Virus record (IMG/VR): IMGVR_UViG_3300026519_000016 | Location: 1-50,531 of that record | From: a virus | Strand: one strand, 5' to 3' | Length of the DNA stretch: 50,531 bases | Shown here: positions 1-50,531 of the stretch, in pieces | Layout of the letters: each line of letters starts with the position of its first letter | How positions within the stretch are numbered: position 1 is the stretch's first letter | The notes under the pieces: generated by a model | The model's database searches: none | Seen by the model: the letters and a program-made list of their open reading frames with translations, nothing else | What the model was told of the DNA's origin: nothing | Translations under genes and position numbers: made by a program

Positions 1-199
1 CCTTTCGGACTCGTTTCAGTTATTTCCTGACACGTCGAACAAGTTTGGGTGGTGTACGACTCGTTGACTTCAACAAACATGCATCGCATCGCTTTCGATT
101 TATAATCGAGCATGTTCTTTAGCTGATGCCAACCTGCGTCTAATACGGATTTAGCCATCTTAGTCTTTGCTAATTTAGACGCACTAACGTTGCCACTTC
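1..199 (-). pseudogene. tnpB: TnpB C-terminal fragment (zinc-ribbon start)
   Basis: The minus strand reads a TnpB-like stretch ending VNESYTTQTCSTCQEITE at the window edge. It is nearly the same as the tnpB fragment at 3432-3641. The CSTC pair is the first half of the TnpB four-cysteine zinc ribbon. There is no start codon or N-terminal domain, and the fragment is fused to the IS left-end hairpin. It is a decayed, non-autonomous copy and probably inactive. The second cysteine pair would lie upstream of base 1. Confidence 0.75.
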
Positions 200-248
200 C
201 AAATTCAGCAAGCTGAATTTGGAAGTGGCATTCCGGCAACTTGGATAA
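1..248 (-). mobile_element. IS200/IS605-family remnant (left end plus tnpB tail), cut by the window edge
   Basis: A left end is seen on the minus strand: GGATAA at 243-248 (TTATCC read outward), then the conserved AAGTTGCCGGAAT, then a perfect hairpin arm pair built on CCACTTCCAAATTCAGC at about 202-236. The same left end occurs at 3204, 9472, 22788, 29985 and 49915. Directly inside the hairpin the sequence runs into the C-terminal part of a tnpB. tnpA and the N-terminal half of tnpB are therefore deleted. The right end lies outside the window. Confidence 0.8.
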
Positions 249-293
249 TAACACTATGCACCAACCATTGTCAAGTTCGGTTTCCGCCAACGT

Positions 294-301
294 GATAAAT
301 A
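294..301 (+). promoter_or_regulatory. Late-promoter-like octamer GATAAATA
   Basis: GATAAATA differs from the T4 late consensus TATAAATA by its first base. It lies 32 nt before the ATG of the tail-fibre-like gene at 334. The same G variant recurs before the genes at 14545 (minus), 31712 and 47376, which supports a real late element. Confidence 0.5.
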
Positions 302-333
302 GAACAACGGTACACGAATAATGGAGAACCCGA

Positions 334-3144
334 ATGAAAATCAATTTCCGTCAAGGTATAATAAGCCATCAACAAATGCCCTTTTTGCAATTTGTGGGTG
401 GGGACACCGTTGATATTTTGGCAGACACCAGACCGGTTTCGGTTTCGATTGCACACCGGGGAACTAATTATACACATGCGGAAGACAATACGGTAAATGC
501 GGCATGGTCTGGCATAACCGCGACTAATACATGGTTATATTGGGACTTTAATCCACTAACATTTAACCGCACCTTTGGGCATACCGATATTGAACCAATT
601 TCACAGCCAATCGCACCCGGTGCTGGAAATGCACCGATCATTAATGTAACACCTGCAATGGGTTCACCAGCAATGGGCGAATTCACAATCGCTGGTCAAT
701 ATGTATTACCGATTGGTAGGACGTTTAATGTTATTAATTCAACGGGTTCGCCTAATAACGATGGTTTGTATACCGTTCGTACGGTGACCTACGATATGAT
801 TACTGCTGAAACGACAATTGGCGTTAATGAACCAGTGCCAAGTAGTGTGATTGATGGTGTATTATCTTTTACTACCGATAGCTTTAATATACCGCTTGAT
901 ATCGAAGGCAGGCATTGGTATGATACCGCGACTAATATCCATTATGTTCGCCAGTCGGGTAATTGGGTTGAAGTTATTCGCGTATTTGCGGCAAGGGTAT
1001 CACTCGCTGGTGTATTTACCAGCGTAAGTATAGGGTCTGCCGCTAATGTGTTTACTGGTACCCAAATCGGAAACAACACTCCCGTTTTTTCAGGAAGACC
1101 AATGTTTTTTGAAGCATTGTTACCGATTACGCGCGACGATGGTACGTTTGTCACAACGGAAGACCAATTTTTTACTAACCAATCGCGCGTAGATGGCGTT
1201 CGTTTGGAATCCAATATCGCACGTGCGAAGGCTGCAACACCTCTTAGTGAATATAATGTAGTTTCTTGGATATCGGATGGTGTTATAGCTTCCGCCACAT
1301 ATGATGAGGTAGGTGACCGGGTTATTGGTATCATTACGGAAGATACACTAACTAATCAAGTTGGAGCGGTTGTTATACAAGGAGTAGTAACCAATCCAAT
1401 TACATGGGACTGGACAGGTGCAGGTGGTCTCCAAGTTGGCAATCCGCTTTGGGTAGATAATGGAATGCTGGTTGGTATTGATCCATTTATTTCGGCACCA
1501 TTACTACATCCTGAACAACGTGTGCCCGTTGCGCGTGTATTAAGCGCCGACACCGTTATATTTGAACAAGGACTTGGGGGCGTGGGACCACAAGGCCCAC
1601 CGGGTAGCATCACCGGTTTTCCGCCCGCCACCACCAGTGTACTCGGGGGGGTTACGTTAGTTACGCCCAGCTCGGATGCTTTGCAAGCCCTTGTCATATC
1701 GGACACCGACCCTCGCTTAGCCGATGCTCGTGCTCCATTACCACACACGCACCCCTCCACCGCTATTTCCTTTATTCCAGGCGGAGGATTAACCTCACTC
1801 AATGTACAAGATGCGTTGCTTGAACTTACAACATTGGCGGTGCCTAGTACATTAGATGGATTAATAGATGTAACCGTCCCAGCACCTAACGACAGCGATG
1901 TATTAAGCTGGGATAGTGGTACGAATATGTGGATCTCATCTCCTCCAAGTGGTGGTGGTGGTACAATAACCAACTATTCGGAATCGTTTATTGCCACGGC
2001 AGGACAAACCGTATTTACGTTATCAACACCATACACTATGGGTGAGAATGCTATTCATTTATATTTAGAAGGCGTACACCAAGCACTAACTCTTGATTAT
2101 ATCGAAACATCGCCAACCACAGTAACATTACTAACCGGTGCCGTAGTTGGTTCTCGCGTATTAATTGAATATTCGGTTTTATCAGGTGGATTCTCACCAA
2201 CAGGTATGTTAAACGATTTAATAGATGTATCGGTATCGGCTCCGAATGATAATGATGTATTAAGTTGGGATAGTGGTACCAATATGTGGCAAACAATGTC
2301 ATTAACCCCGAGTCCTGCTTCTACCAATTATTCAGAATCGTTTATTGCTACCGCTGGACAAACAGTGTTTAATCTATCAAATAGTTATATTGTGGGTACA
2401 AATTCTGTACATGTTTATCGAAGTGGCGTACATCAAGCCCCTGTAATAGATTATATCGAAACTTCACCCACATCTATTACACTATTGACACCTGCCCCTA
2501 TTGGTACGCGAATATTAATAGAACATAATATATCAAACGCCATATTGATTTCAGCATCCACCGCCAATTGGAGCCAGGGAAACAATGGAACTAATTTTAC
2601 AACGGGTGCAACCGCAAGTGGTGCCAATAGTTATTCGGCTGGCCCAAATACATTATCGGCTGCGCCAAATTCGTTGACTTTTGGTAATAATACTGCTAAT
2701 TTACATTCCGGTCTAATAATACATGCAATTGGTAGCGCGGATAATAGCGGCGATAGAGCAACCGGTCATTACTATTTACGCGGCGAAAGTAATTCTACCA
2801 GCCCGTTTGTATTACGCTGGGGGGAAAACACGACGAATAATCCAATAAACGAAATGACGTTTGATGCCGATTCGGTATATATGTTCACCGCTAAGATAGT
2901 AGGCATGGCTCGAACGGATAGCACATTAAACGCTAGTTATATCCTACAAGGAACGCTACGTGGCAATAGCATGATTTTGGGTACTACGATAAAGACAGTT
3001 TTATATGAATCAAATGTTGGTATGGATGCTGAAATTTTTGATCCAGGCGCTGGCGCAATACAAGTTCGTGTTACCGCACCCGCAGGTGGAATAACGATGC
3101 AATGGTTTTGTGATTTTGAATATCAAAAAGTAACAGCTTTTTAA
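334..3144 (+). CDS. Tail fibre-like virion protein with duplicated modules
   Basis: This 936-residue protein is probably a receptor-binding or tail-fibre structural protein. It is rich in Thr, Ser, Asn and Gly and has no catalytic motif. A short collagen-like stretch GPQGPPG sits near residue 420. Two copies of a module beginning LIDVTVPAPNDSDVLSWDSG (near residues 507 and 626) are each followed by a NYSESFIATAGQTVF module (near 546 and 664). Such duplicated beta modules are common in phage fibres. GGAG stands 9 nt before the ATG, and a late-type promoter lies upstream. The exact T4 counterpart cannot be told; a baseplate-attached short fibre is an alternative. Confidence 0.65.
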   Translation: MKINFRQGIISHQQMPFLQFVGGDTVDILADTRPVSVSIAHRGTNYTHAEDNTVNAAWSGITATNTWLYWDFNPLTFNRTFGHTDIEPISQPIAPGAGNAPIINVTPAMGSPAMGEFTIAGQYVLPIGRTFNVINSTGSPNNDGLYTVRTVTYDMITAETTIGVNEPVPSSVIDGVLSFTTDSFNIPLDIEGRHWYDTATNIHYVRQSGNWVEVIRVFAARVSLAGVFTSVSIGSAANVFTGTQIGNNTPVFSGRPMFFEALLPITRDDGTFVTTEDQFFTNQSRVDGVRLESNIARAKAATPLSEYNVVSWISDGVIASATYDEVGDRVIGIITEDTLTNQVGAVVIQGVVTNPITWDWTGAGGLQVGNPLWVDNGMLVGIDPFISAPLLHPEQRVPVARVLSADTVIFEQGLGGVGPQGPPGSITGFPPATTSVLGGVTLVTPSSDALQALVISDTDPRLADARAPLPHTHPSTAISFIPGGGLTSLNVQDALLELTTLAVPSTLDGLIDVTVPAPNDSDVLSWDSGTNMWISSPPSGGGGTITNYSESFIATAGQTVFTLSTPYTMGENAIHLYLEGVHQALTLDYIETSPTTVTLLTGAVVGSRVLIEYSVLSGGFSPTGMLNDLIDVSVSAPNDNDVLSWDSGTNMWQTMSLTPSPASTNYSESFIATAGQTVFNLSNSYIVGTNSVHVYRSGVHQAPVIDYIETSPTSITLLTPAPIGTRILIEHNISNAILISASTANWSQGNNGTNFTTGATASGANSYSAGPNTLSAAPNSLTFGNNTANLHSGLIIHAIGSADNSGDRATGHYYLRGESNSTSPFVLRWGENTTNNPINEMTFDADSVYMFTAKIVGMARTDSTLNASYILQGTLRGNSMILGTTIKTVLYESNVGMDAEIFDPGAGAIQVRVTAPAGGITMQWFCDFEYQKVTAF

Positions 3145-3340
3145 TATTTTGTTATATTGCATTACTTAAAATAAATAGTTGACGTTCACTAAATACAATG
3201 ATATTATCCAAGTTATCGGAATACCACCACCAAATCAGTAAGCTGAATTTGGTGGTGGATGGATAGGCACCATATTAAATACACAATGATTAAGTGAATT
3301 TAATTCTTGACTTGACATTTAACTATGTTATTATCCGTAT

Positions 3341-3641
3341 ATGAAAAGAGCATTCATTCCGGTCGATAACGCCATGGTGACTTTAAAAATTCGTGGCAAG
3401 TACAACAAACGCAAGGTTGTCAACGGTTGATATGCTCGATTATAGTTTGAAAGTGTTGCGAATCATGTTTGATGATGTCAACGAATCGTACACCACCCAG
3501 ACCTGTTCGTCGTGTCAGGAAATAACTGACACGAGTCCGAAAGGTAGTTCAGGTCTTGGAATAAGGGAATGGACATGTTCCGGTTGTGGAACAATGCATG
3601 ACCGCGATGTCAATGCAGCAACGAACATTCTCCGCTTGTGA
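3341..3641 (+). pseudogene. tnpB: tnpB with large internal deletion
   Basis: The ATG at 3341 starts MKRAFIPVDNAMVTLKIR, matching the TnpB start at 50417. It hits a stop at 3428-3430. From 3432, in another frame, the C-terminal part follows: a CSSC...CSGC zinc ribbon and the terminal DRDVNAATNIL segment that carries the last RuvC-like aspartate of TnpB. All of the central wedge and RuvC-I/II region is missing, so no nuclease can be made. A short zinc-ribbon peptide from ATG 3432 remains readable. Confidence 0.85.
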
Positions 3642-3751
3642 AGTCAAGCGCTGGTAGCAGGAATCTGTGGAAGCACAGAAGACACAATGGGTGACCATTG
3701 TGCGAATCCACCACCAAACACAGCTCGCTGATTTGGTGGTGGTCGCTTCAA
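3642..3751 (+). ncRNA. Candidate omega-RNA (reRNA)/right-end region of the IS derivative
   Basis: In IS200/IS605 elements the tnpB 3' region plus the right end is made into the guide RNA scaffold. Here three hairpins follow the tnpB stop: CTGTG-GAAG-CACAG, CACAATGG-GTGA-CCATTGTG, and the right-end hairpin built on CCACCACCAAA. The segment ends at TTCAA (3747-3751). The guide would then be read from the flanking sequence at 3752 onward. The family role is established; that this copy is transcribed is inference. Confidence 0.45.
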
Positions 3752-3775
3752 TATAAAAAAATAATAATAAAAATA

Positions 3776-3781
3776 AAGGAG
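3776..3781 (+). promoter_or_regulatory. Ribosome binding site that fixes the gene 32 start
   Basis: AAGGAG lies 9 nt before the ATG at 3791. The reading frame is open further upstream into the IS derivative, so this site decides the start. Confidence 0.7.
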
Positions 3782-3790
3782 ATTTATCTG

Positions 3791-4687
3791 ATGCCAATGT
3801 CTATTGATCAGCTATTAGCAGCTTTTACAAAAAAAGATACAACCGAATCTACACCAAATAATTTTTATCCCTTTTGGAACATGAAAGAAGGTGAACATTG
3901 CGTTATTCGCTTTCTGCCTGACAAAAATGAAGAAAATCCATTAGGTCTTACGCTTGAAACCCATGTACATATACTAGAAATTAACGGGGCTTACAAACAG
4001 GTTCCCTGTCTCAATAAGATGTTCAAAGAAGATTGTCCAATCTGTAATGTATCCAGTGCATACTACGCGGATGAGGGTAAAGATTCAATCAATGGTAAGA
4101 AATATTGGGCGAAGAAAGAACACATATTTCAAGCACTTATTATAGAAGACCCATTAGACCCCAATCCTGAAACTGGCGAAAACGACGAAGGAAAAGTTAA
4201 GCTCCTTAAATTTAAGTTTCAACTATATAATGCTTTTAAGGAAGGACTTAGTAGCGGTGAACTGGAAGCGATGCCAACATTATATAAGGGTGGTTGCAAT
4301 TTTATTATCAAAAAATCTATGGTCGGTGGATATGCCAAATATGATGTTGGTTCTAATTTTGCACGGCGTTCAACCGATCTGACCGAAGAACAAATTGCTG
4401 TTGCTGAACAGCATCGTGTTGATTTGTCAACAGTACTACCTAAAAAACCAACATTTGAGACTGTCAGTAGTATGCTGGAAGCCTCGTTAACCGGTAATGC
4501 ATATGTAGATAATTCGGATACGACGAGTGATACCCCAACAACGACTTCAACAACGACTTCCACGCCAATAGTTGACGTATCTAAGCCCGCCACGGATGTG
4601 GTGGTGGATAAAACGGAAGAATTCAACGATGAATCGAATGATATATTAGCAATGATTCGAAATCGTAAAGCTAAGGCTGCGGAATAG
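3791..4687 (+). CDS. 32: Single-stranded DNA-binding protein gp32
   Basis: This 298-residue protein is close to the 301 residues of T4 gp32. It coats single-stranded DNA during replication, recombination and repair. The zinc site is visible as H60, C73, C82 and C85, matching the spacing of T4 H64/C77/C87/C90. The core has aromatic and basic residues, and the C-terminal quarter is acidic and Thr/Ser-rich, as expected for the protein-interaction tail. Translation starts at 3791 because of the AAGGAG upstream. uvsX follows after 10 bp, so the two are likely co-transcribed. The IS derivative directly upstream may have replaced the native promoter. Confidence 0.93.
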   Translation: MPMSIDQLLAAFTKKDTTESTPNNFYPFWNMKEGEHCVIRFLPDKNEENPLGLTLETHVHILEINGAYKQVPCLNKMFKEDCPICNVSSAYYADEGKDSINGKKYWAKKEHIFQALIIEDPLDPNPETGENDEGKVKLLKFKFQLYNAFKEGLSSGELEAMPTLYKGGCNFIIKKSMVGGYAKYDVGSNFARRSTDLTEEQIAVAEQHRVDLSTVLPKKPTFETVSSMLEASLTGNAYVDNSDTTSDTPTTTSTTTSTPIVDVSKPATDVVVDKTEEFNDESNDILAMIRNRKAKAAE

Positions 4688-4697
4688 GAGAAATATA

Positions 4698-5792
4698 GTG
4701 GCAAACTTTCTTAAGGGTATAACAAAAGACCTAGGGAAAGCTGGAATTGAGGTGGGGCAATCGGCCCCACCTCGATATTGGTTTTCAACAGGAAATTATG
4801 TAGTTAATAAAATCCTCGGCGGCAGCTATCGGCACGGTATTCCACAAGGGCGGGTTACTGGGTTAGTAGGCGCAAGTGGCACGGGAAAATCTTTCATGAT
4901 TTGTAATGTATTACGCGAAGCACAAAAAGATAATGCTATTTGTGTTGTTCTTGATTCGGAACATGCATTAGATGATAACTTTGTAAAAAGCGTTGGCGTT
5001 AATCCAGATTCTGACGACTATTTTTATATTGATATTGATACAATAACCGAATGCAAAAAGGTAGTTAGTAAGTTTACAACTGGATATAAAGATGAATACG
5101 GAACCGCCGTGGACGGGCCAAAAATATTGATCGTTATCGACTCACTTGGAATGTTAATGACTGATAGTGAATCAGATAATTATGACAAAGGTCTATCTAA
5201 GGGTGATATGGGACAACGGTCTAAGCAATTAAAACAAATGTTACGTGAGTTTGTACAAGCAATTAAACATTTAAACATTTCCATTTTAGTAAGTTCGGAT
5301 GTATATAAAAATCAAGATTTGCTAAACGGCGAAGGATTGTGGATAGTAAATGATGCCGCAAAATTTTCATTATCTCATATCGCATTATTGAGTAAGCTGA
5401 AACTAAAGGATAAAAAAGATACAAAAAACATCCTGGGAATTCGTATGAAGGTTGAGGGATATAAAACACGATTTACACGACCATTCCAAACGGTTACCAT
5501 TGAAGTGCCGTATGCAACTGGTATGGACCCCTATAATGGATTAATCGATGTGGCTAAGTCACTAGGCGTATTGGAACAACGTGGTGCATATTATTATTTA
5601 CCCGATGTTGAAAAGGGATGGCAACTAAAAGATGGTTGGGATATGTATAAGGAAAGGATTCTGGAGTTATGTGAAGAAAAATGTGATGCGTTTTTAGATG
5701 CGGAAGTAATTGACGCGGATATTGATACGGACACTAATACAACGTCAATGAAGAAAAAACGTGAATCTAAGCATTTAAACGATAGTAAGTAA
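4698..5792 (+). CDS. uvsX: UvsX RecA-like recombinase
   Basis: This 364-residue RecA/UvsX ATPase forms filaments on single-stranded DNA and drives strand exchange. It works with gp32, UvsY and UvsW, all present in this window. Walker A is GASGTGKS at residues 58-65 and Walker B is KILIVIDS ending in D148. The start is GTG, with AGGAG 8 nt before it. The C-terminus is charged (KKKRESKHLNDSK). A hairpin terminator follows directly, closing a gp32-uvsX unit. Confidence 0.95.
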   Translation: MANFLKGITKDLGKAGIEVGQSAPPRYWFSTGNYVVNKILGGSYRHGIPQGRVTGLVGASGTGKSFMICNVLREAQKDNAICVVLDSEHALDDNFVKSVGVNPDSDDYFYIDIDTITECKKVVSKFTTGYKDEYGTAVDGPKILIVIDSLGMLMTDSESDNYDKGLSKGDMGQRSKQLKQMLREFVQAIKHLNISILVSSDVYKNQDLLNGEGLWIVNDAAKFSLSHIALLSKLKLKDKKDTKNILGIRMKVEGYKTRFTRPFQTVTIEVPYATGMDPYNGLIDVAKSLGVLEQRGAYYYLPDVEKGWQLKDGWDMYKERILELCEEKCDAFLDAEVIDADIDTDTNTTSMKKKRESKHLNDSK

Positions 5793-5798
5793 AACAAC

Positions 5799-5832
5799 AA
5801 ATGACCATCCGCACGATATTGGATGGTCATTT
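5799..5832 (+). terminator. Hairpin terminator after uvsX
   Basis: AAATGACCATCC (5799-5810) pairs perfectly with GGATGGTCATTT (5821-5832) around a 10-nt loop, 6 nt after the uvsX stop. The U-tract is weak. Confidence 0.7.
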
Positions 5833-5855
5833 CGGTTCCACTAGAATTCAAATCC

Positions 5856-5863
5856 TATAAATA
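5856..5863 (+). promoter_or_regulatory. T4-type late promoter TATAAATA
   Basis: An exact TATAAATA lies 25 nt before the ATG at 5889. It sits just after the uvsX terminator, so it starts a new late unit of tail genes. Confidence 0.75.
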
Positions 5864-5888
5864 CTATTAAACAGTAATAGGATATAAT

Positions 5889-6659
5889 ATGCCGACTTCC
5901 GAACTAGATAATTATCATTATTCACACCAACTAAGAAATTATATTGTGCAATTTGCGGCTATTTTTGCGGGAATGAAAGTTGAGATAGGTAAACTAGATG
6001 GTGTAGAACCACGATTAATCAGTATACCAATAAAAAATGCAAGTATGGATCGAGTTGTCGCACATGTAAAGGGTGAAAATACACAAAATAAAATAATTAG
6101 ATTACCATTAATATCGTTTCAACTAGTTAATGTAGACCTTGCGCCAGAATTAAGAAAAGGTGTTGGTACCAGTAGGCGAACCTCCTTTATACCAACGGGT
6201 GGAATGATTCCCGATGATATTAAAGTAGTTGAGCAACGAATGCCAGTTCCCTATCGTGCTATATTTGAACTAGCAATTTGGGCAAGTAATCAAGACCAAC
6301 ATTACCAAATAATGGAACAAATACTTACATTGTTTGATCCTATTTTACAAATACAAACATCGGATGACGTATTTGACTGGACACGCCTTACCCAAATTGA
6401 ATTAACAGATATTGGATTTGGTGAAAATGTTCCCATGGGCACCGACCGTAGAATTATACAAACACGATTAGCATTTAGTGTTCCTGTGTATCTAGCCGTA
6501 CCAGCTGAAGTGCATAATAACATCATAAAAGAAATTAATATTAGAATTGGAAATATTAGTGGGGACTTGACGAATACCTTTGATATTATTTCAGATTTAG
6601 ATGCAAGTGGTGCCCAATATGAAAATGTGTTTTCAGCAAATAATATAACAATTAAGTAA
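5889..6659 (+). CDS. 15: Tail sheath stabiliser/completion protein, gp15-like
   Basis: This 256-residue protein resembles T4 gp15 (272 residues). Gp15 caps the contractile tail and joins it to the head. The best match by eye is the central stretch FELAIWASNQDQHYQIMEQI, beside T4 YELSIFTRYEDDMFQIVEQI, followed by L..FDP/YFQP. An early ISIPIKNAS segment matches the IRVPITYAS region. AGGAT precedes the ATG closely, and an exact late promoter lies 25 nt upstream, fitting a virion gene. The assignment is by remembered similarity rather than a search. Confidence 0.75.
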   Translation: MPTSELDNYHYSHQLRNYIVQFAAIFAGMKVEIGKLDGVEPRLISIPIKNASMDRVVAHVKGENTQNKIIRLPLISFQLVNVDLAPELRKGVGTSRRTSFIPTGGMIPDDIKVVEQRMPVPYRAIFELAIWASNQDQHYQIMEQILTLFDPILQIQTSDDVFDWTRLTQIELTDIGFGENVPMGTDRRIIQTRLAFSVPVYLAVPAEVHNNIIKEINIRIGNISGDLTNTFDIISDLDASGAQYENVFSANNITIK

Positions 6660-6675
6660 TTAAATATAATACACG

Positions 6676-7314
6676 ATGTCCGTTAAATTAAGATACATTG
6701 AACTCCCGGCGAAACGTATATTTAATTGGCTAAACCCAATGAACGTGACGTGTTGGAATGCGTTTCCTACTTGGAAATCAACATGGTGGGACAGTCGGAC
6801 AGTGGGGTTACGTGAAAAATTTGGAAGAATTTGGACCACGGAATTTGATAAAATAACAGGACATTTTACCGAATTGGAAAAATCAGTGGCAATATCTGGC
6901 ATTAAACATCCAATAAGCGTAGTTAGTGGTTGTTTCCGTAACGCAATGTTATCCAAATGTATAAGTGCGGAAAATGTATTTCCGCCTGAATATGCAAACA
7001 AGAACAATCAAATGTTATATACGCACACCTTTGGTGGTAGTCGATTAACAATTGCACAACAGAATAATATTAACGTTCCATGTGTTGTGCATGATTTTGC
7101 CAATATATTTGATGATATGCCAGAAGTAACATCCGAAAATTTTAAACAATGGTTTGATGATAAATACATTTTTACCAATATTGCACCATTCATAAGAATA
7201 CGAACACATTCACATATAACGAACCCAGTCTATAAAACCTTCAATAATAACACACGAAACGCCCAGAAAATTGCAATCGATATAGCAAAATCGCAAATAT
7301 TAAATTATTGTTAG
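6676..7314 (+). CDS. Unknown protein, possible ParB/sulfiredoxin-like fold
   Basis: This 212-residue protein begins 16 bp after gp15 on the same strand and ends 4 bp into the convergent gene at 7311. No family is certain. The segments SGIKHPISVVSG and GGSRLTIAQQNNINVPCVV resemble the 'GI..PI.V' and 'GG.RL.aA...gi..iPc.V' pattern of ParB/Srx nucleotide-binding domains. The N-terminus is rich in Trp. It is probably co-expressed late with gp15. A neck or connector protein is an alternative from position alone. Confidence 0.6.
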   Translation: MSVKLRYIELPAKRIFNWLNPMNVTCWNAFPTWKSTWWDSRTVGLREKFGRIWTTEFDKITGHFTELEKSVAISGIKHPISVVSGCFRNAMLSKCISAENVFPPEYANKNNQMLYTHTFGGSRLTIAQQNNINVPCVVHDFANIFDDMPEVTSENFKQWFDDKYIFTNIAPFIRIRTHSHITNPVYKTFNNNTRNAQKIAIDIAKSQILNYC

Positions 7315-7634
7315 CCAACCAGCAATATATTGTCCATATTTGTCCGCCAATAATCTTCAGAATTAAAGCGACAGGAAGATGTCCATTTTAGCGCTTCGAT
7401 AAGAATCAAATCACCAGTGGTAATACCATATGCCTTTGGTCCAGCGGAAACAACAATACCCCATCTAGGTTTTTTTGTGGAATCATCATAATTTGATATT
7501 TCAAACCCCCACTCGGTTACTTCACTAAATCTACTGGGTTTGGCGGAACCGTTTCCACCAGTTACCGATCTACTTATGATACTATCATTAAATTGAAAAA
7601 TAACATGGTCCTTTATTGCGCGTAATGTTGCCAT
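7311..7634 (-). CDS. GroES/gp31-like co-chaperonin candidate
   Basis: At 107 residues it has the size of GroES (97) and T4 gp31 (111). The start LRAIKDHVIFQF looks like the GroES opening 'LRPLHDRVIVK'. The middle has GIVVSAGP followed by ITTGDLILIE, like 'VVAVGPG...VGD.VLI', and the end DNILLVG resembles 'DILAVV'. Phage co-chaperonins help host GroEL fold the capsid protein gp23. This is the last gene of a minus-strand operon, and its ATG overlaps the previous stop (TAATG). A mobile-loop segment would be residues 16-35, where Gly and Ser are frequent. The fold is inferred by eye. Confidence 0.55.
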   Translation of the reverse strand: MATLRAIKDHVIFQFNDSIISRSVTGGNGSAKPSRFSEVTEWGFEISNYDDSTKKPRWGIVVSAGPKAYGITTGDLILIEALKWTSSCRFNSEDYWRTNMDNILLVG

Positions 7635-7957
7635 TATGTATCCTTATTTTCTATTGTTTTCTTTTTTCTTGCTTTTTGTTTTGGTGCTGCTACTTCGGTA
7701 GACTTATCTACAATTTCGGCTTCTTTTTCTGGTGCAATATCATCTGAACCTTCGGTAGGTGTCGGTAGATCTGTGGTCACCCGAATTTCTGCTATTGGTG
7801 TAGTTAGTTTTTTTATTCTTCGTTTAGAACGACTTTCGATAAAATCTTGACGTTCGCGCACGTTTATTGACGTTGGCGCACTAGCCAACCCTTCTTTAAT
7901 TTTTAAGAAGTCAAAATCAACCATTTCACCCTTTGCACTCCTGACTTTTTTACCCAT
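7634..7957 (-). CDS. Conserved-looking small charged protein
   Basis: This 107-residue protein starts at the ATG at 7957, chosen because GGAGG lies 7 nt upstream. The N-terminal half (VRSAKGEMVDFDFLKIKEGL, then a basic RSKRRIKK run) looks conserved in style. The C-terminal half is low-complexity, acidic then basic (KQKARKKK). No enzymatic motif is visible. It overlaps the upstream gene by 8 bp and shares a TAATG junction with the downstream one, so translation is coupled. I believe similar small proteins occur in marine T4-like phages but cannot assign a role. Confidence 0.65.
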   Translation of the reverse strand: MGKKVRSAKGEMVDFDFLKIKEGLASAPTSINVRERQDFIESRSKRRIKKLTTPIAEIRVTTDLPTPTEGSDDIAPEKEAEIVDKSTEVAAPKQKARKKKTIENKDT

Positions 7958-8516
7958 TATGTTCCTCCATTGAATCACTTCGTAAGAAGTCTGTTATATT
8001 TAATTTGTAATAAAAACTATCAATGTCGTGTATTCCAATTAAGTACAATACATAAGATGAAACCGAACTTCCTCGGCCAACACCCCATACTACATTGTTT
8101 TTATTTAATGTGGATACTATATATATTAATACTTTAAGTGTATCAAATAACTCTAATTTCTTATATAACGCTAATTCACTAGCGCACCGTTCTTGCCGTA
8201 ATTCAAAATCAGGTTGTTCTCCATCGCAATCAACTAATTTATCTGATATATATTGAATTATATCAATATTTTGATATTCCAATGGTATATTCCATTCAAG
8301 CGATGGCTCCGCCACATCCGTCTTTATTAATATTCGTTCATTTGGTTCGCAAAATTGATTATATTGTTTAATATCATTCGTTATTTCATCTACAAACAAA
8401 TGATTAAGCGTTCCACCCTTCAATATAATATTAAGAATTTTACTAGATTCCACGGTACTATCACCATCGAACCATAGTATCCTATCCTTTAAAATAGTAT
8501 TATTAGATGAAGACAC
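7950..8516 (-). CDS. DNA polymerase III alpha (DnaE)-like fragment protein
   Basis: This 188-residue protein has VWGVGRGSSVSSYVLYLIGI followed by HDIDSFYYKLNITDFLR near its C-terminus. This matches the bacterial DnaE segment 'G.GRGSAAGSLVAYALGITD.DPL.Y.L.FERFL', which lies at the start of the palm region. The polymerase catalytic aspartates and the PHP domain are absent, so it is not a polymerase. It overlaps its upstream neighbour by 14 bp and its downstream neighbour by 8 bp. It may bind a replication partner or a nucleotide. The motif match is clear; the function is unknown. Confidence 0.7.
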   Translation of the reverse strand: MSSSNNTILKDRILWFDGDSTVESSKILNIILKGGTLNHLFVDEITNDIKQYNQFCEPNERILIKTDVAEPSLEWNIPLEYQNIDIIQYISDKLVDCDGEQPDFELRQERCASELALYKKLELFDTLKVLIYIVSTLNKNNVVWGVGRGSSVSSYVLYLIGIHDIDSFYYKLNITDFLRSDSMEEHNG

Positions 8517-8859
8517 TGGGGGAATTCATATCGACAACCTCATCATCGTTTTCGGTTCCGATTCCTAATTCTTGTATTGCTGCCGGTGTGGGCAAAGCGC
8601 TCCCGTTTGGTATTCCACCCGTGCGTGGTGCTGGTGGAATACTCGGAATGATCTGTGCCGGTATCTCATTATTAGGGCTTATCGGGGGCACAGCGACAGG
8701 TGTCGCTGGTGTTTCAATAATACCACTAATTCGGGCACGAATCTGTTTCCATTGTGCTTCATTTGGATGCCAATTTTGATCTTGTAACTCAACTACACCA
8801 TCCAACCATGCTTTGAATTCGCTTAAAGTTTGTTTTTGCTTACGTTTTTTAGTCGCCAT
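8503..8859 (-). CDS. Unknown protein with Pro-rich linker
   Basis: This 118-residue protein has a basic N-terminus (KKRKQKQTL), then a short conserved-looking helical part (FKAWLDGVVELQ...WHPNEAQWKQIRARI). A Pro/Ile-rich disordered stretch follows at about residues 50-95, ending in an acidic tail. AGGGGAA lies before the ATG. It is the second gene of the 9354-7311 operon. No function can be given. Confidence 0.65.
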   Translation of the reverse strand: MATKKRKQKQTLSEFKAWLDGVVELQDQNWHPNEAQWKQIRARISGIIETPATPVAVPPISPNNEIPAQIIPSIPPAPRTGGIPNGSALPTPAAIQELGIGTENDDEVVDMNSPSVFI

Positions 8860-8868
8860 GACATTCCC

Positions 8869-9354
8869 CTATATAATATTTCCAACAGCTTTATTCTTTA
8901 AGTATTTATTATAACAATCCGAAGATGAGATAGTTATCCATTTGTTTGGTGATATCGGATGACATAACATTTGGTGCTTATTTAAAGACGGACCAACATT
9001 TTTATGTTCAACATAATAGTCATCAACTACTATTTTACCCAATTCAACCATAGCCATGTCCATGCCATATACCATTGCTCTAAACTCTCTTCCGGGTAAA
9101 TCCTCCACCAAAACAACATCTAATTGCAATGTGTCTTCGTCCGTTACTAAAATATACCAACTTGCTGGTAATTCAAATCTAAATCCATTTATTTTAATGA
9201 CAATAGTTGGACATACTACTTCTTCAAAAACCAATAATGGTGCCAATGTATAATCCATCAACTGCAAATCCAATACATGCATGTATTTTGACAGCATTGG
9301 GCCATGTATATCGTCCATTTTTATAACGTAGTTATTTTCATCGAGAATTAGCAT
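8869..9354 (-). CDS. Unknown protein, first gene of the 9.4-7.3 kb operon
   Basis: This 161-residue protein has a compact, mixed alpha/beta look. Its C-terminal region NVGPSLNKHQMLCHPISPNK, followed by WITISSSDCYNKYLK, looks strongly constrained. No transmembrane segment or catalytic signature is seen. Its leader is the 22-bp tandem repeat at 9353-9428, whose minus strand offers repeated AAGAAG purine tracts. The TTGACA promoter at 9436-9464 probably drives it and the four genes behind it. Confidence 0.65.
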   Translation of the reverse strand: MLILDENNYVIKMDDIHGPMLSKYMHVLDLQLMDYTLAPLLVFEEVVCPTIVIKINGFRFELPASWYILVTDEDTLQLDVVLVEDLPGREFRAMVYGMDMAMVELGKIVVDDYYVEHKNVGPSLNKHQMLCHPISPNKWITISSSDCYNKYLKNKAVGNII

Positions 9355-9428
9355 TATTATTTCTTCTTTTTATTATTATTATTTCTTCTTTTTATTATTA
9401 TTATTTCTTCTTTTTATTATTATTATTT
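9353..9428. repeat. 22-bp tandem repeat, about 3.5 copies
   Basis: The unit ATTATTATTTCTTCTTTTT plus ATT repeats with an exact 22-base period (cytosines at 9363, 9385 and 9407). It forms the whole 5' leader of the minus-strand gene starting at 9354. Confidence 0.9.
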
Positions 9429-9435
9429 TATAATA

Positions 9436-9464
9436 ATTATCCTATATTATAGTTTGAATGTCAA
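9436..9464 (-). promoter_or_regulatory. Sigma70-type promoter for the 9354-7311 operon
   Basis: On the minus strand TTGACA (9459-9464) and GATAAT (9436-9441) are separated by 17 nt. The gene at 9354 begins about 80 nt downstream, across the tandem repeat. Confidence 0.6.
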
Positions 9465-9471
9465 CTACTTT

Positions 9472-9534
9472 TTATCCAAGTTGCCGAAATACCTCCACCA
9501 ATTCAGATCGCTGAATTGGTGGGGTTCGCTTCAA
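9472..9534 (+). mobile_element. Minimal 63-bp IS200/IS605-derived element (MITE/PATE-like)
   Basis: The left signature TTATCCAAGTTGCCG is followed by one hairpin (CCACCAATTCAG / CTGAATTGGTGG) and the right signature TTCGCTTCAA. There is no coding sequence. It looks like a left end fused to a right end within one hairpin, the smallest unit of this family. It abuts the 3' end of uvsW (stop at 9537). Confidence 0.8.
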
Positions 9535-9536
9535 AA

Positions 9537-11909
9537 TCAATATGTGATTGTTCTTGTATTATATGGATATTTAGCATCATCATAATATTGTTTTCGTTTG
9601 GATAAGTGCTTTCTACTATACTTTAAATCTGAACATATATCCGCTACATATATATGATTTTTATCATTGGCTTTGCGCAGACCACGGCCCAATGACTGAA
9701 TTACACGAATAAAACTTTTCCCCATATCAACCATCACCAAATTAAATATTCTCTTTATATTTAATCCTGTTCCTGCAATGTTAACGGTTGCAATGACAAT
9801 CAAATCATTATTATCATTAAATGATTGATAAATTTTCTTGCGTACTTCTACGCTATCCTTTCCATGTAAAAAAACTGAATCAGGAATTGATTTAGCTAAT
9901 TTTTTACCAAATGCCACGCCATTTACTAGACATAAACAATTACCCTTATCCAACAGTTTAAATCCTTCGAGATAATTAGCAATCCATGCTAATCTTGTTT
10001 TCTCGGTATGCAAGAATGCTTTTTCCGAAGCAAAGTCCGGGTAATATGCCGCTTTAAATTCTGCATAAGTATAGTTTGGTGCATCCGCAACATCGCGTAC
10101 ATCCGATAAATATTCCGAATGTTGTTGTTTTAAATTTACTTCCATTTGTATGATATCAATATTAATTGTTGCTAAATGTCCTTGATCAATCAAAAACGAA
10201 GCAGGTACTTCATGTTGAACTTCGCCTATTGCAGTTCTGACCGACATTGCATCCGACTCGTCATCCGGCAATGTTCCCGTACAACCAAATCGGTAGGGTA
10301 TATCCTTACCATGTTGTACTAATAGTTTATTAAGAACAGGACCACGTGCGCCTTGAACTTCATCACAAATAAGCATATCAAATTGCTGCATCACTACTGG
10401 ATTGTTTTGTAATGTTTGCCATGTTGCTACTATATGCTGATGGTCTAAATCTTTAGCACTACCACTATATTCCCCCACATCCAATCCAAAAAATGCATAT
10501 TCTTCTTTTGTTTGGTCAGTAAGTGTAGTGTCAGGGACAATGATTATTGAGCGCAAGTTTCCTGCAATTTCATATGAAGAAGCAATCGCTGCACACATTG
10601 AAGTGTTATGCGTAACAATGAACTCGTCAGTGAGATATAAATGTTCGTGCGAATCTAACAATATACATTGTGCATCTTCGTATCCAATGAATTCAACCGA
10701 TTGTATAGTTCGTGCCAACGCAATGTGTTTATTTTCAGTAAATTGGTGTTCATTGGTACCAAATATCACATTGGGTGTTGGATGTTTTATTGAACAAGTA
10801 TATACAGAATCGTGTACCGTGTTGATACTTATTCCACCAATTGATTGCACAATCGTCTTAATATCATTTGATAGTGATTCACTTATTGTCTTAATAGTTA
10901 GACTATCATCTCCAGTTGATAAAAACCCTCGCAGTAGTTCAATCCGATTATCTATCGTGTGAGTCATGTACATTAGTGGAATTCTGAGTTGTGTAGATAG
11001 TCTGCCATCCAAGTTAATTGTTTTTAGTTGTTTGAGATCACTATCACACGCCGCACCCCCGTTAGTCGGACATCCTACCCTTCCTAATAAGCGACCTAAT
11101 TGATATGGGTTTAGAGGCAAGTCTTGCGTTACGTGATATTCTATTGGTTCACATAATGGTATCGTTATATTGTTTAATAATATTGGGTTGTTGTGTTGCT
11201 GAAACAAATATTTGTGGATATCAGTAGTTGATAGTATTCGTATTTCACTATGTTTATCTGTTATTGGATAATTAACCTTCCACAAATGTTCCCCACATGC
11301 GTGCGTTGAACTATTATCATGAAATGTTATTTTAAATATTTCCTTTTTAGAAAATGGAAAGGTAGCAATAACGGTGGCCGTCTTATTATTGGGGGTACAT
11401 ACTACAGAACCCGTTGTAATGTCCCCCATTCGGACACAACCACTAGGTGTTACTACGTTGGAATATAGCGGCTGTGCCTTTCCGCCACCCGTTCCTACTA
11501 TTAATATACCACTAGCATTCGTTATAAGTTTATTAATCGATTCGACTTGATAATCACGAAATTTCCATGGTGTTCCGCTTTCAGGGTCTATTACATGCGA
11601 AAAAAAATGTTCATCAACTAACGCTGGTTGAACAGTTCGTGCAGTTCTATTATCCACAACCTCGATATCATAACCTAAATTAATTATACGTGGTATAATA
11701 TCAGATAATAATACAATAAACGTTTTTCCGGTTTTGTGGAAAAACCGGATTTTCCCATCCCATGAACCTATTTGATATTTAGGATTAAAAAAATACCCCT
11801 TGGCAAATAATCCGTATTCTTCATAAAAATATATAAGATGTTCGGACTGTAGATTTACAAACGCACAATTGACTTCATCTAAAATAATCAACTTACACTG
11901 CATTGTCAT
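9537..11909 (-). CDS. uvsW: UvsW-like superfamily 2 DNA helicase with an intein
   Basis: The precursor has 790 residues. Removing the intein (145-435) leaves 499, close to T4 UvsW (503). UvsW unwinds branched recombination intermediates and R-loops and shifts phage replication to the recombination-dependent mode. The interrupted Walker A reads GTGGGK|T. The helicase box ICDEVQGA (DExx) and the C-terminal motif VI QSLGRGLR are clear. Its ATG overlaps the uvsY stop, the same uvsY-uvsW pairing as in T4. A minimal IS element lies 3 bp beyond the stop. Confidence 0.93.
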   Translation of the reverse strand: MTMQCKLIILDEVNCAFVNLQSEHLIYFYEEYGLFAKGYFFNPKYQIGSWDGKIRFFHKTGKTFIVLLSDIIPRIINLGYDIEVVDNRTARTVQPALVDEHFFSHVIDPESGTPWKFRDYQVESINKLITNASGILIVGTGGGKAQPLYSNVVTPSGCVRMGDITTGSVVCTPNNKTATVIATFPFSKKEIFKITFHDNSSTHACGEHLWKVNYPITDKHSEIRILSTTDIHKYLFQQHNNPILLNNITIPLCEPIEYHVTQDLPLNPYQLGRLLGRVGCPTNGGAACDSDLKQLKTINLDGRLSTQLRIPLMYMTHTIDNRIELLRGFLSTGDDSLTIKTISESLSNDIKTIVQSIGGISINTVHDSVYTCSIKHPTPNVIFGTNEHQFTENKHIALARTIQSVEFIGYEDAQCILLDSHEHLYLTDEFIVTHNTSMCAAIASSYEIAGNLRSIIIVPDTTLTDQTKEEYAFFGLDVGEYSGSAKDLDHQHIVATWQTLQNNPVVMQQFDMLICDEVQGARGPVLNKLLVQHGKDIPYRFGCTGTLPDDESDAMSVRTAIGEVQHEVPASFLIDQGHLATINIDIIQMEVNLKQQHSEYLSDVRDVADAPNYTYAEFKAAYYPDFASEKAFLHTEKTRLAWIANYLEGFKLLDKGNCLCLVNGVAFGKKLAKSIPDSVFLHGKDSVEVRKKIYQSFNDNNDLIVIATVNIAGTGLNIKRIFNLVMVDMGKSFIRVIQSLGRGLRKANDKNHIYVADICSDLKYSRKHLSKRKQYYDDAKYPYNTRTITY
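10605..11477 (-). other. Intein inside UvsW Walker A motif (291 residues)
   Basis: The splicing block A begins AQPLYSNVVTPSGCVRMGDI, with Ala rather than Cys or Ser at position 1. Block B contains STHACGEHLWKV. The end is HLYLTDEFIVTHN followed by Thr of the C-extein. Insertion falls between K144 and the Thr of GTGGGKT. An Ala-1 intein would splice by direct attack of the +1 Thr. Two degenerate LAGLIDADG-like segments (near intein residues 127 and 181) suggest a former homing nuclease that is now inactive. The boundaries are seen in sequence; activity is inferred. Confidence 0.9.
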
Positions 11910-12364
11910 ATTTCTACAAATTCCATACTAGCAACCCTTAATTTTGTAATATTGGTAAGTGTATAATTTCGACTGGTAAACGCATTAACTACGCTTTGGT
12001 ATTGTTCATACATTTCTTCCACTTCTATTAACAGTCCCATTATCAACAAGTAGGAGGGCTCATTGCAAATATACTTACCAATATCACGCTCGGTAAGTTG
12101 TCTTGAATAATTTTCCTTATATGACTTAAATAGCGATCCTTTTGTTTTTTCTACTTCTAATTTAAAAAATTTAACAAGTGCATTTAATTCTACTTTACGC
12201 TGATCATAATAATGTAACCATGCTGAATTTTCACTGTTTGATATTTCTAATTTCTTTCCCGTAATTTTTAATCTTTCATTAGCTTCCAGTAATGCTTCGG
12301 CATACACCTCTAATATATCGGGTAAGTTACAAAAATCAGTTCCAAGTTTAGCGATCTTACTCAT
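11906..12364 (-). CDS. uvsY: UvsY-like recombination mediator
   Basis: This 152-residue protein (T4 UvsY has 137) probably helps UvsX displace gp32 on single-stranded DNA. The C-terminal part, ERDIGKYICNEPSYLL through a long helix to SRNYTLTNITKLR, fits the UvsY pattern of a DI.KYI segment followed by helices and a 'SR.y.i.ni..wr' end. The middle has a WLHYYDQRK segment like the L.YY.G region. The start at 12364 is preferred because it follows the upstream stop by 4 bp and has AAGAAG upstream; an ATG at 12418 would overlap by 50 bp. The uvsW neighbour supports the call. Confidence 0.65.
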   Translation of the reverse strand: MSKIAKLGTDFCNLPDILEVYAEALLEANERLKITGKKLEISNSENSAWLHYYDQRKVELNALVKFFKLEVEKTKGSLFKSYKENYSRQLTERDIGKYICNEPSYLLIMGLLIEVEEMYEQYQSVVNAFTSRNYTLTNITKLRVASMEFVEI

Positions 12365-12368
12365 TTTA

Positions 12369-12863
12369 TTAATTCTTCTTAGTTGTTGTATTATCCATAA
12401 GCGCGAGTTTTTGTTCATTCGTTAACTCGGATAAATCAAAATCCATTAAGGCAACGGAAGGTGTTATCATCTGTTCATCCGACTGGCCGTATGCTTCATT
12501 GTATATCTTATATAAAAAATCAACAATTTCAGCAACGTCGCCCTTTTCTATTAACGAAAGCGGTAAATGCACGAAAACTTCAGCTTGAAAGGATTTAGCG
12601 TTCTCCTCCGTTATCACAACATCTTCGCCGTTGTGTTTAAGTCTGGCACCTAGCGTTTGTGATACAATGCCGGAAAGGTAAATTAAATCATCTATTATAT
12701 TTATTTCATCCCATACAATAGTACCATTTTGACATAATGGATCAACCGTATTGAGAAATTTGCTTATATGTAACATTATTGGTGCAATAGAGTCCAATAT
12801 TTCGTATGTTTGCTTAATATAGCTGGAATCACGCTCGTACAGTGCGTCTGCCAAGTTATTCAT
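12369..12863 (-). CDS. Unknown acidic helical protein
   Basis: This 164-residue protein is mostly helical by composition and acidic. The central VWDEINIIDDLIYLSGIVSQ and the LSELTNEQKLALMDNTTTKK end look well defined, but I recognise no family. It lies between primase and uvsY on one strand with short spacers (19 and 4 bp). That points to a role in replication or recombination, or simply co-expression. Confidence 0.6.
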   Translation of the reverse strand: MNNLADALYERDSSYIKQTYEILDSIAPIMLHISKFLNTVDPLCQNGTIVWDEINIIDDLIYLSGIVSQTLGARLKHNGEDVVITEENAKSFQAEVFVHLPLSLIEKGDVAEIVDFLYKIYNEAYGQSDEQMITPSVALMDFDLSELTNEQKLALMDNTTTKKN

Positions 12864-12882
12864 TTTTTATATCCTCTAATTA

Positions 12883-13896
12883 TTATTTACAATATAGCTT
12901 AATTGCACATTCTGCCGCAATGCCTGCTTTCGCATTGTCTATTATTGATTTTATTGTATATAGTTTACCATATTTCATTACAGCATCATTCATATCCTTA
13001 CAGTTTGAGCCTATGTTGGGGGTGGATATTTTCCATCCAAGGGATAATGCTTGTTGCGCCGCTAAATGTCCATCCCCCGTTTTATCAGGAATGTATATTT
13101 TTTCACGTGACGACTTATTTAACCATTGCGCTTGCGCCTCCGTTATTATATTACCAAATGTAGCAATGCCATCTATTGACATCGCGTCGAACCATCCTTC
13201 AACGATAAGCAGCGGTGCAGTTGTGTGTGCAAATAATAAATCAAAACCATATAAAATGCGGTTTTTCTCTGTACTTGGTGTCTCGTATTTTTTAGGGGCA
13301 TCATATAATGCCCGTCCAGTATAAAATATTAATTTATTATCTTTAAATATTGGGATAATTAGTCGTCTCCCCCACTTTTTAAGCAAAACATTTGTTGAAT
13401 TATGTGCCAACAAAAATGGATAGTCTTCAGGTTGTATGCCGCGTTCATCTATAAGATATCGTGTTGCAGTAATAGCAAGTTGATCATCGGGTGGTGCATC
13501 ACTTAATCTATAGAAAATATCTGGCTGTTTAAGTTCAATTGGTTCAATATTTTTTTGTTTAGGTAATGTGCGGGGTGAGCTTGGAACAATAGAACCAAGC
13601 TTTCTTATATTATCTAATATCAAGTCTTTCCACGCGGCGGACGGAATTCCAAACGCATTTAAAATACTTTCCATATTTTTTGACATGATAGCCGTTTTTG
13701 TCGGTTCATAACCACCCTTTGCACTACAATTCCAACATTTATAGATTACGGTATCGTCCTTAAATAAAAATGCACCACGTAATCCCTTTCGTGTATGATC
13801 ATTACATACGGCGCAGCGCACAGCGCACCACCCACTGCTAGAGGGCTGGCTGGTTTTTACATATTGTTTAATTATTTCTTCTAAACATTCTGACAT
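12883..13896 (-). CDS. 61: DnaG-type DNA primase (gp61-like)
   Basis: This 337-residue primase would make RNA primers for lagging-strand synthesis with a DnaB-type helicase (not in this window). An N-terminal zinc ribbon is visible: C28-x2-C31 and C54-x2-C57, with an extra C24. The TOPRIM core has EGWFDAM with E233, and an acidic PDKTGDGHLA at 270-279. T4 gp61 is 342 residues, so the length fits. No separate helicase-like C-terminal domain is present. The gene ends 19 bp before the next gene on the strand. Confidence 0.9.
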   Translation of the reverse strand: MSECLEEIIKQYVKTSQPSSSGWCAVRCAVCNDHTRKGLRGAFLFKDDTVIYKCWNCSAKGGYEPTKTAIMSKNMESILNAFGIPSAAWKDLILDNIRKLGSIVPSSPRTLPKQKNIEPIELKQPDIFYRLSDAPPDDQLAITATRYLIDERGIQPEDYPFLLAHNSTNVLLKKWGRRLIIPIFKDNKLIFYTGRALYDAPKKYETPSTEKNRILYGFDLLFAHTTAPLLIVEGWFDAMSIDGIATFGNIITEAQAQWLNKSSREKIYIPDKTGDGHLAAQQALSLGWKISTPNIGSNCKDMNDAVMKYGKLYTIKSIIDNAKAGIAAECAIKLYCK

Positions 13897-13933
13897 TAGA
13901 ACATAATATCATATGCGCTGCCATAGCACAATA

Positions 13934-14545
13934 TTATTTATCTGCTTTTTTTGCCTGCTTTTCCTTAATCTTAATCATTTTAATTAGGCGGCGCATGATT
14001 TCATTCGTCTGAAACCAAAAATCTTCACCGCGTAGCATCCGTGTCAGTTCATCTTCCGTCAAAAATGGCACACAATATTTCCGTGCAATAGATTCATACC
14101 ATTTATTGGTTGATGTAAGTGCTAATACTTGTTCATTTCCCTTACCATAAGTTTCCCCAGAATAATTGTGCAACATCAAAATGGTATCGTCATGTGTAAT
14201 AAATTCATCTGCTGCCAGAAATATTAAGGCTCCCATTGAGCAGGCTTCGCCTTCTAAACTACAAATAATATGGGCTTCTGATATGTTCATTGAATTGATT
14301 ATTTGAATACCAGATATTAGATCGCCACCTGGTGAATTTATATGAATATGTACAACATCATCTTGACTAGCTGTTTGGATTTTATATATCATATCAACAT
14401 ATGCATTAGCCTCTATTATTTCACCAGAAAGATAAAAATGGTTAATTATTTGCGTTTGCACCAACGGCTGTTCATAATGTTGACATTGCTGTGCTGCGGG
14501 TACTACAGGATACATTACTTCATCATCACGGTTGGTCGTATTCAT
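13934..14545 (-). CDS. clpP: ClpP-like serine protease
   Basis: This 203-residue protein belongs to the ClpP/crotonase fold and would form protease rings. The NSPGGDLISGI oxyanion segment (70-80), nucleophile S103 in EACSMGALIF and H126 in LMLHNYSG are visible. The third catalytic residue is less clear: where ClpP has the aspartate of 'DTERD' this protein reads MLRGED. The ATG at 14545 was chosen for its GAGG upstream; an earlier in-frame ATG at 14611 would cross the late-type promoter. Phage ClpP may act in prohead maturation or host-protein turnover; its role here is unknown. Confidence 0.88.
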   Translation of the reverse strand: MNTTNRDDEVMYPVVPAAQQCQHYEQPLVQTQIINHFYLSGEIIEANAYVDMIYKIQTASQDDVVHIHINSPGGDLISGIQIINSMNISEAHIICSLEGEACSMGALIFLAADEFITHDDTILMLHNYSGETYGKGNEQVLALTSTNKWYESIARKYCVPFLTEDELTRMLRGEDFWFQTNEIMRRLIKMIKIKEKQAKKADK

Positions 14546-14574
14546 ATAAATCCTCACGTAATATATTATAACTG

Positions 14575-14582
14575 TATTTATC
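14575..14582 (-). promoter_or_regulatory. Late-promoter-like octamer GATAAATA
   Basis: The minus strand reads GATAAATA, 29 nt before the clpP ATG and just after the terminator at 14610-14635. It suggests that clpP and primase can also be expressed late. Confidence 0.45.
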
Positions 14583-14609
14583 GCATCGGAAATATAACAT
14601 ATTAAAACC

Positions 14610-14635
14610 AAAAGTGGACATTAATGGCCACTTTT
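14610..14635 (-). terminator. Hairpin terminator after folA
   Basis: AAAAGTGG and CCACTTTT pair around an inner CATTAATG palindrome. A T-rich tail follows on both strands. It lies between the folA stop (14659) and clpP. Confidence 0.7.
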
Positions 14636-14658
14636 TTGTTGATTATTGGGTATTCGTG

Positions 14659-15216
14659 CTATTTGCGCTGATATGTCACGAAATATAATTCCGATGTCTC
14701 GGTGCAGTTAACAATAGAAAACGATTTATTAATCACATTAATTGGAAAATATTTGTCACATTCATATGTCTTATCCTTTATGATAGTCATATGAATGAAC
14801 TTAGTCCAAGTTAATGCCTCTATAAACATTTGTTCACCGCCGATTACAAACACCGATCTCGTATCATTAATATCCAGCGTTTCAATGGCTCCGCGAATTG
14901 AAGGAACCACTGTTGCCCCCTCTGCATCATAGTGCTTATCACTAGTCACTACAAACGATTTCCTATTCGGCAATATATCAACAAATCTGGGAATATTTGG
15001 CGGACTACCAGTCGGGAGTATTCTATTTTTCCGCATTTGCAACATATTTTCATGCGTAATTCGACCCATTATACAAATGTTATTGGTTGTTATTGTTTTA
15101 AAATGTTGCATGTCCTCTGGTATATTCCATGGGATATTTCCATTTTTACCAAATCCACCTACTGCATCAACAGCAACTATAATATTTAACAAGGGCATTG
15201 TTGTTTTAGTGGGCAC
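14659..15216 (-). CDS. folA: Dihydrofolate reductase
   Basis: This 185-residue protein reduces dihydrofolate with NADPH, regenerating the cofactor spent by thymidylate synthase, which is encoded just upstream. Visible motifs are NIIVAVDAVGGFGKNGNIPW, the acidic IPEDMQHFK with D35 at the substrate-binding position, IMGRITHENM and VIGGEQMF. T4 encodes the same pair (frd and td). The start is an ATG 3 bp after the upstream gene's stop. A terminator follows. Confidence 0.93.
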   Translation of the reverse strand: MPTKTTMPLLNIIVAVDAVGGFGKNGNIPWNIPEDMQHFKTITTNNICIMGRITHENMLQMRKNRILPTGSPPNIPRFVDILPNRKSFVVTSDKHYDAEGATVVPSIRGAIETLDINDTRSVFVIGGEQMFIEALTWTKFIHMTIIKDKTYECDKYFPINVINKSFSIVNCTETSELYFVTYQRK

Positions 15217-15219
15217 AGT

Positions 15220-15546
15220 TTATCCTTTAATAGTATATCGTATAGAAGAAGTATTTAAACAATGGGTCTGTACATATGTAATATCTATGTACGTTATGCC
15301 AAGTGCAAGTGTTTCCCTTTTGTTATTGCGTTTATCGCAGATAACATTCCATTGCTCGAGTTTGTTTTCTTCCGCATGTGATAATAGTGATTCTTCCGCA
15401 AGTTCCATAATAATGGAACGTGCCGTACTGTCGGTGGACAATTCATTACTAAATGCATGTATGATATGATCTATCTCAGATATTATAGAATTGTATAATG
15501 TCTTACTGTTAATATTTTTTGTTGTTATTTTATAAGGTGCATTCAT
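15220..15546 (-). CDS. Unknown protein upstream of folA
   Basis: This 108-residue protein ends 3 bp before folA, so they are probably translated together. The C-terminal half, LEQWNVICDKRNN then LGITYIDITYVQTHCLNTSS, looks conserved and has two cysteines but no known signature. GGAAAAAG lies before the ATG. A decayed tnpB scar lies upstream, between this gene and thyA. No function is assigned. Confidence 0.6.
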   Translation of the reverse strand: MNAPYKITTKNINSKTLYNSIISEIDHIIHAFSNELSTDSTARSIIMELAEESLLSHAEENKLEQWNVICDKRNNKRETLALGITYIDITYVQTHCLNTSSIRYTIKG

Positions 15547-15674
15547 TTTCTTTTTCCGTTGTTAAAATAGTAGCAAAATACAACAAGTGTTTTTTGTTAC
15601 TGATTATTCACAATGTCAACGGGCTTGCCAAGTTGTTCTTTGGACTAACGGCTCTCTTTTGTGTATTTTTGGTC

Positions 15675-15760
15675 TCATTGCAACGCATGGTGACCATACT
15701 CTTTTAAATTATTTGCTGCATTAAAATCATGATCCATATTAACACCACAATCACAAATAT
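15675..15760 (-). pseudogene. tnpB: tnpB C-terminal scar after thyA
   Basis: Read on the minus strand, the DNA right after the thyA stop encodes NICDCGVNMDHDFNAANNLK and ends at a TGA (15675-15677). The CDCG pair and the D.D.NAAN segment are the end of a TnpB zinc ribbon and RuvC-III region. It is more diverged than the copies at 1 and 3432, so it comes from another or older insertion. The rest of 15547-15767 shows no gene. Confidence 0.75.
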
Positions 15761-15769
15761 TTTGTGATT
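15749..15769 (-). terminator. Hairpin at the thyA stop
   Basis: AATCACAAA and TTTGTGATT pair perfectly around TAT and overlap the thyA stop codon. It may act as a weak terminator; there is no clear U-tract. Confidence 0.35.
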
Positions 15770-16619
15770 AAACACTAAACGGATATTTTATAGCTGAATG
15801 ATGATTATATCCGATTAATTCAAAATCATCAAGCGTTACCCATGTTTCTAAATCTTCAAGTGTTTTAATGTCTGGGTTTATTTTTAAAGTAGGCAGCGCA
15901 TATGGTTCTCTATTTATTTGAGTAGTTTTTAATATTTCAAGTTGATCTTCATAAATATGCACGTTGACTATTTTATGAAATGCCTTTCCTGCTTTAAGTC
16001 CAGTGATTTGTGCCATGACCATCAACAGCCAACCCACCTGTACTTGGTTGAAACCCATTCCTAAACAAAGATCAACCGAGCGCATTGTGCTTGTTAAATA
16101 TAAGGTTTCTTCTAAAATACTAAATGTATGCGTATGCATACATGCTGGGAGACACATTCGATTAATTTCGGCAGGATTCCAAAATGTTAATATTTCCCTA
16201 CGATCATCGTGCCCTGCGCTTAGATCATCTACTATTTTCCGTAATTGATCGAAAGGTTTACCATCGCGGTCCATAAACCCCCTACCTTGCACACCATAGG
16301 CAACCCCCATATCATCAACGCCTTTGCGATAAGGATTGTTCAGCCAGTCTGCGTTGTCGTTTGCGTTAGCATTCCAAGTGTTACAACCGAGATCGCGGAA
16401 TTGCGAGGCGCTAGTATATCCACGTAAATATCCCAACATTTCTGCAATAGCTGGTTTCCAAAATATCTTTTTGGTTGTTAAAATAGGTAACTTACTTTCG
16501 CGGAGGTCGTAAGTGAAATTAGCGTCTATTACGGTTAAACAGCGCTTTCCGGTTCGTGTATTTTTTACCCAAACCCCATCCGCAATTACGCGCTTGCATA
16601 AATCAATATATTCTTTCAT
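15768..16619 (-). CDS. thyA: Thymidylate synthase (ThyA type)
   Basis: This 283-residue protein converts dUMP to dTMP using methylene-tetrahydrofolate. The nucleophile is C160 in [20 protein letters not shown] gives the phosphate-binding arginines, and [12 protein letters not shown] and [19 protein letters not shown] are the usual C-terminal blocks. The length is normal (264 in E. coli, 286 in T4 td) and no intron is present, unlike T4 td. Its ATG overlaps the upstream stop (TAATG). folA lies about 550 bp downstream on the same strand. An IS scar begins at its stop codon. Confidence 0.95.
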
Positions 16620-16831
16620 TATGATGTTATCCCATATAATTCGGATTCTTTAACCCACTTAGTCCATGAACCATTGGTGTTCGTATCAGCTGGTGTGATC
16701 TCAATTTTACTATCGATTTTGCCACTCCGAAGTTTTCGTTCTGCTCGCCTACCAGTTTTGACAATTTCGATAGAATCGAACAAATAAGTTTTTGTGTCAG
16801 ACACAGGCATACCCCTTATATTTAGTTGCAT
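16619..16831 (-). CDS. Unknown small protein coupled to thyA
   Basis: This 70-residue protein starts at the ATG at 16831, preferred over a GTG at 16843 because GGAAG lies 8 nt upstream. The sequence [20 protein letters not shown] and [12 protein letters not shown] looks conserved and compact, but no family is recognised. The stop overlaps the thyA ATG. It lies between phoH and thyA in one operon. Confidence 0.6.
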
Positions 16832-16840
16832 TATTGCTTC

Positions 16841-16863
16841 CACTTACTACACTATAGTAAGTG
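16841..16863. terminator. Inverted repeat between phoH and the thyA unit
   Basis: CACTTACTA and TAGTAAGTG pair around CACTA. No T-run follows on the minus strand, so partial termination or an RNA processing site is possible. Confidence 0.4.
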
Positions 16864-16882
16864 AAAATGACTAATATCGCAA

Positions 16883-17638
16883 CTATATTTCTTCGGAGGC
16901 GATGATCCACGATTTTACAAATTCACTTCTAACAATATCATGTTTAGTGAATTCAATTAAATCAAATTCGCGCATATTATTAAATATTTGAAGTGCATCC
17001 GCCATTCCTGATACGCCATTCCGCTTGCCATCTAAGTCAGTTTGACGAATATCACCTGTAAATAAAACACGTGAATTATTCCCTATTCTGGTCATGATTG
17101 AATCAATTTCATGCAAGTTCATGTTTTCGCCTTCATCCACTACGACTATTGCGTTATCCCAAGTCAGTCCACGAATAAAACTAGTAGTTGTGAAATTTAT
17201 TAGACCTGCTTCCTTCATATCACGGTAGGTTGATGCACGCCCAACAAGTTCCCACATAATATCATGATACGGTAACTCATATTGTGCAGTTTTTTCTTCA
17301 AGTGTTCCGGGCAAGAAGCCGATTTCCCGCGTAGGAACGGCGGACCGTACAATTATAATTTTTTGTTGATGTTTATTCAGTACTTCATTGATAGCTAGTG
17401 ATAACGCGAGGAATGTCTTTCCCGTACCAGCGCTTCCATGTGCGCAAATGTGTTGGTTATTATACCAAGAATGAAACATATCATCCTGTGCATCGTTCAA
17501 CGGTTGTATTTTTTTAATATCATGAACACTCCAATGCTTCTTCTTCGTGTGTTCTTCCATTGCTCTCCCATTTTGAATTAAGGCTTGTGATAATACTTCT
17601 ATTTCCTCTTGACAACCATTGCGACGTTTTTTAGACAT
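16883..17638 (-). CDS. phoH: PhoH-like ATPase
   Basis: This 251-residue protein has a PhoH/RhaB-type P-loop domain: Walker A GSAGTGKT at 68-75, then RSAVPTREIGFLPGT, Walker B NAIVVVDEGENM, and a GDIRQTDL sensor motif, all typical of PhoH. PhoH proteins are RNA/DNA-dependent ATPases, some with helicase or RNase partners, and are widespread in environmental phages; their role in infection is unsettled. An N-terminal Lys/Arg-rich start precedes the domain. A TTGACA promoter lies upstream. Confidence 0.93.
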   Translation of the reverse strand: MSKKRRNGCQEEIEVLSQALIQNGRAMEEHTKKKHWSVHDIKKIQPLNDAQDDMFHSWYNNQHICAHGSAGTGKTFLALSLAINEVLNKHQQKIIIVRSAVPTREIGFLPGTLEEKTAQYELPYHDIMWELVGRASTYRDMKEAGLINFTTTSFIRGLTWDNAIVVVDEGENMNLHEIDSIMTRIGNNSRVLFTGDIRQTDLDGKRNGVSGMADALQIFNNMREFDLIEFTKHDIVRSEFVKSWIIASEEI

Positions 17639-17723
17639 ATTGATATATTCTCCAGTTTCATATTTTCAAGCGGTCTAATAGTACTTATACCACTATTGAA
17701 CTTTTCACTAACTACTTGAAAAT

Positions 17724-17750
17724 ATTGTAAAAAATAATAGTTTCTGTCAA
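17724..17750 (-). promoter_or_regulatory. Possible sigma70 promoter for phoH
   Basis: The minus strand has TTGACA (17745-17750) and TACAAT (17724-17729), with a short 15-nt spacer. It lies between the spoVR stop and phoH. An inverted repeat AATAGT...ACTATT near 17680-17700 lies downstream. Confidence 0.4.
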
Positions 17751-17756
17751 TTTTCG

Positions 17757-19298
17757 CTATTCTAGTTCATCATCCACCATAATATGTATTTCAACATTAT
17801 TGTTTTCGGTTATATTGAAAATAACTTGCACAACCCCCTCATCATCTATCGATTCTAACTCTACCGAATATCCCCAAAGAAATGAAATACAACGTAAGGT
17901 ATCAACGGCTGATTCTTTGTCTAAGGGGCGACCATTAACCATTCGGTGTTGTAATTTGATTCCTCGCGTCCCCCAGCGGTCAACATTTACAACTTGAATA
18001 TCGGGAACACGATAACCAATATTATACTGTTTAGACAGCGTATCGCGCACCTGCACATATCCTTGTTTATTGTGTATTCCGCTGATAAGGTATTTACTAT
18101 CGAGCGCATCGTCATGTATGGCAAACATTCTAAACTCACGTATGATTGCAGGTGATAGAAATTGTTTAACAAAACTTTCATCCTTAAAATTAGTTATCGC
18201 CCATTTAATATTATCCAGCCATTTGCCGTTTCCTACCCAATCTTGACCGTCAAACCATTCGCGGTCTTCGTCGGTTGGATTCATTGAGATGCGTTCAATA
18301 TCTTTATACATAGCAAACCCAAGTGCATATACATTTATGCCACTAAATCCCCTGTCATTAAATCCTAGCTGCTTAACAACGCCGGTATGTGATGTATAAA
18401 ATTCTAACATTGCGCCATCATCAAGAACACCTTGATCATATAAATCATGTACCAGTTTATAGTGAAAAAATGTGGCGCACCCTTCATTCATTAAGCTTGT
18501 ATTTTTTTGGGGGAAGAAATATTGTGCGATATTTCGTACAATACGAATGACTTCACGTTTCCAGTCTTCTAATCTTGGTGCATTTTGTTCGATGAAATGT
18601 AATATATTTTCCTGTGGTTGCTTGGGGAAGGTAGGCGTATTATCTAGTTCTATTTTGGGATCGTTGGGGATCGTGTTCCAAATTACATTTAGTTGGGAAT
18701 GAATATAATCATCGCGTTCTTTCCGTAACTTTTCTTCCTTTGCGGGGGACAGCGGTGCGGGATGGTTATATTTGTCCACACCATAATCTTGTAATGCATG
18801 TGCAGCGTCCAATACTTCTTCAACCGCTGCCACGCCATGGATATCTTCACACTCTTGAATAAACTTTTTGGCAAAGTCTAAGTAATTAATTATGCTGTTC
18901 GGGTGCGTCCACTGTTTAAATAGATAATTATTTTTAAAGAAATGATTATGTCCGAAACTTGCATGTGCCATGACCAATGTCTGCATCAACATTGTATTTT
19001 CTTCCATTAGATAAGCAATACACGGATCGGAGTTGATCACAATTTCATATGCCAATCCCATTCGCCCACGTTTATACTCGTCCAACTCGCGCACAAATTG
19101 TTGCCCAAACGACCAATGTGAATAATATAATGGTAACCCAGCACTTGAATATGCATCAATCATTTGTTCAGAGGAAATCACTTCTAGTTGATTTGGATAA
19201 TAATCTAAACCATATTTCTCATCAGCGATTTGCTTAATTAACATATACACTTCGTCAATTTTATCAAAATCCCAATCTTCACCCGACGATATTTTCAT
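17757..19298 (-). CDS. spoVR: SpoVR family protein
   Basis: This 513-residue protein has almost the same length as E. coli YcgB (510), a SpoVR family member. Characteristic blocks are seen: GLPLYYSHWSFGQQF near residue 55, YEIVINSDPCIAYLMEENT near 85, then MAHASFGHNHFFKNN and NEGCATFFHY. The family's biochemical role is unknown; it is linked to sporulation cortex formation in Bacillus. In bacteria it usually travels with prkA and yeaH homologues, as here. The ATG overlaps the yeaH stop by 4 bp. The conserved His residues are kept, so the protein looks functional. Confidence 0.93.
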   Translation of the reverse strand: MKISSGEDWDFDKIDEVYMLIKQIADEKYGLDYYPNQLEVISSEQMIDAYSSAGLPLYYSHWSFGQQFVRELDEYKRGRMGLAYEIVINSDPCIAYLMEENTMLMQTLVMAHASFGHNHFFKNNYLFKQWTHPNSIINYLDFAKKFIQECEDIHGVAAVEEVLDAAHALQDYGVDKYNHPAPLSPAKEEKLRKERDDYIHSQLNVIWNTIPNDPKIELDNTPTFPKQPQENILHFIEQNAPRLEDWKREVIRIVRNIAQYFFPQKNTSLMNEGCATFFHYKLVHDLYDQGVLDDGAMLEFYTSHTGVVKQLGFNDRGFSGINVYALGFAMYKDIERISMNPTDEDREWFDGQDWVGNGKWLDNIKWAITNFKDESFVKQFLSPAIIREFRMFAIHDDALDSKYLISGIHNKQGYVQVRDTLSKQYNIGYRVPDIQVVNVDRWGTRGIKLQHRMVNGRPLDKESAVDTLRCISFLWGYSVELESIDDEGVVQVIFNITENNNVEIHIMVDDELE

Positions 19299-20584
19299 GT
19301 TCCACCCCGTTTTTCAAATAAAGTTCTAAACACTGGATATATTTCGGTAACATCCCGGACTATTCCCATTTCAAAGTTTTTATGATCGTGTGCTATTTCA
19401 TCATACGCAGGCCATAAATCACTAAAACCACCTGAACGATGTCGATCTACTTCGATGTAAGCATAATACTGCGATTTAGGTAATATATCAGAACGTAATA
19501 TTTCTTGCGCAACTTGGTTGTCCGAAAACCAATTATCACCATCGGATATTTGACAACCAAATATATTCCACTGCGTTAATGGGTATCTATCCTTGATCAC
19601 CGATGACATCAGTTCCAATGCGGAGGATACCAATGTACCACCTGTTTCTTTTGAATGAAAAAAAGTATCTTCATCAACTTCCGAGGCGCGTGTATGATGT
19701 CTAATCCAGACAATATCCACTAGTTCATAATTATGATGTAAAAATAATAACATTATCATAAAGAAACGTTTTGCCATTTCTTTTTCCCATTCCCCCATGC
19801 TTCCACTGACATCCATTATTCCGAACATGACCGCCTGTGTTGTTGGAATTGGCACCTTTTCCCATCTATTATATCGTAAATCCATGTCGTCTAAAAACGG
19901 GATTGCCCGTATCTTACGTTTTAGTGCATTGATTTCATCATTCAATTCATTAACGCGCTCTTGTGTGTCTTCGGTTAATGTGATGGAGGCCAGTTCTTCA
20001 AGTAGGCGCTTTAACTTCTTTTTCTTGGGGGTAAGCAGCCCAAACCGTCTTCCTTTAGCATGCTTCAACGACTGTAATATGTTTAACCTACTTGGATTCC
20101 CATCTACTGAAAATCCTGCTCTTCGATTTTCAAATTCGTATACTTTACTAATATCTTTCTTAATCATGTCCGGGAGTTCAAGGTCTTCAAAAAAGATATC
20201 TAAATATTCTTCTTTGGATAAGATAAATTCAAAGGTGTCAACCTGATCCATGTCTTCATTTGAACCTTCCCGACCACCAGCGCCACCACCATCTGATGGC
20301 GGACGATCATGACGATCACCTTGATTAAATTCCTTATTACCGGGTACCACCCAATCCTTAATACCGCCGTCTTTCGAATGATTAAATGTTGGCTGTTCTA
20401 ATCCTTTTCCAGGAATTTTAATTTTTTTAGATTTTCCGGTAATAACATCACCAACTTTACCATCGCGGACCGCCTCCCGGACTGCCTCCCGGACTTGATT
20501 TTTTACCCGCTTAATAAACTTTTGACGATTGTTCGCGCTTTTCCCGCCACCCGCTAATCTTCTGTCAATTATGATGTGAGCCAT
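19295..20584 (-). CDS. yeaH: YeaH/YhbH family (DUF444) von Willebrand A-like protein
   Basis: At 429 residues it matches E. coli YeaH (427). The opening IIDRRLAGGGKSANNRQKF is typical of the family. A basic, Gly-rich disordered N-terminal third is followed by a von Willebrand A-like domain with metal-site motif DVSGSMG (D258, S260, S262) and a later ETGGTLVSSAL that could supply the MIDAS threonine. In bacteria YeaH is co-transcribed with the kinase YeaG and is thought to be its partner. Here prkA lies just upstream and spoVR overlaps downstream. AGGAA precedes the ATG. Confidence 0.93.
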   Translation of the reverse strand: MAHIIIDRRLAGGGKSANNRQKFIKRVKNQVREAVREAVRDGKVGDVITGKSKKIKIPGKGLEQPTFNHSKDGGIKDWVVPGNKEFNQGDRHDRPPSDGGGAGGREGSNEDMDQVDTFEFILSKEEYLDIFFEDLELPDMIKKDISKVYEFENRRAGFSVDGNPSRLNILQSLKHAKGRRFGLLTPKKKKLKRLLEELASITLTEDTQERVNELNDEINALKRKIRAIPFLDDMDLRYNRWEKVPIPTTQAVMFGIMDVSGSMGEWEKEMAKRFFMIMLLFLHHNYELVDIVWIRHHTRASEVDEDTFFHSKETGGTLVSSALELMSSVIKDRYPLTQWNIFGCQISDGDNWFSDNQVAQEILRSDILPKSQYYAYIEVDRHRSGGFSDLWPAYDEIAHDHKNFEMGIVRDVTEIYPVFRTLFEKRGGT

Positions 20585-20623
20585 TTGAATTCCTACAATA
20601 GATTATTCATTTAAGTGTGTTGC

Positions 20624-20664
20624 ACATTGCCACGATATTACGTTCTAAAATATCGTGGCAATGT
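20624..20664 (-). promoter_or_regulatory. Perfect 16-bp hairpin between prkA and yeaH
   Basis: ACATTGCCACGATATT (20624-20639) is perfectly complementary to 20649-20664, with a 9-nt loop. No U-tract follows on the minus strand. It may be an attenuator, an RNA processing site or a stabilising 3' end of the prkA message that sets prkA:yeaH ratios. Confidence 0.55.
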
Positions 20665-20668
20665 TAAC

Positions 20669-22621
20669 TTAGTGGTTTTTGTTATACCGCATCCACCATT
20701 CCACTGCTCGACGCACTTGCTTTTTAGTATAACCCTTTGCCATCATTCGCTCTACAAATTCCGTATGCTTTTCTTCCTCATCCGCTGAACTTTTCGCGGT
20801 GAATGAAATTACTGGAAGAAGGTCTTCAGTATTTGCAAACATTTTCTTTTCAATTACTTCCCTTAGCTTTTGATAAGATTTCCAGTCCGGTGCAATACCT
20901 TTATTATTGGCCTTTGCGCGTAATACAAATCCAACCACTTCATTTCGGAAATCCTTTGCATTCGTTATACCTGCGGGTTGCTCCATTTTTTCCAATTCTG
21001 CATTTAATGATTCCCGATTGAACATACTACCAGTATCGGGATCACGATAGTCCTTATCTTGAATCCAGAAGTCCGCATATTGAATATAACGTTCAAATAA
21101 GTTCTGACCATAATCATGATACGATTCCAAATATGCTTTTTGTAGTTCATCGCCAAGAAATTCATTATACTTTGGTGCTAATACACCCTTAACATATAAC
21201 AACCATTCTTCTTCCTGTTCCAGTGGCAACTGTTCTTCTTGAATTTGCTTAGATAAGATATACATCAAATGGATTGGACTGGCCGCAACTTCGTCAGTGT
21301 CGTAATTATACACTTTAGATAGTATTTTAAAGGCGAATCGTGTGGATGAACCACTCATTCCTTCAGATACACCTGCCATTTCACGATATTCATCAAGTGA
21401 TTTTGCCTGTGGATCGCGATCTTTTAAATTCTTACCATCGTAAATTTCCATTTTAGAAAATAATTTACTATTTTCTGGAACCTTCAAGCGGGTCAACACC
21501 GAAAATTGTGCCATCATTTCAATCGTTCCGGGCGCACATTGTGCATCCGCCAACTCGGATGATGAAATCAATTTTTTATAAATTTCAGCTTCTTCCGTAA
21601 TGCGTAAGCAATATGGAACCTTAACAATATTAACGCGATCAAGAAAGGCTTCATTATTTTTATCGTTTCTAAACGAAGTCCATTCGGACTCATTCGAATG
21701 GGCAAGTATAATACCTTGGAATGGAATAGCACCAAACTGTTCGGTACCGTTATAGTGTCCTTCTTGTGTTGCGGTCAACAAGGGGTGTAACATCTTGATC
21801 GGTGCTTTAAACATTTCAACAAATTCCATAACGCCTTGCGTTGCAACATTTAGTCCACCCATCCAGTTATACGCATCTGGATCGTGCTGCTCATGATCCT
21901 CAAGTGCGCGAATATTAACTTTACCAACCAATGAACTGATATCTTGGTTATTTTCATCGCCCGGTTCTACTTTGGTAATACCTGTTTGTTTCAAAATAGA
22001 AGGCCACACTTTAACCACTTTCATTTTAGAAATATCACCACCTGCTTCTTCCAAGCGTTTCACCGCCCAGGGTGACATTATATATTTGATATAACGCGGT
22101 GGAATATTATATTCTTCGCTTAATTGCTTTGCATCTACTTTAGCATCAAAGATATTCAGTGGTGATTCGTAAATGGGTGAAATTTCCCATTGCTCTGTTT
22201 CCGCGTTGTACGCCTTAAGAACATAGATAGGCACCGCTTCCATGAGTTCCTTTAACCGTTCGGAAATTGAACTTTTACCACCACCAACCGGGCCAAGTAA
22301 ATACAAAATTTGTTTGGACTCTTCCAGTCCCTGTGCGGCATGTCGGAAAAAAGAAGCGATTTGTTCAATTGTATCTTCCATTCCATAAAAGTCGGAAAAG
22401 GATGGATACAATTTAATTTTTCGGTTAGTGAAAATTCGACTTAACCGTTCGTCGTCCCGTGTGTCCACTACTTTAGGTTCACCGATTGCAATCAACATGC
22501 GCTCCGCCGCATTTGCATACATCCGGTTGTCTGTTTTGCAGCCTTCGAGATAATCTTGAATAGACATTTCTTCGGCCTGCTTGACTTCATAACGTTGGTG
22601 GTATTTTTCAAATATGCTCAT
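20669..22621 (-). CDS. prkA: PrkA/YeaG family AAA+ serine kinase
   Basis: At 650 residues it matches E. coli YeaG (644). The N-terminal AAA+ domain has Walker A GPVGGGKSS (110-118), and the conserved blocks EISPIYESPLNIF, NWMGGLNVATQGVMEFVEMF and FQGIILAHSNESEW are seen. The C-terminal third is the kinase-like part. In bacteria the protein is a Ser/Thr kinase linked to stress, nitrogen starvation and sporulation, and ATP-dependent protease activity has also been reported for B. subtilis PrkA. AGGGG precedes the ATG and a TTGACA promoter lies upstream. It appears intact. Confidence 0.94.
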   Translation of the reverse strand: MSIFEKYHQRYEVKQAEEMSIQDYLEGCKTDNRMYANAAERMLIAIGEPKVVDTRDDERLSRIFTNRKIKLYPSFSDFYGMEDTIEQIASFFRHAAQGLEESKQILYLLGPVGGGKSSISERLKELMEAVPIYVLKAYNAETEQWEISPIYESPLNIFDAKVDAKQLSEEYNIPPRYIKYIMSPWAVKRLEEAGGDISKMKVVKVWPSILKQTGITKVEPGDENNQDISSLVGKVNIRALEDHEQHDPDAYNWMGGLNVATQGVMEFVEMFKAPIKMLHPLLTATQEGHYNGTEQFGAIPFQGIILAHSNESEWTSFRNDKNNEAFLDRVNIVKVPYCLRITEEAEIYKKLISSSELADAQCAPGTIEMMAQFSVLTRLKVPENSKLFSKMEIYDGKNLKDRDPQAKSLDEYREMAGVSEGMSGSSTRFAFKILSKVYNYDTDEVAASPIHLMYILSKQIQEEQLPLEQEEEWLLYVKGVLAPKYNEFLGDELQKAYLESYHDYGQNLFERYIQYADFWIQDKDYRDPDTGSMFNRESLNAELEKMEQPAGITNAKDFRNEVVGFVLRAKANNKGIAPDWKSYQKLREVIEKKMFANTEDLLPVISFTAKSSADEEEKHTEFVERMMAKGYTKKQVRRAVEWWMRYNKNH

Positions 22622-22670
22622 GTTAACCCCTGTGCGGTGTGATTATGCTTATGTTTATGTACTAAAGATA

Positions 22671-22699
22671 ACAATATGATATTATGACAACAATGTCAA
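22671..22699 (-). promoter_or_regulatory. Sigma70-type promoter for prkA-yeaH-spoVR
   Basis: The minus strand shows TTGACA (22694-22699), a 17-nt spacer and TATTGT (22671-22676), about 50 nt before the prkA ATG. A minimal IS-derived element begins 22 bp further upstream. Confidence 0.55.
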
Positions 22700-22721
22700 T
22701 GATTATCTACCGGATTTCGCA

Positions 22722-22788
22722 TTGAAGCGACCACTATCACCAAATATGCAAGCTGAATATGGAAGTGGTATTCCGGCAACTTGGATAA
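22722..22788 (-). mobile_element. Minimal 67-bp IS200/IS605-derived element
   Basis: The minus strand reads TTATCCAAGTTGCCGGAATA, an imperfect hairpin (CCACTTCCATATTCAGC...), then GTGGTCGCTTCAA. These are both ends of the family with nothing between. The mismatched hairpin arms show it has drifted. It lies just upstream of the prkA promoter. The rest of 22622-22920 holds only that promoter and AT-rich sequence. Confidence 0.8.
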
Positions 22789-22920
22789 ATCTTTTCGTAA
22801 CTTAATTATTTTCATTAACATTTCTGTATCTTCGTCTTCATACGTCTTTGATATTTTATTCATTTTTTGATAAAATTTAATATTTTGTCAAGCTCGTTAA
22901 GAGCATGAATATATAATAAT

Positions 22921-23241
22921 ATGAAGATTGACGTTCATGAAAAAGATATAAAAAAAATATACAATGGATTACGATCCAGTGCGAAAAAACGTGGCATCCC
23001 ATTTACACTTACCATGGAAGAAATTCAGCAAATATCTATTCCAATATCTTGCCCCATACTTCACATCCCGTTGGAATATCATCGTGGCGTGGCTCGTGAT
23101 AATAGTATAAGTTTCGATAGGATTGATTCGTCTAAAGGTTATTGCATTACCAATTTACATGTGATTAGCGCGAGGGCAAATAAATTAAAATCGGATGCAA
23201 CTTTTATTGAACTGAGACAACTAGCCGAATATTTTACTTAA
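22921..23241 (+). CDS. Small HNH-like endonuclease
   Basis: This 106-residue protein has the layout of a small phage HNH-like protein: GIPFTLTMEEI, CPILHIPLEY, SISFDRIDSSKGYCITNLHV, then ISARANKLKSDAT. The D-R-I-D...N...N spacing fits the second half of an HNH/treble-clef fold. The usual paired cysteines are incomplete, with only one C in the CPIL segment. It stands alone on the plus strand between minus-strand units, as freestanding mobile endonucleases often do. No RBS is obvious. Confidence 0.55.
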   Translation: MKIDVHEKDIKKIYNGLRSSAKKRGIPFTLTMEEIQQISIPISCPILHIPLEYHRGVARDNSISFDRIDSSKGYCITNLHVISARANKLKSDATFIELRQLAEYFT

Positions 23242-23271
23242 TCGCTTAATCAATCAACAACAACAATTTTG

Positions 23272-23300
23272 CGGAACGTTGATTGTTTATCAACGTTCCG
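23272..23300. terminator. Bidirectional hairpin between convergent genes
   Basis: CGGAACGTTGAT (23272-23283) pairs perfectly with ATCAACGTTCCG (23289-23300) around TGTTT. It lies between the HNH-like gene and the convergent outer-membrane gene. Confidence 0.7.
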
Positions 23301-23328
23301 ATACTTTAGACACTCTGTTCCCAACCTT

Positions 23329-24144
23329 TTAGAAGCTATATTGCATCCCACCTGAAATTGTCGTTATTGCTGAACCATTTACCGGAAGCCCAACCAGTTC
23401 AGCCTCGCCGCGCAAACTAAAATACTTAGTCAATCGATATTGCGCTCCTAACGAAAAGACCGGGACTATTCCGGTAATAATACTTACATCCGAACCGTTG
23501 TCGTTAAATACCGCTGTGTTGTTGAAACTATCGGTATATTCACGTTCAACAATATACGTGGAACCTTCATAATTCACGTTTGCGTACCCACCATATGCAA
23601 CGGTTCCATTGATGTCATATTCCAGCGTAACAACCGACTTCGCGCGGGCAACACCTACACCTGAAATGATATCCAGTTTACCTAATGGGACGTATCCATT
23701 GATGCGAACACCATACCCACTTAAGTTTGCTGTGGCTACCGCATTACCTACAATCTCACCTGTTGCGTGCAGTACCACACCAGCATTTGAACCGATATTA
23801 CTTAATCTTCCGCCGCTACTAGCGGACATGGTAGAGTTGACCTTATATGGTTGCATTTTGAACGAAAAAAATTCAATACCAATATATCTATTAAATCGAT
23901 GTCCAATAAATATTTTAGAAAATGCTGAATTGGAAGAATTGTTTACCGAAATACTACCACCCAACATTTGAAACGCAGCATTAATACCTACCGCAGTTTG
24001 ATTCGTTGCTATTTCTTCCCACAAAAGACTTTCCGTGTTGTAGTTTAAGTTTGAACTACCATACATACCACCAATATACAGTTCGGTAGCAAACGTTTGA
24101 CCACTAATGACTAGAAGCAGAATAATACGGATTACGGTTTTCAT
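23329..24144 (-). CDS. Outer-membrane beta-barrel-like protein
   Basis: The start at 24144 gives 271 residues beginning MKTVIRIILLLVISGQTFA, a good signal peptide with cleavage likely before TELYIGG. AAAGGG lies upstream, supporting this start over an in-frame ATG 60 nt earlier. The mature part alternates Gly/aromatic beta strands, contains GVRINGYVPLGKLDIISGVG and LGAQYRLTKYFSLRGEAEL, and ends in the aromatic GMQYSF, as surface-antigen/OmpA-like barrels do. A phage outer-membrane protein could block superinfection or alter the infected cell surface. It lies between the HNH-like gene and gene 52. The exact family is uncertain. Confidence 0.7.
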   Translation of the reverse strand: MKTVIRIILLLVISGQTFATELYIGGMYGSSNLNYNTESLLWEEIATNQTAVGINAAFQMLGGSISVNNSSNSAFSKIFIGHRFNRYIGIEFFSFKMQPYKVNSTMSASSGGRLSNIGSNAGVVLHATGEIVGNAVATANLSGYGVRINGYVPLGKLDIISGVGVARAKSVVTLEYDINGTVAYGGYANVNYEGSTYIVEREYTDSFNNTAVFNDNGSDVSIITGIVPVFSLGAQYRLTKYFSLRGEAELVGLPVNGSAITTISGGMQYSF

Positions 24145-24230
24145 GTTATATGTACCCTTTGCGTTAATGAAAAAACTGACAGTTTCACCAGAAATTACAT
24201 TCAACCATATACAATAGATAAAGTCAATAA

Positions 24231-25550
24231 TTAGGTAACTTTTTTTCCATATTTCCGTAATACTTCTTTTAATTCAACAATATACACTTTACGACGTTTT
24301 GATTCATCCGCTAATAATTCATTATATCCTAACAATATAGCGTTCGCGTTGGCTAATGCCTCTTCTACTTTCTTCTTTTCATTTTCGGTAAAACGATATA
24401 CTGGCAAATCAGCAATATAATCAATATTTTTAATATCAATTTCAGATAAAAACTCTTTTAGTTCAGCACGTGAGTGCATTGTATTAGCGATTCCACCAAT
24501 ATTATATTTTATCGCGGTTAATACATCCAAATATTTTTGAATGTCCATTGTTATCATTGTGACTAGGCGTTCATATCGTGCAACGTACCATTTAAGTCGC
24601 CAATTAGTAAATATTTCAATGGTTTCAATAAAGTTGGTAGATAATACCGTTTTACTATCAAGATTAACCATATTCATATTTTCTGAAATAGCATTAACTA
24701 ACAATAGTCGTTCACGTATCATATCGTCATCCAGTGTGTTCAATACCCCACGTTTATGAATTACATCAATACAAATCGTGGCACCGGATTTATCAATATA
24801 GTCAACAATGACATTATCTTCTATAAGTTTATTCAAAATGTTAATATATTTAGTGAAAGAAATACCGTATGGAATTAACGTAACCGTTACAATTGAACTA
24901 TTCTTTCGTTCAAACTCACCAACAAACAACCATTTCCCTGAAGTATCTTTACCAATTGACCTATGATTTTTAAATACTGGGCTACTGTCTTTTATTGGTT
25001 GTTGTTGTAAATATTTAATTTGTGATTTTATAATATCATCTAACGACCTAGATAATATATTACAAGCAAATCCAATGGCAATCCCTTCGGTTGGATTCAA
25101 AAGAACAATTGGAATCAATGGTAAAAAGTGTAATGGTTCCAAAAGCGTACCATCATAATTATCCTTTAGTGGAATTATTTCAATATCTTTAAAAATAACA
25201 TCATGTGTGAATTTTGATACACTGACACTGGTATATCGACTTGCGCCATAACCGGTGGGATTTAATAACGTGCCAAATGCACCTACACCATCCAGTAGTG
25301 GGATATTGTTGGTATATGGGCCCGTTAACGTGTTGATTGTGGTTTCAGGTGAAGCATGTGGGTGCAATGGCATACACATACCACCTAATGTTGCACTCTT
25401 GTATTTCTTCATATCCTTAGCACACCAGAGTACCCGTCGGCCAGCCGCTTTTAGTCCATCCATAATTGATGGCAATGCCCGATGTTGCAACAGATATTGT
25501 GAATACCGTAGACGTTGTTCTTCGATATATTCGGAGCTTTTATTTTCCAT
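24231..25550 (-). CDS. 52: DNA topoisomerase II medium subunit (gp52)
   Basis: This 439-residue protein matches T4 gp52 in size (442). It is the GyrA/ParC-like breakage-reunion subunit. The opening QYLLQHRALPSIMDGLKAAG matches the 'A..v...RALPd..DGlKp.qRR' motif. The active-site tyrosine is in GASRYTSVSVSKF (near residue 105), and NPTEGIAIGFACN is the isoleucine/Gly-rich block. It overlaps gene 39 by 11 bp, so subunit synthesis is coupled. The C-terminal DNA-wrapping domain of gyrase is absent, as in T4. Confidence 0.93.
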   Translation of the reverse strand: MENKSSEYIEEQRLRYSQYLLQHRALPSIMDGLKAAGRRVLWCAKDMKKYKSATLGGMCMPLHPHASPETTINTLTGPYTNNIPLLDGVGAFGTLLNPTGYGASRYTSVSVSKFTHDVIFKDIEIIPLKDNYDGTLLEPLHFLPLIPIVLLNPTEGIAIGFACNILSRSLDDIIKSQIKYLQQQPIKDSSPVFKNHRSIGKDTSGKWLFVGEFERKNSSIVTVTLIPYGISFTKYINILNKLIEDNVIVDYIDKSGATICIDVIHKRGVLNTLDDDMIRERLLLVNAISENMNMVNLDSKTVLSTNFIETIEIFTNWRLKWYVARYERLVTMITMDIQKYLDVLTAIKYNIGGIANTMHSRAELKEFLSEIDIKNIDYIADLPVYRFTENEKKKVEEALANANAILLGYNELLADESKRRKVYIVELKEVLRKYGKKVT

Positions 25551-27423
25551 GCGTCAACCATTCCTTTCTGGCAGCAATATTAGGACTAAATAATAAGTCT
25601 AATGTATTCTTTAATTTACCATCATCTATTATTGGAACCAAATATTCATCACCTGATAAAATCTGCTTGAAGTCTTCTTGTATCATTGACCCCAATCCCT
25701 TTAAATAACTAATGGTATGATTGTTATACTTGTGTTTTACTTTTTCATATTCATCAGCCGTTGTAAAATGTATTCGTTTTTTGTTTTTCACAGCAACCAC
25801 ATTAGGTGCCATTAACCTATACACGATTGGTTCACTATATTCAGTTGAAAATAATTCTGGCCAAAATTGGTAAAATAAATTAATCAATAACGTGAAAATA
25901 TCATCACCATCAACATCAGCATCCGTGGCAATAATAATTTTTCCAAACCGCAAATCACTCCGCAATGCTTTTTTACCGGGTATTAATCCAATCGACAATA
26001 GTAAATCAGTTACTTTTCCGGCTTTTAACAATTGGGAGGCACTCATGTTATACACATTGTTTATCTTGCCCGTCAATGGAAAACATCCAGTATCATTCGG
26101 ATTTCGGACTTCAATTATTGAACTTGCCGCTGATTTACCTTCGGTTATCAATAGCTTACATTCAAAGCGGTTTTTACTATTGGCATCAGTTAAATTTGGA
26201 ACCTTTTTGCTACGTTTCCCTAGCATTTCCTTTTCTATATTTTTGTTAGTTACATGATTATATCGAAGGTGCGCCCGTTCCAACACGTCATCAAACCATC
26301 CTTTATGCTTACGCGCAAAGGATGACCACATTTCATCAATTAAAACATCCATTTCTTTTTTAAGTGACGGGCCTACAAAACGGGTTTTAGATTGCGAATT
26401 ATATTCTGGATTTATTGTTTTGATGTTGCCAATAATAACAATACCATGTTTAATATCGGCTTTTGATACTTCAATCTTTTGCTTTTTTGCATTAGATGCT
26501 AAATGTGAGGTTACTTTACTATAAAAACTATTAGTGAATTGCACGTTACACAGCCCACCATCAAATAATGGCGATGTATTGACATAAGTAAATATTTTTT
26601 CGTCATCATTCTTATGTTGATTAAATATCACAAAGAATTCAAGTGTTGCGGTTTTCGTTGCGTAATGAAATTTAAAATATTGATCGGTATGCTTCGCAAC
26701 TAATTCTTCTATCCCCTTTTTAAACTGGTACTTGGTGTTATTGTAACTTACCACTATCCCCGGATTTATCATTGCAATTTCTATTGCGCGATGTTGCATT
26801 AATTCGGCGGGAAGCTGTGTCGATAGAAACACATCAGGATCAAGCATAAATGATATCTGTGTGCCAGTTTGCTTCTTACTGTTTTTAGTTATTTTCGGTG
26901 GCATTATATTGCTACAACCACCCATGAATTTTTGTTGATATTCTTTACCATCACGATTAATAGAAATATCAAATGTTGTACTTGAAAAGCAAACACAACT
27001 GGAACCAACGCCATTTTGACCTTGTACCCCCTGTTGTCGATCATCCGTAAAGTTCCGACCGGAACGTAAACTACCAAAAACAACCTCTGGTGTATATGTT
27101 CCAGTTTCGTGTTTACCAATAGGAACACCCCTACCATTGTCCGAAATTGTATATTTACCAGCGGTTGGGTCGGCTATGATTGACAATTTTTTACGTTTTT
27201 TATCAACTTGTGCGAATTCATCAATGGAATTATCAATAATTTCACCAACCGCCTTAAACGCGGCGGGCACGATGGTATATTGTTTGAACTCAATCCCTTC
27301 GGTTAATGATAATACCTCAATGTCAGTCTGTTGGTTTGAACCAAAGTATATTCCTACGCGCAAGCGGACATGATCACGGTCACTTAATACCGTTATGTCG
27401 GTTTCTGTATATCCCTTCGGCAT
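25540..27423 (-). CDS. 39: DNA topoisomerase II large subunit (gp39, single chain)
   Basis: This 627-residue GyrB-like ATPase subunit has the GHKL motifs EIIDNSIDEF, SDNGRGVPIG and GQNGVGSSC. The TOPRIM domain has LLITEGKSA near residue 420 and ATDADVDGDD near 503. In T4 the same activities are split between gp39 and gp60; here one gene carries both. It overlaps gene 52 at its 3' end. A small unknown gene precedes it by 12 bp and shares a TTGACA promoter. Confidence 0.94.
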   Translation of the reverse strand: MPKGYTETDITVLSDRDHVRLRVGIYFGSNQQTDIEVLSLTEGIEFKQYTIVPAAFKAVGEIIDNSIDEFAQVDKKRKKLSIIADPTAGKYTISDNGRGVPIGKHETGTYTPEVVFGSLRSGRNFTDDRQQGVQGQNGVGSSCVCFSSTTFDISINRDGKEYQQKFMGGCSNIMPPKITKNSKKQTGTQISFMLDPDVFLSTQLPAELMQHRAIEIAMINPGIVVSYNNTKYQFKKGIEELVAKHTDQYFKFHYATKTATLEFFVIFNQHKNDDEKIFTYVNTSPLFDGGLCNVQFTNSFYSKVTSHLASNAKKQKIEVSKADIKHGIVIIGNIKTINPEYNSQSKTRFVGPSLKKEMDVLIDEMWSSFARKHKGWFDDVLERAHLRYNHVTNKNIEKEMLGKRSKKVPNLTDANSKNRFECKLLITEGKSAASSIIEVRNPNDTGCFPLTGKINNVYNMSASQLLKAGKVTDLLLSIGLIPGKKALRSDLRFGKIIIATDADVDGDDIFTLLINLFYQFWPELFSTEYSEPIVYRLMAPNVVAVKNKKRIHFTTADEYEKVKHKYNNHTISYLKGLGSMIQEDFKQILSGDEYLVPIIDDGKLKNTLDLLFSPNIAARKEWLTHGK

Positions 27424-27435
27424 ATTAAATAAAAC

Positions 27436-27711
27436 CTACAAATAGTCTTTAGTAAGTTCAATGTCGGCTAATGTATTAATCAGCTTATTCGCCATATCGT
27501 GTGATGTTTTGCTTTCGTATTGTATTGACCAAACATCTGGCTTCCGCACTGGTGTAGTGGACGCTGGAATAGGGTCGCGACTGCAAAAAATCGCTGGTCT
27601 ATCTTGCGGTGATGGTGAATATGTCTTTAGTTTTTCAGTAATACATGCACGTACGTCAGCATCATCGCGTGATAATTCCTTAGTACCTTTCCACCATGTT
27701 AAAAAATTCAT
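27436..27711 (-). CDS. Unknown small protein upstream of gene 39
   Basis: This 91-residue protein is probably the first gene of the topoisomerase operon. AAGGTAG lies before its ATG, and the gap to gene 39 is 12 bp. It starts with aromatic NFLTWWKG and contains paired motifs (DPIPASTTPVRKPDVWSIQY). No domain is recognised. The plus-strand reading of the same DNA lacks a ribosome site, so the minus strand is preferred. Confidence 0.55.
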   Translation of the reverse strand: MNFLTWWKGTKELSRDDADVRACITEKLKTYSPSPQDRPAIFCSRDPIPASTTPVRKPDVWSIQYESKTSHDMANKLINTLADIELTKDYL

Positions 27712-27735
27712 ATGAGCTACCTTATTGTTTTCACA

Positions 27736-27763
27736 AGTATATGACGGAATATTATTTTGTCAA
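27736..27763 (-). promoter_or_regulatory. Sigma70-type promoter for the topoisomerase operon
   Basis: The minus strand shows TTGACA (27758-27763), a 16-nt spacer and TATACT (27736-27741), 25 nt before the ATG at 27711. Confidence 0.6.
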
Positions 27764-27815
27764 CCATTTAAACCATTATATTACAATATATTTTCATGTT
27801 TTTTACTGCATTCCC

Positions 27816-27823
27816 CATAAATA
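27816..27823 (+). promoter_or_regulatory. Late-promoter-like CATAAATA before gene 18
   Basis: CATAAATA differs from TATAAATA by one base and lies 36 nt before the sheath ATG. It faces away from the divergent topoisomerase promoter. Confidence 0.5.
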
Positions 27824-27859
27824 ATAGCAAAGTACATATTGTTTAAGGAGAATAGTACC

Positions 27860-29608
27860 ATGCCAAATTTGGTGAGTCCAGGCGTATCGGTTACCATTAC
27901 AGATGAATCATTTTTCATTCCAGCTGCGGCACCAACTGTGCCACTGTTTTTCATTGCAACGAATGATGAAAAAGTACAAGCGGATGGTGTAAGCCCAGCG
28001 CAGGGCACATATGAATCCAATGTGGTTCGGACCGTAACATCATTGCGCCAAAGCGTTGAGCTATATGGTGTTCCTAATTTCATTGAAGACCCAAGTAATG
28101 GGGCACCGCACCACGGTGATGCACGTAATGAATATGGTCTTTTTGCACTAAATCAATATCTTGGTCTGGGGAATAGGGCATATGTTGTGCGCGCTAACGT
28201 AAATCTGGATGATGATATTACATCTCTTACGGCAGCGTGGGATGCCAAGGTATTGGAAGCATCCACCGCTTTGTCCGGCTTGGTTACCGAATTTCTATTG
28301 CAACAAGGTGTTGTTGGCTCACCGCTTGCTTTGGCAACTACTGTAAGTGCTACCCAACTGCAAAGCCTTGCGGTAACGGCAACAACTGATTTATTTAATT
28401 CATTTTCATTCATAAACGTTGAATCCGATTTTTTCGGAAACGCACTGGTTCCGTCCGGGCTTCCTAAATTCCCGAATGGACTTAATATGGCCCCCGTTGG
28501 GGTTCATGATGGCTTTAATTACATTTCATCTAATTTAGGGTCATATCCGTTATATGCGGGCGGAGCGACAATCGCAGGAGAATTTACACCAGCCGAGGCC
28601 GCTGCGTTTTTAATTGATATAGCGGACGACATGAAATACACGCTTGAATTTTTCAATGCCACCTCTCTTGGTGCAAATGATGCAGCCAGACGTGCTACTA
28701 TAGTAACAGCATTACAGGCAACAATCAATAGCAATACCGATGTTCGTTCCGAAAACTTTGACTTCAATTTAGTATTGTGTCCAAATTATCATGAAACGGT
28801 AGACGAACTACTATCACTGGTTGTTGATATGCAGGAGGAAGCACTGATTATTGCCGATACCCCTCTTGACTTGGCACCAGACGGGATTACAAATCCATCC
28901 AGTGGCTGGGCGGCCACCACCAACCGCATTTTCTCGTCAAATGTGGCGTATTACTATCCTGCCGCACTTGCATCCAATTTAGACGGCAAGAATGTTGTAT
29001 GTTCTGCTTCTGGTGTTGCGTTGCGTACATATGCATTTAACGACACAGTGGCATTTCTTTGGTTCGCACCAGCCGGTATTCGACGCGGTGGAATTACCGG
29101 TATCACTGATATTGGCTATGTATCTGGAACATTAGGAGCTGCTACTACGTTCGTGCCAGTTGCCCTGAATCTTGGACAGCGTGATGCCTTATATACCTAT
29201 TCACCAAGTGGTGGTATAAATCCAATTGTATTTTTCCCAGGCAATGGATTTTTGGTGTGGGGACAAAAAACATCGACAATAACTGCAAGTGCGTTAGACC
29301 GTGTTAATGTATCACGTTTAATTAAGCATATTAAACGCCAATTGCGTAGAAACACATTGAGTTTTGTATTTGAACCCAATGACCAATTAACACGCGATAA
29401 CTTAAAAGCTGTGGTTGATAGTTTCTTAGGTGATTTAATCGTTAGGCGTGGATTATTTGATTTTGCCACAATATGTGACGAAAGTAATAATACGCCCAAT
29501 GTGGTTGATCGTAATGAACTGTTCATTGATATAGCAATCAAACCGGTGAGAGCCGCAGAATTCCTGCACATTCCTATCCGTATAGTGGCAACAGATGCGA
29601 TAATTTAA
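27860..29608 (+). CDS. 18: Tail sheath protein gp18
   Basis: This 582-residue contractile sheath subunit starts MPNLVSPGVSVTITDESF, the typical opening of T4-like sheaths. The start at 27860 is fixed by AAGGAG 9 nt upstream. The C-terminal block (VSRLIKHIKRQLRRN, FVFEPND, VVDSFLGDLIVRRGLFDF, and a final beta strand IPIRIVATDAII) is the conserved sheath core involved in inter-subunit contacts. T4 gp18 has 659 residues, so an outer domain is shorter. The tail tube gene, usually next, is not found downstream; instead an IS scar follows. Confidence 0.95.
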   Translation: MPNLVSPGVSVTITDESFFIPAAAPTVPLFFIATNDEKVQADGVSPAQGTYESNVVRTVTSLRQSVELYGVPNFIEDPSNGAPHHGDARNEYGLFALNQYLGLGNRAYVVRANVNLDDDITSLTAAWDAKVLEASTALSGLVTEFLLQQGVVGSPLALATTVSATQLQSLAVTATTDLFNSFSFINVESDFFGNALVPSGLPKFPNGLNMAPVGVHDGFNYISSNLGSYPLYAGGATIAGEFTPAEAAAFLIDIADDMKYTLEFFNATSLGANDAARRATIVTALQATINSNTDVRSENFDFNLVLCPNYHETVDELLSLVVDMQEEALIIADTPLDLAPDGITNPSSGWAATTNRIFSSNVAYYYPAALASNLDGKNVVCSASGVALRTYAFNDTVAFLWFAPAGIRRGGITGITDIGYVSGTLGAATTFVPVALNLGQRDALYTYSPSGGINPIVFFPGNGFLVWGQKTSTITASALDRVNVSRLIKHIKRQLRRNTLSFVFEPNDQLTRDNLKAVVDSFLGDLIVRRGLFDFATICDESNNTPNVVDRNELFIDIAIKPVRAAEFLHIPIRIVATDAII

Positions 29609-29639
29609 GGCGCACAACACCAGACGTTCGCCATTTCAG

Positions 29640-29985
29640 CATGGGTTTTTTAATTGTGTACTATGATTAGAAAGCCCATGTTCTTGCTTGTTGTACTTGC
29701 GTTCTTTCTTTAGTTCACTAATTCTGTGTGCAGGAAGCCAGCCAAACTGGGAACCTGTGCAGGGCGACAATATTCATTTGCAACATTCCACACCAGATTG
29801 GCTTCAAACTCCTTTTGCTTCAATAACTTGCGGTTGTTGTCCTTGACGCGAAATTTTAAGTCTTCATTGTCGTGAATTTCTTGCATTTTTCATATAAACA
29901 GTGTATATTACAAATGTGATGCATAATCATCCATTTCCAAATTCAGCTTGTTGATTTGGAAATGGTATTCAGACAACTTGGATAA
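29640..29985 (-). mobile_element. IS200/IS605 scar: left end plus tnpB 5' fragment
   Basis: On the minus strand TTATCC (29980-29985) leads into a hairpin (CATTTCCAAATC...) and then a tnpB start at ATG 29893. This frame soon stops (MKNARNSRQ). In the next frame it continues LKFRVKDNNRKLLKQKEFEA and NLVWNVANEY, homologous to the tnpB start at 50417. It is frameshifted and lost before the centre of tnpB. No right end is seen before gene 18. It fills the 400-bp gap 29609-30006. Confidence 0.8.
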
Positions 29986-30006
29986 CAGTAACGTAGAGGA
30001 TCAGAA

Positions 30007-30543
30007 ATGGCTATTATATTAAGAATGACTATCTTTTTTGCATTATTGGTATGGGGGATATCAGCATTTCTTTATCCGTCCGCCACCTTCATGGAAGTCG
30101 TTTCGTGGATATTCATGCTAATGGTAACTACATTTGGAATTATTGTTACATGGGTTTCCAGTTTATCCATGGATATTGTCATTAATGCGTTGACTGTTAT
30201 TTATGTTGATATACCAATATGGTTATTAAACACGTTCCATGGTTTATTACCAGAAAAGGGCATTGAACCTACATTTTTTACGATATTGCAGATGGCTGCT
30301 GCCACACTACTGGCCCTATCATTACCAATAATATGGTGTTTAGCTATGGCCACTTTAATGTTAGGGACATTATATGCGTTGATGCCGCGCTGCGTTAAAG
30401 ATGCAATTTCACATTCATACAGTCCTGAAATTGAAAATATGAAACACTTAATAAACGGTAGGACTACGGTGCAAGGAACATTTGATGCCCAAGTCCAAGC
30501 AAACGAAATTGTATTGGCACAACAACGTAGCAATAGACACTAA
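30007..30543 (+). CDS. Unknown integral membrane protein
   Basis: This 178-residue protein has hydrophobic segments at about 4-24, 33-57 and 92-125 (long enough for two passes). A soluble, His/Arg-containing tail runs from about 130. GAGG precedes the ATG. No signature motif is present. A phage inner-membrane protein with several passes could be a holin or an exclusion protein; neither can be claimed. It is transcribed alone between an IS scar and a bidirectional terminator. Confidence 0.65.
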   Translation: MAIILRMTIFFALLVWGISAFLYPSATFMEVVSWIFMLMVTTFGIIVTWVSSLSMDIVINALTVIYVDIPIWLLNTFHGLLPEKGIEPTFFTILQMAAATLLALSLPIIWCLAMATLMLGTLYALMPRCVKDAISHSYSPEIENMKHLINGRTTVQGTFDAQVQANEIVLAQQRSNRH

Positions 30544-30548
30544 ATGAA

Positions 30549-30579
30549 AAACGGTGCCATTATATCAATGGCACCGTTT
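30549..30579. terminator. Bidirectional hairpin terminator
   Basis: AAACGGTGCCATT (30549-30561) pairs perfectly with AATGGCACCGTTT (30567-30579) around ATATC, between convergent genes. A/T runs flank both sides. Confidence 0.8.
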
Positions 30580-30769
30580 AGTAGTTCGGATGAACAGACT
30601 TCATTTCGGTTTCAAGACGCTTCTCCACAAATTCAATAGCAATTTCTCGCTGTATATATGACATTGAATATAGGATATGCTCATAACTCATACCACCACG
30701 CATGAAATATGTTAGTTCCGTAATTTCCCTGTACATTGCCCGTACTTCACGATTCAATCGTTTATACAT
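30578..30769 (-). CDS. Unknown small helical protein downstream of gp26
   Basis: This 63-residue charged helical protein (REITELTYFMRGGMSYEHIL, then REIAIEFVEKRLE) looks conserved but has no recognised domain. It lies 35 bp downstream of the gp26-like gene on the same strand, so it may be a baseplate-assembly factor by position. Its stop codon touches the bidirectional terminator. T4 also has small baseplate-hub assembly proteins near gp26, but no sequence link is visible. Confidence 0.55.
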   Translation of the reverse strand: MYKRLNREVRAMYREITELTYFMRGGMSYEHILYSMSYIQREIAIEFVEKRLETEMKSVHPNY

Positions 30770-30804
30770 CGCTGAAATCCTGTCGGGATCATTTGATTTC
30801 AGCG

Positions 30805-31608
30805 TTACATAAAAAAACTAATAGGATTCACTGGTGTTTCAATATGTATCGTTTCGCCACAGTCCTTACATTTAGTTTCAATCATAAAACTAGGACCAAA
30901 ATCACTTGCTGCTTCAATTACTTTTGATAAATCACTTAACCATCCTGATGGAATTTTCCGAATCCATTCATCTATTAAATTACTATCGGTTATTTCATCG
31001 ACCGATTCGATTATGCTTTTAATCACAAATACCATCATTTCCAACTCTTCTTCTGGTGTTGACGTATCATCAGTCTTTGCATCCTGATACATTTTAATAA
31101 CATCTTTAAATTTAGTTGGGTGTAACTTGACTATTTGATTATTTGGTAATGTGGTAGAATAAGTATCCCCTATTGTAGTTGGGTCTATTTTCTTTGCATT
31201 ATTTATGAATTCGGACAAATTTATACTGTAATTATGTGTAATTGCATTTTCGCATGTATGTCCATATGAAATTTCCATTGTTTCGCCGAATGTGACTTGA
31301 CGTAAGCATACTAAAAGAAAATCAACATCTTTTGCCAATAACTCACCAGGTTTTAGAATTTGTGGAATACAACGAAGAAATACTTTATGAATTGCTTCAC
31401 CAGAAAACAGCGAGTCTGGTGTTTTCATTAATATTTCATCATACGCACTAAATGGGTGTACATGAACTTCCCCTAACTGTACATCCTCACGAAGCTCACC
31501 ATTCTTGTAAAAAACACCACGTGATGGTAATTGAAATGTGCTACCGGGCGTTCCTACCCGTGCAAGTAATGGATTTTGTGGATTTTCGCTTGCGCTGTTC
31601 TCGGTCAT
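30805..31608 (-). CDS. 26: Baseplate hub protein, gp26-like (T4 baseplate family)
   Basis: This 267-residue protein carries FQLPSRGVFY, LGEVHVHPFSAYDEILMKTP, DSLFSGEAIHKVFLRCIPQI and LAKDVDFLLVCLRQ. These are the hallmarks of the T4 gp26/baseplate family, described as a hub assembly protein. The start at 31608 is chosen because GGAG lies 8 nt upstream; an ATG at 31620 and longer frames are less supported. A C-terminal CKDCG pair may bind metal. An exact late promoter on the minus strand lies 35 nt upstream, so this gene is late although it opposes its neighbours. Confidence 0.8.
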   Translation of the reverse strand: MTENSASENPQNPLLARVGTPGSTFQLPSRGVFYKNGELREDVQLGEVHVHPFSAYDEILMKTPDSLFSGEAIHKVFLRCIPQILKPGELLAKDVDFLLVCLRQVTFGETMEISYGHTCENAITHNYSINLSEFINNAKKIDPTTIGDTYSTTLPNNQIVKLHPTKFKDVIKMYQDAKTDDTSTPEEELEMMVFVIKSIIESVDEITDSNLIDEWIRKIPSGWLSDLSKVIEAASDFGPSFMIETKCKDCGETIHIETPVNPISFFM

Positions 31609-31643
31609 TTTTGACTCCATATGTTTGTTATAGTTATAGGATA

Positions 31644-31651
31644 TATTTATA
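31644..31651 (-). promoter_or_regulatory. T4-type late promoter TATAAATA (minus strand)
   Basis: The minus strand reads an exact TATAAATA, 35 nt before the gp26-like start. It is divergent from the late promoter at 31678. Confidence 0.7.
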
Positions 31652-31677
31652 CATCGTAACTTAAAAAAAATACAACT

Positions 31678-31685
31678 GATAAATA
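31678..31685 (+). promoter_or_regulatory. Late-promoter-like GATAAATA
   Basis: GATAAATA lies 26 nt before the ATG at 31712, divergent from the minus-strand TATAAATA 26 bp away. Confidence 0.5.
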
Positions 31686-31711
31686 TAGAAATAATATTAG
31701 AGTAATAATAG

Positions 31712-33982
31712 ATGCCTGAACAATCCGCCGATAGTGTTCTTAAAATATTAGCAAGTCTCATAGCCGATAAGGCTGGTGGTATGTTTGGTAATGCAACGAA
31801 TGAAGCACGTGGTGATAAAGCTAGGTCAGCCGCTGACCGTAAATACGAGGCTGAAGTACGGAAAGCGGAAGCCGCCTCAAAGGGAATGCGCTACACCACC
31901 GATATATTACCCAAAAAATTACATGAAGCCTTTACTAAATCAGGTTCGGAATTTGTAAATAATCTGGCACGGGGCGTTAAGTCGATTGAGGACGTTCTTA
32001 AATTTGAGGATCAAGCTAGTGCAATGAAAGAAGTAGCTGCCGAGCTTGATCGGATAGGCAACGCTACGTTTACATCAAAAGAAAACATGGATGCCGGTCT
32101 CAGGGGATTGGAAAAAATAGCAAACGAAGCGGGACTTACCTTGGAATCGATGGGTGTAAAAACATCTAGAACTTGGGATTTAACTACAAAAAAGGCTGTT
32201 TATTTCGTTAATAATCAAAAAGCAACGACAGAAAAACTTAACAAAAAATCGGAAGAATTATCAGAAGCACTATCAGATGCACGAACAGAAACGGTAAGAC
32301 ATACCGAAAGTGTTGAAAGATCAAGGGCGGAATTTAATAAATTTAAAGATTCGGTCAAATCAGCCGCCAAGGAAGCATTGAAATTTGCAGAACAAGAACA
32401 ACGTTTCGCACAGCAAACAGCAACCGCCGATGCTGGGTGGATTACCGGAATGTACCAAATGGGGATTTCCCAACTGGAATACATGAAAATACTGAAAGAA
32501 ACACGGGTAGAAAGCTTAGCTGCCAATTCCGCAAATGTTGACTTCAAGAATTCGTTATACGCATCGCAGGAATCACTCAAACGATTGACAAGTGATTATA
32601 ACGAAGCGGCAAAGGTTGCAGGTATGTTTCATAAAAATATGGCAAAAATAGGTGTATCGCAAGAACATTTGGGCGATGCGGTTCTGCAACAAACTAAAAT
32701 TTATGAAGAAAATTATAGAGCACTTGGTTATACCGCTGAACAATTTGCGAACTTATCGGCTGATCTAATAAACGATCAAGGAATGCGTGATGTCTTGTTA
32801 ACGTTGAAAGAAAAGGAACGAAAATCATATGTTCTTGGTATCCAACAGCGAATGGCGGAATATCAGGCAATGGGATTTACAATAGACCGTGCAAAGGCAT
32901 TACAAAAAACGTTCCAGGGGTTGGTTGGTATGGACCCCAAAGAACGGATGAAAAAAGCAGCCAAGAAACGGGCAATGTTAGGTGCTATTGGAATGGGGGC
33001 GGAAGCACAAGAATTATTTAGGTTAGAAACAACATATAGAACGTTAAATGCAGAACAAAAAGCATCAGCCGATATAAGGATGGCGGAAATACAGGCGCAA
33101 AGTGCTAAGATTTTTGGACAAATGTCAGGTTCTGGTACCAGTCTTGGTCAATCTATGGCAATGCAAATGATGGCGCAAAAAACTGGATTCGACTCCGTAA
33201 TACAAGCAACTGAAACCGTTTCCGGGGAAGGGTTAAAATTCGATAAAATCATGTTGGGTGAAACACAAGAAATAAATGATATTGTCAGTAAAATCCTTGG
33301 ATTAATGTCGCAATGGGGATCACTACTGAACAGTTCATTGGGTAGCTTGGCTACCAACTTAATAACCGGTATTGGTGGGGTTATTGCCGGAGTAGTTGGT
33401 ACCAATATGTTAAGTAAATTGATCGGCGGTGGCGGACCAACAGCTATCATAGGGAAAGCGGCGACAGCAGCCACTGGTGCATTAAAAGCATCTGGTTCAG
33501 TCATTGCTAGTGTGTTGACCAGCGGCGCGGTAACCGCCGCAGCGGGCGCGGCGGCTGCGGGCGCTGCTGGGTATGGGGCTGGAACGTTAGCTTATGATTA
33601 TGCATTAAGCGATAATATTAAAGTTGGGATTGGTGACGCGATTGGTTCAGTAGTGGATAATGTCATGGGGTTTGTTTTTGACAACGATGCCGCAAAAAAC
33701 CGATTAAGCACGATTGCTAAAAATAAAGAGATTGACGAATTGAACACCAAAAAGTCCGAAGAGCAGGCGATGGCCAGCAATAATACAAGCAGCACGTCAA
33801 TATTTAACCAAGCGGAAACGGAAAAGGAATCGTTGGTCGCATTAATGGAGTTAACTAAATTTTTAAGGAAACAACAGTCTGATAATATGACTGAGAATGA
33901 GCGGCTACGAAGTATCGCACTGGCTGCAATTGAAACAACAAAACATAATCAAATGCAAGGAAGACGTAGCACTGGTAGTTAG
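31712..33982 (+). CDS. Tape-measure-like tail protein
   Basis: This 756-residue protein is mostly helical. Long charged, coiled-coil-like stretches cover about residues 35-300 (for example KLNKKSEELSEALSDARTET). Hydrophobic Gly/Ala-rich segments near 549-572 (LITGIGGVIAGVVGT) and 605-628 (AVTAAAGAAAAGAAGYGAGT) and a charged tail follow. This architecture fits tape measure proteins, which set tail length and pass into the host envelope. Placement between gp26 and portal among late genes agrees. No sequence motif proves it, so another large internal virion protein is possible. Confidence 0.6.
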   Translation: MPEQSADSVLKILASLIADKAGGMFGNATNEARGDKARSAADRKYEAEVRKAEAASKGMRYTTDILPKKLHEAFTKSGSEFVNNLARGVKSIEDVLKFEDQASAMKEVAAELDRIGNATFTSKENMDAGLRGLEKIANEAGLTLESMGVKTSRTWDLTTKKAVYFVNNQKATTEKLNKKSEELSEALSDARTETVRHTESVERSRAEFNKFKDSVKSAAKEALKFAEQEQRFAQQTATADAGWITGMYQMGISQLEYMKILKETRVESLAANSANVDFKNSLYASQESLKRLTSDYNEAAKVAGMFHKNMAKIGVSQEHLGDAVLQQTKIYEENYRALGYTAEQFANLSADLINDQGMRDVLLTLKEKERKSYVLGIQQRMAEYQAMGFTIDRAKALQKTFQGLVGMDPKERMKKAAKKRAMLGAIGMGAEAQELFRLETTYRTLNAEQKASADIRMAEIQAQSAKIFGQMSGSGTSLGQSMAMQMMAQKTGFDSVIQATETVSGEGLKFDKIMLGETQEINDIVSKILGLMSQWGSLLNSSLGSLATNLITGIGGVIAGVVGTNMLSKLIGGGGPTAIIGKAATAATGALKASGSVIASVLTSGAVTAAAGAAAAGAAGYGAGTLAYDYALSDNIKVGIGDAIGSVVDNVMGFVFDNDAAKNRLSTIAKNKEIDELNTKKSEEQAMASNNTSSTSIFNQAETEKESLVALMELTKFLRKQQSDNMTENERLRSIALAAIETTKHNQMQGRRSTGS

Positions 33983-34006
33983 TATTTGAACCAATAGACG
34001 CGCAAT

Positions 34007-35644
34007 TTAAGCTGTCCAGTGCCAAACACCATTACCACAATCCCAAATTCGATTGTAGTCATTATCAATCATATTTTCCCATGCTGTTAATGCTGGATTA
34101 AAATGTTTAAGTTCTTTATTTAATTTATGTTTTTGAAATTTAATTCTTGAATATAATCGCAATGTATTATTGTTATGAAAATAATAACAATTAGGTTCTG
34201 AATTATGGGAAAATACAAACCCCAATGTTTTGTATAGTTTTCCTGTGGAAAATCGTAAATCACAATATGACACAATAGACAAAGGTGAATGTTGTTGAAT
34301 AAAATATTTTAAAAGCTTACCGGCACCTCCAATAACATTAACATTTTGTATTGTGGAAAAACGAATTAATTCGTATTGCGATTTTTTAGAAAATCGGGAA
34401 GTACCAAATGTCATAACCGCCACCAGCGTGCCGTTATATTTCAAACCATAATTTATTTTTGCATTAACATTACCCTGTATGTGTGTATCATTTAAAAAAA
34501 CAGCACTTTCATGCGATGTAATTGTGACTACTTTGCACTTACGTGCATATATTCGTTCATTTTTACCCAAAATACTTGATAATCTTGATTTTATTATATC
34601 GGTTTTTTGTATCCACTCCGATTCAAAAATATGAATCAGTTGAATATTTTTATCGGCACAATGTATTGTTTTAGTAAGATGATATTTTTTATCTTTTCCT
34701 AATAATTCCGAATGCCAATAATTACCATTGAATTCAATTGCAATATTATATTCCGGTAAATATATATCAAGCTCATATGGCGATATAATATCACGTGTAT
34801 TTGTAATACATTTAATATTAAGTGATTTAATAAAATCAATAAGTTCTCGTTCGCCCATAGAATGATGAAAATTTTTAATTATGATATTATTTTTATGATA
34901 ATATCGACATAATGCTGATAATGTTATATTTAAGTTATCAGCAATTTTAGATAATGTGTGTTGCTTTACATGGTGTTCATTAATAAGCCATGTTTTATCG
35001 TTTAATTTATCATAGGTATCAGCCGACATATTGCGATGTGAAATATGATCAATCCCATATTTCCTAAGATATGTGTTCTTGGCTCGTTCTTTGCATATTG
35101 TAGATTGTGCTGCATGTTCAACACCAAATCGTTCCAAAGTTGTTTGCTTCCTGTTCACAATGAACCGTTCAACTTTTGCTGGATTATCTACCCCATAGCG
35201 GTCAATACATGTCGCGTTGCGTTTTTGTTTTATTTCATCGGTTGCCATTGCCGATTTATGGCCATATTTTTTCAAATTAGTTTTTTGTATTTTGCTTACA
35301 ATATCGGCGAGGCCATGGCCATATTTTTTATGCATAGTTGCTATACGGTTTTTATGGAATTCAGGATCATTACTTAAACAAGCGTGTGAGCAATATGATC
35401 TATATTTTTGATCGCTGGACCGCGCGGCGATATCCCATTTTACCGGGTTATCGCACATTTTGCATGTAATTACATATTGCACCTCATTCATAATATGCCA
35501 AAGTCGTGCTTTGAGCGGCGTGTCTTTAGGTAAAAAATTGGTTTGTTCTACCACTTCATTGTATTCATCTCTCTTATAACGCTTAAAAGACATTAATTTT
35601 GTTGGATTGTTGAATAAATAACTAGCGGTATCTTGGTTCATCAT
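34007..35644 (-). CDS. Homing endonuclease, EDxHD/Vsr-like type, with shared C-terminal domain
   Basis: This is about 545 residues. Domains in order: an N-terminal zinc-finger-like part (CKMC...CSHAC); four to five KKYG/RYGV repeats of about 23-30 residues; a helix-turn-helix-like segment (LSKIADNLNITLSALCRYY); a Vsr-like PD-(D/E)xK nuclease (YELDIYLPEYNIAIEFNGNY, WHSE, LIHIFESEW) near 285-340; and a C-terminal domain (VAVMTFG...YELIRF...GGAGKLLKYF) found in all four large endonucleases here. The active-site D, E and H appear kept. GGAA supports a start at 35644 or 35641. It opposes its neighbours, between the tape-measure-like gene and portal. Confidence 0.85.
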   Translation of the reverse strand: MMNQDTASYLFNNPTKLMSFKRYKRDEYNEVVEQTNFLPKDTPLKARLWHIMNEVQYVITCKMCDNPVKWDIAARSSDQKYRSYCSHACLSNDPEFHKNRIATMHKKYGHGLADIVSKIQKTNLKKYGHKSAMATDEIKQKRNATCIDRYGVDNPAKVERFIVNRKQTTLERFGVEHAAQSTICKERAKNTYLRKYGIDHISHRNMSADTYDKLNDKTWLINEHHVKQHTLSKIADNLNITLSALCRYYHKNNIIIKNFHHSMGERELIDFIKSLNIKCITNTRDIISPYELDIYLPEYNIAIEFNGNYWHSELLGKDKKYHLTKTIHCADKNIQLIHIFESEWIQKTDIIKSRLSSILGKNERIYARKCKVVTITSHESAVFLNDTHIQGNVNAKINYGLKYNGTLVAVMTFGTSRFSKKSQYELIRFSTIQNVNVIGGAGKLLKYFIQQHSPLSIVSYCDLRFSTGKLYKTLGFVFSHNSEPNCYYFHNNNTLRLYSRIKFQKHKLNKELKHFNPALTAWENMIDNDYNRIWDCGNGVWHWTA

Positions 35645-35654
35645 TTTTCCGTTG

Positions 35655-35662
35655 TATAAATA
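35655..35662 (+). promoter_or_regulatory. T4-type late promoter TATAAATA before portal
   Basis: An exact TATAAATA lies 43 nt before the portal ATG and just upstream of the start of the opposing endonuclease gene. Confidence 0.75.
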
Positions 35663-35705
35663 GCTGTATATATTTATTAAGTTCAATAACATAAAGGTTT
35701 ATAAC

Positions 35706-37328
35706 ATGGCAGCAAAATGGAGCGGATATTTTAAAGTAGTAACACCTCGACCATCAGCCACAAAAATGACGGATAGTCAAGAAATGGCTGATTCCGGTGC
35801 ATATAATAATTATACATGGTATCAGCGGCTTGTTCAAGGAGCGGCTTCGAGAATGACACGATATCGTGAATACGATTTAATGGATAATGATATAGAAGTA
35901 GCTCGTGCATTAGACACCATTGCTGAAGAAATGACTGGTAATAATCCTAAAACAAAAGAACCATTAGTCCTTGATATAGTTAGTGATGATGAAGATAATG
36001 TGGACTCTGTTGCCGTATTGACATTACGTGCAGCGTTGCGTAGATGGGGTCAAATATACGATTTGCAAAATCGCCTATATTCAATATCACGTTTGGTTGT
36101 TAAATATGGTGATGTGTTCTTTAGAAAGGGCGAAAAACCAGGTGATAGTTGGACGTTTATCCATCCAAAAAATGTAATTGCTGCCGTAGTAGATGAATAT
36201 GATGTTACTAAAGTATTAGCATGGCAAATAAAAGAAGATACTAAAAAACCAAAGTCAGGTGGGTACGGAATGCCCATTGGTGGAAAAAAAGACACGCAAT
36301 TGGAATCAGAAATTGTTCCAGTAGATGAACTTATTAGATTTTCATTGAATGATGATATGGCGGATACCCAACCGTTTGGTGAATCAGTACTGCGCCCTGT
36401 ATATCGTTCACATAAGCAAAAAGAATTATTAGAAGATGCCATTATCATTTATCGTGTCCAACGCGCACCAGAACGTAGAGTATTTTATATAGATGTCGGT
36501 AAAATGCCACCTGCAAGGGTAAAGCAACATCTTGAAGGTATAAAGAATGAAATAAAGCAAAAAAAGATTCCTTCGATAAATGGTGGGCAACAAGAGGTTG
36601 ATTCTGTTTATAATCCACATTCGATGAATGAAGATTTTTTCTTTGCTGCGCGTGCCGATGGTAAAGGCTCGAGAGTAGAAACATTACCGGGTGGTCAAGG
36701 TTTGGGTGAACTGGCCGATCTTGAATATTTCCAACGTAAAGTATGGCGTGGTCTTAAGATACCGGCATCCTATATGCTTGATCAAGCAGAAGGTGGTCAA
36801 ACGTGGTCGGATGGTAAGATTGGTGTTGCTTATGTTGAAGAGTTACGTTTTTCCTTGTACATAGAACGACTTCAAGGAAATATCGAAAGAACATTAGATA
36901 AAGAATTTAAACTGTTTCTGAAGCAGTCGGCGATTTCAATTGATCCTACTATGTATCGTGTAATGTTACCAGAACCTTCCAACTTCGGTAAATATAAGCA
37001 ACTTGAATTGGATAGTCAATTACTTGGTTCATATACTACCGCCGATGGTATTGATTATATGTCAAAGAGATTTGTAATGAAGCGCTATTTGCAAATGACA
37101 CCAGAAGAAATAGTTACAAATGAGCGCCTCAAGCGTGAAGAACTTGGTCTTGATCCTAATAGCACGGATACTAAAGATCTTGTTCAAATATATGGTTCAT
37201 CAGATAATAATACAATGGATGACATCGGCGCTGCCGGTTTCGGTGATTTTGGTGGTGCCGAATTGGGAATTACACCCGCTCAGGGAAGTGCCCCCGCCAC
37301 TACAACCACAGAACCACCAACTAAATAA
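35706..37328 (+). CDS. 20: Portal vertex protein gp20
   Basis: This 540-residue portal (T4 gp20 has 524) forms the dodecameric ring for DNA entry and starts prohead assembly. The blocks NDIEVARALDTIAEEMTGNN, VKYGDVFF, DMADTQPFGESVLRPVYR, RAPERRVFYIDVGKMPP and LPGGQGLGELADLEYF are classic gp20 features. The C-terminal tail is Gly/Ala/Thr-rich and probably disordered. AAAGG precedes the ATG, with a late promoter upstream. The small core-protein genes follow, as in T4. Confidence 0.96.
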   Translation: MAAKWSGYFKVVTPRPSATKMTDSQEMADSGAYNNYTWYQRLVQGAASRMTRYREYDLMDNDIEVARALDTIAEEMTGNNPKTKEPLVLDIVSDDEDNVDSVAVLTLRAALRRWGQIYDLQNRLYSISRLVVKYGDVFFRKGEKPGDSWTFIHPKNVIAAVVDEYDVTKVLAWQIKEDTKKPKSGGYGMPIGGKKDTQLESEIVPVDELIRFSLNDDMADTQPFGESVLRPVYRSHKQKELLEDAIIIYRVQRAPERRVFYIDVGKMPPARVKQHLEGIKNEIKQKKIPSINGGQQEVDSVYNPHSMNEDFFFAARADGKGSRVETLPGGQGLGELADLEYFQRKVWRGLKIPASYMLDQAEGGQTWSDGKIGVAYVEELRFSLYIERLQGNIERTLDKEFKLFLKQSAISIDPTMYRVMLPEPSNFGKYKQLELDSQLLGSYTTADGIDYMSKRFVMKRYLQMTPEEIVTNERLKREELGLDPNSTDTKDLVQIYGSSDNNTMDDIGAAGFGDFGGAELGITPAQGSAPATTTTEPPTK

Positions 37329-37350
37329 ACGAATCATGAGTGAAAAAAAT

Positions 37351-37376
37351 TATAAATAATAATAAATGTATAAATA
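37351..37376 (+). promoter_or_regulatory. Tandem late promoters TATAAATA x2
   Basis: Two exact TATAAATA octamers lie at 37351-37358 and 37369-37376, 18 bp apart. They precede the core-protein gene at 37397; the nearer one leaves 20 nt to the ATG, including AGGAG. Confidence 0.7.
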
Positions 37377-37396
37377 AATGATAGGAGAATATTACC

Positions 37397-37570
37397 ATGG
37401 AACACAGTGAAGCATTAGGTAAGGTACTTGATAACATTATCAACGATAAGGGTGATCAGGCTGAAGTTTGTTTTCACGATTACTTGCAAAATAAATTAGA
37501 AGTTGAGATTCATGGTAATATCAACATAACTGATGACAATACCGCACAAACACATGATGGGGATGAATAA
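37397..37570 (+). CDS. Small prohead core protein (gp67-like position)
   Basis: This 57-residue acidic protein starts at ATG 37397 with AGGAG 8 nt upstream. It lies directly after portal, where T4 has gene 67 (prohead core). Its centre AEVCFHDYLQNKLEVE closely resembles AEEHLHDYLQIKTQEL in the next gene, so the two look like paralogues. The assignment to gene 67 rests on position, size and charge; no sequence identity with T4 gp67 is claimed. Confidence 0.65.
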   Translation: MEHSEALGKVLDNIINDKGDQAEVCFHDYLQNKLEVEIHGNINITDDNTAQTHDGDE

Positions 37571-37571
37571 A

Positions 37572-38144
37572 ATGGCAACTGGCGATAAAAACAAACTGAC
37601 ATCGACTGAAATTAAACATCAATCGATATACAACATGCTGGAATCTATGATTTCGGGGGACAGCAAAAATGCGGAAGAACATTTGCATGATTATCTTCAG
37701 ATAAAAACACAGGAACTAATTCTTGGCGAAAATCATCATGATGATGATGATGTGTGCGATAAGTGCGAATGCGATCCGTGTGAATGCGATGACGACAAGA
37801 AAGACGACAAGAAAGACGACAAGAAAGACGACAAGAAAGACGACAAGAAATATAATTTCGACAAGAAAAAAGATAAAGTAGATGAAAGCACATTAGCTAA
37901 AGCATTTGCTAATTCTGGTGTCGTTATGGATGACAAGGTTAAAGGTAAAATAAAATTCGATAATGGTGGCAAAAAGACCCTGAAAAAACATGGCAATGCA
38001 CCCAAGGAACTCGATGATGATGTAGTTGACAAAACCAAATTCAAAGCCGGCGGTAAACAACCTGCTAAAACTTTGGGAAAAACACCTAAACCAGAAAAGT
38101 TCAATGATGGACGTGATCGTGATTTAGGAACAACCAACAGCTAA
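37572..38144 (+). CDS. Prohead core protein (gp68-like position) with Cys cluster and DDKK repeats
   Basis: This is 190 residues from ATG 37572, one base after the previous stop. The N-terminal 55 residues are helical and share HDYLQ with the preceding protein. A cysteine cluster CDKCECDPCEC (a possible metal site) follows, then five DDKK repeats and a basic C-terminal half (KGKIKFDNGGKKTLKKHG). In T4, genes 67 and 68 of the core lie here between 20 and 21. A terminator follows and separates it from the protease gene. The Cys cluster is unusual for a core protein. Confidence 0.6.
   Translation: MATGDKNKLTSTEIKHQSIYNMLESMISGDSKNAEEHLHDYLQIKTQELILGENHHDDDDVCDKCECDPCECDDDKKDDKKDDKKDDKKDDKKYNFDKKKDKVDESTLAKAFANSGVVMDDKVKGKIKFDNGGKKTLKKHGNAPKELDDDVVDKTKFKAGGKQPAKTLGKTPKPEKFNDGRDRDLGTTNS
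37791..37850 (+). repeat. 12-bp in-frame tandem repeat, 5 copies
   Basis: GACGACAAGAAA occurs five times without change and encodes (DDKK)5 in the core-protein gene. Perfect identity points to recent expansion by slippage. Confidence 0.95.
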
Positions 38145-38162
38145 TCGCTACATGAATGAAAT

Positions 38163-38193
38163 GGAAAGTACAATGATGTACTTTCCATATTTT
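38163..38193 (+). terminator. Rho-independent terminator before gene 21
   Basis: GGAAAGTAC (38163-38171) pairs with GTACTTTCC (38178-38186) around AATGAT and is followed by ATATTTT. It lies between the core-protein gene and the protease gene. Confidence 0.75.
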
Positions 38194-38209
38194 TATAAAT
38201 GGAATTATT

Positions 38210-38845
38210 ATGTCACAACAAATATTGATTGAAGAGTTATCGCCATCAGAATGTGGGATAATTCGTGAGTCATCCGCCGATGGGAAAAATACTTGGCTGA
38301 ATGGTATATTCATGCAAGGTGGTGTAAAGAATAGGAATGGTAGGCTTTATCCTATTAATGAAATTCAAATAGCGGTCGATACCGCGAATCAAAGAATCAA
38401 AGAATCAAATGGTATTTTCGGCGAACTTGATCATCCGCAGACATTAAGTATTAATCTTGATCGAATTTCACATGTTATAACGGAATTACGGATTGAAGGT
38501 CAAAATGCAATAGGTAAAGCTAAGCTGTTAAAAACACCTATGGGAAACATAGCAAAAGAACTAGCGGAAAGCGGCGTGAGTCTTGGTGTATCATCACGCG
38601 GTGCCGGGCAAGTAAATGAAGACGGTGGTGTACAAGGCTTCAGCTTTGTGACCGTCGATATTGTAGCTACGCCGTCCGCGCCCAATGCATATCCAAATAC
38701 TGTTGTTGAATCGTTGGAAATGGCAAAGAACGGTAGACAAATTATATCACTTGCCGAAGCATTGAAAGAAGACCCTGCCGCACAAAAATATCTTAAGACT
38801 GAAATAACGAAATGGATCAATACTGGACTGTTTGCTAAAAAATAG
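38210..38845 (+). CDS. 21: Prohead maturation protease gp21
   Basis: This 211-residue serine protease (T4 gp21 has 212) cleaves scaffold, core and capsid proteins during head maturation. The herpesvirus-assemblin-like catalytic residues are visible: H75 in GELDHPQ and the serine pair S128/S129 in GVSLGVSSRGAG. VKNRNGRLYP near 40 and VDIVATPSAPNAY are also family blocks. It lies between the core proteins and, after an endonuclease insertion, gp22. GGAAT is the only weak ribosome site, so translation may begin on a message reading through the preceding hairpin. Confidence 0.94.
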   Translation: MSQQILIEELSPSECGIIRESSADGKNTWLNGIFMQGGVKNRNGRLYPINEIQIAVDTANQRIKESNGIFGELDHPQTLSINLDRISHVITELRIEGQNAIGKAKLLKTPMGNIAKELAESGVSLGVSSRGAGQVNEDGGVQGFSFVTVDIVATPSAPNAYPNTVVESLEMAKNGRQIISLAEALKEDPAAQKYLKTEITKWINTGLFAKK

Positions 38846-38994
38846 GTTACTAGCTGTTGCATTAAGTGTAACAAAACTTGACAACTGCAACAAGTCATGT
38901 TACATTTGATAGTTGAAGAGTGTATTTGTATGCGCAAGTAAATATTATGACTTGCAACAAAAAACATTACGGAAACGTGCGAAGTTAAGTAATT

Positions 38995-40821
38995 ATGTCT
39001 AATTCTATTTTTTCAAAAGATATTTTATCACTGGTAGCTGAATATACTACCAAAATTCCACGAAAACATAATATTCAAAAAAAATACCCGGATCGTTATA
39101 AACAGTTGCTTATCGAAACAAGCTTTCTTCCAGACGATGTGCCAATATCGCAACGTTTTTGGCACATAACCCATAATAATAATTCAATCCCATTGTGCGA
39201 ACACTGTGGTCAACACACGGTAGGGTGGCATAATAGTAAAGCATATGTAGACTATTGTTCTAGTCTATGTGCGTCCCGATCTACAAAAACAATGGAGAAG
39301 AAAAAAAAGACATGTTTATCTAAATATGGGACAACATCATATTCTAAAACAGAGCACTTCAAAGAAATGTTTAAGACCGATGAATATTTACAAAAACGTA
39401 ATTCGCCCGTTGTACGTGAAAAAATCAAACAAACAAATTTAAAACGCTATGGTGTAGAAAATGTATTTCAGTCGCCAGGTGTACGTGAAAAAATCAAACA
39501 AACGAATTTAAAACGCTATGGTGTAGAAAATGCGGGTGGAATAACAGAAACACAAATAAAAATAAAAAAAACAATTAAAGAAAAATATGGAGTTGACCAC
39601 TATAACGAAACCGAAGAATTCAAACGAAAAATGAAAGCGTTCCATAATAATGATGCGTTAATGAAAAAAACACAAGATACGCATAAAGCAACAATGCAAC
39701 TGAAATATGGTGTGGATTATACATTCGAGTTGGATACGGTCAAAGCTAAAATTAAAGAAACATATGATGCTAAATATAATGGCAAGCATCCAGCACAAAT
39801 GCATATTTCAGAACAGTCATTGAGTAAATTAAATGATAGTAACTGGTTACGTGAACAACACCATAACCAGCTTAGAACAGCGAGTAGTATTGCGGATGAA
39901 TTATCGGTATGCGTATCCACAGTAATTGACTATTTACGGAAACATTCAATTGAAGTAAAACGTTTTATGTTTTCAACCGGTGAACGTGAAATAACTACGT
40001 TTCTTGACACACTTGGCGTTCAATATATTGTAAATTCTTCGGAAATCATATCACCATTTGAGTTAGATATATATCTACCTGAACATAACCTTGCAATTGA
40101 ATACAATGGGTTATATTGGCATTCCGATGCTGCGGGAAAGCGTTCGGATTATCATTTGGCGAAAACAGAATGTTGCGAAAGAAAGGGAATTCGGTTAATT
40201 CATATTTTTGAAGATGAATGGGTGGAACAAAAACAGAAATGCAAGGATACGATATTACATATATTGGGATTAAGCGAACGTGGAACATATGCAAGAAACA
40301 CCAATATTGTTGAAATTCCTTGGAAAGTAGCAAAAGAGTTTTTGGATAAATATCATTTATTAAACGCAGGAGTTGCTGGTAGTTTTAGAATAGGTGCGTA
40401 TGATAAAAATAATAAATTAATAGGCGTAATGGTTTTTGGACAATCGAATAATGAAGGTGGTGATGATACGATTGAATTAAAACGGTTTGTTACCGATAAG
40501 AAAAATAATCCAGGGTTAGGTTCAAAAATGTTTAAATACGCGATACGGCGTAAGGAATATACCGAAGTGATCGCATTTGTTGATCGTAGATGGTTTACCG
40601 GGTTAGTAAAAGATTATATTGGTTTTGAAAAAATAAGCGTTACTGATCCCGCGCTTTGGTTTACGGACGGCGAAAATAGGTTTCATAGACGATTTAAAAC
40701 AAAAACACAATTAATAAAAGATGGATATGATGTAAATAAACCTAAGCATGTGATTCTTCGTGAACTAGGATACTACAGAATATGGGATAGTGGCAAAGTT
40801 AAACTAAAATGGTCAATTTGA
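38995..40821 (+). CDS. Homing endonuclease, EDxHD/Vsr-like type, inserted between genes 21 and 22
   Basis: This 608-residue protein has the same plan as the gene at 34007. A zinc-finger-like start (CEHC...CSSLC) is followed by six or so KRYGV/KYG repeats (about 105-270) and an HTH-like SSIADELSVCVSTVIDYL. The Vsr-like nuclease spans FELDIYLPEHNLAIEYNGLY, WHSD and LIHIFEDEW (about 354-408), with the likely catalytic residues kept. A C-terminal GNAT-like domain (PGLGSKMFKYA...VIAFVDRRWF) completes it. One repeat pair is a 69-bp DNA duplication. It separates protease from scaffold, which are adjacent in T4. Confidence 0.88.
   Translation: MSNSIFSKDILSLVAEYTTKIPRKHNIQKKYPDRYKQLLIETSFLPDDVPISQRFWHITHNNNSIPLCEHCGQHTVGWHNSKAYVDYCSSLCASRSTKTMEKKKKTCLSKYGTTSYSKTEHFKEMFKTDEYLQKRNSPVVREKIKQTNLKRYGVENVFQSPGVREKIKQTNLKRYGVENAGGITETQIKIKKTIKEKYGVDHYNETEEFKRKMKAFHNNDALMKKTQDTHKATMQLKYGVDYTFELDTVKAKIKETYDAKYNGKHPAQMHISEQSLSKLNDSNWLREQHHNQLRTASSIADELSVCVSTVIDYLRKHSIEVKRFMFSTGEREITTFLDTLGVQYIVNSSEIISPFELDIYLPEHNLAIEYNGLYWHSDAAGKRSDYHLAKTECCERKGIRLIHIFEDEWVEQKQKCKDTILHILGLSERGTYARNTNIVEIPWKVAKEFLDKYHLLNAGVAGSFRIGAYDKNNKLIGVMVFGQSNNEGGDDTIELKRFVTDKKNNPGLGSKMFKYAIRRKEYTEVIAFVDRRWFTGLVKDYIGFEKISVTDPALWFTDGENRFHRRFKTKTQLIKDGYDVNKPKHVILRELGYYRIWDSGKVKLKWSI
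39412..39532 (+). repeat. 69-bp-period duplication inside the endonuclease repeat region
   Basis: The 52-nt segments at 39412-39463 and 39481-39532 differ by one base (CAA/CGA). They encode two copies of VREKIKQTNLKRYGVEN. The identity indicates a recent tandem duplication of one DNA-binding repeat. Confidence 0.9.
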
Positions 40822-40907
40822 AACGACCACCGGTTGATCCAAATTTAAAAATAATTCTTCAATATCGTTGTTCTTCATGAATATTAGTATTACATCTCTT
40901 AATTATT

Positions 40908-40951
40908 TTGAAGCAACCACCACCAAATCAGCAAGCTGAATTTCGCTTCAA
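40908..40951. mobile_element. IS200/IS605 right-end scar
   Basis: TTGAAGC-A-ACCACCACCAAATCAGC is a right end in minus orientation. It is followed by AAGCTGAATTTCGCTTCAA, a right-end-like tail in plus orientation. The hairpin is broken, so this is probably the product of a nested or imprecise event. Confidence 0.55.
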
Positions 40952-41081
40952 TTGCGTCGGATGCCAGTCCACGTCGTTGGCAACCCTTTGTATATGATAC
41001 TTGAATATTAGAAGCATATTCCTTCAGAACTATCAAGTCAAATATATTACAAAAATATCAAAATACCGCACACTACTTTTT

Positions 41082-41190
41082 ATTCGTAAGTTATTGAAAT
41101 ACTTGCTTATTTTTGTACGTCTTCATTATCATATATATTTTAATGCATGGACTATAAATAATAGTAATACAAAATTCGTAAGTTATTGAA
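41082..41190 (+). repeat. 17-bp direct repeat flanking the gene 22 late promoter
   Basis: ATTCGTAAGTTATTGAA occurs at 41082-41098 and 41174-41190, 92 bp apart, with TATAAATA at 41153 between them. It may be a regulatory pair or the footprint of an insertion or duplication. Confidence 0.8.
41153..41160 (+). promoter_or_regulatory. T4-type late promoter TATAAATA before gene 22
   Basis: An exact TATAAATA lies 64 nt before the scaffold ATG. The intervening leader contains the second 17-bp repeat and GGGAG. Confidence 0.7.
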
Positions 41191-41224
41191 CCGTTAATAT
41201 ATTTTTACCTTTGGGAGAGTACAA

Positions 41225-42193
41225 ATGGATGAGTTATTGCAGAAATTGTTGGAAGCCGATGTGCTTTCTGAAGAAACTAAAACAGAATTAGAAAGTGCTT
41301 TTAAAATTAAAATGGATGAAGCATTGGATACGGCTAAGGCAGAAGCAACCGCTGATGTTCGTGCCGATTTAACCGAGCAGTGGGTTGGCGAACGCGATCA
41401 GTTGATTGAAGCTGTTGATGCTAAAGTTACTGAATTTTTATCAAAAGAAGTTGATGAATTGAAAGAAGATATTGAACGTTTCCGTGATTTGGAAGCTGAA
41501 TATGCGGAGAAGTTGATTGAAGCTAAAGCCGCAATGTCGGATGAATTGAAAGATGATTTGCTCGAACTGGTAGAAAAAGTAGATGCATTTTTGGAAATTC
41601 GTCTGGGTGCTGAAATTGATGAATTGCGCGAAGATTTGAACAACGTTCGTAAGAATGATTTTGGTCGTCGGGTATTTGAAGCCTTTGCCGATGAATTCAC
41701 CGTTAATTATGCGGATAAGGATTCCGCTGAAAATACATTGCGTGAAACCACAGAACGTCTGAATGACGTACAAGCCGCGCTGGAAGAGTCCGAAAACCAA
41801 CGTAAAGCGGTTGAACGTAAAATAACAATGGAAAGCGTGTTATCACCACTTGCTGGTCGTAAACGTGAAGTAATGGAAGCTATTTTAAGAAATGTTGAAA
41901 CGGAAAGTCTTGTAGAAGGTTATAAGACATTTATTGGTCGTGTACTCCGTGAAACTGATGACTCAGAGAAGGAAAATACAGTACTTGCTGAGAAGAAAGA
42001 AGAAAAATGCGACGATGATGTTGATGATAAAAAATCCGAAAAAGATAAAAAGAAGGATAAAAAGGATAAAAAAATCGTTGAAGGTAAAGTCGTATCAGGC
42101 GATGTTGATGAAGTGATCATGGAAACAGAAGAAGTAGATGAAGCTAAAAACGCTTCTCTGGCCTATGTTCGCAAAATGGCAGGTATTGTATAA
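41225..42193 (+). CDS. 22: Prohead scaffold (core) protein gp22
   Basis: This 322-residue acidic, almost wholly helical protein is expected to build the internal scaffold that gp21 later degrades. It starts MDELLQKLLEADVLSEETK. Its long heptad-rich stretch runs to about residue 200, and the ITMESVLSPLAGRKREVMEA segment is typical of gp22. Unusual here is a Lys/Asp-rich insertion with a cysteine (KKEEKCDDDVDDKKSEKDKK) at about 260-285, like the repeats in the core protein at 37572. GGGAG precedes the ATG. Gene 23 follows after 33 bp. Confidence 0.9.
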   Translation: MDELLQKLLEADVLSEETKTELESAFKIKMDEALDTAKAEATADVRADLTEQWVGERDQLIEAVDAKVTEFLSKEVDELKEDIERFRDLEAEYAEKLIEAKAAMSDELKDDLLELVEKVDAFLEIRLGAEIDELREDLNNVRKNDFGRRVFEAFADEFTVNYADKDSAENTLRETTERLNDVQAALEESENQRKAVERKITMESVLSPLAGRKREVMEAILRNVETESLVEGYKTFIGRVLRETDDSEKENTVLAEKKEEKCDDDVDDKKSEKDKKKDKKDKKIVEGKVVSGDVDEVIMETEEVDEAKNASLAYVRKMAGIV

Positions 42194-42226
42194 AACAACA
42201 AAAATTAAAATTAAAGGGAGTTTGAA

Positions 42227-43645
42227 ATGAGCAACGAAATGTTTGAAAATTGGTCGGAGACCAAAGCCGCATTACTGGAAGGGTTGGCCGCTAATAAACA
42301 GAAGGTAGTAGCACCTTTGTTGGAAAATCAGAAGAAACATATGATTAATGAAGCGGCGGCAGCCGGTTCTACACAGGCACATGATATTGCAGGTTTCCGC
42401 AAAATCTTGATCCCAATGATTCGACGTATTATTCCTGGCACCATTGCTACTGAGTTGGTTGGTGTTCAGCCTATGGCTAACCCCGTTGGGTTGGTTTACA
42501 CTCTGCGTTATCGTTATGCCGAAGCCGTGGCGGGAACAACACATCCTAATCCTCTTGGATTACCTGCGCCTATTGCTGTTGATGATGAAGTGTTTGGTAA
42601 TGCTTCACCGATTCGTCAATGGTATTCTTCTGGTGCGGGTGCTGTTAATCCGGCTGAAGATCAAGCCGCTGGTGCTTCTGGGTTGGGTTCCGCTGGACAA
42701 GCTGGTACTGCGGATATTGATGGTGTCAATTCTAGTGGTCTGGCGTGGCCTTCCGCATTGACCGCTGGTACGGGTACTGGTGCTAATGCTGGTGCTAATC
42801 AAATACTTGGTGGTTCAGGTTCTTTCATTGAAGGTTCCGGTGGTCGTAAGATGACCATGGATGTTGTGTCGCAAGCGGTTGAAGCTGGTTCGCGTAAACT
42901 GCAAGCTGGTTGGACTATCGAAGCTATGCAAGATTTGAATGCACAACATGGTCTTGATCTTGAATCTGAAATGACTCAGGCACTTTCTGCTGAAATTGTG
43001 CAAGAAATTGATCAGGAAATCATCACCGACCTGTTGGCACTTGCCGGTACTGTTGAAACATTTGATGGTGCTGGTGCTGGTACGTATGGTACCGGTGGTA
43101 GCTACACACCGGCGTTTGTTGGTGATCGCTTGTCCAACCTTGGTATCATAATCAATCGTGTTGCTAATGAAATAGCACGTAAGACACGCCGTGGTGCTGG
43201 CAACTTTGTTGTTGTTTCACCAATGATCGTTTCTATTCTTCAGTCCGCTGCTAAATCAGTATTTGCACCCGCAGTTGAAGGAGCATTTAAAGGTCCAAAC
43301 AACACCATGTTGGTTGGAACGTTAAATGGTACGATTAAAGTGTACAGCTACTTGTGGAATCAATCAGGTGCTAACCTCGATCTTGGTGTTGTTCAGCCGG
43401 GTAATGATGACACGATTCTTGTTGGATATAAAGGCGGAAATGGGGAAACGGATACTGGTTATTTCTACTGTCCTTACATCCCATTGATGTCTTCTGGTGT
43501 GGTTGTTAATCCAACTACGTTCCAACCAGTTGTTAGTTTGATGACCCGTTATGGTAAAGCTATCTTTAGTGATACGGCTACATCATTGGGAAATAGTGCC
43601 GACTACTACGGCAAAATCAATGTCCTTAATTTGGACTTGACTTAA
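42227..43645 (+). CDS. 23: Major capsid protein gp23
   Basis: This 472-residue HK97-fold capsid subunit (T4 gp23 has 521) shows GFRKILIPMIRRIIPGTIAT, LVGVQPMANPVGLVYTLRYR and the conserved C-terminal GNFVVVSPMIVSILQSA and PYIPLMSSGVVVNPTTFQP blocks. As in T4, the N-terminal helical segment (about 60 residues) is expected to be removed by gp21. It has no late promoter of its own directly upstream, so it is probably transcribed with gp22. AGGGAG precedes the ATG. A strong terminator follows. Confidence 0.96.
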   Translation: MSNEMFENWSETKAALLEGLAANKQKVVAPLLENQKKHMINEAAAAGSTQAHDIAGFRKILIPMIRRIIPGTIATELVGVQPMANPVGLVYTLRYRYAEAVAGTTHPNPLGLPAPIAVDDEVFGNASPIRQWYSSGAGAVNPAEDQAAGASGLGSAGQAGTADIDGVNSSGLAWPSALTAGTGTGANAGANQILGGSGSFIEGSGGRKMTMDVVSQAVEAGSRKLQAGWTIEAMQDLNAQHGLDLESEMTQALSAEIVQEIDQEIITDLLALAGTVETFDGAGAGTYGTGGSYTPAFVGDRLSNLGIIINRVANEIARKTRRGAGNFVVVSPMIVSILQSAAKSVFAPAVEGAFKGPNNTMLVGTLNGTIKVYSYLWNQSGANLDLGVVQPGNDDTILVGYKGGNGETDTGYFYCPYIPLMSSGVVVNPTTFQPVVSLMTRYGKAIFSDTATSLGNSADYYGKINVLNLDLT

Positions 43646-43666
43646 TCTTTAATTAGAAGGTAGTAT

Positions 43667-43693
43667 AAAGCCCCGTTTTACGGGGCTTTTTTT
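43667..43693 (+). terminator. Strong rho-independent terminator after gene 23
   Basis: AAAGCCCCG and CGGGGCTTT pair around TTTTA and are followed by a T-run. It lies 21 nt after the gp23 stop and is the clearest terminator in the window. Confidence 0.93.
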
Positions 43694-43721
43694 GTATGCG
43701 TGGGGAACTATAGTGTATAAT
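43692..43721 (+). promoter_or_regulatory. Possible sigma70 promoter for the endonuclease pair
   Basis: TTGTAT (43692-43697), an 18-nt spacer and TATAAT (43716-43721) lie 45 nt before the ATG at 43766, just past the gp23 terminator. Confidence 0.4.
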
Positions 43722-43765
43722 ACGATGTCTGTATATTATATCAAAAATTTTATGATGGAAACATA

Positions 43766-45418
43766 ATGCCAAAACAAGGCGAATATGATAATACATATCC
43801 CGATAAATTAAAAAATATCGGAATCACATTACTTGAACCATTTAAAGGTTCAAAAAAGCACCATTTAATGCAGTGTGACTTCTGTTCATTTGAATGGACC
43901 GCAACCCCTAAATCAAAAATACAAAATTATAAAATACATAATATGAAAGGTTGCCCGGAATGTACAAAAAAACAAAGATATTCATCGTCAAGAGAATCTA
44001 ATCTTAAGCGTCTAAAAGATAGGGGAATTGAAATTTTAACGGAAGGGTATGATGGTAGACGTAGTGTCGGTGATGGTGATACCACATATAAAAAAATAAC
44101 AGTTAAAAATCTAAAATGTGGTCATGTATTTCAATGTTCACCACAAAATTTACTTGGAGCGGAAACAGAATGTGGTGTGTGTGGACCATCCAAGCGAGCG
44201 GTTCCATTAACGGTATATACTAAGGAAAATTCTAAAAAATGGCAACAAACCGCAAGTGAATGGCAAAAATATCGTCAAAAAGCACATGCACTAACACGTA
44301 TTACGTATTCGGAACATAACCAACGCATAAACCCACATAAATACATACGTGGTAAAGCAGGTATTAAAGGCGCGTATCAACTTGACCATATTGTTTCCAT
44401 TCGATTTTGTTTCGATAATGATATACCACTTGAAGTATGTGCGCATCATACTAATCTACAAATGCTTAAATGGGAAGATAATATTGGGTCAAAACATACA
44501 ATAAAAGGAACACTTCCTTATATTTTTTTACAATATATTGATTCGGGTAAAAGACTTATATTATTTGCTAATGACATAAATGATAAGGTATTTCATTCAG
44601 GTGCTGAATTATTTAAAAATATAGATGGAGTAGTACTGACAATATATGATGCCACTACTAATGTTGGTATTTTACTTATTCCGTATGATAAATCATATGC
44701 AAATATGAAAATCGCACATCATGGAAGAAAACTAATGATTGCAAAGGGTATTAGACCGTTTATTATTTTTGAGGATGAACTTAATAATAATATCATTATT
44801 AATAAAATTAGACATTATATTGGTATTAGTACTGCTGACATTCCGCGTATACATGCACGTAAATGCTCTATTCGTCAGATATCTAAGGAAGCAAAGGCAT
44901 TGTTTCTTAATGAACATCATATTCAAGGGTCTATTGGTGCAACGTATTCATATGGTGCATTTTACGGTGATAAATTAATGGCGGTAATGACGTTTGGTAA
45001 GCCACGGGTATTACTTGGATATAATACAAAGAAAAGCAACACCGAATTTATAATATGGGAACTATCTAGGTTTGCCACCAATACTAAATATAGAATTCCT
45101 GGAATTGCAAGTAAACTACTCGAATATTTCAAGAAGCACAATGAATGGAATCGAATAATAAGCTATGCAGACAAAAGATGGAGTACGGGAAACCTGTATA
45201 ATGTGTTAGGTTTTACTATGGAAAAATCAAATAAACCTGATTATTTTTATGTTATTGACGGGAAGCGTAAACATCGTTGGAACTATAGAAAGGATATATT
45301 AAAAAGAACCTTGCCTAATTATGATCCAATGCTAACAGAATATCAAAATATGACAAATGCAGGACATTGGCGAATATGGGATTGTGGTACTTATAGATTC
45401 ATATTGGATAATATATAA
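43766..45418 (+). CDS. Homing endonuclease, HNH type, with fossil EDxHD region
   Basis: This 550-residue protein has N-terminal zinc-ribbon modules (CDFC...CPEC, then CGHVF...CGVC), and an HNH-type nuclease at about 204-245 (YQLDHIVSIRFCF, NLQMLKWEDN). A segment at about 290-345 (VVLTIYDATTNVGILLIPYD ... FIIFEDE) aligns in layout with the EDxHD nuclease of its relatives but has lost the E-N-G-x-Y-W-H core. The shared C-terminal domain follows (LMAVMTFG...WELSRF...GIASKLLEYF...SYADKRWSTGNLYNVLGF). GGAAAC precedes the ATG. It ends 19 bp before a second endonuclease gene. Confidence 0.83.
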   Translation: MPKQGEYDNTYPDKLKNIGITLLEPFKGSKKHHLMQCDFCSFEWTATPKSKIQNYKIHNMKGCPECTKKQRYSSSRESNLKRLKDRGIEILTEGYDGRRSVGDGDTTYKKITVKNLKCGHVFQCSPQNLLGAETECGVCGPSKRAVPLTVYTKENSKKWQQTASEWQKYRQKAHALTRITYSEHNQRINPHKYIRGKAGIKGAYQLDHIVSIRFCFDNDIPLEVCAHHTNLQMLKWEDNIGSKHTIKGTLPYIFLQYIDSGKRLILFANDINDKVFHSGAELFKNIDGVVLTIYDATTNVGILLIPYDKSYANMKIAHHGRKLMIAKGIRPFIIFEDELNNNIIINKIRHYIGISTADIPRIHARKCSIRQISKEAKALFLNEHHIQGSIGATYSYGAFYGDKLMAVMTFGKPRVLLGYNTKKSNTEFIIWELSRFATNTKYRIPGIASKLLEYFKKHNEWNRIISYADKRWSTGNLYNVLGFTMEKSNKPDYFYVIDGKRKHRWNYRKDILKRTLPNYDPMLTEYQNMTNAGHWRIWDCGTYRFILDNI

Positions 45419-45437
45419 TATTATGTTATAATATTAT

Positions 45438-47258
45438 ATGCCTGCAAAGAAATCAAAAGAACAAGTTCTTTTAGAATTAGAAGAACGAAATCGAAGTAAT
45501 CCGATTATTGTGCCCGTTGACAATAATTTTGTATACCATAATACTAATCAGAAAATAGACTGGAAATGTACGGAAAATCATGTATTTAACACTACTTTTA
45601 AGAATATATTGAAAGGACATGGTTGTAAAAAATGCGGAAGGTTGTTAGTTGGTGTTAAAAATCAAAAGTCAAAATCATTATTATTAAAAAGGTTATCCAA
45701 TAGAAATACCAAATATCCAGATAAATTGGTTAAAATAAAAAATATCGATGATTATACCGGAATGACTAAACCCTTGACATGGATTTGTACCAAGGGACAT
45801 GAATGGAATACCACACCGAAATCGGTGTTATTATCCGGTAGTTATTGTAGAAAATGTGCGGATCAAAAAAATGCGGATAATCAACGACTTACGCAAAATA
45901 ATATTCTTGAAAAAATAAAAGAACATAATACGCAACACCCAACTAAAGTTGTTCATCTTAATTCATTAACTAATTATATTAATAATAAATCAAAGGTATC
46001 ATTTCAATGTGATAATGGACATATATGGTCAACGCCACTTGGTTTTATTATAGATTCACATGTTGGATGTCCAACATGTGCCCGTGCGGGTTATTCACTT
46101 AAAGCAATTGAATGGTTAACCGATATATCAAATAAGAATGGTATTGAAATTCAACATGCAATGAACGGTGGTGAGTATTTGATTCCTGGTTCAAATTACC
46201 GTGCGGATGGATATTGCGTAGCGACCAATACCATATATGAGTTTCATGGTGATATTTACCATGGTAATCCCATGTTATTTTCACGTAATGATATTAGTGA
46301 AATTGATAATACCAAAACGTATGGTGAATTATATGATAATACATTAATGAAGGAACAGTTTATTCGTGATAATGGGTATAATCTTGTGGTGTTGTGGGAA
46401 TCGGAATATGATAGCACCTTAAAACATACACAACAATTACAACAAATTATTGATTTTATTACTACATATAATATTAATATAGTGGTTACCTCAGAATATG
46501 ATATTTTATTACCAGACCTTAAAATTGCTATTAACTATAGAAGTCTTGTCTTACATACACATAATAAACTTGGTGATATGGAATATCATAAACGGTATCA
46601 TACCCAAGCAACTGAACACAATATTCGGCTTATTACAATCTTTTCACATGAATGGAAATATAGTAAAACAAAAGTAAAAGACACACTTAGGTACGTATTA
46701 GGTCATGCTGAACGTGGGGTTGCGGCCAGACACACTACTATACGTGAAATAGAATGGTCCGAGTGTAAATTATTTCTGAATAAATTTCATTTATTAAATG
46801 CGGGGGCTGCTACGGTAATATGCCTTGGTGCCTTTTATAATGAAACCCTTATTGCGGTAATGACATTTGGTAAACCACCGCGTGAGCAAGGCACAGTAGC
46901 GCATTATGAAATGACACGCTTCGTTACTGATAAAAAAACGCATCCTGGTTTAGGTTCTAAGATGTTTAAACATGCTACTACGAATTATGAGTTAAACGAA
47001 GTTATTGCATTTGTTGATAAACGGTGGTTTGCAGGTAATTTCAAAGTATTGTCTGGATTTACCGTAATGGCAGAAACCAAACCAACCTTGTGGTATACGG
47101 ATGGTAAGAAGTTATTTAATAGACGATTCATTACACGTAAACGCCTGATATCTGAATTAGATGCTCCACCTAATTCAACAAAAGATACAATGTTATTGTC
47201 ATTGGGATATCAAACAATGTACGATTGTGGAAAAATTAAAATGGTATGGACTAAATAA
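45438..47258 (+). CDS. Homing endonuclease with zinc-ribbon repeats, new nuclease and fossil EDxHD domain
   Basis: This 606-residue protein has three zinc-ribbon repeats of the W.C..gH.W...GC..C type (about 30-70, 95-140 and 175-215). A Vsr-like nuclease (YRADGYCVATNTIYEFHGDI, YHG, LVVLWESEY) spans about 254-330. A second, degenerate EDxHD copy at about 351-405 reads YDILLPDLKIAINYRSLVLH, where the catalytic Glu and WH of its relatives are replaced, although ITIFSHEW remains. The shared C-terminal domain has PGLGSKMFKHA and VIAFVDKRWFAG. It closely follows the gene at 43766 and lacks a clear ribosome site. Confidence 0.83.
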   Translation: MPAKKSKEQVLLELEERNRSNPIIVPVDNNFVYHNTNQKIDWKCTENHVFNTTFKNILKGHGCKKCGRLLVGVKNQKSKSLLLKRLSNRNTKYPDKLVKIKNIDDYTGMTKPLTWICTKGHEWNTTPKSVLLSGSYCRKCADQKNADNQRLTQNNILEKIKEHNTQHPTKVVHLNSLTNYINNKSKVSFQCDNGHIWSTPLGFIIDSHVGCPTCARAGYSLKAIEWLTDISNKNGIEIQHAMNGGEYLIPGSNYRADGYCVATNTIYEFHGDIYHGNPMLFSRNDISEIDNTKTYGELYDNTLMKEQFIRDNGYNLVVLWESEYDSTLKHTQQLQQIIDFITTYNINIVVTSEYDILLPDLKIAINYRSLVLHTHNKLGDMEYHKRYHTQATEHNIRLITIFSHEWKYSKTKVKDTLRYVLGHAERGVAARHTTIREIEWSECKLFLNKFHLLNAGAATVICLGAFYNETLIAVMTFGKPPREQGTVAHYEMTRFVTDKKTHPGLGSKMFKHATTNYELNEVIAFVDKRWFAGNFKVLSGFTVMAETKPTLWYTDGKKLFNRRFITRKRLISELDAPPNSTKDTMLLSLGYQTMYDCGKIKMVWTK

Positions 47259-47277
47259 TCCAGATGATTTGACGATC

Positions 47278-47299
47278 ATATTTCGGCAACTTAGATAAA
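47278..47299 (-). mobile_element. Possible degenerate IS200/IS605 left-end scar
   Basis: The minus strand reads TTTATCTAAGTTGCCGAAATA, two changes from the family left end. A TTGCTGATTT...CGTTTCAA stretch at about 47333-47361 resembles a right end. No hairpin of the usual form remains, so the call is weak. Confidence 0.35.
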
Positions 47300-47301
47300 T
47301 A
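47294..47301 (+). promoter_or_regulatory. Late-promoter-like GATAAATA
   Basis: GATAAATA lies 74 nt before the endolysin ATG and overlaps the left-end-like scar, so the IS end may have supplied a late promoter. Confidence 0.4.
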
Positions 47302-47375
47302 ATAGATATTCATAACTAAAAACAAGATTAGACTTGCTGATTTAGCAGCGAACGTTTCAATTACAGGGATTTGGT

Positions 47376-48152
47376 ATGCTTAATACAGAACAAATAGTAT
47401 TTTTACAAAACGGATTAAATGTCCATCATAATAGTAATCTTATGGTGGATGGAATTGATGGTCCAGCAACAAAGTCTGCGGTAGAAGATGCATGTGTAGT
47501 TAGTGATACTTGGACAATGCTGCGACGATATATAGGAACACTACAATATTACATAAGCACTATGGGGTATGATATTGGACAAATAGATGGCTATTGGGGA
47601 CAGATAACCGATAGTGTTTTTGATGATATAATGGATGCACAGAATCAAAAATCAAAATTTATACGCCCGGATGATATGGCTTTAACTGGTTGGCCCTCCG
47701 CAACGACGGATGCACTAATTAATTTCTATGGTAAACCTGGAACCGGTCACGGGAAGGTAAATAGTCCGTATCCATTGAAGTTAGCATGGGATACTAATAC
47801 AACCATTAATCGTTTCACCGCACATTCTAAAATAGTAACATCCGTAGAAACCATATTAGGTAATGTATTATCCCACTATGGTATTGATGAAATAAAACGT
47901 TTGAAATTGGATATGTGGGGTGGGTGTTTCAATAATCGTAAAATGCGGGGGGGAAGCCGACTTTCAACACATGCGTTTGCGTGTGCTATAGATTGGAATC
48001 CCGCCGAAAATAGACTTAGGCAGAATAGTAAAACGGCAGTTTTTGCACGGCCTGAATATGATAAATGGTGGGAATTCTGGGAAGCCGAAGGTGGATTATC
48101 ATTAGGTAGGTCAAAGGACTTCGATTGGATGCACGTTCAATTTACGTTATAA
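47376..48152 (+). CDS. Endolysin: peptidoglycan-binding domain plus M15 zinc peptidase
   Basis: This 258-residue protein probably cleaves peptide cross-links of the host wall at lysis. The first 90 residues hold two peptidoglycan-binding-like repeats (LNVHHNSNLMVDGIDGPATK and MGYDIGQIDGYWGQITDSVF). The peptidase has the zinc motif SxHxxGxxxD-like STHAFACAID (H199, D206) and a terminal DWMHVQF with H253, typical of M15 L-Ala-D-Glu or D-Ala-D-Ala peptidases. No signal peptide is seen, so a holin would be needed. The start has only a weak AGGGA. A virion-associated role is also possible. Confidence 0.85.
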   Translation: MLNTEQIVFLQNGLNVHHNSNLMVDGIDGPATKSAVEDACVVSDTWTMLRRYIGTLQYYISTMGYDIGQIDGYWGQITDSVFDDIMDAQNQKSKFIRPDDMALTGWPSATTDALINFYGKPGTGHGKVNSPYPLKLAWDTNTTINRFTAHSKIVTSVETILGNVLSHYGIDEIKRLKLDMWGGCFNNRKMRGGSRLSTHAFACAIDWNPAENRLRQNSKTAVFARPEYDKWWEFWEAEGGLSLGRSKDFDWMHVQFTL

Positions 48153-48155
48153 ATA
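48148..48155 (+). promoter_or_regulatory. T4-type late promoter TATAAATA overlapping the endolysin stop
   Basis: An exact TATAAATA contains the TAA stop of the endolysin gene (48150-48152) and lies 44 nt before the ATG at 48200. Confidence 0.65.
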
Positions 48156-48199
48156 GTCGGTAAGTGATAAATATTAAATATATAATTTTGGAGAACCAT

Positions 48200-48583
48200 A
48201 TGTTACTTGAGCAAATTAAAGGCATTTCTATTGATGCTGAATTAATGGAAGAATACAACGCACTTGAAGAAATGAGCACAAGTATTTTAAACCAAATATC
48301 TGTTTTATTAGAACGTTCACATGATGAAATGGGTGATGTATTATCTGGTGCAAATAAAATGCCAGCGCCGGGTAAAGTAGAAGTAGAAGGCGGACTGGAA
48401 TCAATAATGGCAGGGATGGATCAAGTCATGAATCAAATGGATGCAGCGAAGCGTGCCATGGGTCTTGTTAATAAACTGGCAGATAGCAAAACCAGAACTG
48501 TTAATAAAAGTCGTGTCATGGGCAATATGAATAGAATTCGCGGAAATATTAGACGGATTGAAAAGCTACTTGCCGCATTGTGA
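48200..48583 (+). CDS. Unknown helical protein behind a late promoter
   Basis: This is 127 residues from ATG 48200, chosen for the GGAG 6 nt upstream over an earlier frame start at 48164. It is helical and Met-rich (EEMSTSILNQISVLLERSHD, MAGMDQVMNQMDAAKRAMG), with a basic C-terminus (NRIRGNIRRIEKLL). The exact late promoter suggests a structural or assembly role. No family is recognised. A strong hairpin ends the unit. Confidence 0.65.
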   Translation: MLLEQIKGISIDAELMEEYNALEEMSTSILNQISVLLERSHDEMGDVLSGANKMPAPGKVEVEGGLESIMAGMDQVMNQMDAAKRAMGLVNKLADSKTRTVNKSRVMGNMNRIRGNIRRIEKLLAAL

Positions 48584-48589
48584 TAAAAC

Positions 48590-48631
48590 AGAAGTGCCGG
48601 TAAATAGTTATCACTATTTACCGGCACTTCT
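48590..48631. terminator. Bidirectional 18-bp hairpin
   Basis: AGAAGTGCCGGTAAATAG (48590-48607) pairs perfectly with 48614-48631 around TTATCA. It lies between convergent genes ending at 48583 and 48640. Confidence 0.8.
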
Positions 48632-48639
48632 CCGCTTTC

Positions 48640-48852
48640 CTATTTAAAAAGCATTCCACGTGATAACAATACCGCTCGTGCATTGTTATGGAACTTCTGC
48701 ATATTGCAATTCTCCAGAACGTCTTTTAGATCACTACTGGTCATGGTATATCCTGACTTACCAGTTTTCCGCGTTCCAATCAAGTGTTTCCGCCCTTCAT
48801 TAACCACGCGAAAACTGTTTCCATTCTTTTCTTTCTTACGACCCTTTGGCAT
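48640..48852 (-). CDS. Unknown small basic protein
   Basis: This is 70 residues from ATG 48852, preferred because GGAG lies 8 nt upstream; a longer frame begins at 48906. It is very basic (MPKGRKKEKNGNSFRVV, GRKHLIGTRKTGKSGYTMTS) and may bind nucleic acid. No defined domain was recognised. It is the only minus-strand gene facing the late unit ending at 48583. Confidence 0.6.
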   Translation of the reverse strand: MPKGRKKEKNGNSFRVVNEGRKHLIGTRKTGKSGYTMTSSDLKDVLENCNMQKFHNNARAVLLSRGMLFK

Positions 48853-48943
48853 TTTATTATCTCCATAAATTAAAAAGTAATCCAATATACATTGGTCTGA
48901 TAGCATAACATATTATCGTTAAAAATCAAGTAATACGTTATAG

Positions 48944-49441
48944 CTAACCTACCAGTGATGAATATGTACATTTTTTAAATATTGGGGATTGATGTGGGTC
49001 AACACCTTCGTATGGCGTATCATCCAGATACATGACTAAATGGATTAATTCATGAAAGGTTGTTTCTAATACCTGTTCATTCGACCGTTTTGACAGCGGT
49101 GAGTATATCAGTATCGTATATTTAATCCCGGTTAAGCTTAATCGTGCCCTGAATAGACCGGTTGCTTTAACATCTTCGCCCTTAACATTTATACCATCTA
49201 TAATAGTATCAATAAATTTTATAGTTACCGTGGCGGTATATATCCTTTCCGCCACGCATTCCGACACAATATTATATATTTGATTCAGTGCTTTATTTGT
49301 AAGTTGTCTGGTATTTGGATCAGCGGTAATGTTGGTGGATAGTGCCATAGGGTTTGGCGTGCGGGATGCTATTGACATAATAATAATCAATACCGCCATT
49401 ATTACGAAACAAATAAACACTTTATTTTGAGAATTTTGCAT
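48944..49441 (-). CDS. Membrane-anchored putative zinc metalloprotease (HExxH)
   Basis: This 165-residue protein has an N-terminal hydrophobic anchor (VFICFVIMAVLIIIMSIA, about 8-25). The C-terminal HELIH (H130, E131, H134) is followed by DPHQSPIF with H150, a layout like zincin metallopeptidases with a third ligand 16 residues later. The central part is a small alpha/beta region. GGTGG precedes the ATG. It is exported or anchored facing the periplasm, near the endolysin. It could be a wall or protein peptidase; no precise family is claimed. The next gene on the strand upstream is also exported. Confidence 0.65.
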   Translation of the reverse strand: MQNSQNKVFICFVIMAVLIIIMSIASRTPNPMALSTNITADPNTRQLTNKALNQIYNIVSECVAERIYTATVTIKFIDTIIDGINVKGEDVKATGLFRARLSLTGIKYTILIYSPLSKRSNEQVLETTFHELIHLVMYLDDTPYEGVDPHQSPIFKKCTYSSLVG

Positions 49442-49514
49442 GTAACCACCATATTAATAAACAATATTATAATATGTCATAATATATCATAGTATTGGGG
49501 CTATTGCAATTAAA

Positions 49515-49898
49515 CTATGATTCTATCCATAAGCGATCAATAAATAGTTTTTTGTACTGTATATCATTGACTTCTAATATTATTCCAAGTACTCGGTCAG
49601 GATTGGGGGATGGTGGCGAATGTATTATATAAATAAGTATTACAGCGTTGTGATTATTGGTTAACAATGTTGATAATAATACGTTTTTTACGTCATATAC
49701 GATATTATTAATACCATTTGCGGTAACATATTTACCTTCATTTACTATATTAATAACAAGTCTTATGATCGGCACATTGTTGTGTAGTTTACTTTCAATT
49801 GAAGTAATATTATACACTAATGGTGGTAATATGTTGGTGGCATTCGCACTGTTGGTAAATGACATCGCTAATATTATTGCTGCAAATATTTTAATCAT
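49515..49898 (-). CDS. Unknown secreted protein next to the IS element
   Basis: This is 127 residues from ATG 49898, chosen because AGAGG lies upstream. Frames starting at 49922 would begin inside the IS left end. A clear signal peptide, MIKIFAAIILAMSFTNSANA, is followed by a beta-rich mature domain (IIRLVINIVNEGKYVTANG, NAVILIYIIH). No family is recognised. The IS element lies only 16 bp upstream, so its promoter may have been displaced. It is paired with the anchored HExxH protein on the same strand. Confidence 0.6.
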   Translation of the reverse strand: MIKIFAAIILAMSFTNSANATNILPPLVYNITSIESKLHNNVPIIRLVINIVNEGKYVTANGINNIVYDVKNVLLSTLLTNNHNAVILIYIIHSPPSPNPDRVLGIILEVNDIQYKKLFIDRLWIES

Positions 49899-49914
49899 GT
49901 TGATTACCTCTTTT

Positions 49915-50394
49915 TTATCCAAGTTGCCGGAATACCACTTCCAAATTCAGCTTGCTGAATTTGGAAGTGGATGGATAGGCACCATTAGGACGATCTTGCT
50001 TTTGTATATATCGCTTTAATATTTCAATTGGAGCACCACCTACCGATATTAAACAATATGATTTGCTCCATAATACCGGTTTCCAATAATATTTAGAAAA
50101 ATGACACCTAAATTCTTGTCTTAGATATCTGCTACTAACCGATTTTAAAATATTTACTAATTTAGATGGTTGGATGTCGGGCCGAATGCGTAATAATACA
50201 TGAATATGGTCAACTTCACCATTAAACTCAACGATAGTACATTTCTGCTTCACTATTACCGTTTTGAATATATTTTCCAGTCGTATTAGTATTTCGTCAT
50301 TAAAACAACGTCTCCTATATTTTGTAACTAATATTAGGTGAAATTGTATATTAAATACACAATGATTAAGTGAATTTAGTTTTTGACTTGACAT
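49915..50394 (-). CDS. tnpA: TnpA, Y1 HUH single-strand transposase
   Basis: This 159-residue REP/IS200-type transposase excises and inserts single-stranded IS DNA by recognising end hairpins. The HUH motif is H63-I-H65 in GEVDHIHVLLRI. The nucleophile is Y129 in KRYIQKQ, with the Gln that often helps bind metal. The opening HCVFNIQFHLILVTKYRR is typical. The last 22 residues (AYPSTSKFSKLNLEVVFRQLG) are encoded by the left-end hairpin itself, and the TAA stop is the outermost TTA of the element. It appears intact. The starts of tnpA and tnpB are 22 bp apart. Confidence 0.93.
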   Translation of the reverse strand: MSSQKLNSLNHCVFNIQFHLILVTKYRRRCFNDEILIRLENIFKTVIVKQKCTIVEFNGEVDHIHVLLRIRPDIQPSKLVNILKSVSSRYLRQEFRCHFSKYYWKPVLWSKSYCLISVGGAPIEILKRYIQKQDRPNGAYPSTSKFSKLNLEVVFRQLG

Positions 50395-50410
50395 TTAACT
50401 ATGCTATCAT
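50383..50410 (+). promoter_or_regulatory. Possible tnpB promoter
   Basis: TTGACT (50383-50388) and TATCAT (50405-50410) have a 16-nt spacer and lie just before the tnpB ATG at 50417; an overlapping TTGACA lies at 50388. The same block is kept in the deletion derivative at 3308-3340. If used, the message would be nearly leaderless. Confidence 0.35.
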
Positions 50411-50416
50411 AACTAT

Positions 50417-50531
50417 ATGAAAAGAGCAATCATTCCCGACAATAAAGTCATGAAGACTTTAAAAATCCGTGTCAAGGACAACAAACGCAAGGTTTTAAAC
50501 CAAAAGGCGTTTGAAGTCAATCAGGTGTGGA
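50417..50531 (+). CDS. tnpB: TnpB RNA-guided nuclease, N-terminal part (cut by window end)
   Basis: The ATG at 50417 opens a frame running off the window: MKRAIIPDNKVMKTLKIRVK, then DNKRKVLNQKAFEVNQVW. This is the N-terminus expected of an IS605-group TnpB and matches the fragments at 3341 and 29893. TnpB is an omega-RNA-guided DNA endonuclease that favours retention of the element. The catalytic RuvC residues lie beyond the window, so intactness cannot be judged. Confidence 0.8.
   Translation, partial: MKRAIIPDNKVMKTLKIRVKDNKRKVLNQKAFEVNQVW

Follow-up and report, generated by a model that had tools for sequence, protein, structure and literature searches.

A Complete prkA-yeaH-spoVR Module in an XacN1-like Jumbo Myovirus and Its Recurrence in Large Phages

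Results and Discussion

The prkA, yeaH and spoVR genes are carried, complete and contiguous, by a jumbo myovirus represented by a linear IMG/VR fragment of 50.5 kb (IMGVR_UViG_3300026519_000016; 50,531 nucleotides, here called the window). On comparative sequence evidence, the trio is shown to be old in this phage lineage, held by purifying selection and inserted between conserved jumbo-phage genes. Here it is tentatively proposed, with slightly less than even confidence, that the three proteins form an early-expressed AAA+/MIDAS stress machine, which would hold starved hosts in a quiescent but viable state during a slow infection.

The Module and Its Locus

The window has genes for the tail sheath, portal and major capsid proteins, and the capsid protein has its best relatives in the Xanthomonas jumbo phage XacN1 (62%) and then in the Stenotrophomonas phages CM1/RAS14 (58%). 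The first-pass annotation had called the phage T4-like, a loose label; because the capsid protein is closest to that of XacN1, a jumbo myovirus of the XacN1 group (XacN1/RsoM2USA-like) is the more exact description. The features of the module and its surroundings are as follows.

16883..17638, minus strand: phoH-like ATPase gene, immediate downstream neighbour of spoVR (PF02562; synteny)
17757..19298, minus strand: spoVR/ycgB homologue, 513 aa (PF04293 and PF24755 at full length; NF008737 above cut-off)
18462..18488, minus strand: SpoVR motif NEGCATFFH (N271, E272, G273, A275 and H279 invariant; alignment)
19295..20584, minus strand: yeaH/DUF444 homologue, 429 aa, vWA/MIDAS protein (PF04285 at full length)
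19799..19813, minus strand: YeaH MIDAS motif DVSGS (D258, S260 and S262 invariant in 56 sequences)
20669..22621, minus strand: prkA/yeaG homologue, 650 aa, AAA+ ATPase with PrkA C-terminal domain (PF08298/PF06798 at full length; NF011999)
22271..22294, minus strand: PrkA Walker A motif GPVGGGKS (K116, equivalent to E. coli YeaG K116; alignment)
22671..22699, minus strand: predicted sigma-70-type promoter TTGACA-N17-TATTGT before prkA (comparison across 8 sequences)
22921..23241, plus strand: HNH-type endonuclease gene, separating the module from the outer-membrane gene (phrog_3322, E 3e-29)
23329..24204, minus strand: predicted outer-membrane beta-barrel-like protein, 291 codons (sequence pattern only)
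24231..25550, minus strand: topoisomerase II medium subunit gene, topoM, which with topoL and phoH frames the locus that the window has in common with XacN1 and RAS14
25540..27423, minus strand: topoisomerase II large subunit gene, topoL (family matches)

The three genes (17757-22621) follow the order prkA-yeaH-spoVR on one strand, the same as the bacterial operon, with an 84-bp gap from prkA to yeaH and a 4-bp overlap between yeaH and spoVR. The contiguous, full-length reading of the first-pass annotation is borne out: the minus-strand ORFs are open throughout in the deposited sequence, with no internal stop in any of the three, and the Pfam matches (E values of 1e-19 to 1e-168) cover SpoVR at 1-405/407 plus SpoVR_C, DUF444 at 1-417/418, AAA_PrkA at 1-357/358 and the PrkA C-terminal domain at 2-255/255. 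All three proteins pass NCBIfam equivalog cut-offs. PrkA scores 558.5 and 218.9 bits (PF08298 and PF06798; cut-off 25) and 1134.7 bits against NF011999 (cut-off 576); YeaH scores 501.9 bits (PF04285) and has the MIDAS residues and the vWA fold; SpoVR scores 513.4 (PF04293) and 68.6 bits (PF24755) and has the conserved His and Glu residues. YeaH reaches 209 where the sporulation YhbH equivalog model has a cut-off of 468, and it passes two other PRK05325 equivalog models. The nearest PrkA relatives of the window are from Gamma- and Betaproteobacteria, and the genes do not class as endospore genes.

In XacN1 and RAS14, the topoisomerase pair and phoH enclose a few small opposite-strand genes without the module, while in the window the same frame encloses the HNH endonuclease, the predicted outer-membrane protein and the trio. 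Of the flanks described earlier, phoH is indeed immediately adjacent; the topoisomerase genes are not, the HNH and outer-membrane genes lying in between. The phoH gene directly follows spoVR in all eight closest relatives (L002-L009), and no topoisomerase genes were found within the upstream sequence covered in those loci. This comparison points to a changeable site among core genes at which the module was either acquired or lost.

Other genes of the fragment include a ClpP-like protease gene (13934-14611, minus strand), a few kilobases from that of the AAA+ protein PrkA, and four long HNH/homing-endonuclease-type genes (34007-35692 on the minus strand; 38995-40821, 43766-45418 and 45438-47258 on the plus strand) scattered among the portal, capsid and adjoining structural genes. 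The 23329-24204 protein has a signal-peptide-like start and could alter the host surface; it had no family matches in Pfam, PHROG or NCBIfam.

Recurrence in Viruses

One IMG/VR scan found a PrkA relative encoded in 122 stretches, and 80 of these were retained. Among the distinct viral prkA loci followed by 3.3 kb of sequence or more, yeaH is present in 48/48 and all three genes in 47/48, the lone exception without spoVR being L010, which has enterobacterial-type yeaGH. The gene set is not unique to the window phage. Among the carriers are 600-kb megaphages and contigs in which phage capsid and/or terminase genes are present (363, 342, 323 and 238 kb long), and unnamed PHROG families already exist for each trio gene. 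The repeated capture of the whole trio suggests that it is one portable working unit.

Three candidates were not used as evidence, the first for carriage by phages and the other two for a phage clade. The record of Enterobacter phage LAU1 (L165, MN688132.1) has yeaG-yeaH at 1-3308; it was rejected because these genes open the record and adjoin a prophage, and they are read as host flank. L010 was set aside for its enterobacterial-type yeaGH without spoVR, and L016 because it falls among Betaproteobacteria.

Related gene sets have been recorded before. In the Ralstonia jumbo phage RsoM2USA (XacN1-like, MG752970), SpoVR (ORF28) and PrkA (ORF30) were annotated in 2021 (PMC8504454). As in the window, they lie on one strand, one ORF apart, a gap that would fit yeaH; unlike here, the passages covered of that paper name neither YeaH nor a module. 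In the Thermus phages phiYS40, TMA, phiLo, MN1 and Lalka, genes for PrkA-like, vWA and, by annotation or position, SpoVR-like proteins also adjoin, but these sets are only ~25-30% identical, have the order vWA-SpoVR-PrkA and form a deep separate branch. An absence of Walker A from the Thermus-phage PrkA, suggested by a regular expression, was dropped after alignment revealed the variant GxxGxAKST. The uncultured 600-kb megaphages LR745206, LR756502 and LR756504 have the trio at 42-62% identity in a separate clade (C); in LR756502 spoVR is distant from prkA and yeaH, and in LR756504 the trio is split by other genes and spoVR has an intein. In LR756504 (L163), yeaH and spoVR are separated by two DNA-methyltransferase-like ORFs (14564-16248, plus strand). 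Virus-borne spoVR alone was reported from viromes of the ETNP oxygen-minimum zone and read as a sporulation auxiliary gene (PMC8940887), whereas the modules described here are of proteobacterial type and unlikely to be tied to endospores.

Origin and Selection

The window and L002-L009 form a phage-only clade (clade A) with SH-aLRT support of 100% in the PrkA tree and in the concatenated three-gene tree, which leaves out L005. The stem of this clade measures 0.23-0.34 changes per site, and the clade adjoins the sampled Gamma- and Betaproteobacteria (support of 83 and 94 in the two trees), the bacterial rows being mostly those closest to the window. The trio matches E. coli yeaG-yeaH and ycgB and other proteobacterial prkA-yeaH-spoVR operons in family, in the order and length of the genes and in the key residues; against the nearest bacteria found, PrkA is 65-67%, YeaH 42-49% and SpoVR 49-54% identical. 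Unlike the bacterial operons, the phage copies form their own clade and share a conserved promoter. Further phage clades are placed elsewhere: clade B, many of whose contigs are short and show no phage hallmark gene, lies beside Alphaproteobacteria, and clade C is separate again. Forcing A, B and C together was rejected (AU p 1.1e-5; 33 rows, LG+G4); judging from these trees, at least three phage clades took up the trio separately.

All three genes have omega values of 0.02-0.12 in pairs from clades B and C with unsaturated dS (0.26-0.91), and within clade A the L002 and L003 pair gives 0.03-0.06, at high dS. Comparisons of the window with L002 or L003 are uninformative because dS is saturated, so the case for selection is built on less diverged pairs from other loci. 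The first-pass annotation had named two outcomes that would count against it. Frameshifts are absent from the deposited sequence, and a very recent transfer under relaxed selection does not agree with the long stem and the omega values well below 1; its suggestion that the trio is kept intact because of a benefit gains support from the phage-only clade, low omega, the 47/48 linkage and the conserved promoter. The particular benefits that it put forward, adjusted host physiology or an AAA+ quality-control machine, are candidate roles. Its setting among phage genes, its recurrence and the selection on it class the trio as a candidate phage auxiliary or host-takeover module.

That the trio is passenger DNA, taken from a host operon recently or by accident, or brought in by contamination of the contig, is barely credible. 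Host flanks do occur in phage collections, as with LAU1, which starts at host yeaG, and the enterobacterial set of L010; against this, the module has phage genes on both sides, its GC and GC3 resemble those of the remaining phage sequence, the clade is phage-only, the promoter and the phoH neighbour are conserved, and selection is purifying. Contamination and recent host capture were rejected on these grounds of context, GC, clade and selection.

Conserved Residues and Predicted Structure

The key motifs are intact, as had been read from the sequence: GPVGGGKS in PrkA, DVSGS with the accompanying T and D in YeaH, and H112, H117, NEG and H279 in SpoVR. In E. coli YeaG, mutation of K116 (including K116A), R232 or K426 abolishes complementation (PMC4664914), and these positions align with K116, R238 and K432 of the window PrkA. 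The full MIDAS set of YeaH (D258, S260, S262, T317 and D348) is invariant across 56 sequences, and H61, H112, H117, E272, H279 and H304 of SpoVR across 57. Of the columns invariant in bacteria, the window keeps 295/328 (90%) in PrkA, 94/110 (85%) in YeaH and 160/183 (87%) in SpoVR, which argues for the ancestral client or role.

These residues also bear on the idea that phage subunits are incorporated into the PrkA-YeaH-SpoVR complex of the host and inactivate it, so that the cell stays metabolically active. Mixed rings are conceivable given the PrkA identity of 65-67% to bacterial copies; however, the phage copies have intact active-site residues, on which selection is purifying, and a poison would need one altered subunit only, whereas all three partners are carried, so this explanation is highly improbable.

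The AlphaFold model of YeaH has a confident vWA domain, whose matches include the MIDAS domain of the AAA+ protein MDN1. A solved relative was found for PrkA (9xip, 9xiq and 9xir; 30 chains in 3 entries) and none for SpoVR or YeaH by sequence/profile search. A metalloprotease fold for SpoVR was rejected, as Foldseek against the PDB gave no matches at E <= 0.001 (model pLDDT 83). With neither a Foldseek match nor a solved relative by profile, the idea of a metal site in SpoVR derives from residue conservation. Systems of the MoxR type and MDN1/Rea1 likewise pair an AAA+ ATPase with a vWA/MIDAS protein, although PrkA and YeaH are separate families. An ATPase ring with a MIDAS partner, acting on or with SpoVR, would be the most economical reading.

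Such a machine could instead be dedicated to the phage, remodelling phage or host protein complexes (by folding, disassembly or quality control of large phage proteins, or by passing clients on to the ClpP-like protease of the phage) rather than acting as a starvation brake. The AAA+ and vWA pairing, the ClpP-like protein in the same fragment (13934-14611) and the very large, protein-rich phages among many of the carriers speak for this. On the other side, the invariant bacterial residues are mostly kept, ClpP-like genes are also common among phages that have no PrkA, and no direct link between ClpP and PrkA was found; a remodelling role is somewhat unlikely.

Inteins in SpoVR

The spoVR gene of L005 (clade A; 11304-14051, plus strand) has 916 codons, including an in-frame 408-residue intein with LAGLIDADG motifs, which begins directly after NEG and ends ...VNHN ahead of CATFF (the G273/C274 junction). 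In LR756504, spoVR (16522-18420, plus strand) has a 129-residue mini-intein at the same NEG/C junction. The two inteins are 55% identical across the first 88 residues, and their host phages are in different clades. Such inteins need Cys as the first downstream residue. Directly after NEG, 19/22 of the bacteria sampled have Trp; Cys stands there in the window (C274, 18477-18479), in 6/7 other clade A sequences and in 5/7 of clade C, and may be the footprint of past intein occupancy. Inteins commonly occupy functionally critical sites, and their position thus suggests that NEGxAxxxH is the working centre of SpoVR. A literature search found no mention of an intein and SpoVR in one paper. It is possible, if doubtful, that several unrelated large-phage lineages independently domesticated the trio as a virus-controlled quiescence switch and that the SpoVR NEG site is truly catalytic and a recurrent homing site for inteins.

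Promoter and Expression

The proposed promoter of the module, noted in the first-pass annotation, lies 78 to 50 bases 5' of the prkA start, and the same arrangement recurs in 6/8 compared sequences including the window. L002, L003, L004, L005 and L007 have TTGAC[AT]-17-TATAGT or TACTAT at comparable places, with diverged surroundings. The strict pattern is expected by chance in 0.2-0.7% per sequence, for a combined probability of 4e-14, which is overstated because the sequences are related and were treated as independent. Across the whole window, the pattern occurs 6 times against 3.1 expected, with no clear enrichment, so the promoter appears operon-specific rather than a general phage promoter.

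An early-type promoter would also suit counter-defence, in which the module would dampen the host's toxin-antitoxin or abortive responses, much as YeaG lowers the expression of two toxin-antitoxin modules, mqsRA and dinJ-yafQ, in starved E. coli (PMC4664914). A yeaG missense mutation also swept one T7-selected E. coli population (PMC10044975), but the T7-selected lines had rpoS, waaC and lon-region changes as well, the YeaG effect on toxin-antitoxin modules is transcriptional, and the PADLOC defence-system models gave zero matches to the module at E 0.01, all of which make counter-defence unlikely.

A Possible Starvation Brake in Infected Cells

PrkA was first described as a kinase and subsequently as a protease, and in later work neither activity was seen in vitro (PMC13001217). 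In B. anthracis, PrkA is needed for sporulation and survival of osmotic stress, and its kinase and protease activities are negligible when purified (PMC13001217). The earlier label of stress-kinase module is thus doubtful as to "kinase". In nitrogen-starved E. coli, YeaG and YeaH jointly put a brake on metabolism, and the lag on recovery is longer when YeaG is in excess (PMC10954441). Sporulation, also proposed earlier, is a misleading label for these phages, since their nearest relatives infect non-sporulating Proteobacteria.

In the favoured explanation, the starvation brake, the host polymerase would transcribe the module early, and PrkA would form an ATP-driven AAA+ ring. YeaH, through its MIDAS/vWA domain, would couple this ring to a target, as in other AAA+/vWA pairs, and SpoVR would be a third working part through its invariant NEGxAxxxH/HxxxxH site. 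The trio would in this way reproduce the host starvation brake exerted by YeaGH in E. coli, and the nutrient-poor infected cell would be kept quiescent and viable over the long cycle of a jumbo phage, spared both death and exhaustion. Counted in its favour are the intact genes, 47/48 linkage, clade A, the separate origins, low omega, the equivalents of K116/R232/K426, the promoter and the YeaH fold; counted against it is that the related jumbo phages XacN1 and RAS14 infect without the module at the syntenic site. The disputed biochemistry of the trio and the negative sequence searches for solved relatives of SpoVR and YeaH also weigh against it, and a metabolic brake could hurt phage yield. 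Early expression of the trio would impose or prolong quiescence, which fits large, long-cycle phages in slow-growing hosts; RsoM2USA has a latent period of 270 min (PMC8504454).

Significance

Phage PrkA and SpoVR (RsoM2USA and the Thermus phage records) and viral spoVR are already known; the near-universal co-occurrence of the trio, its several origins, the selection on it, its conserved promoter and the SpoVR inteins are added here. The stress genes prkA, yeaH and spoVR occur widely, and the biochemistry of their products as a set is disputed; phages with and without the trio, XacN1 being a natural relative without it, are small genetic systems in which its effect can be measured. Many of the viral spoVR genes that environmental surveys count under "sporulation" may be part of this trio and unrelated to spores. 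Given its long-ago, independent uptake and the strong selection on it, the trio is likely useful to viruses.
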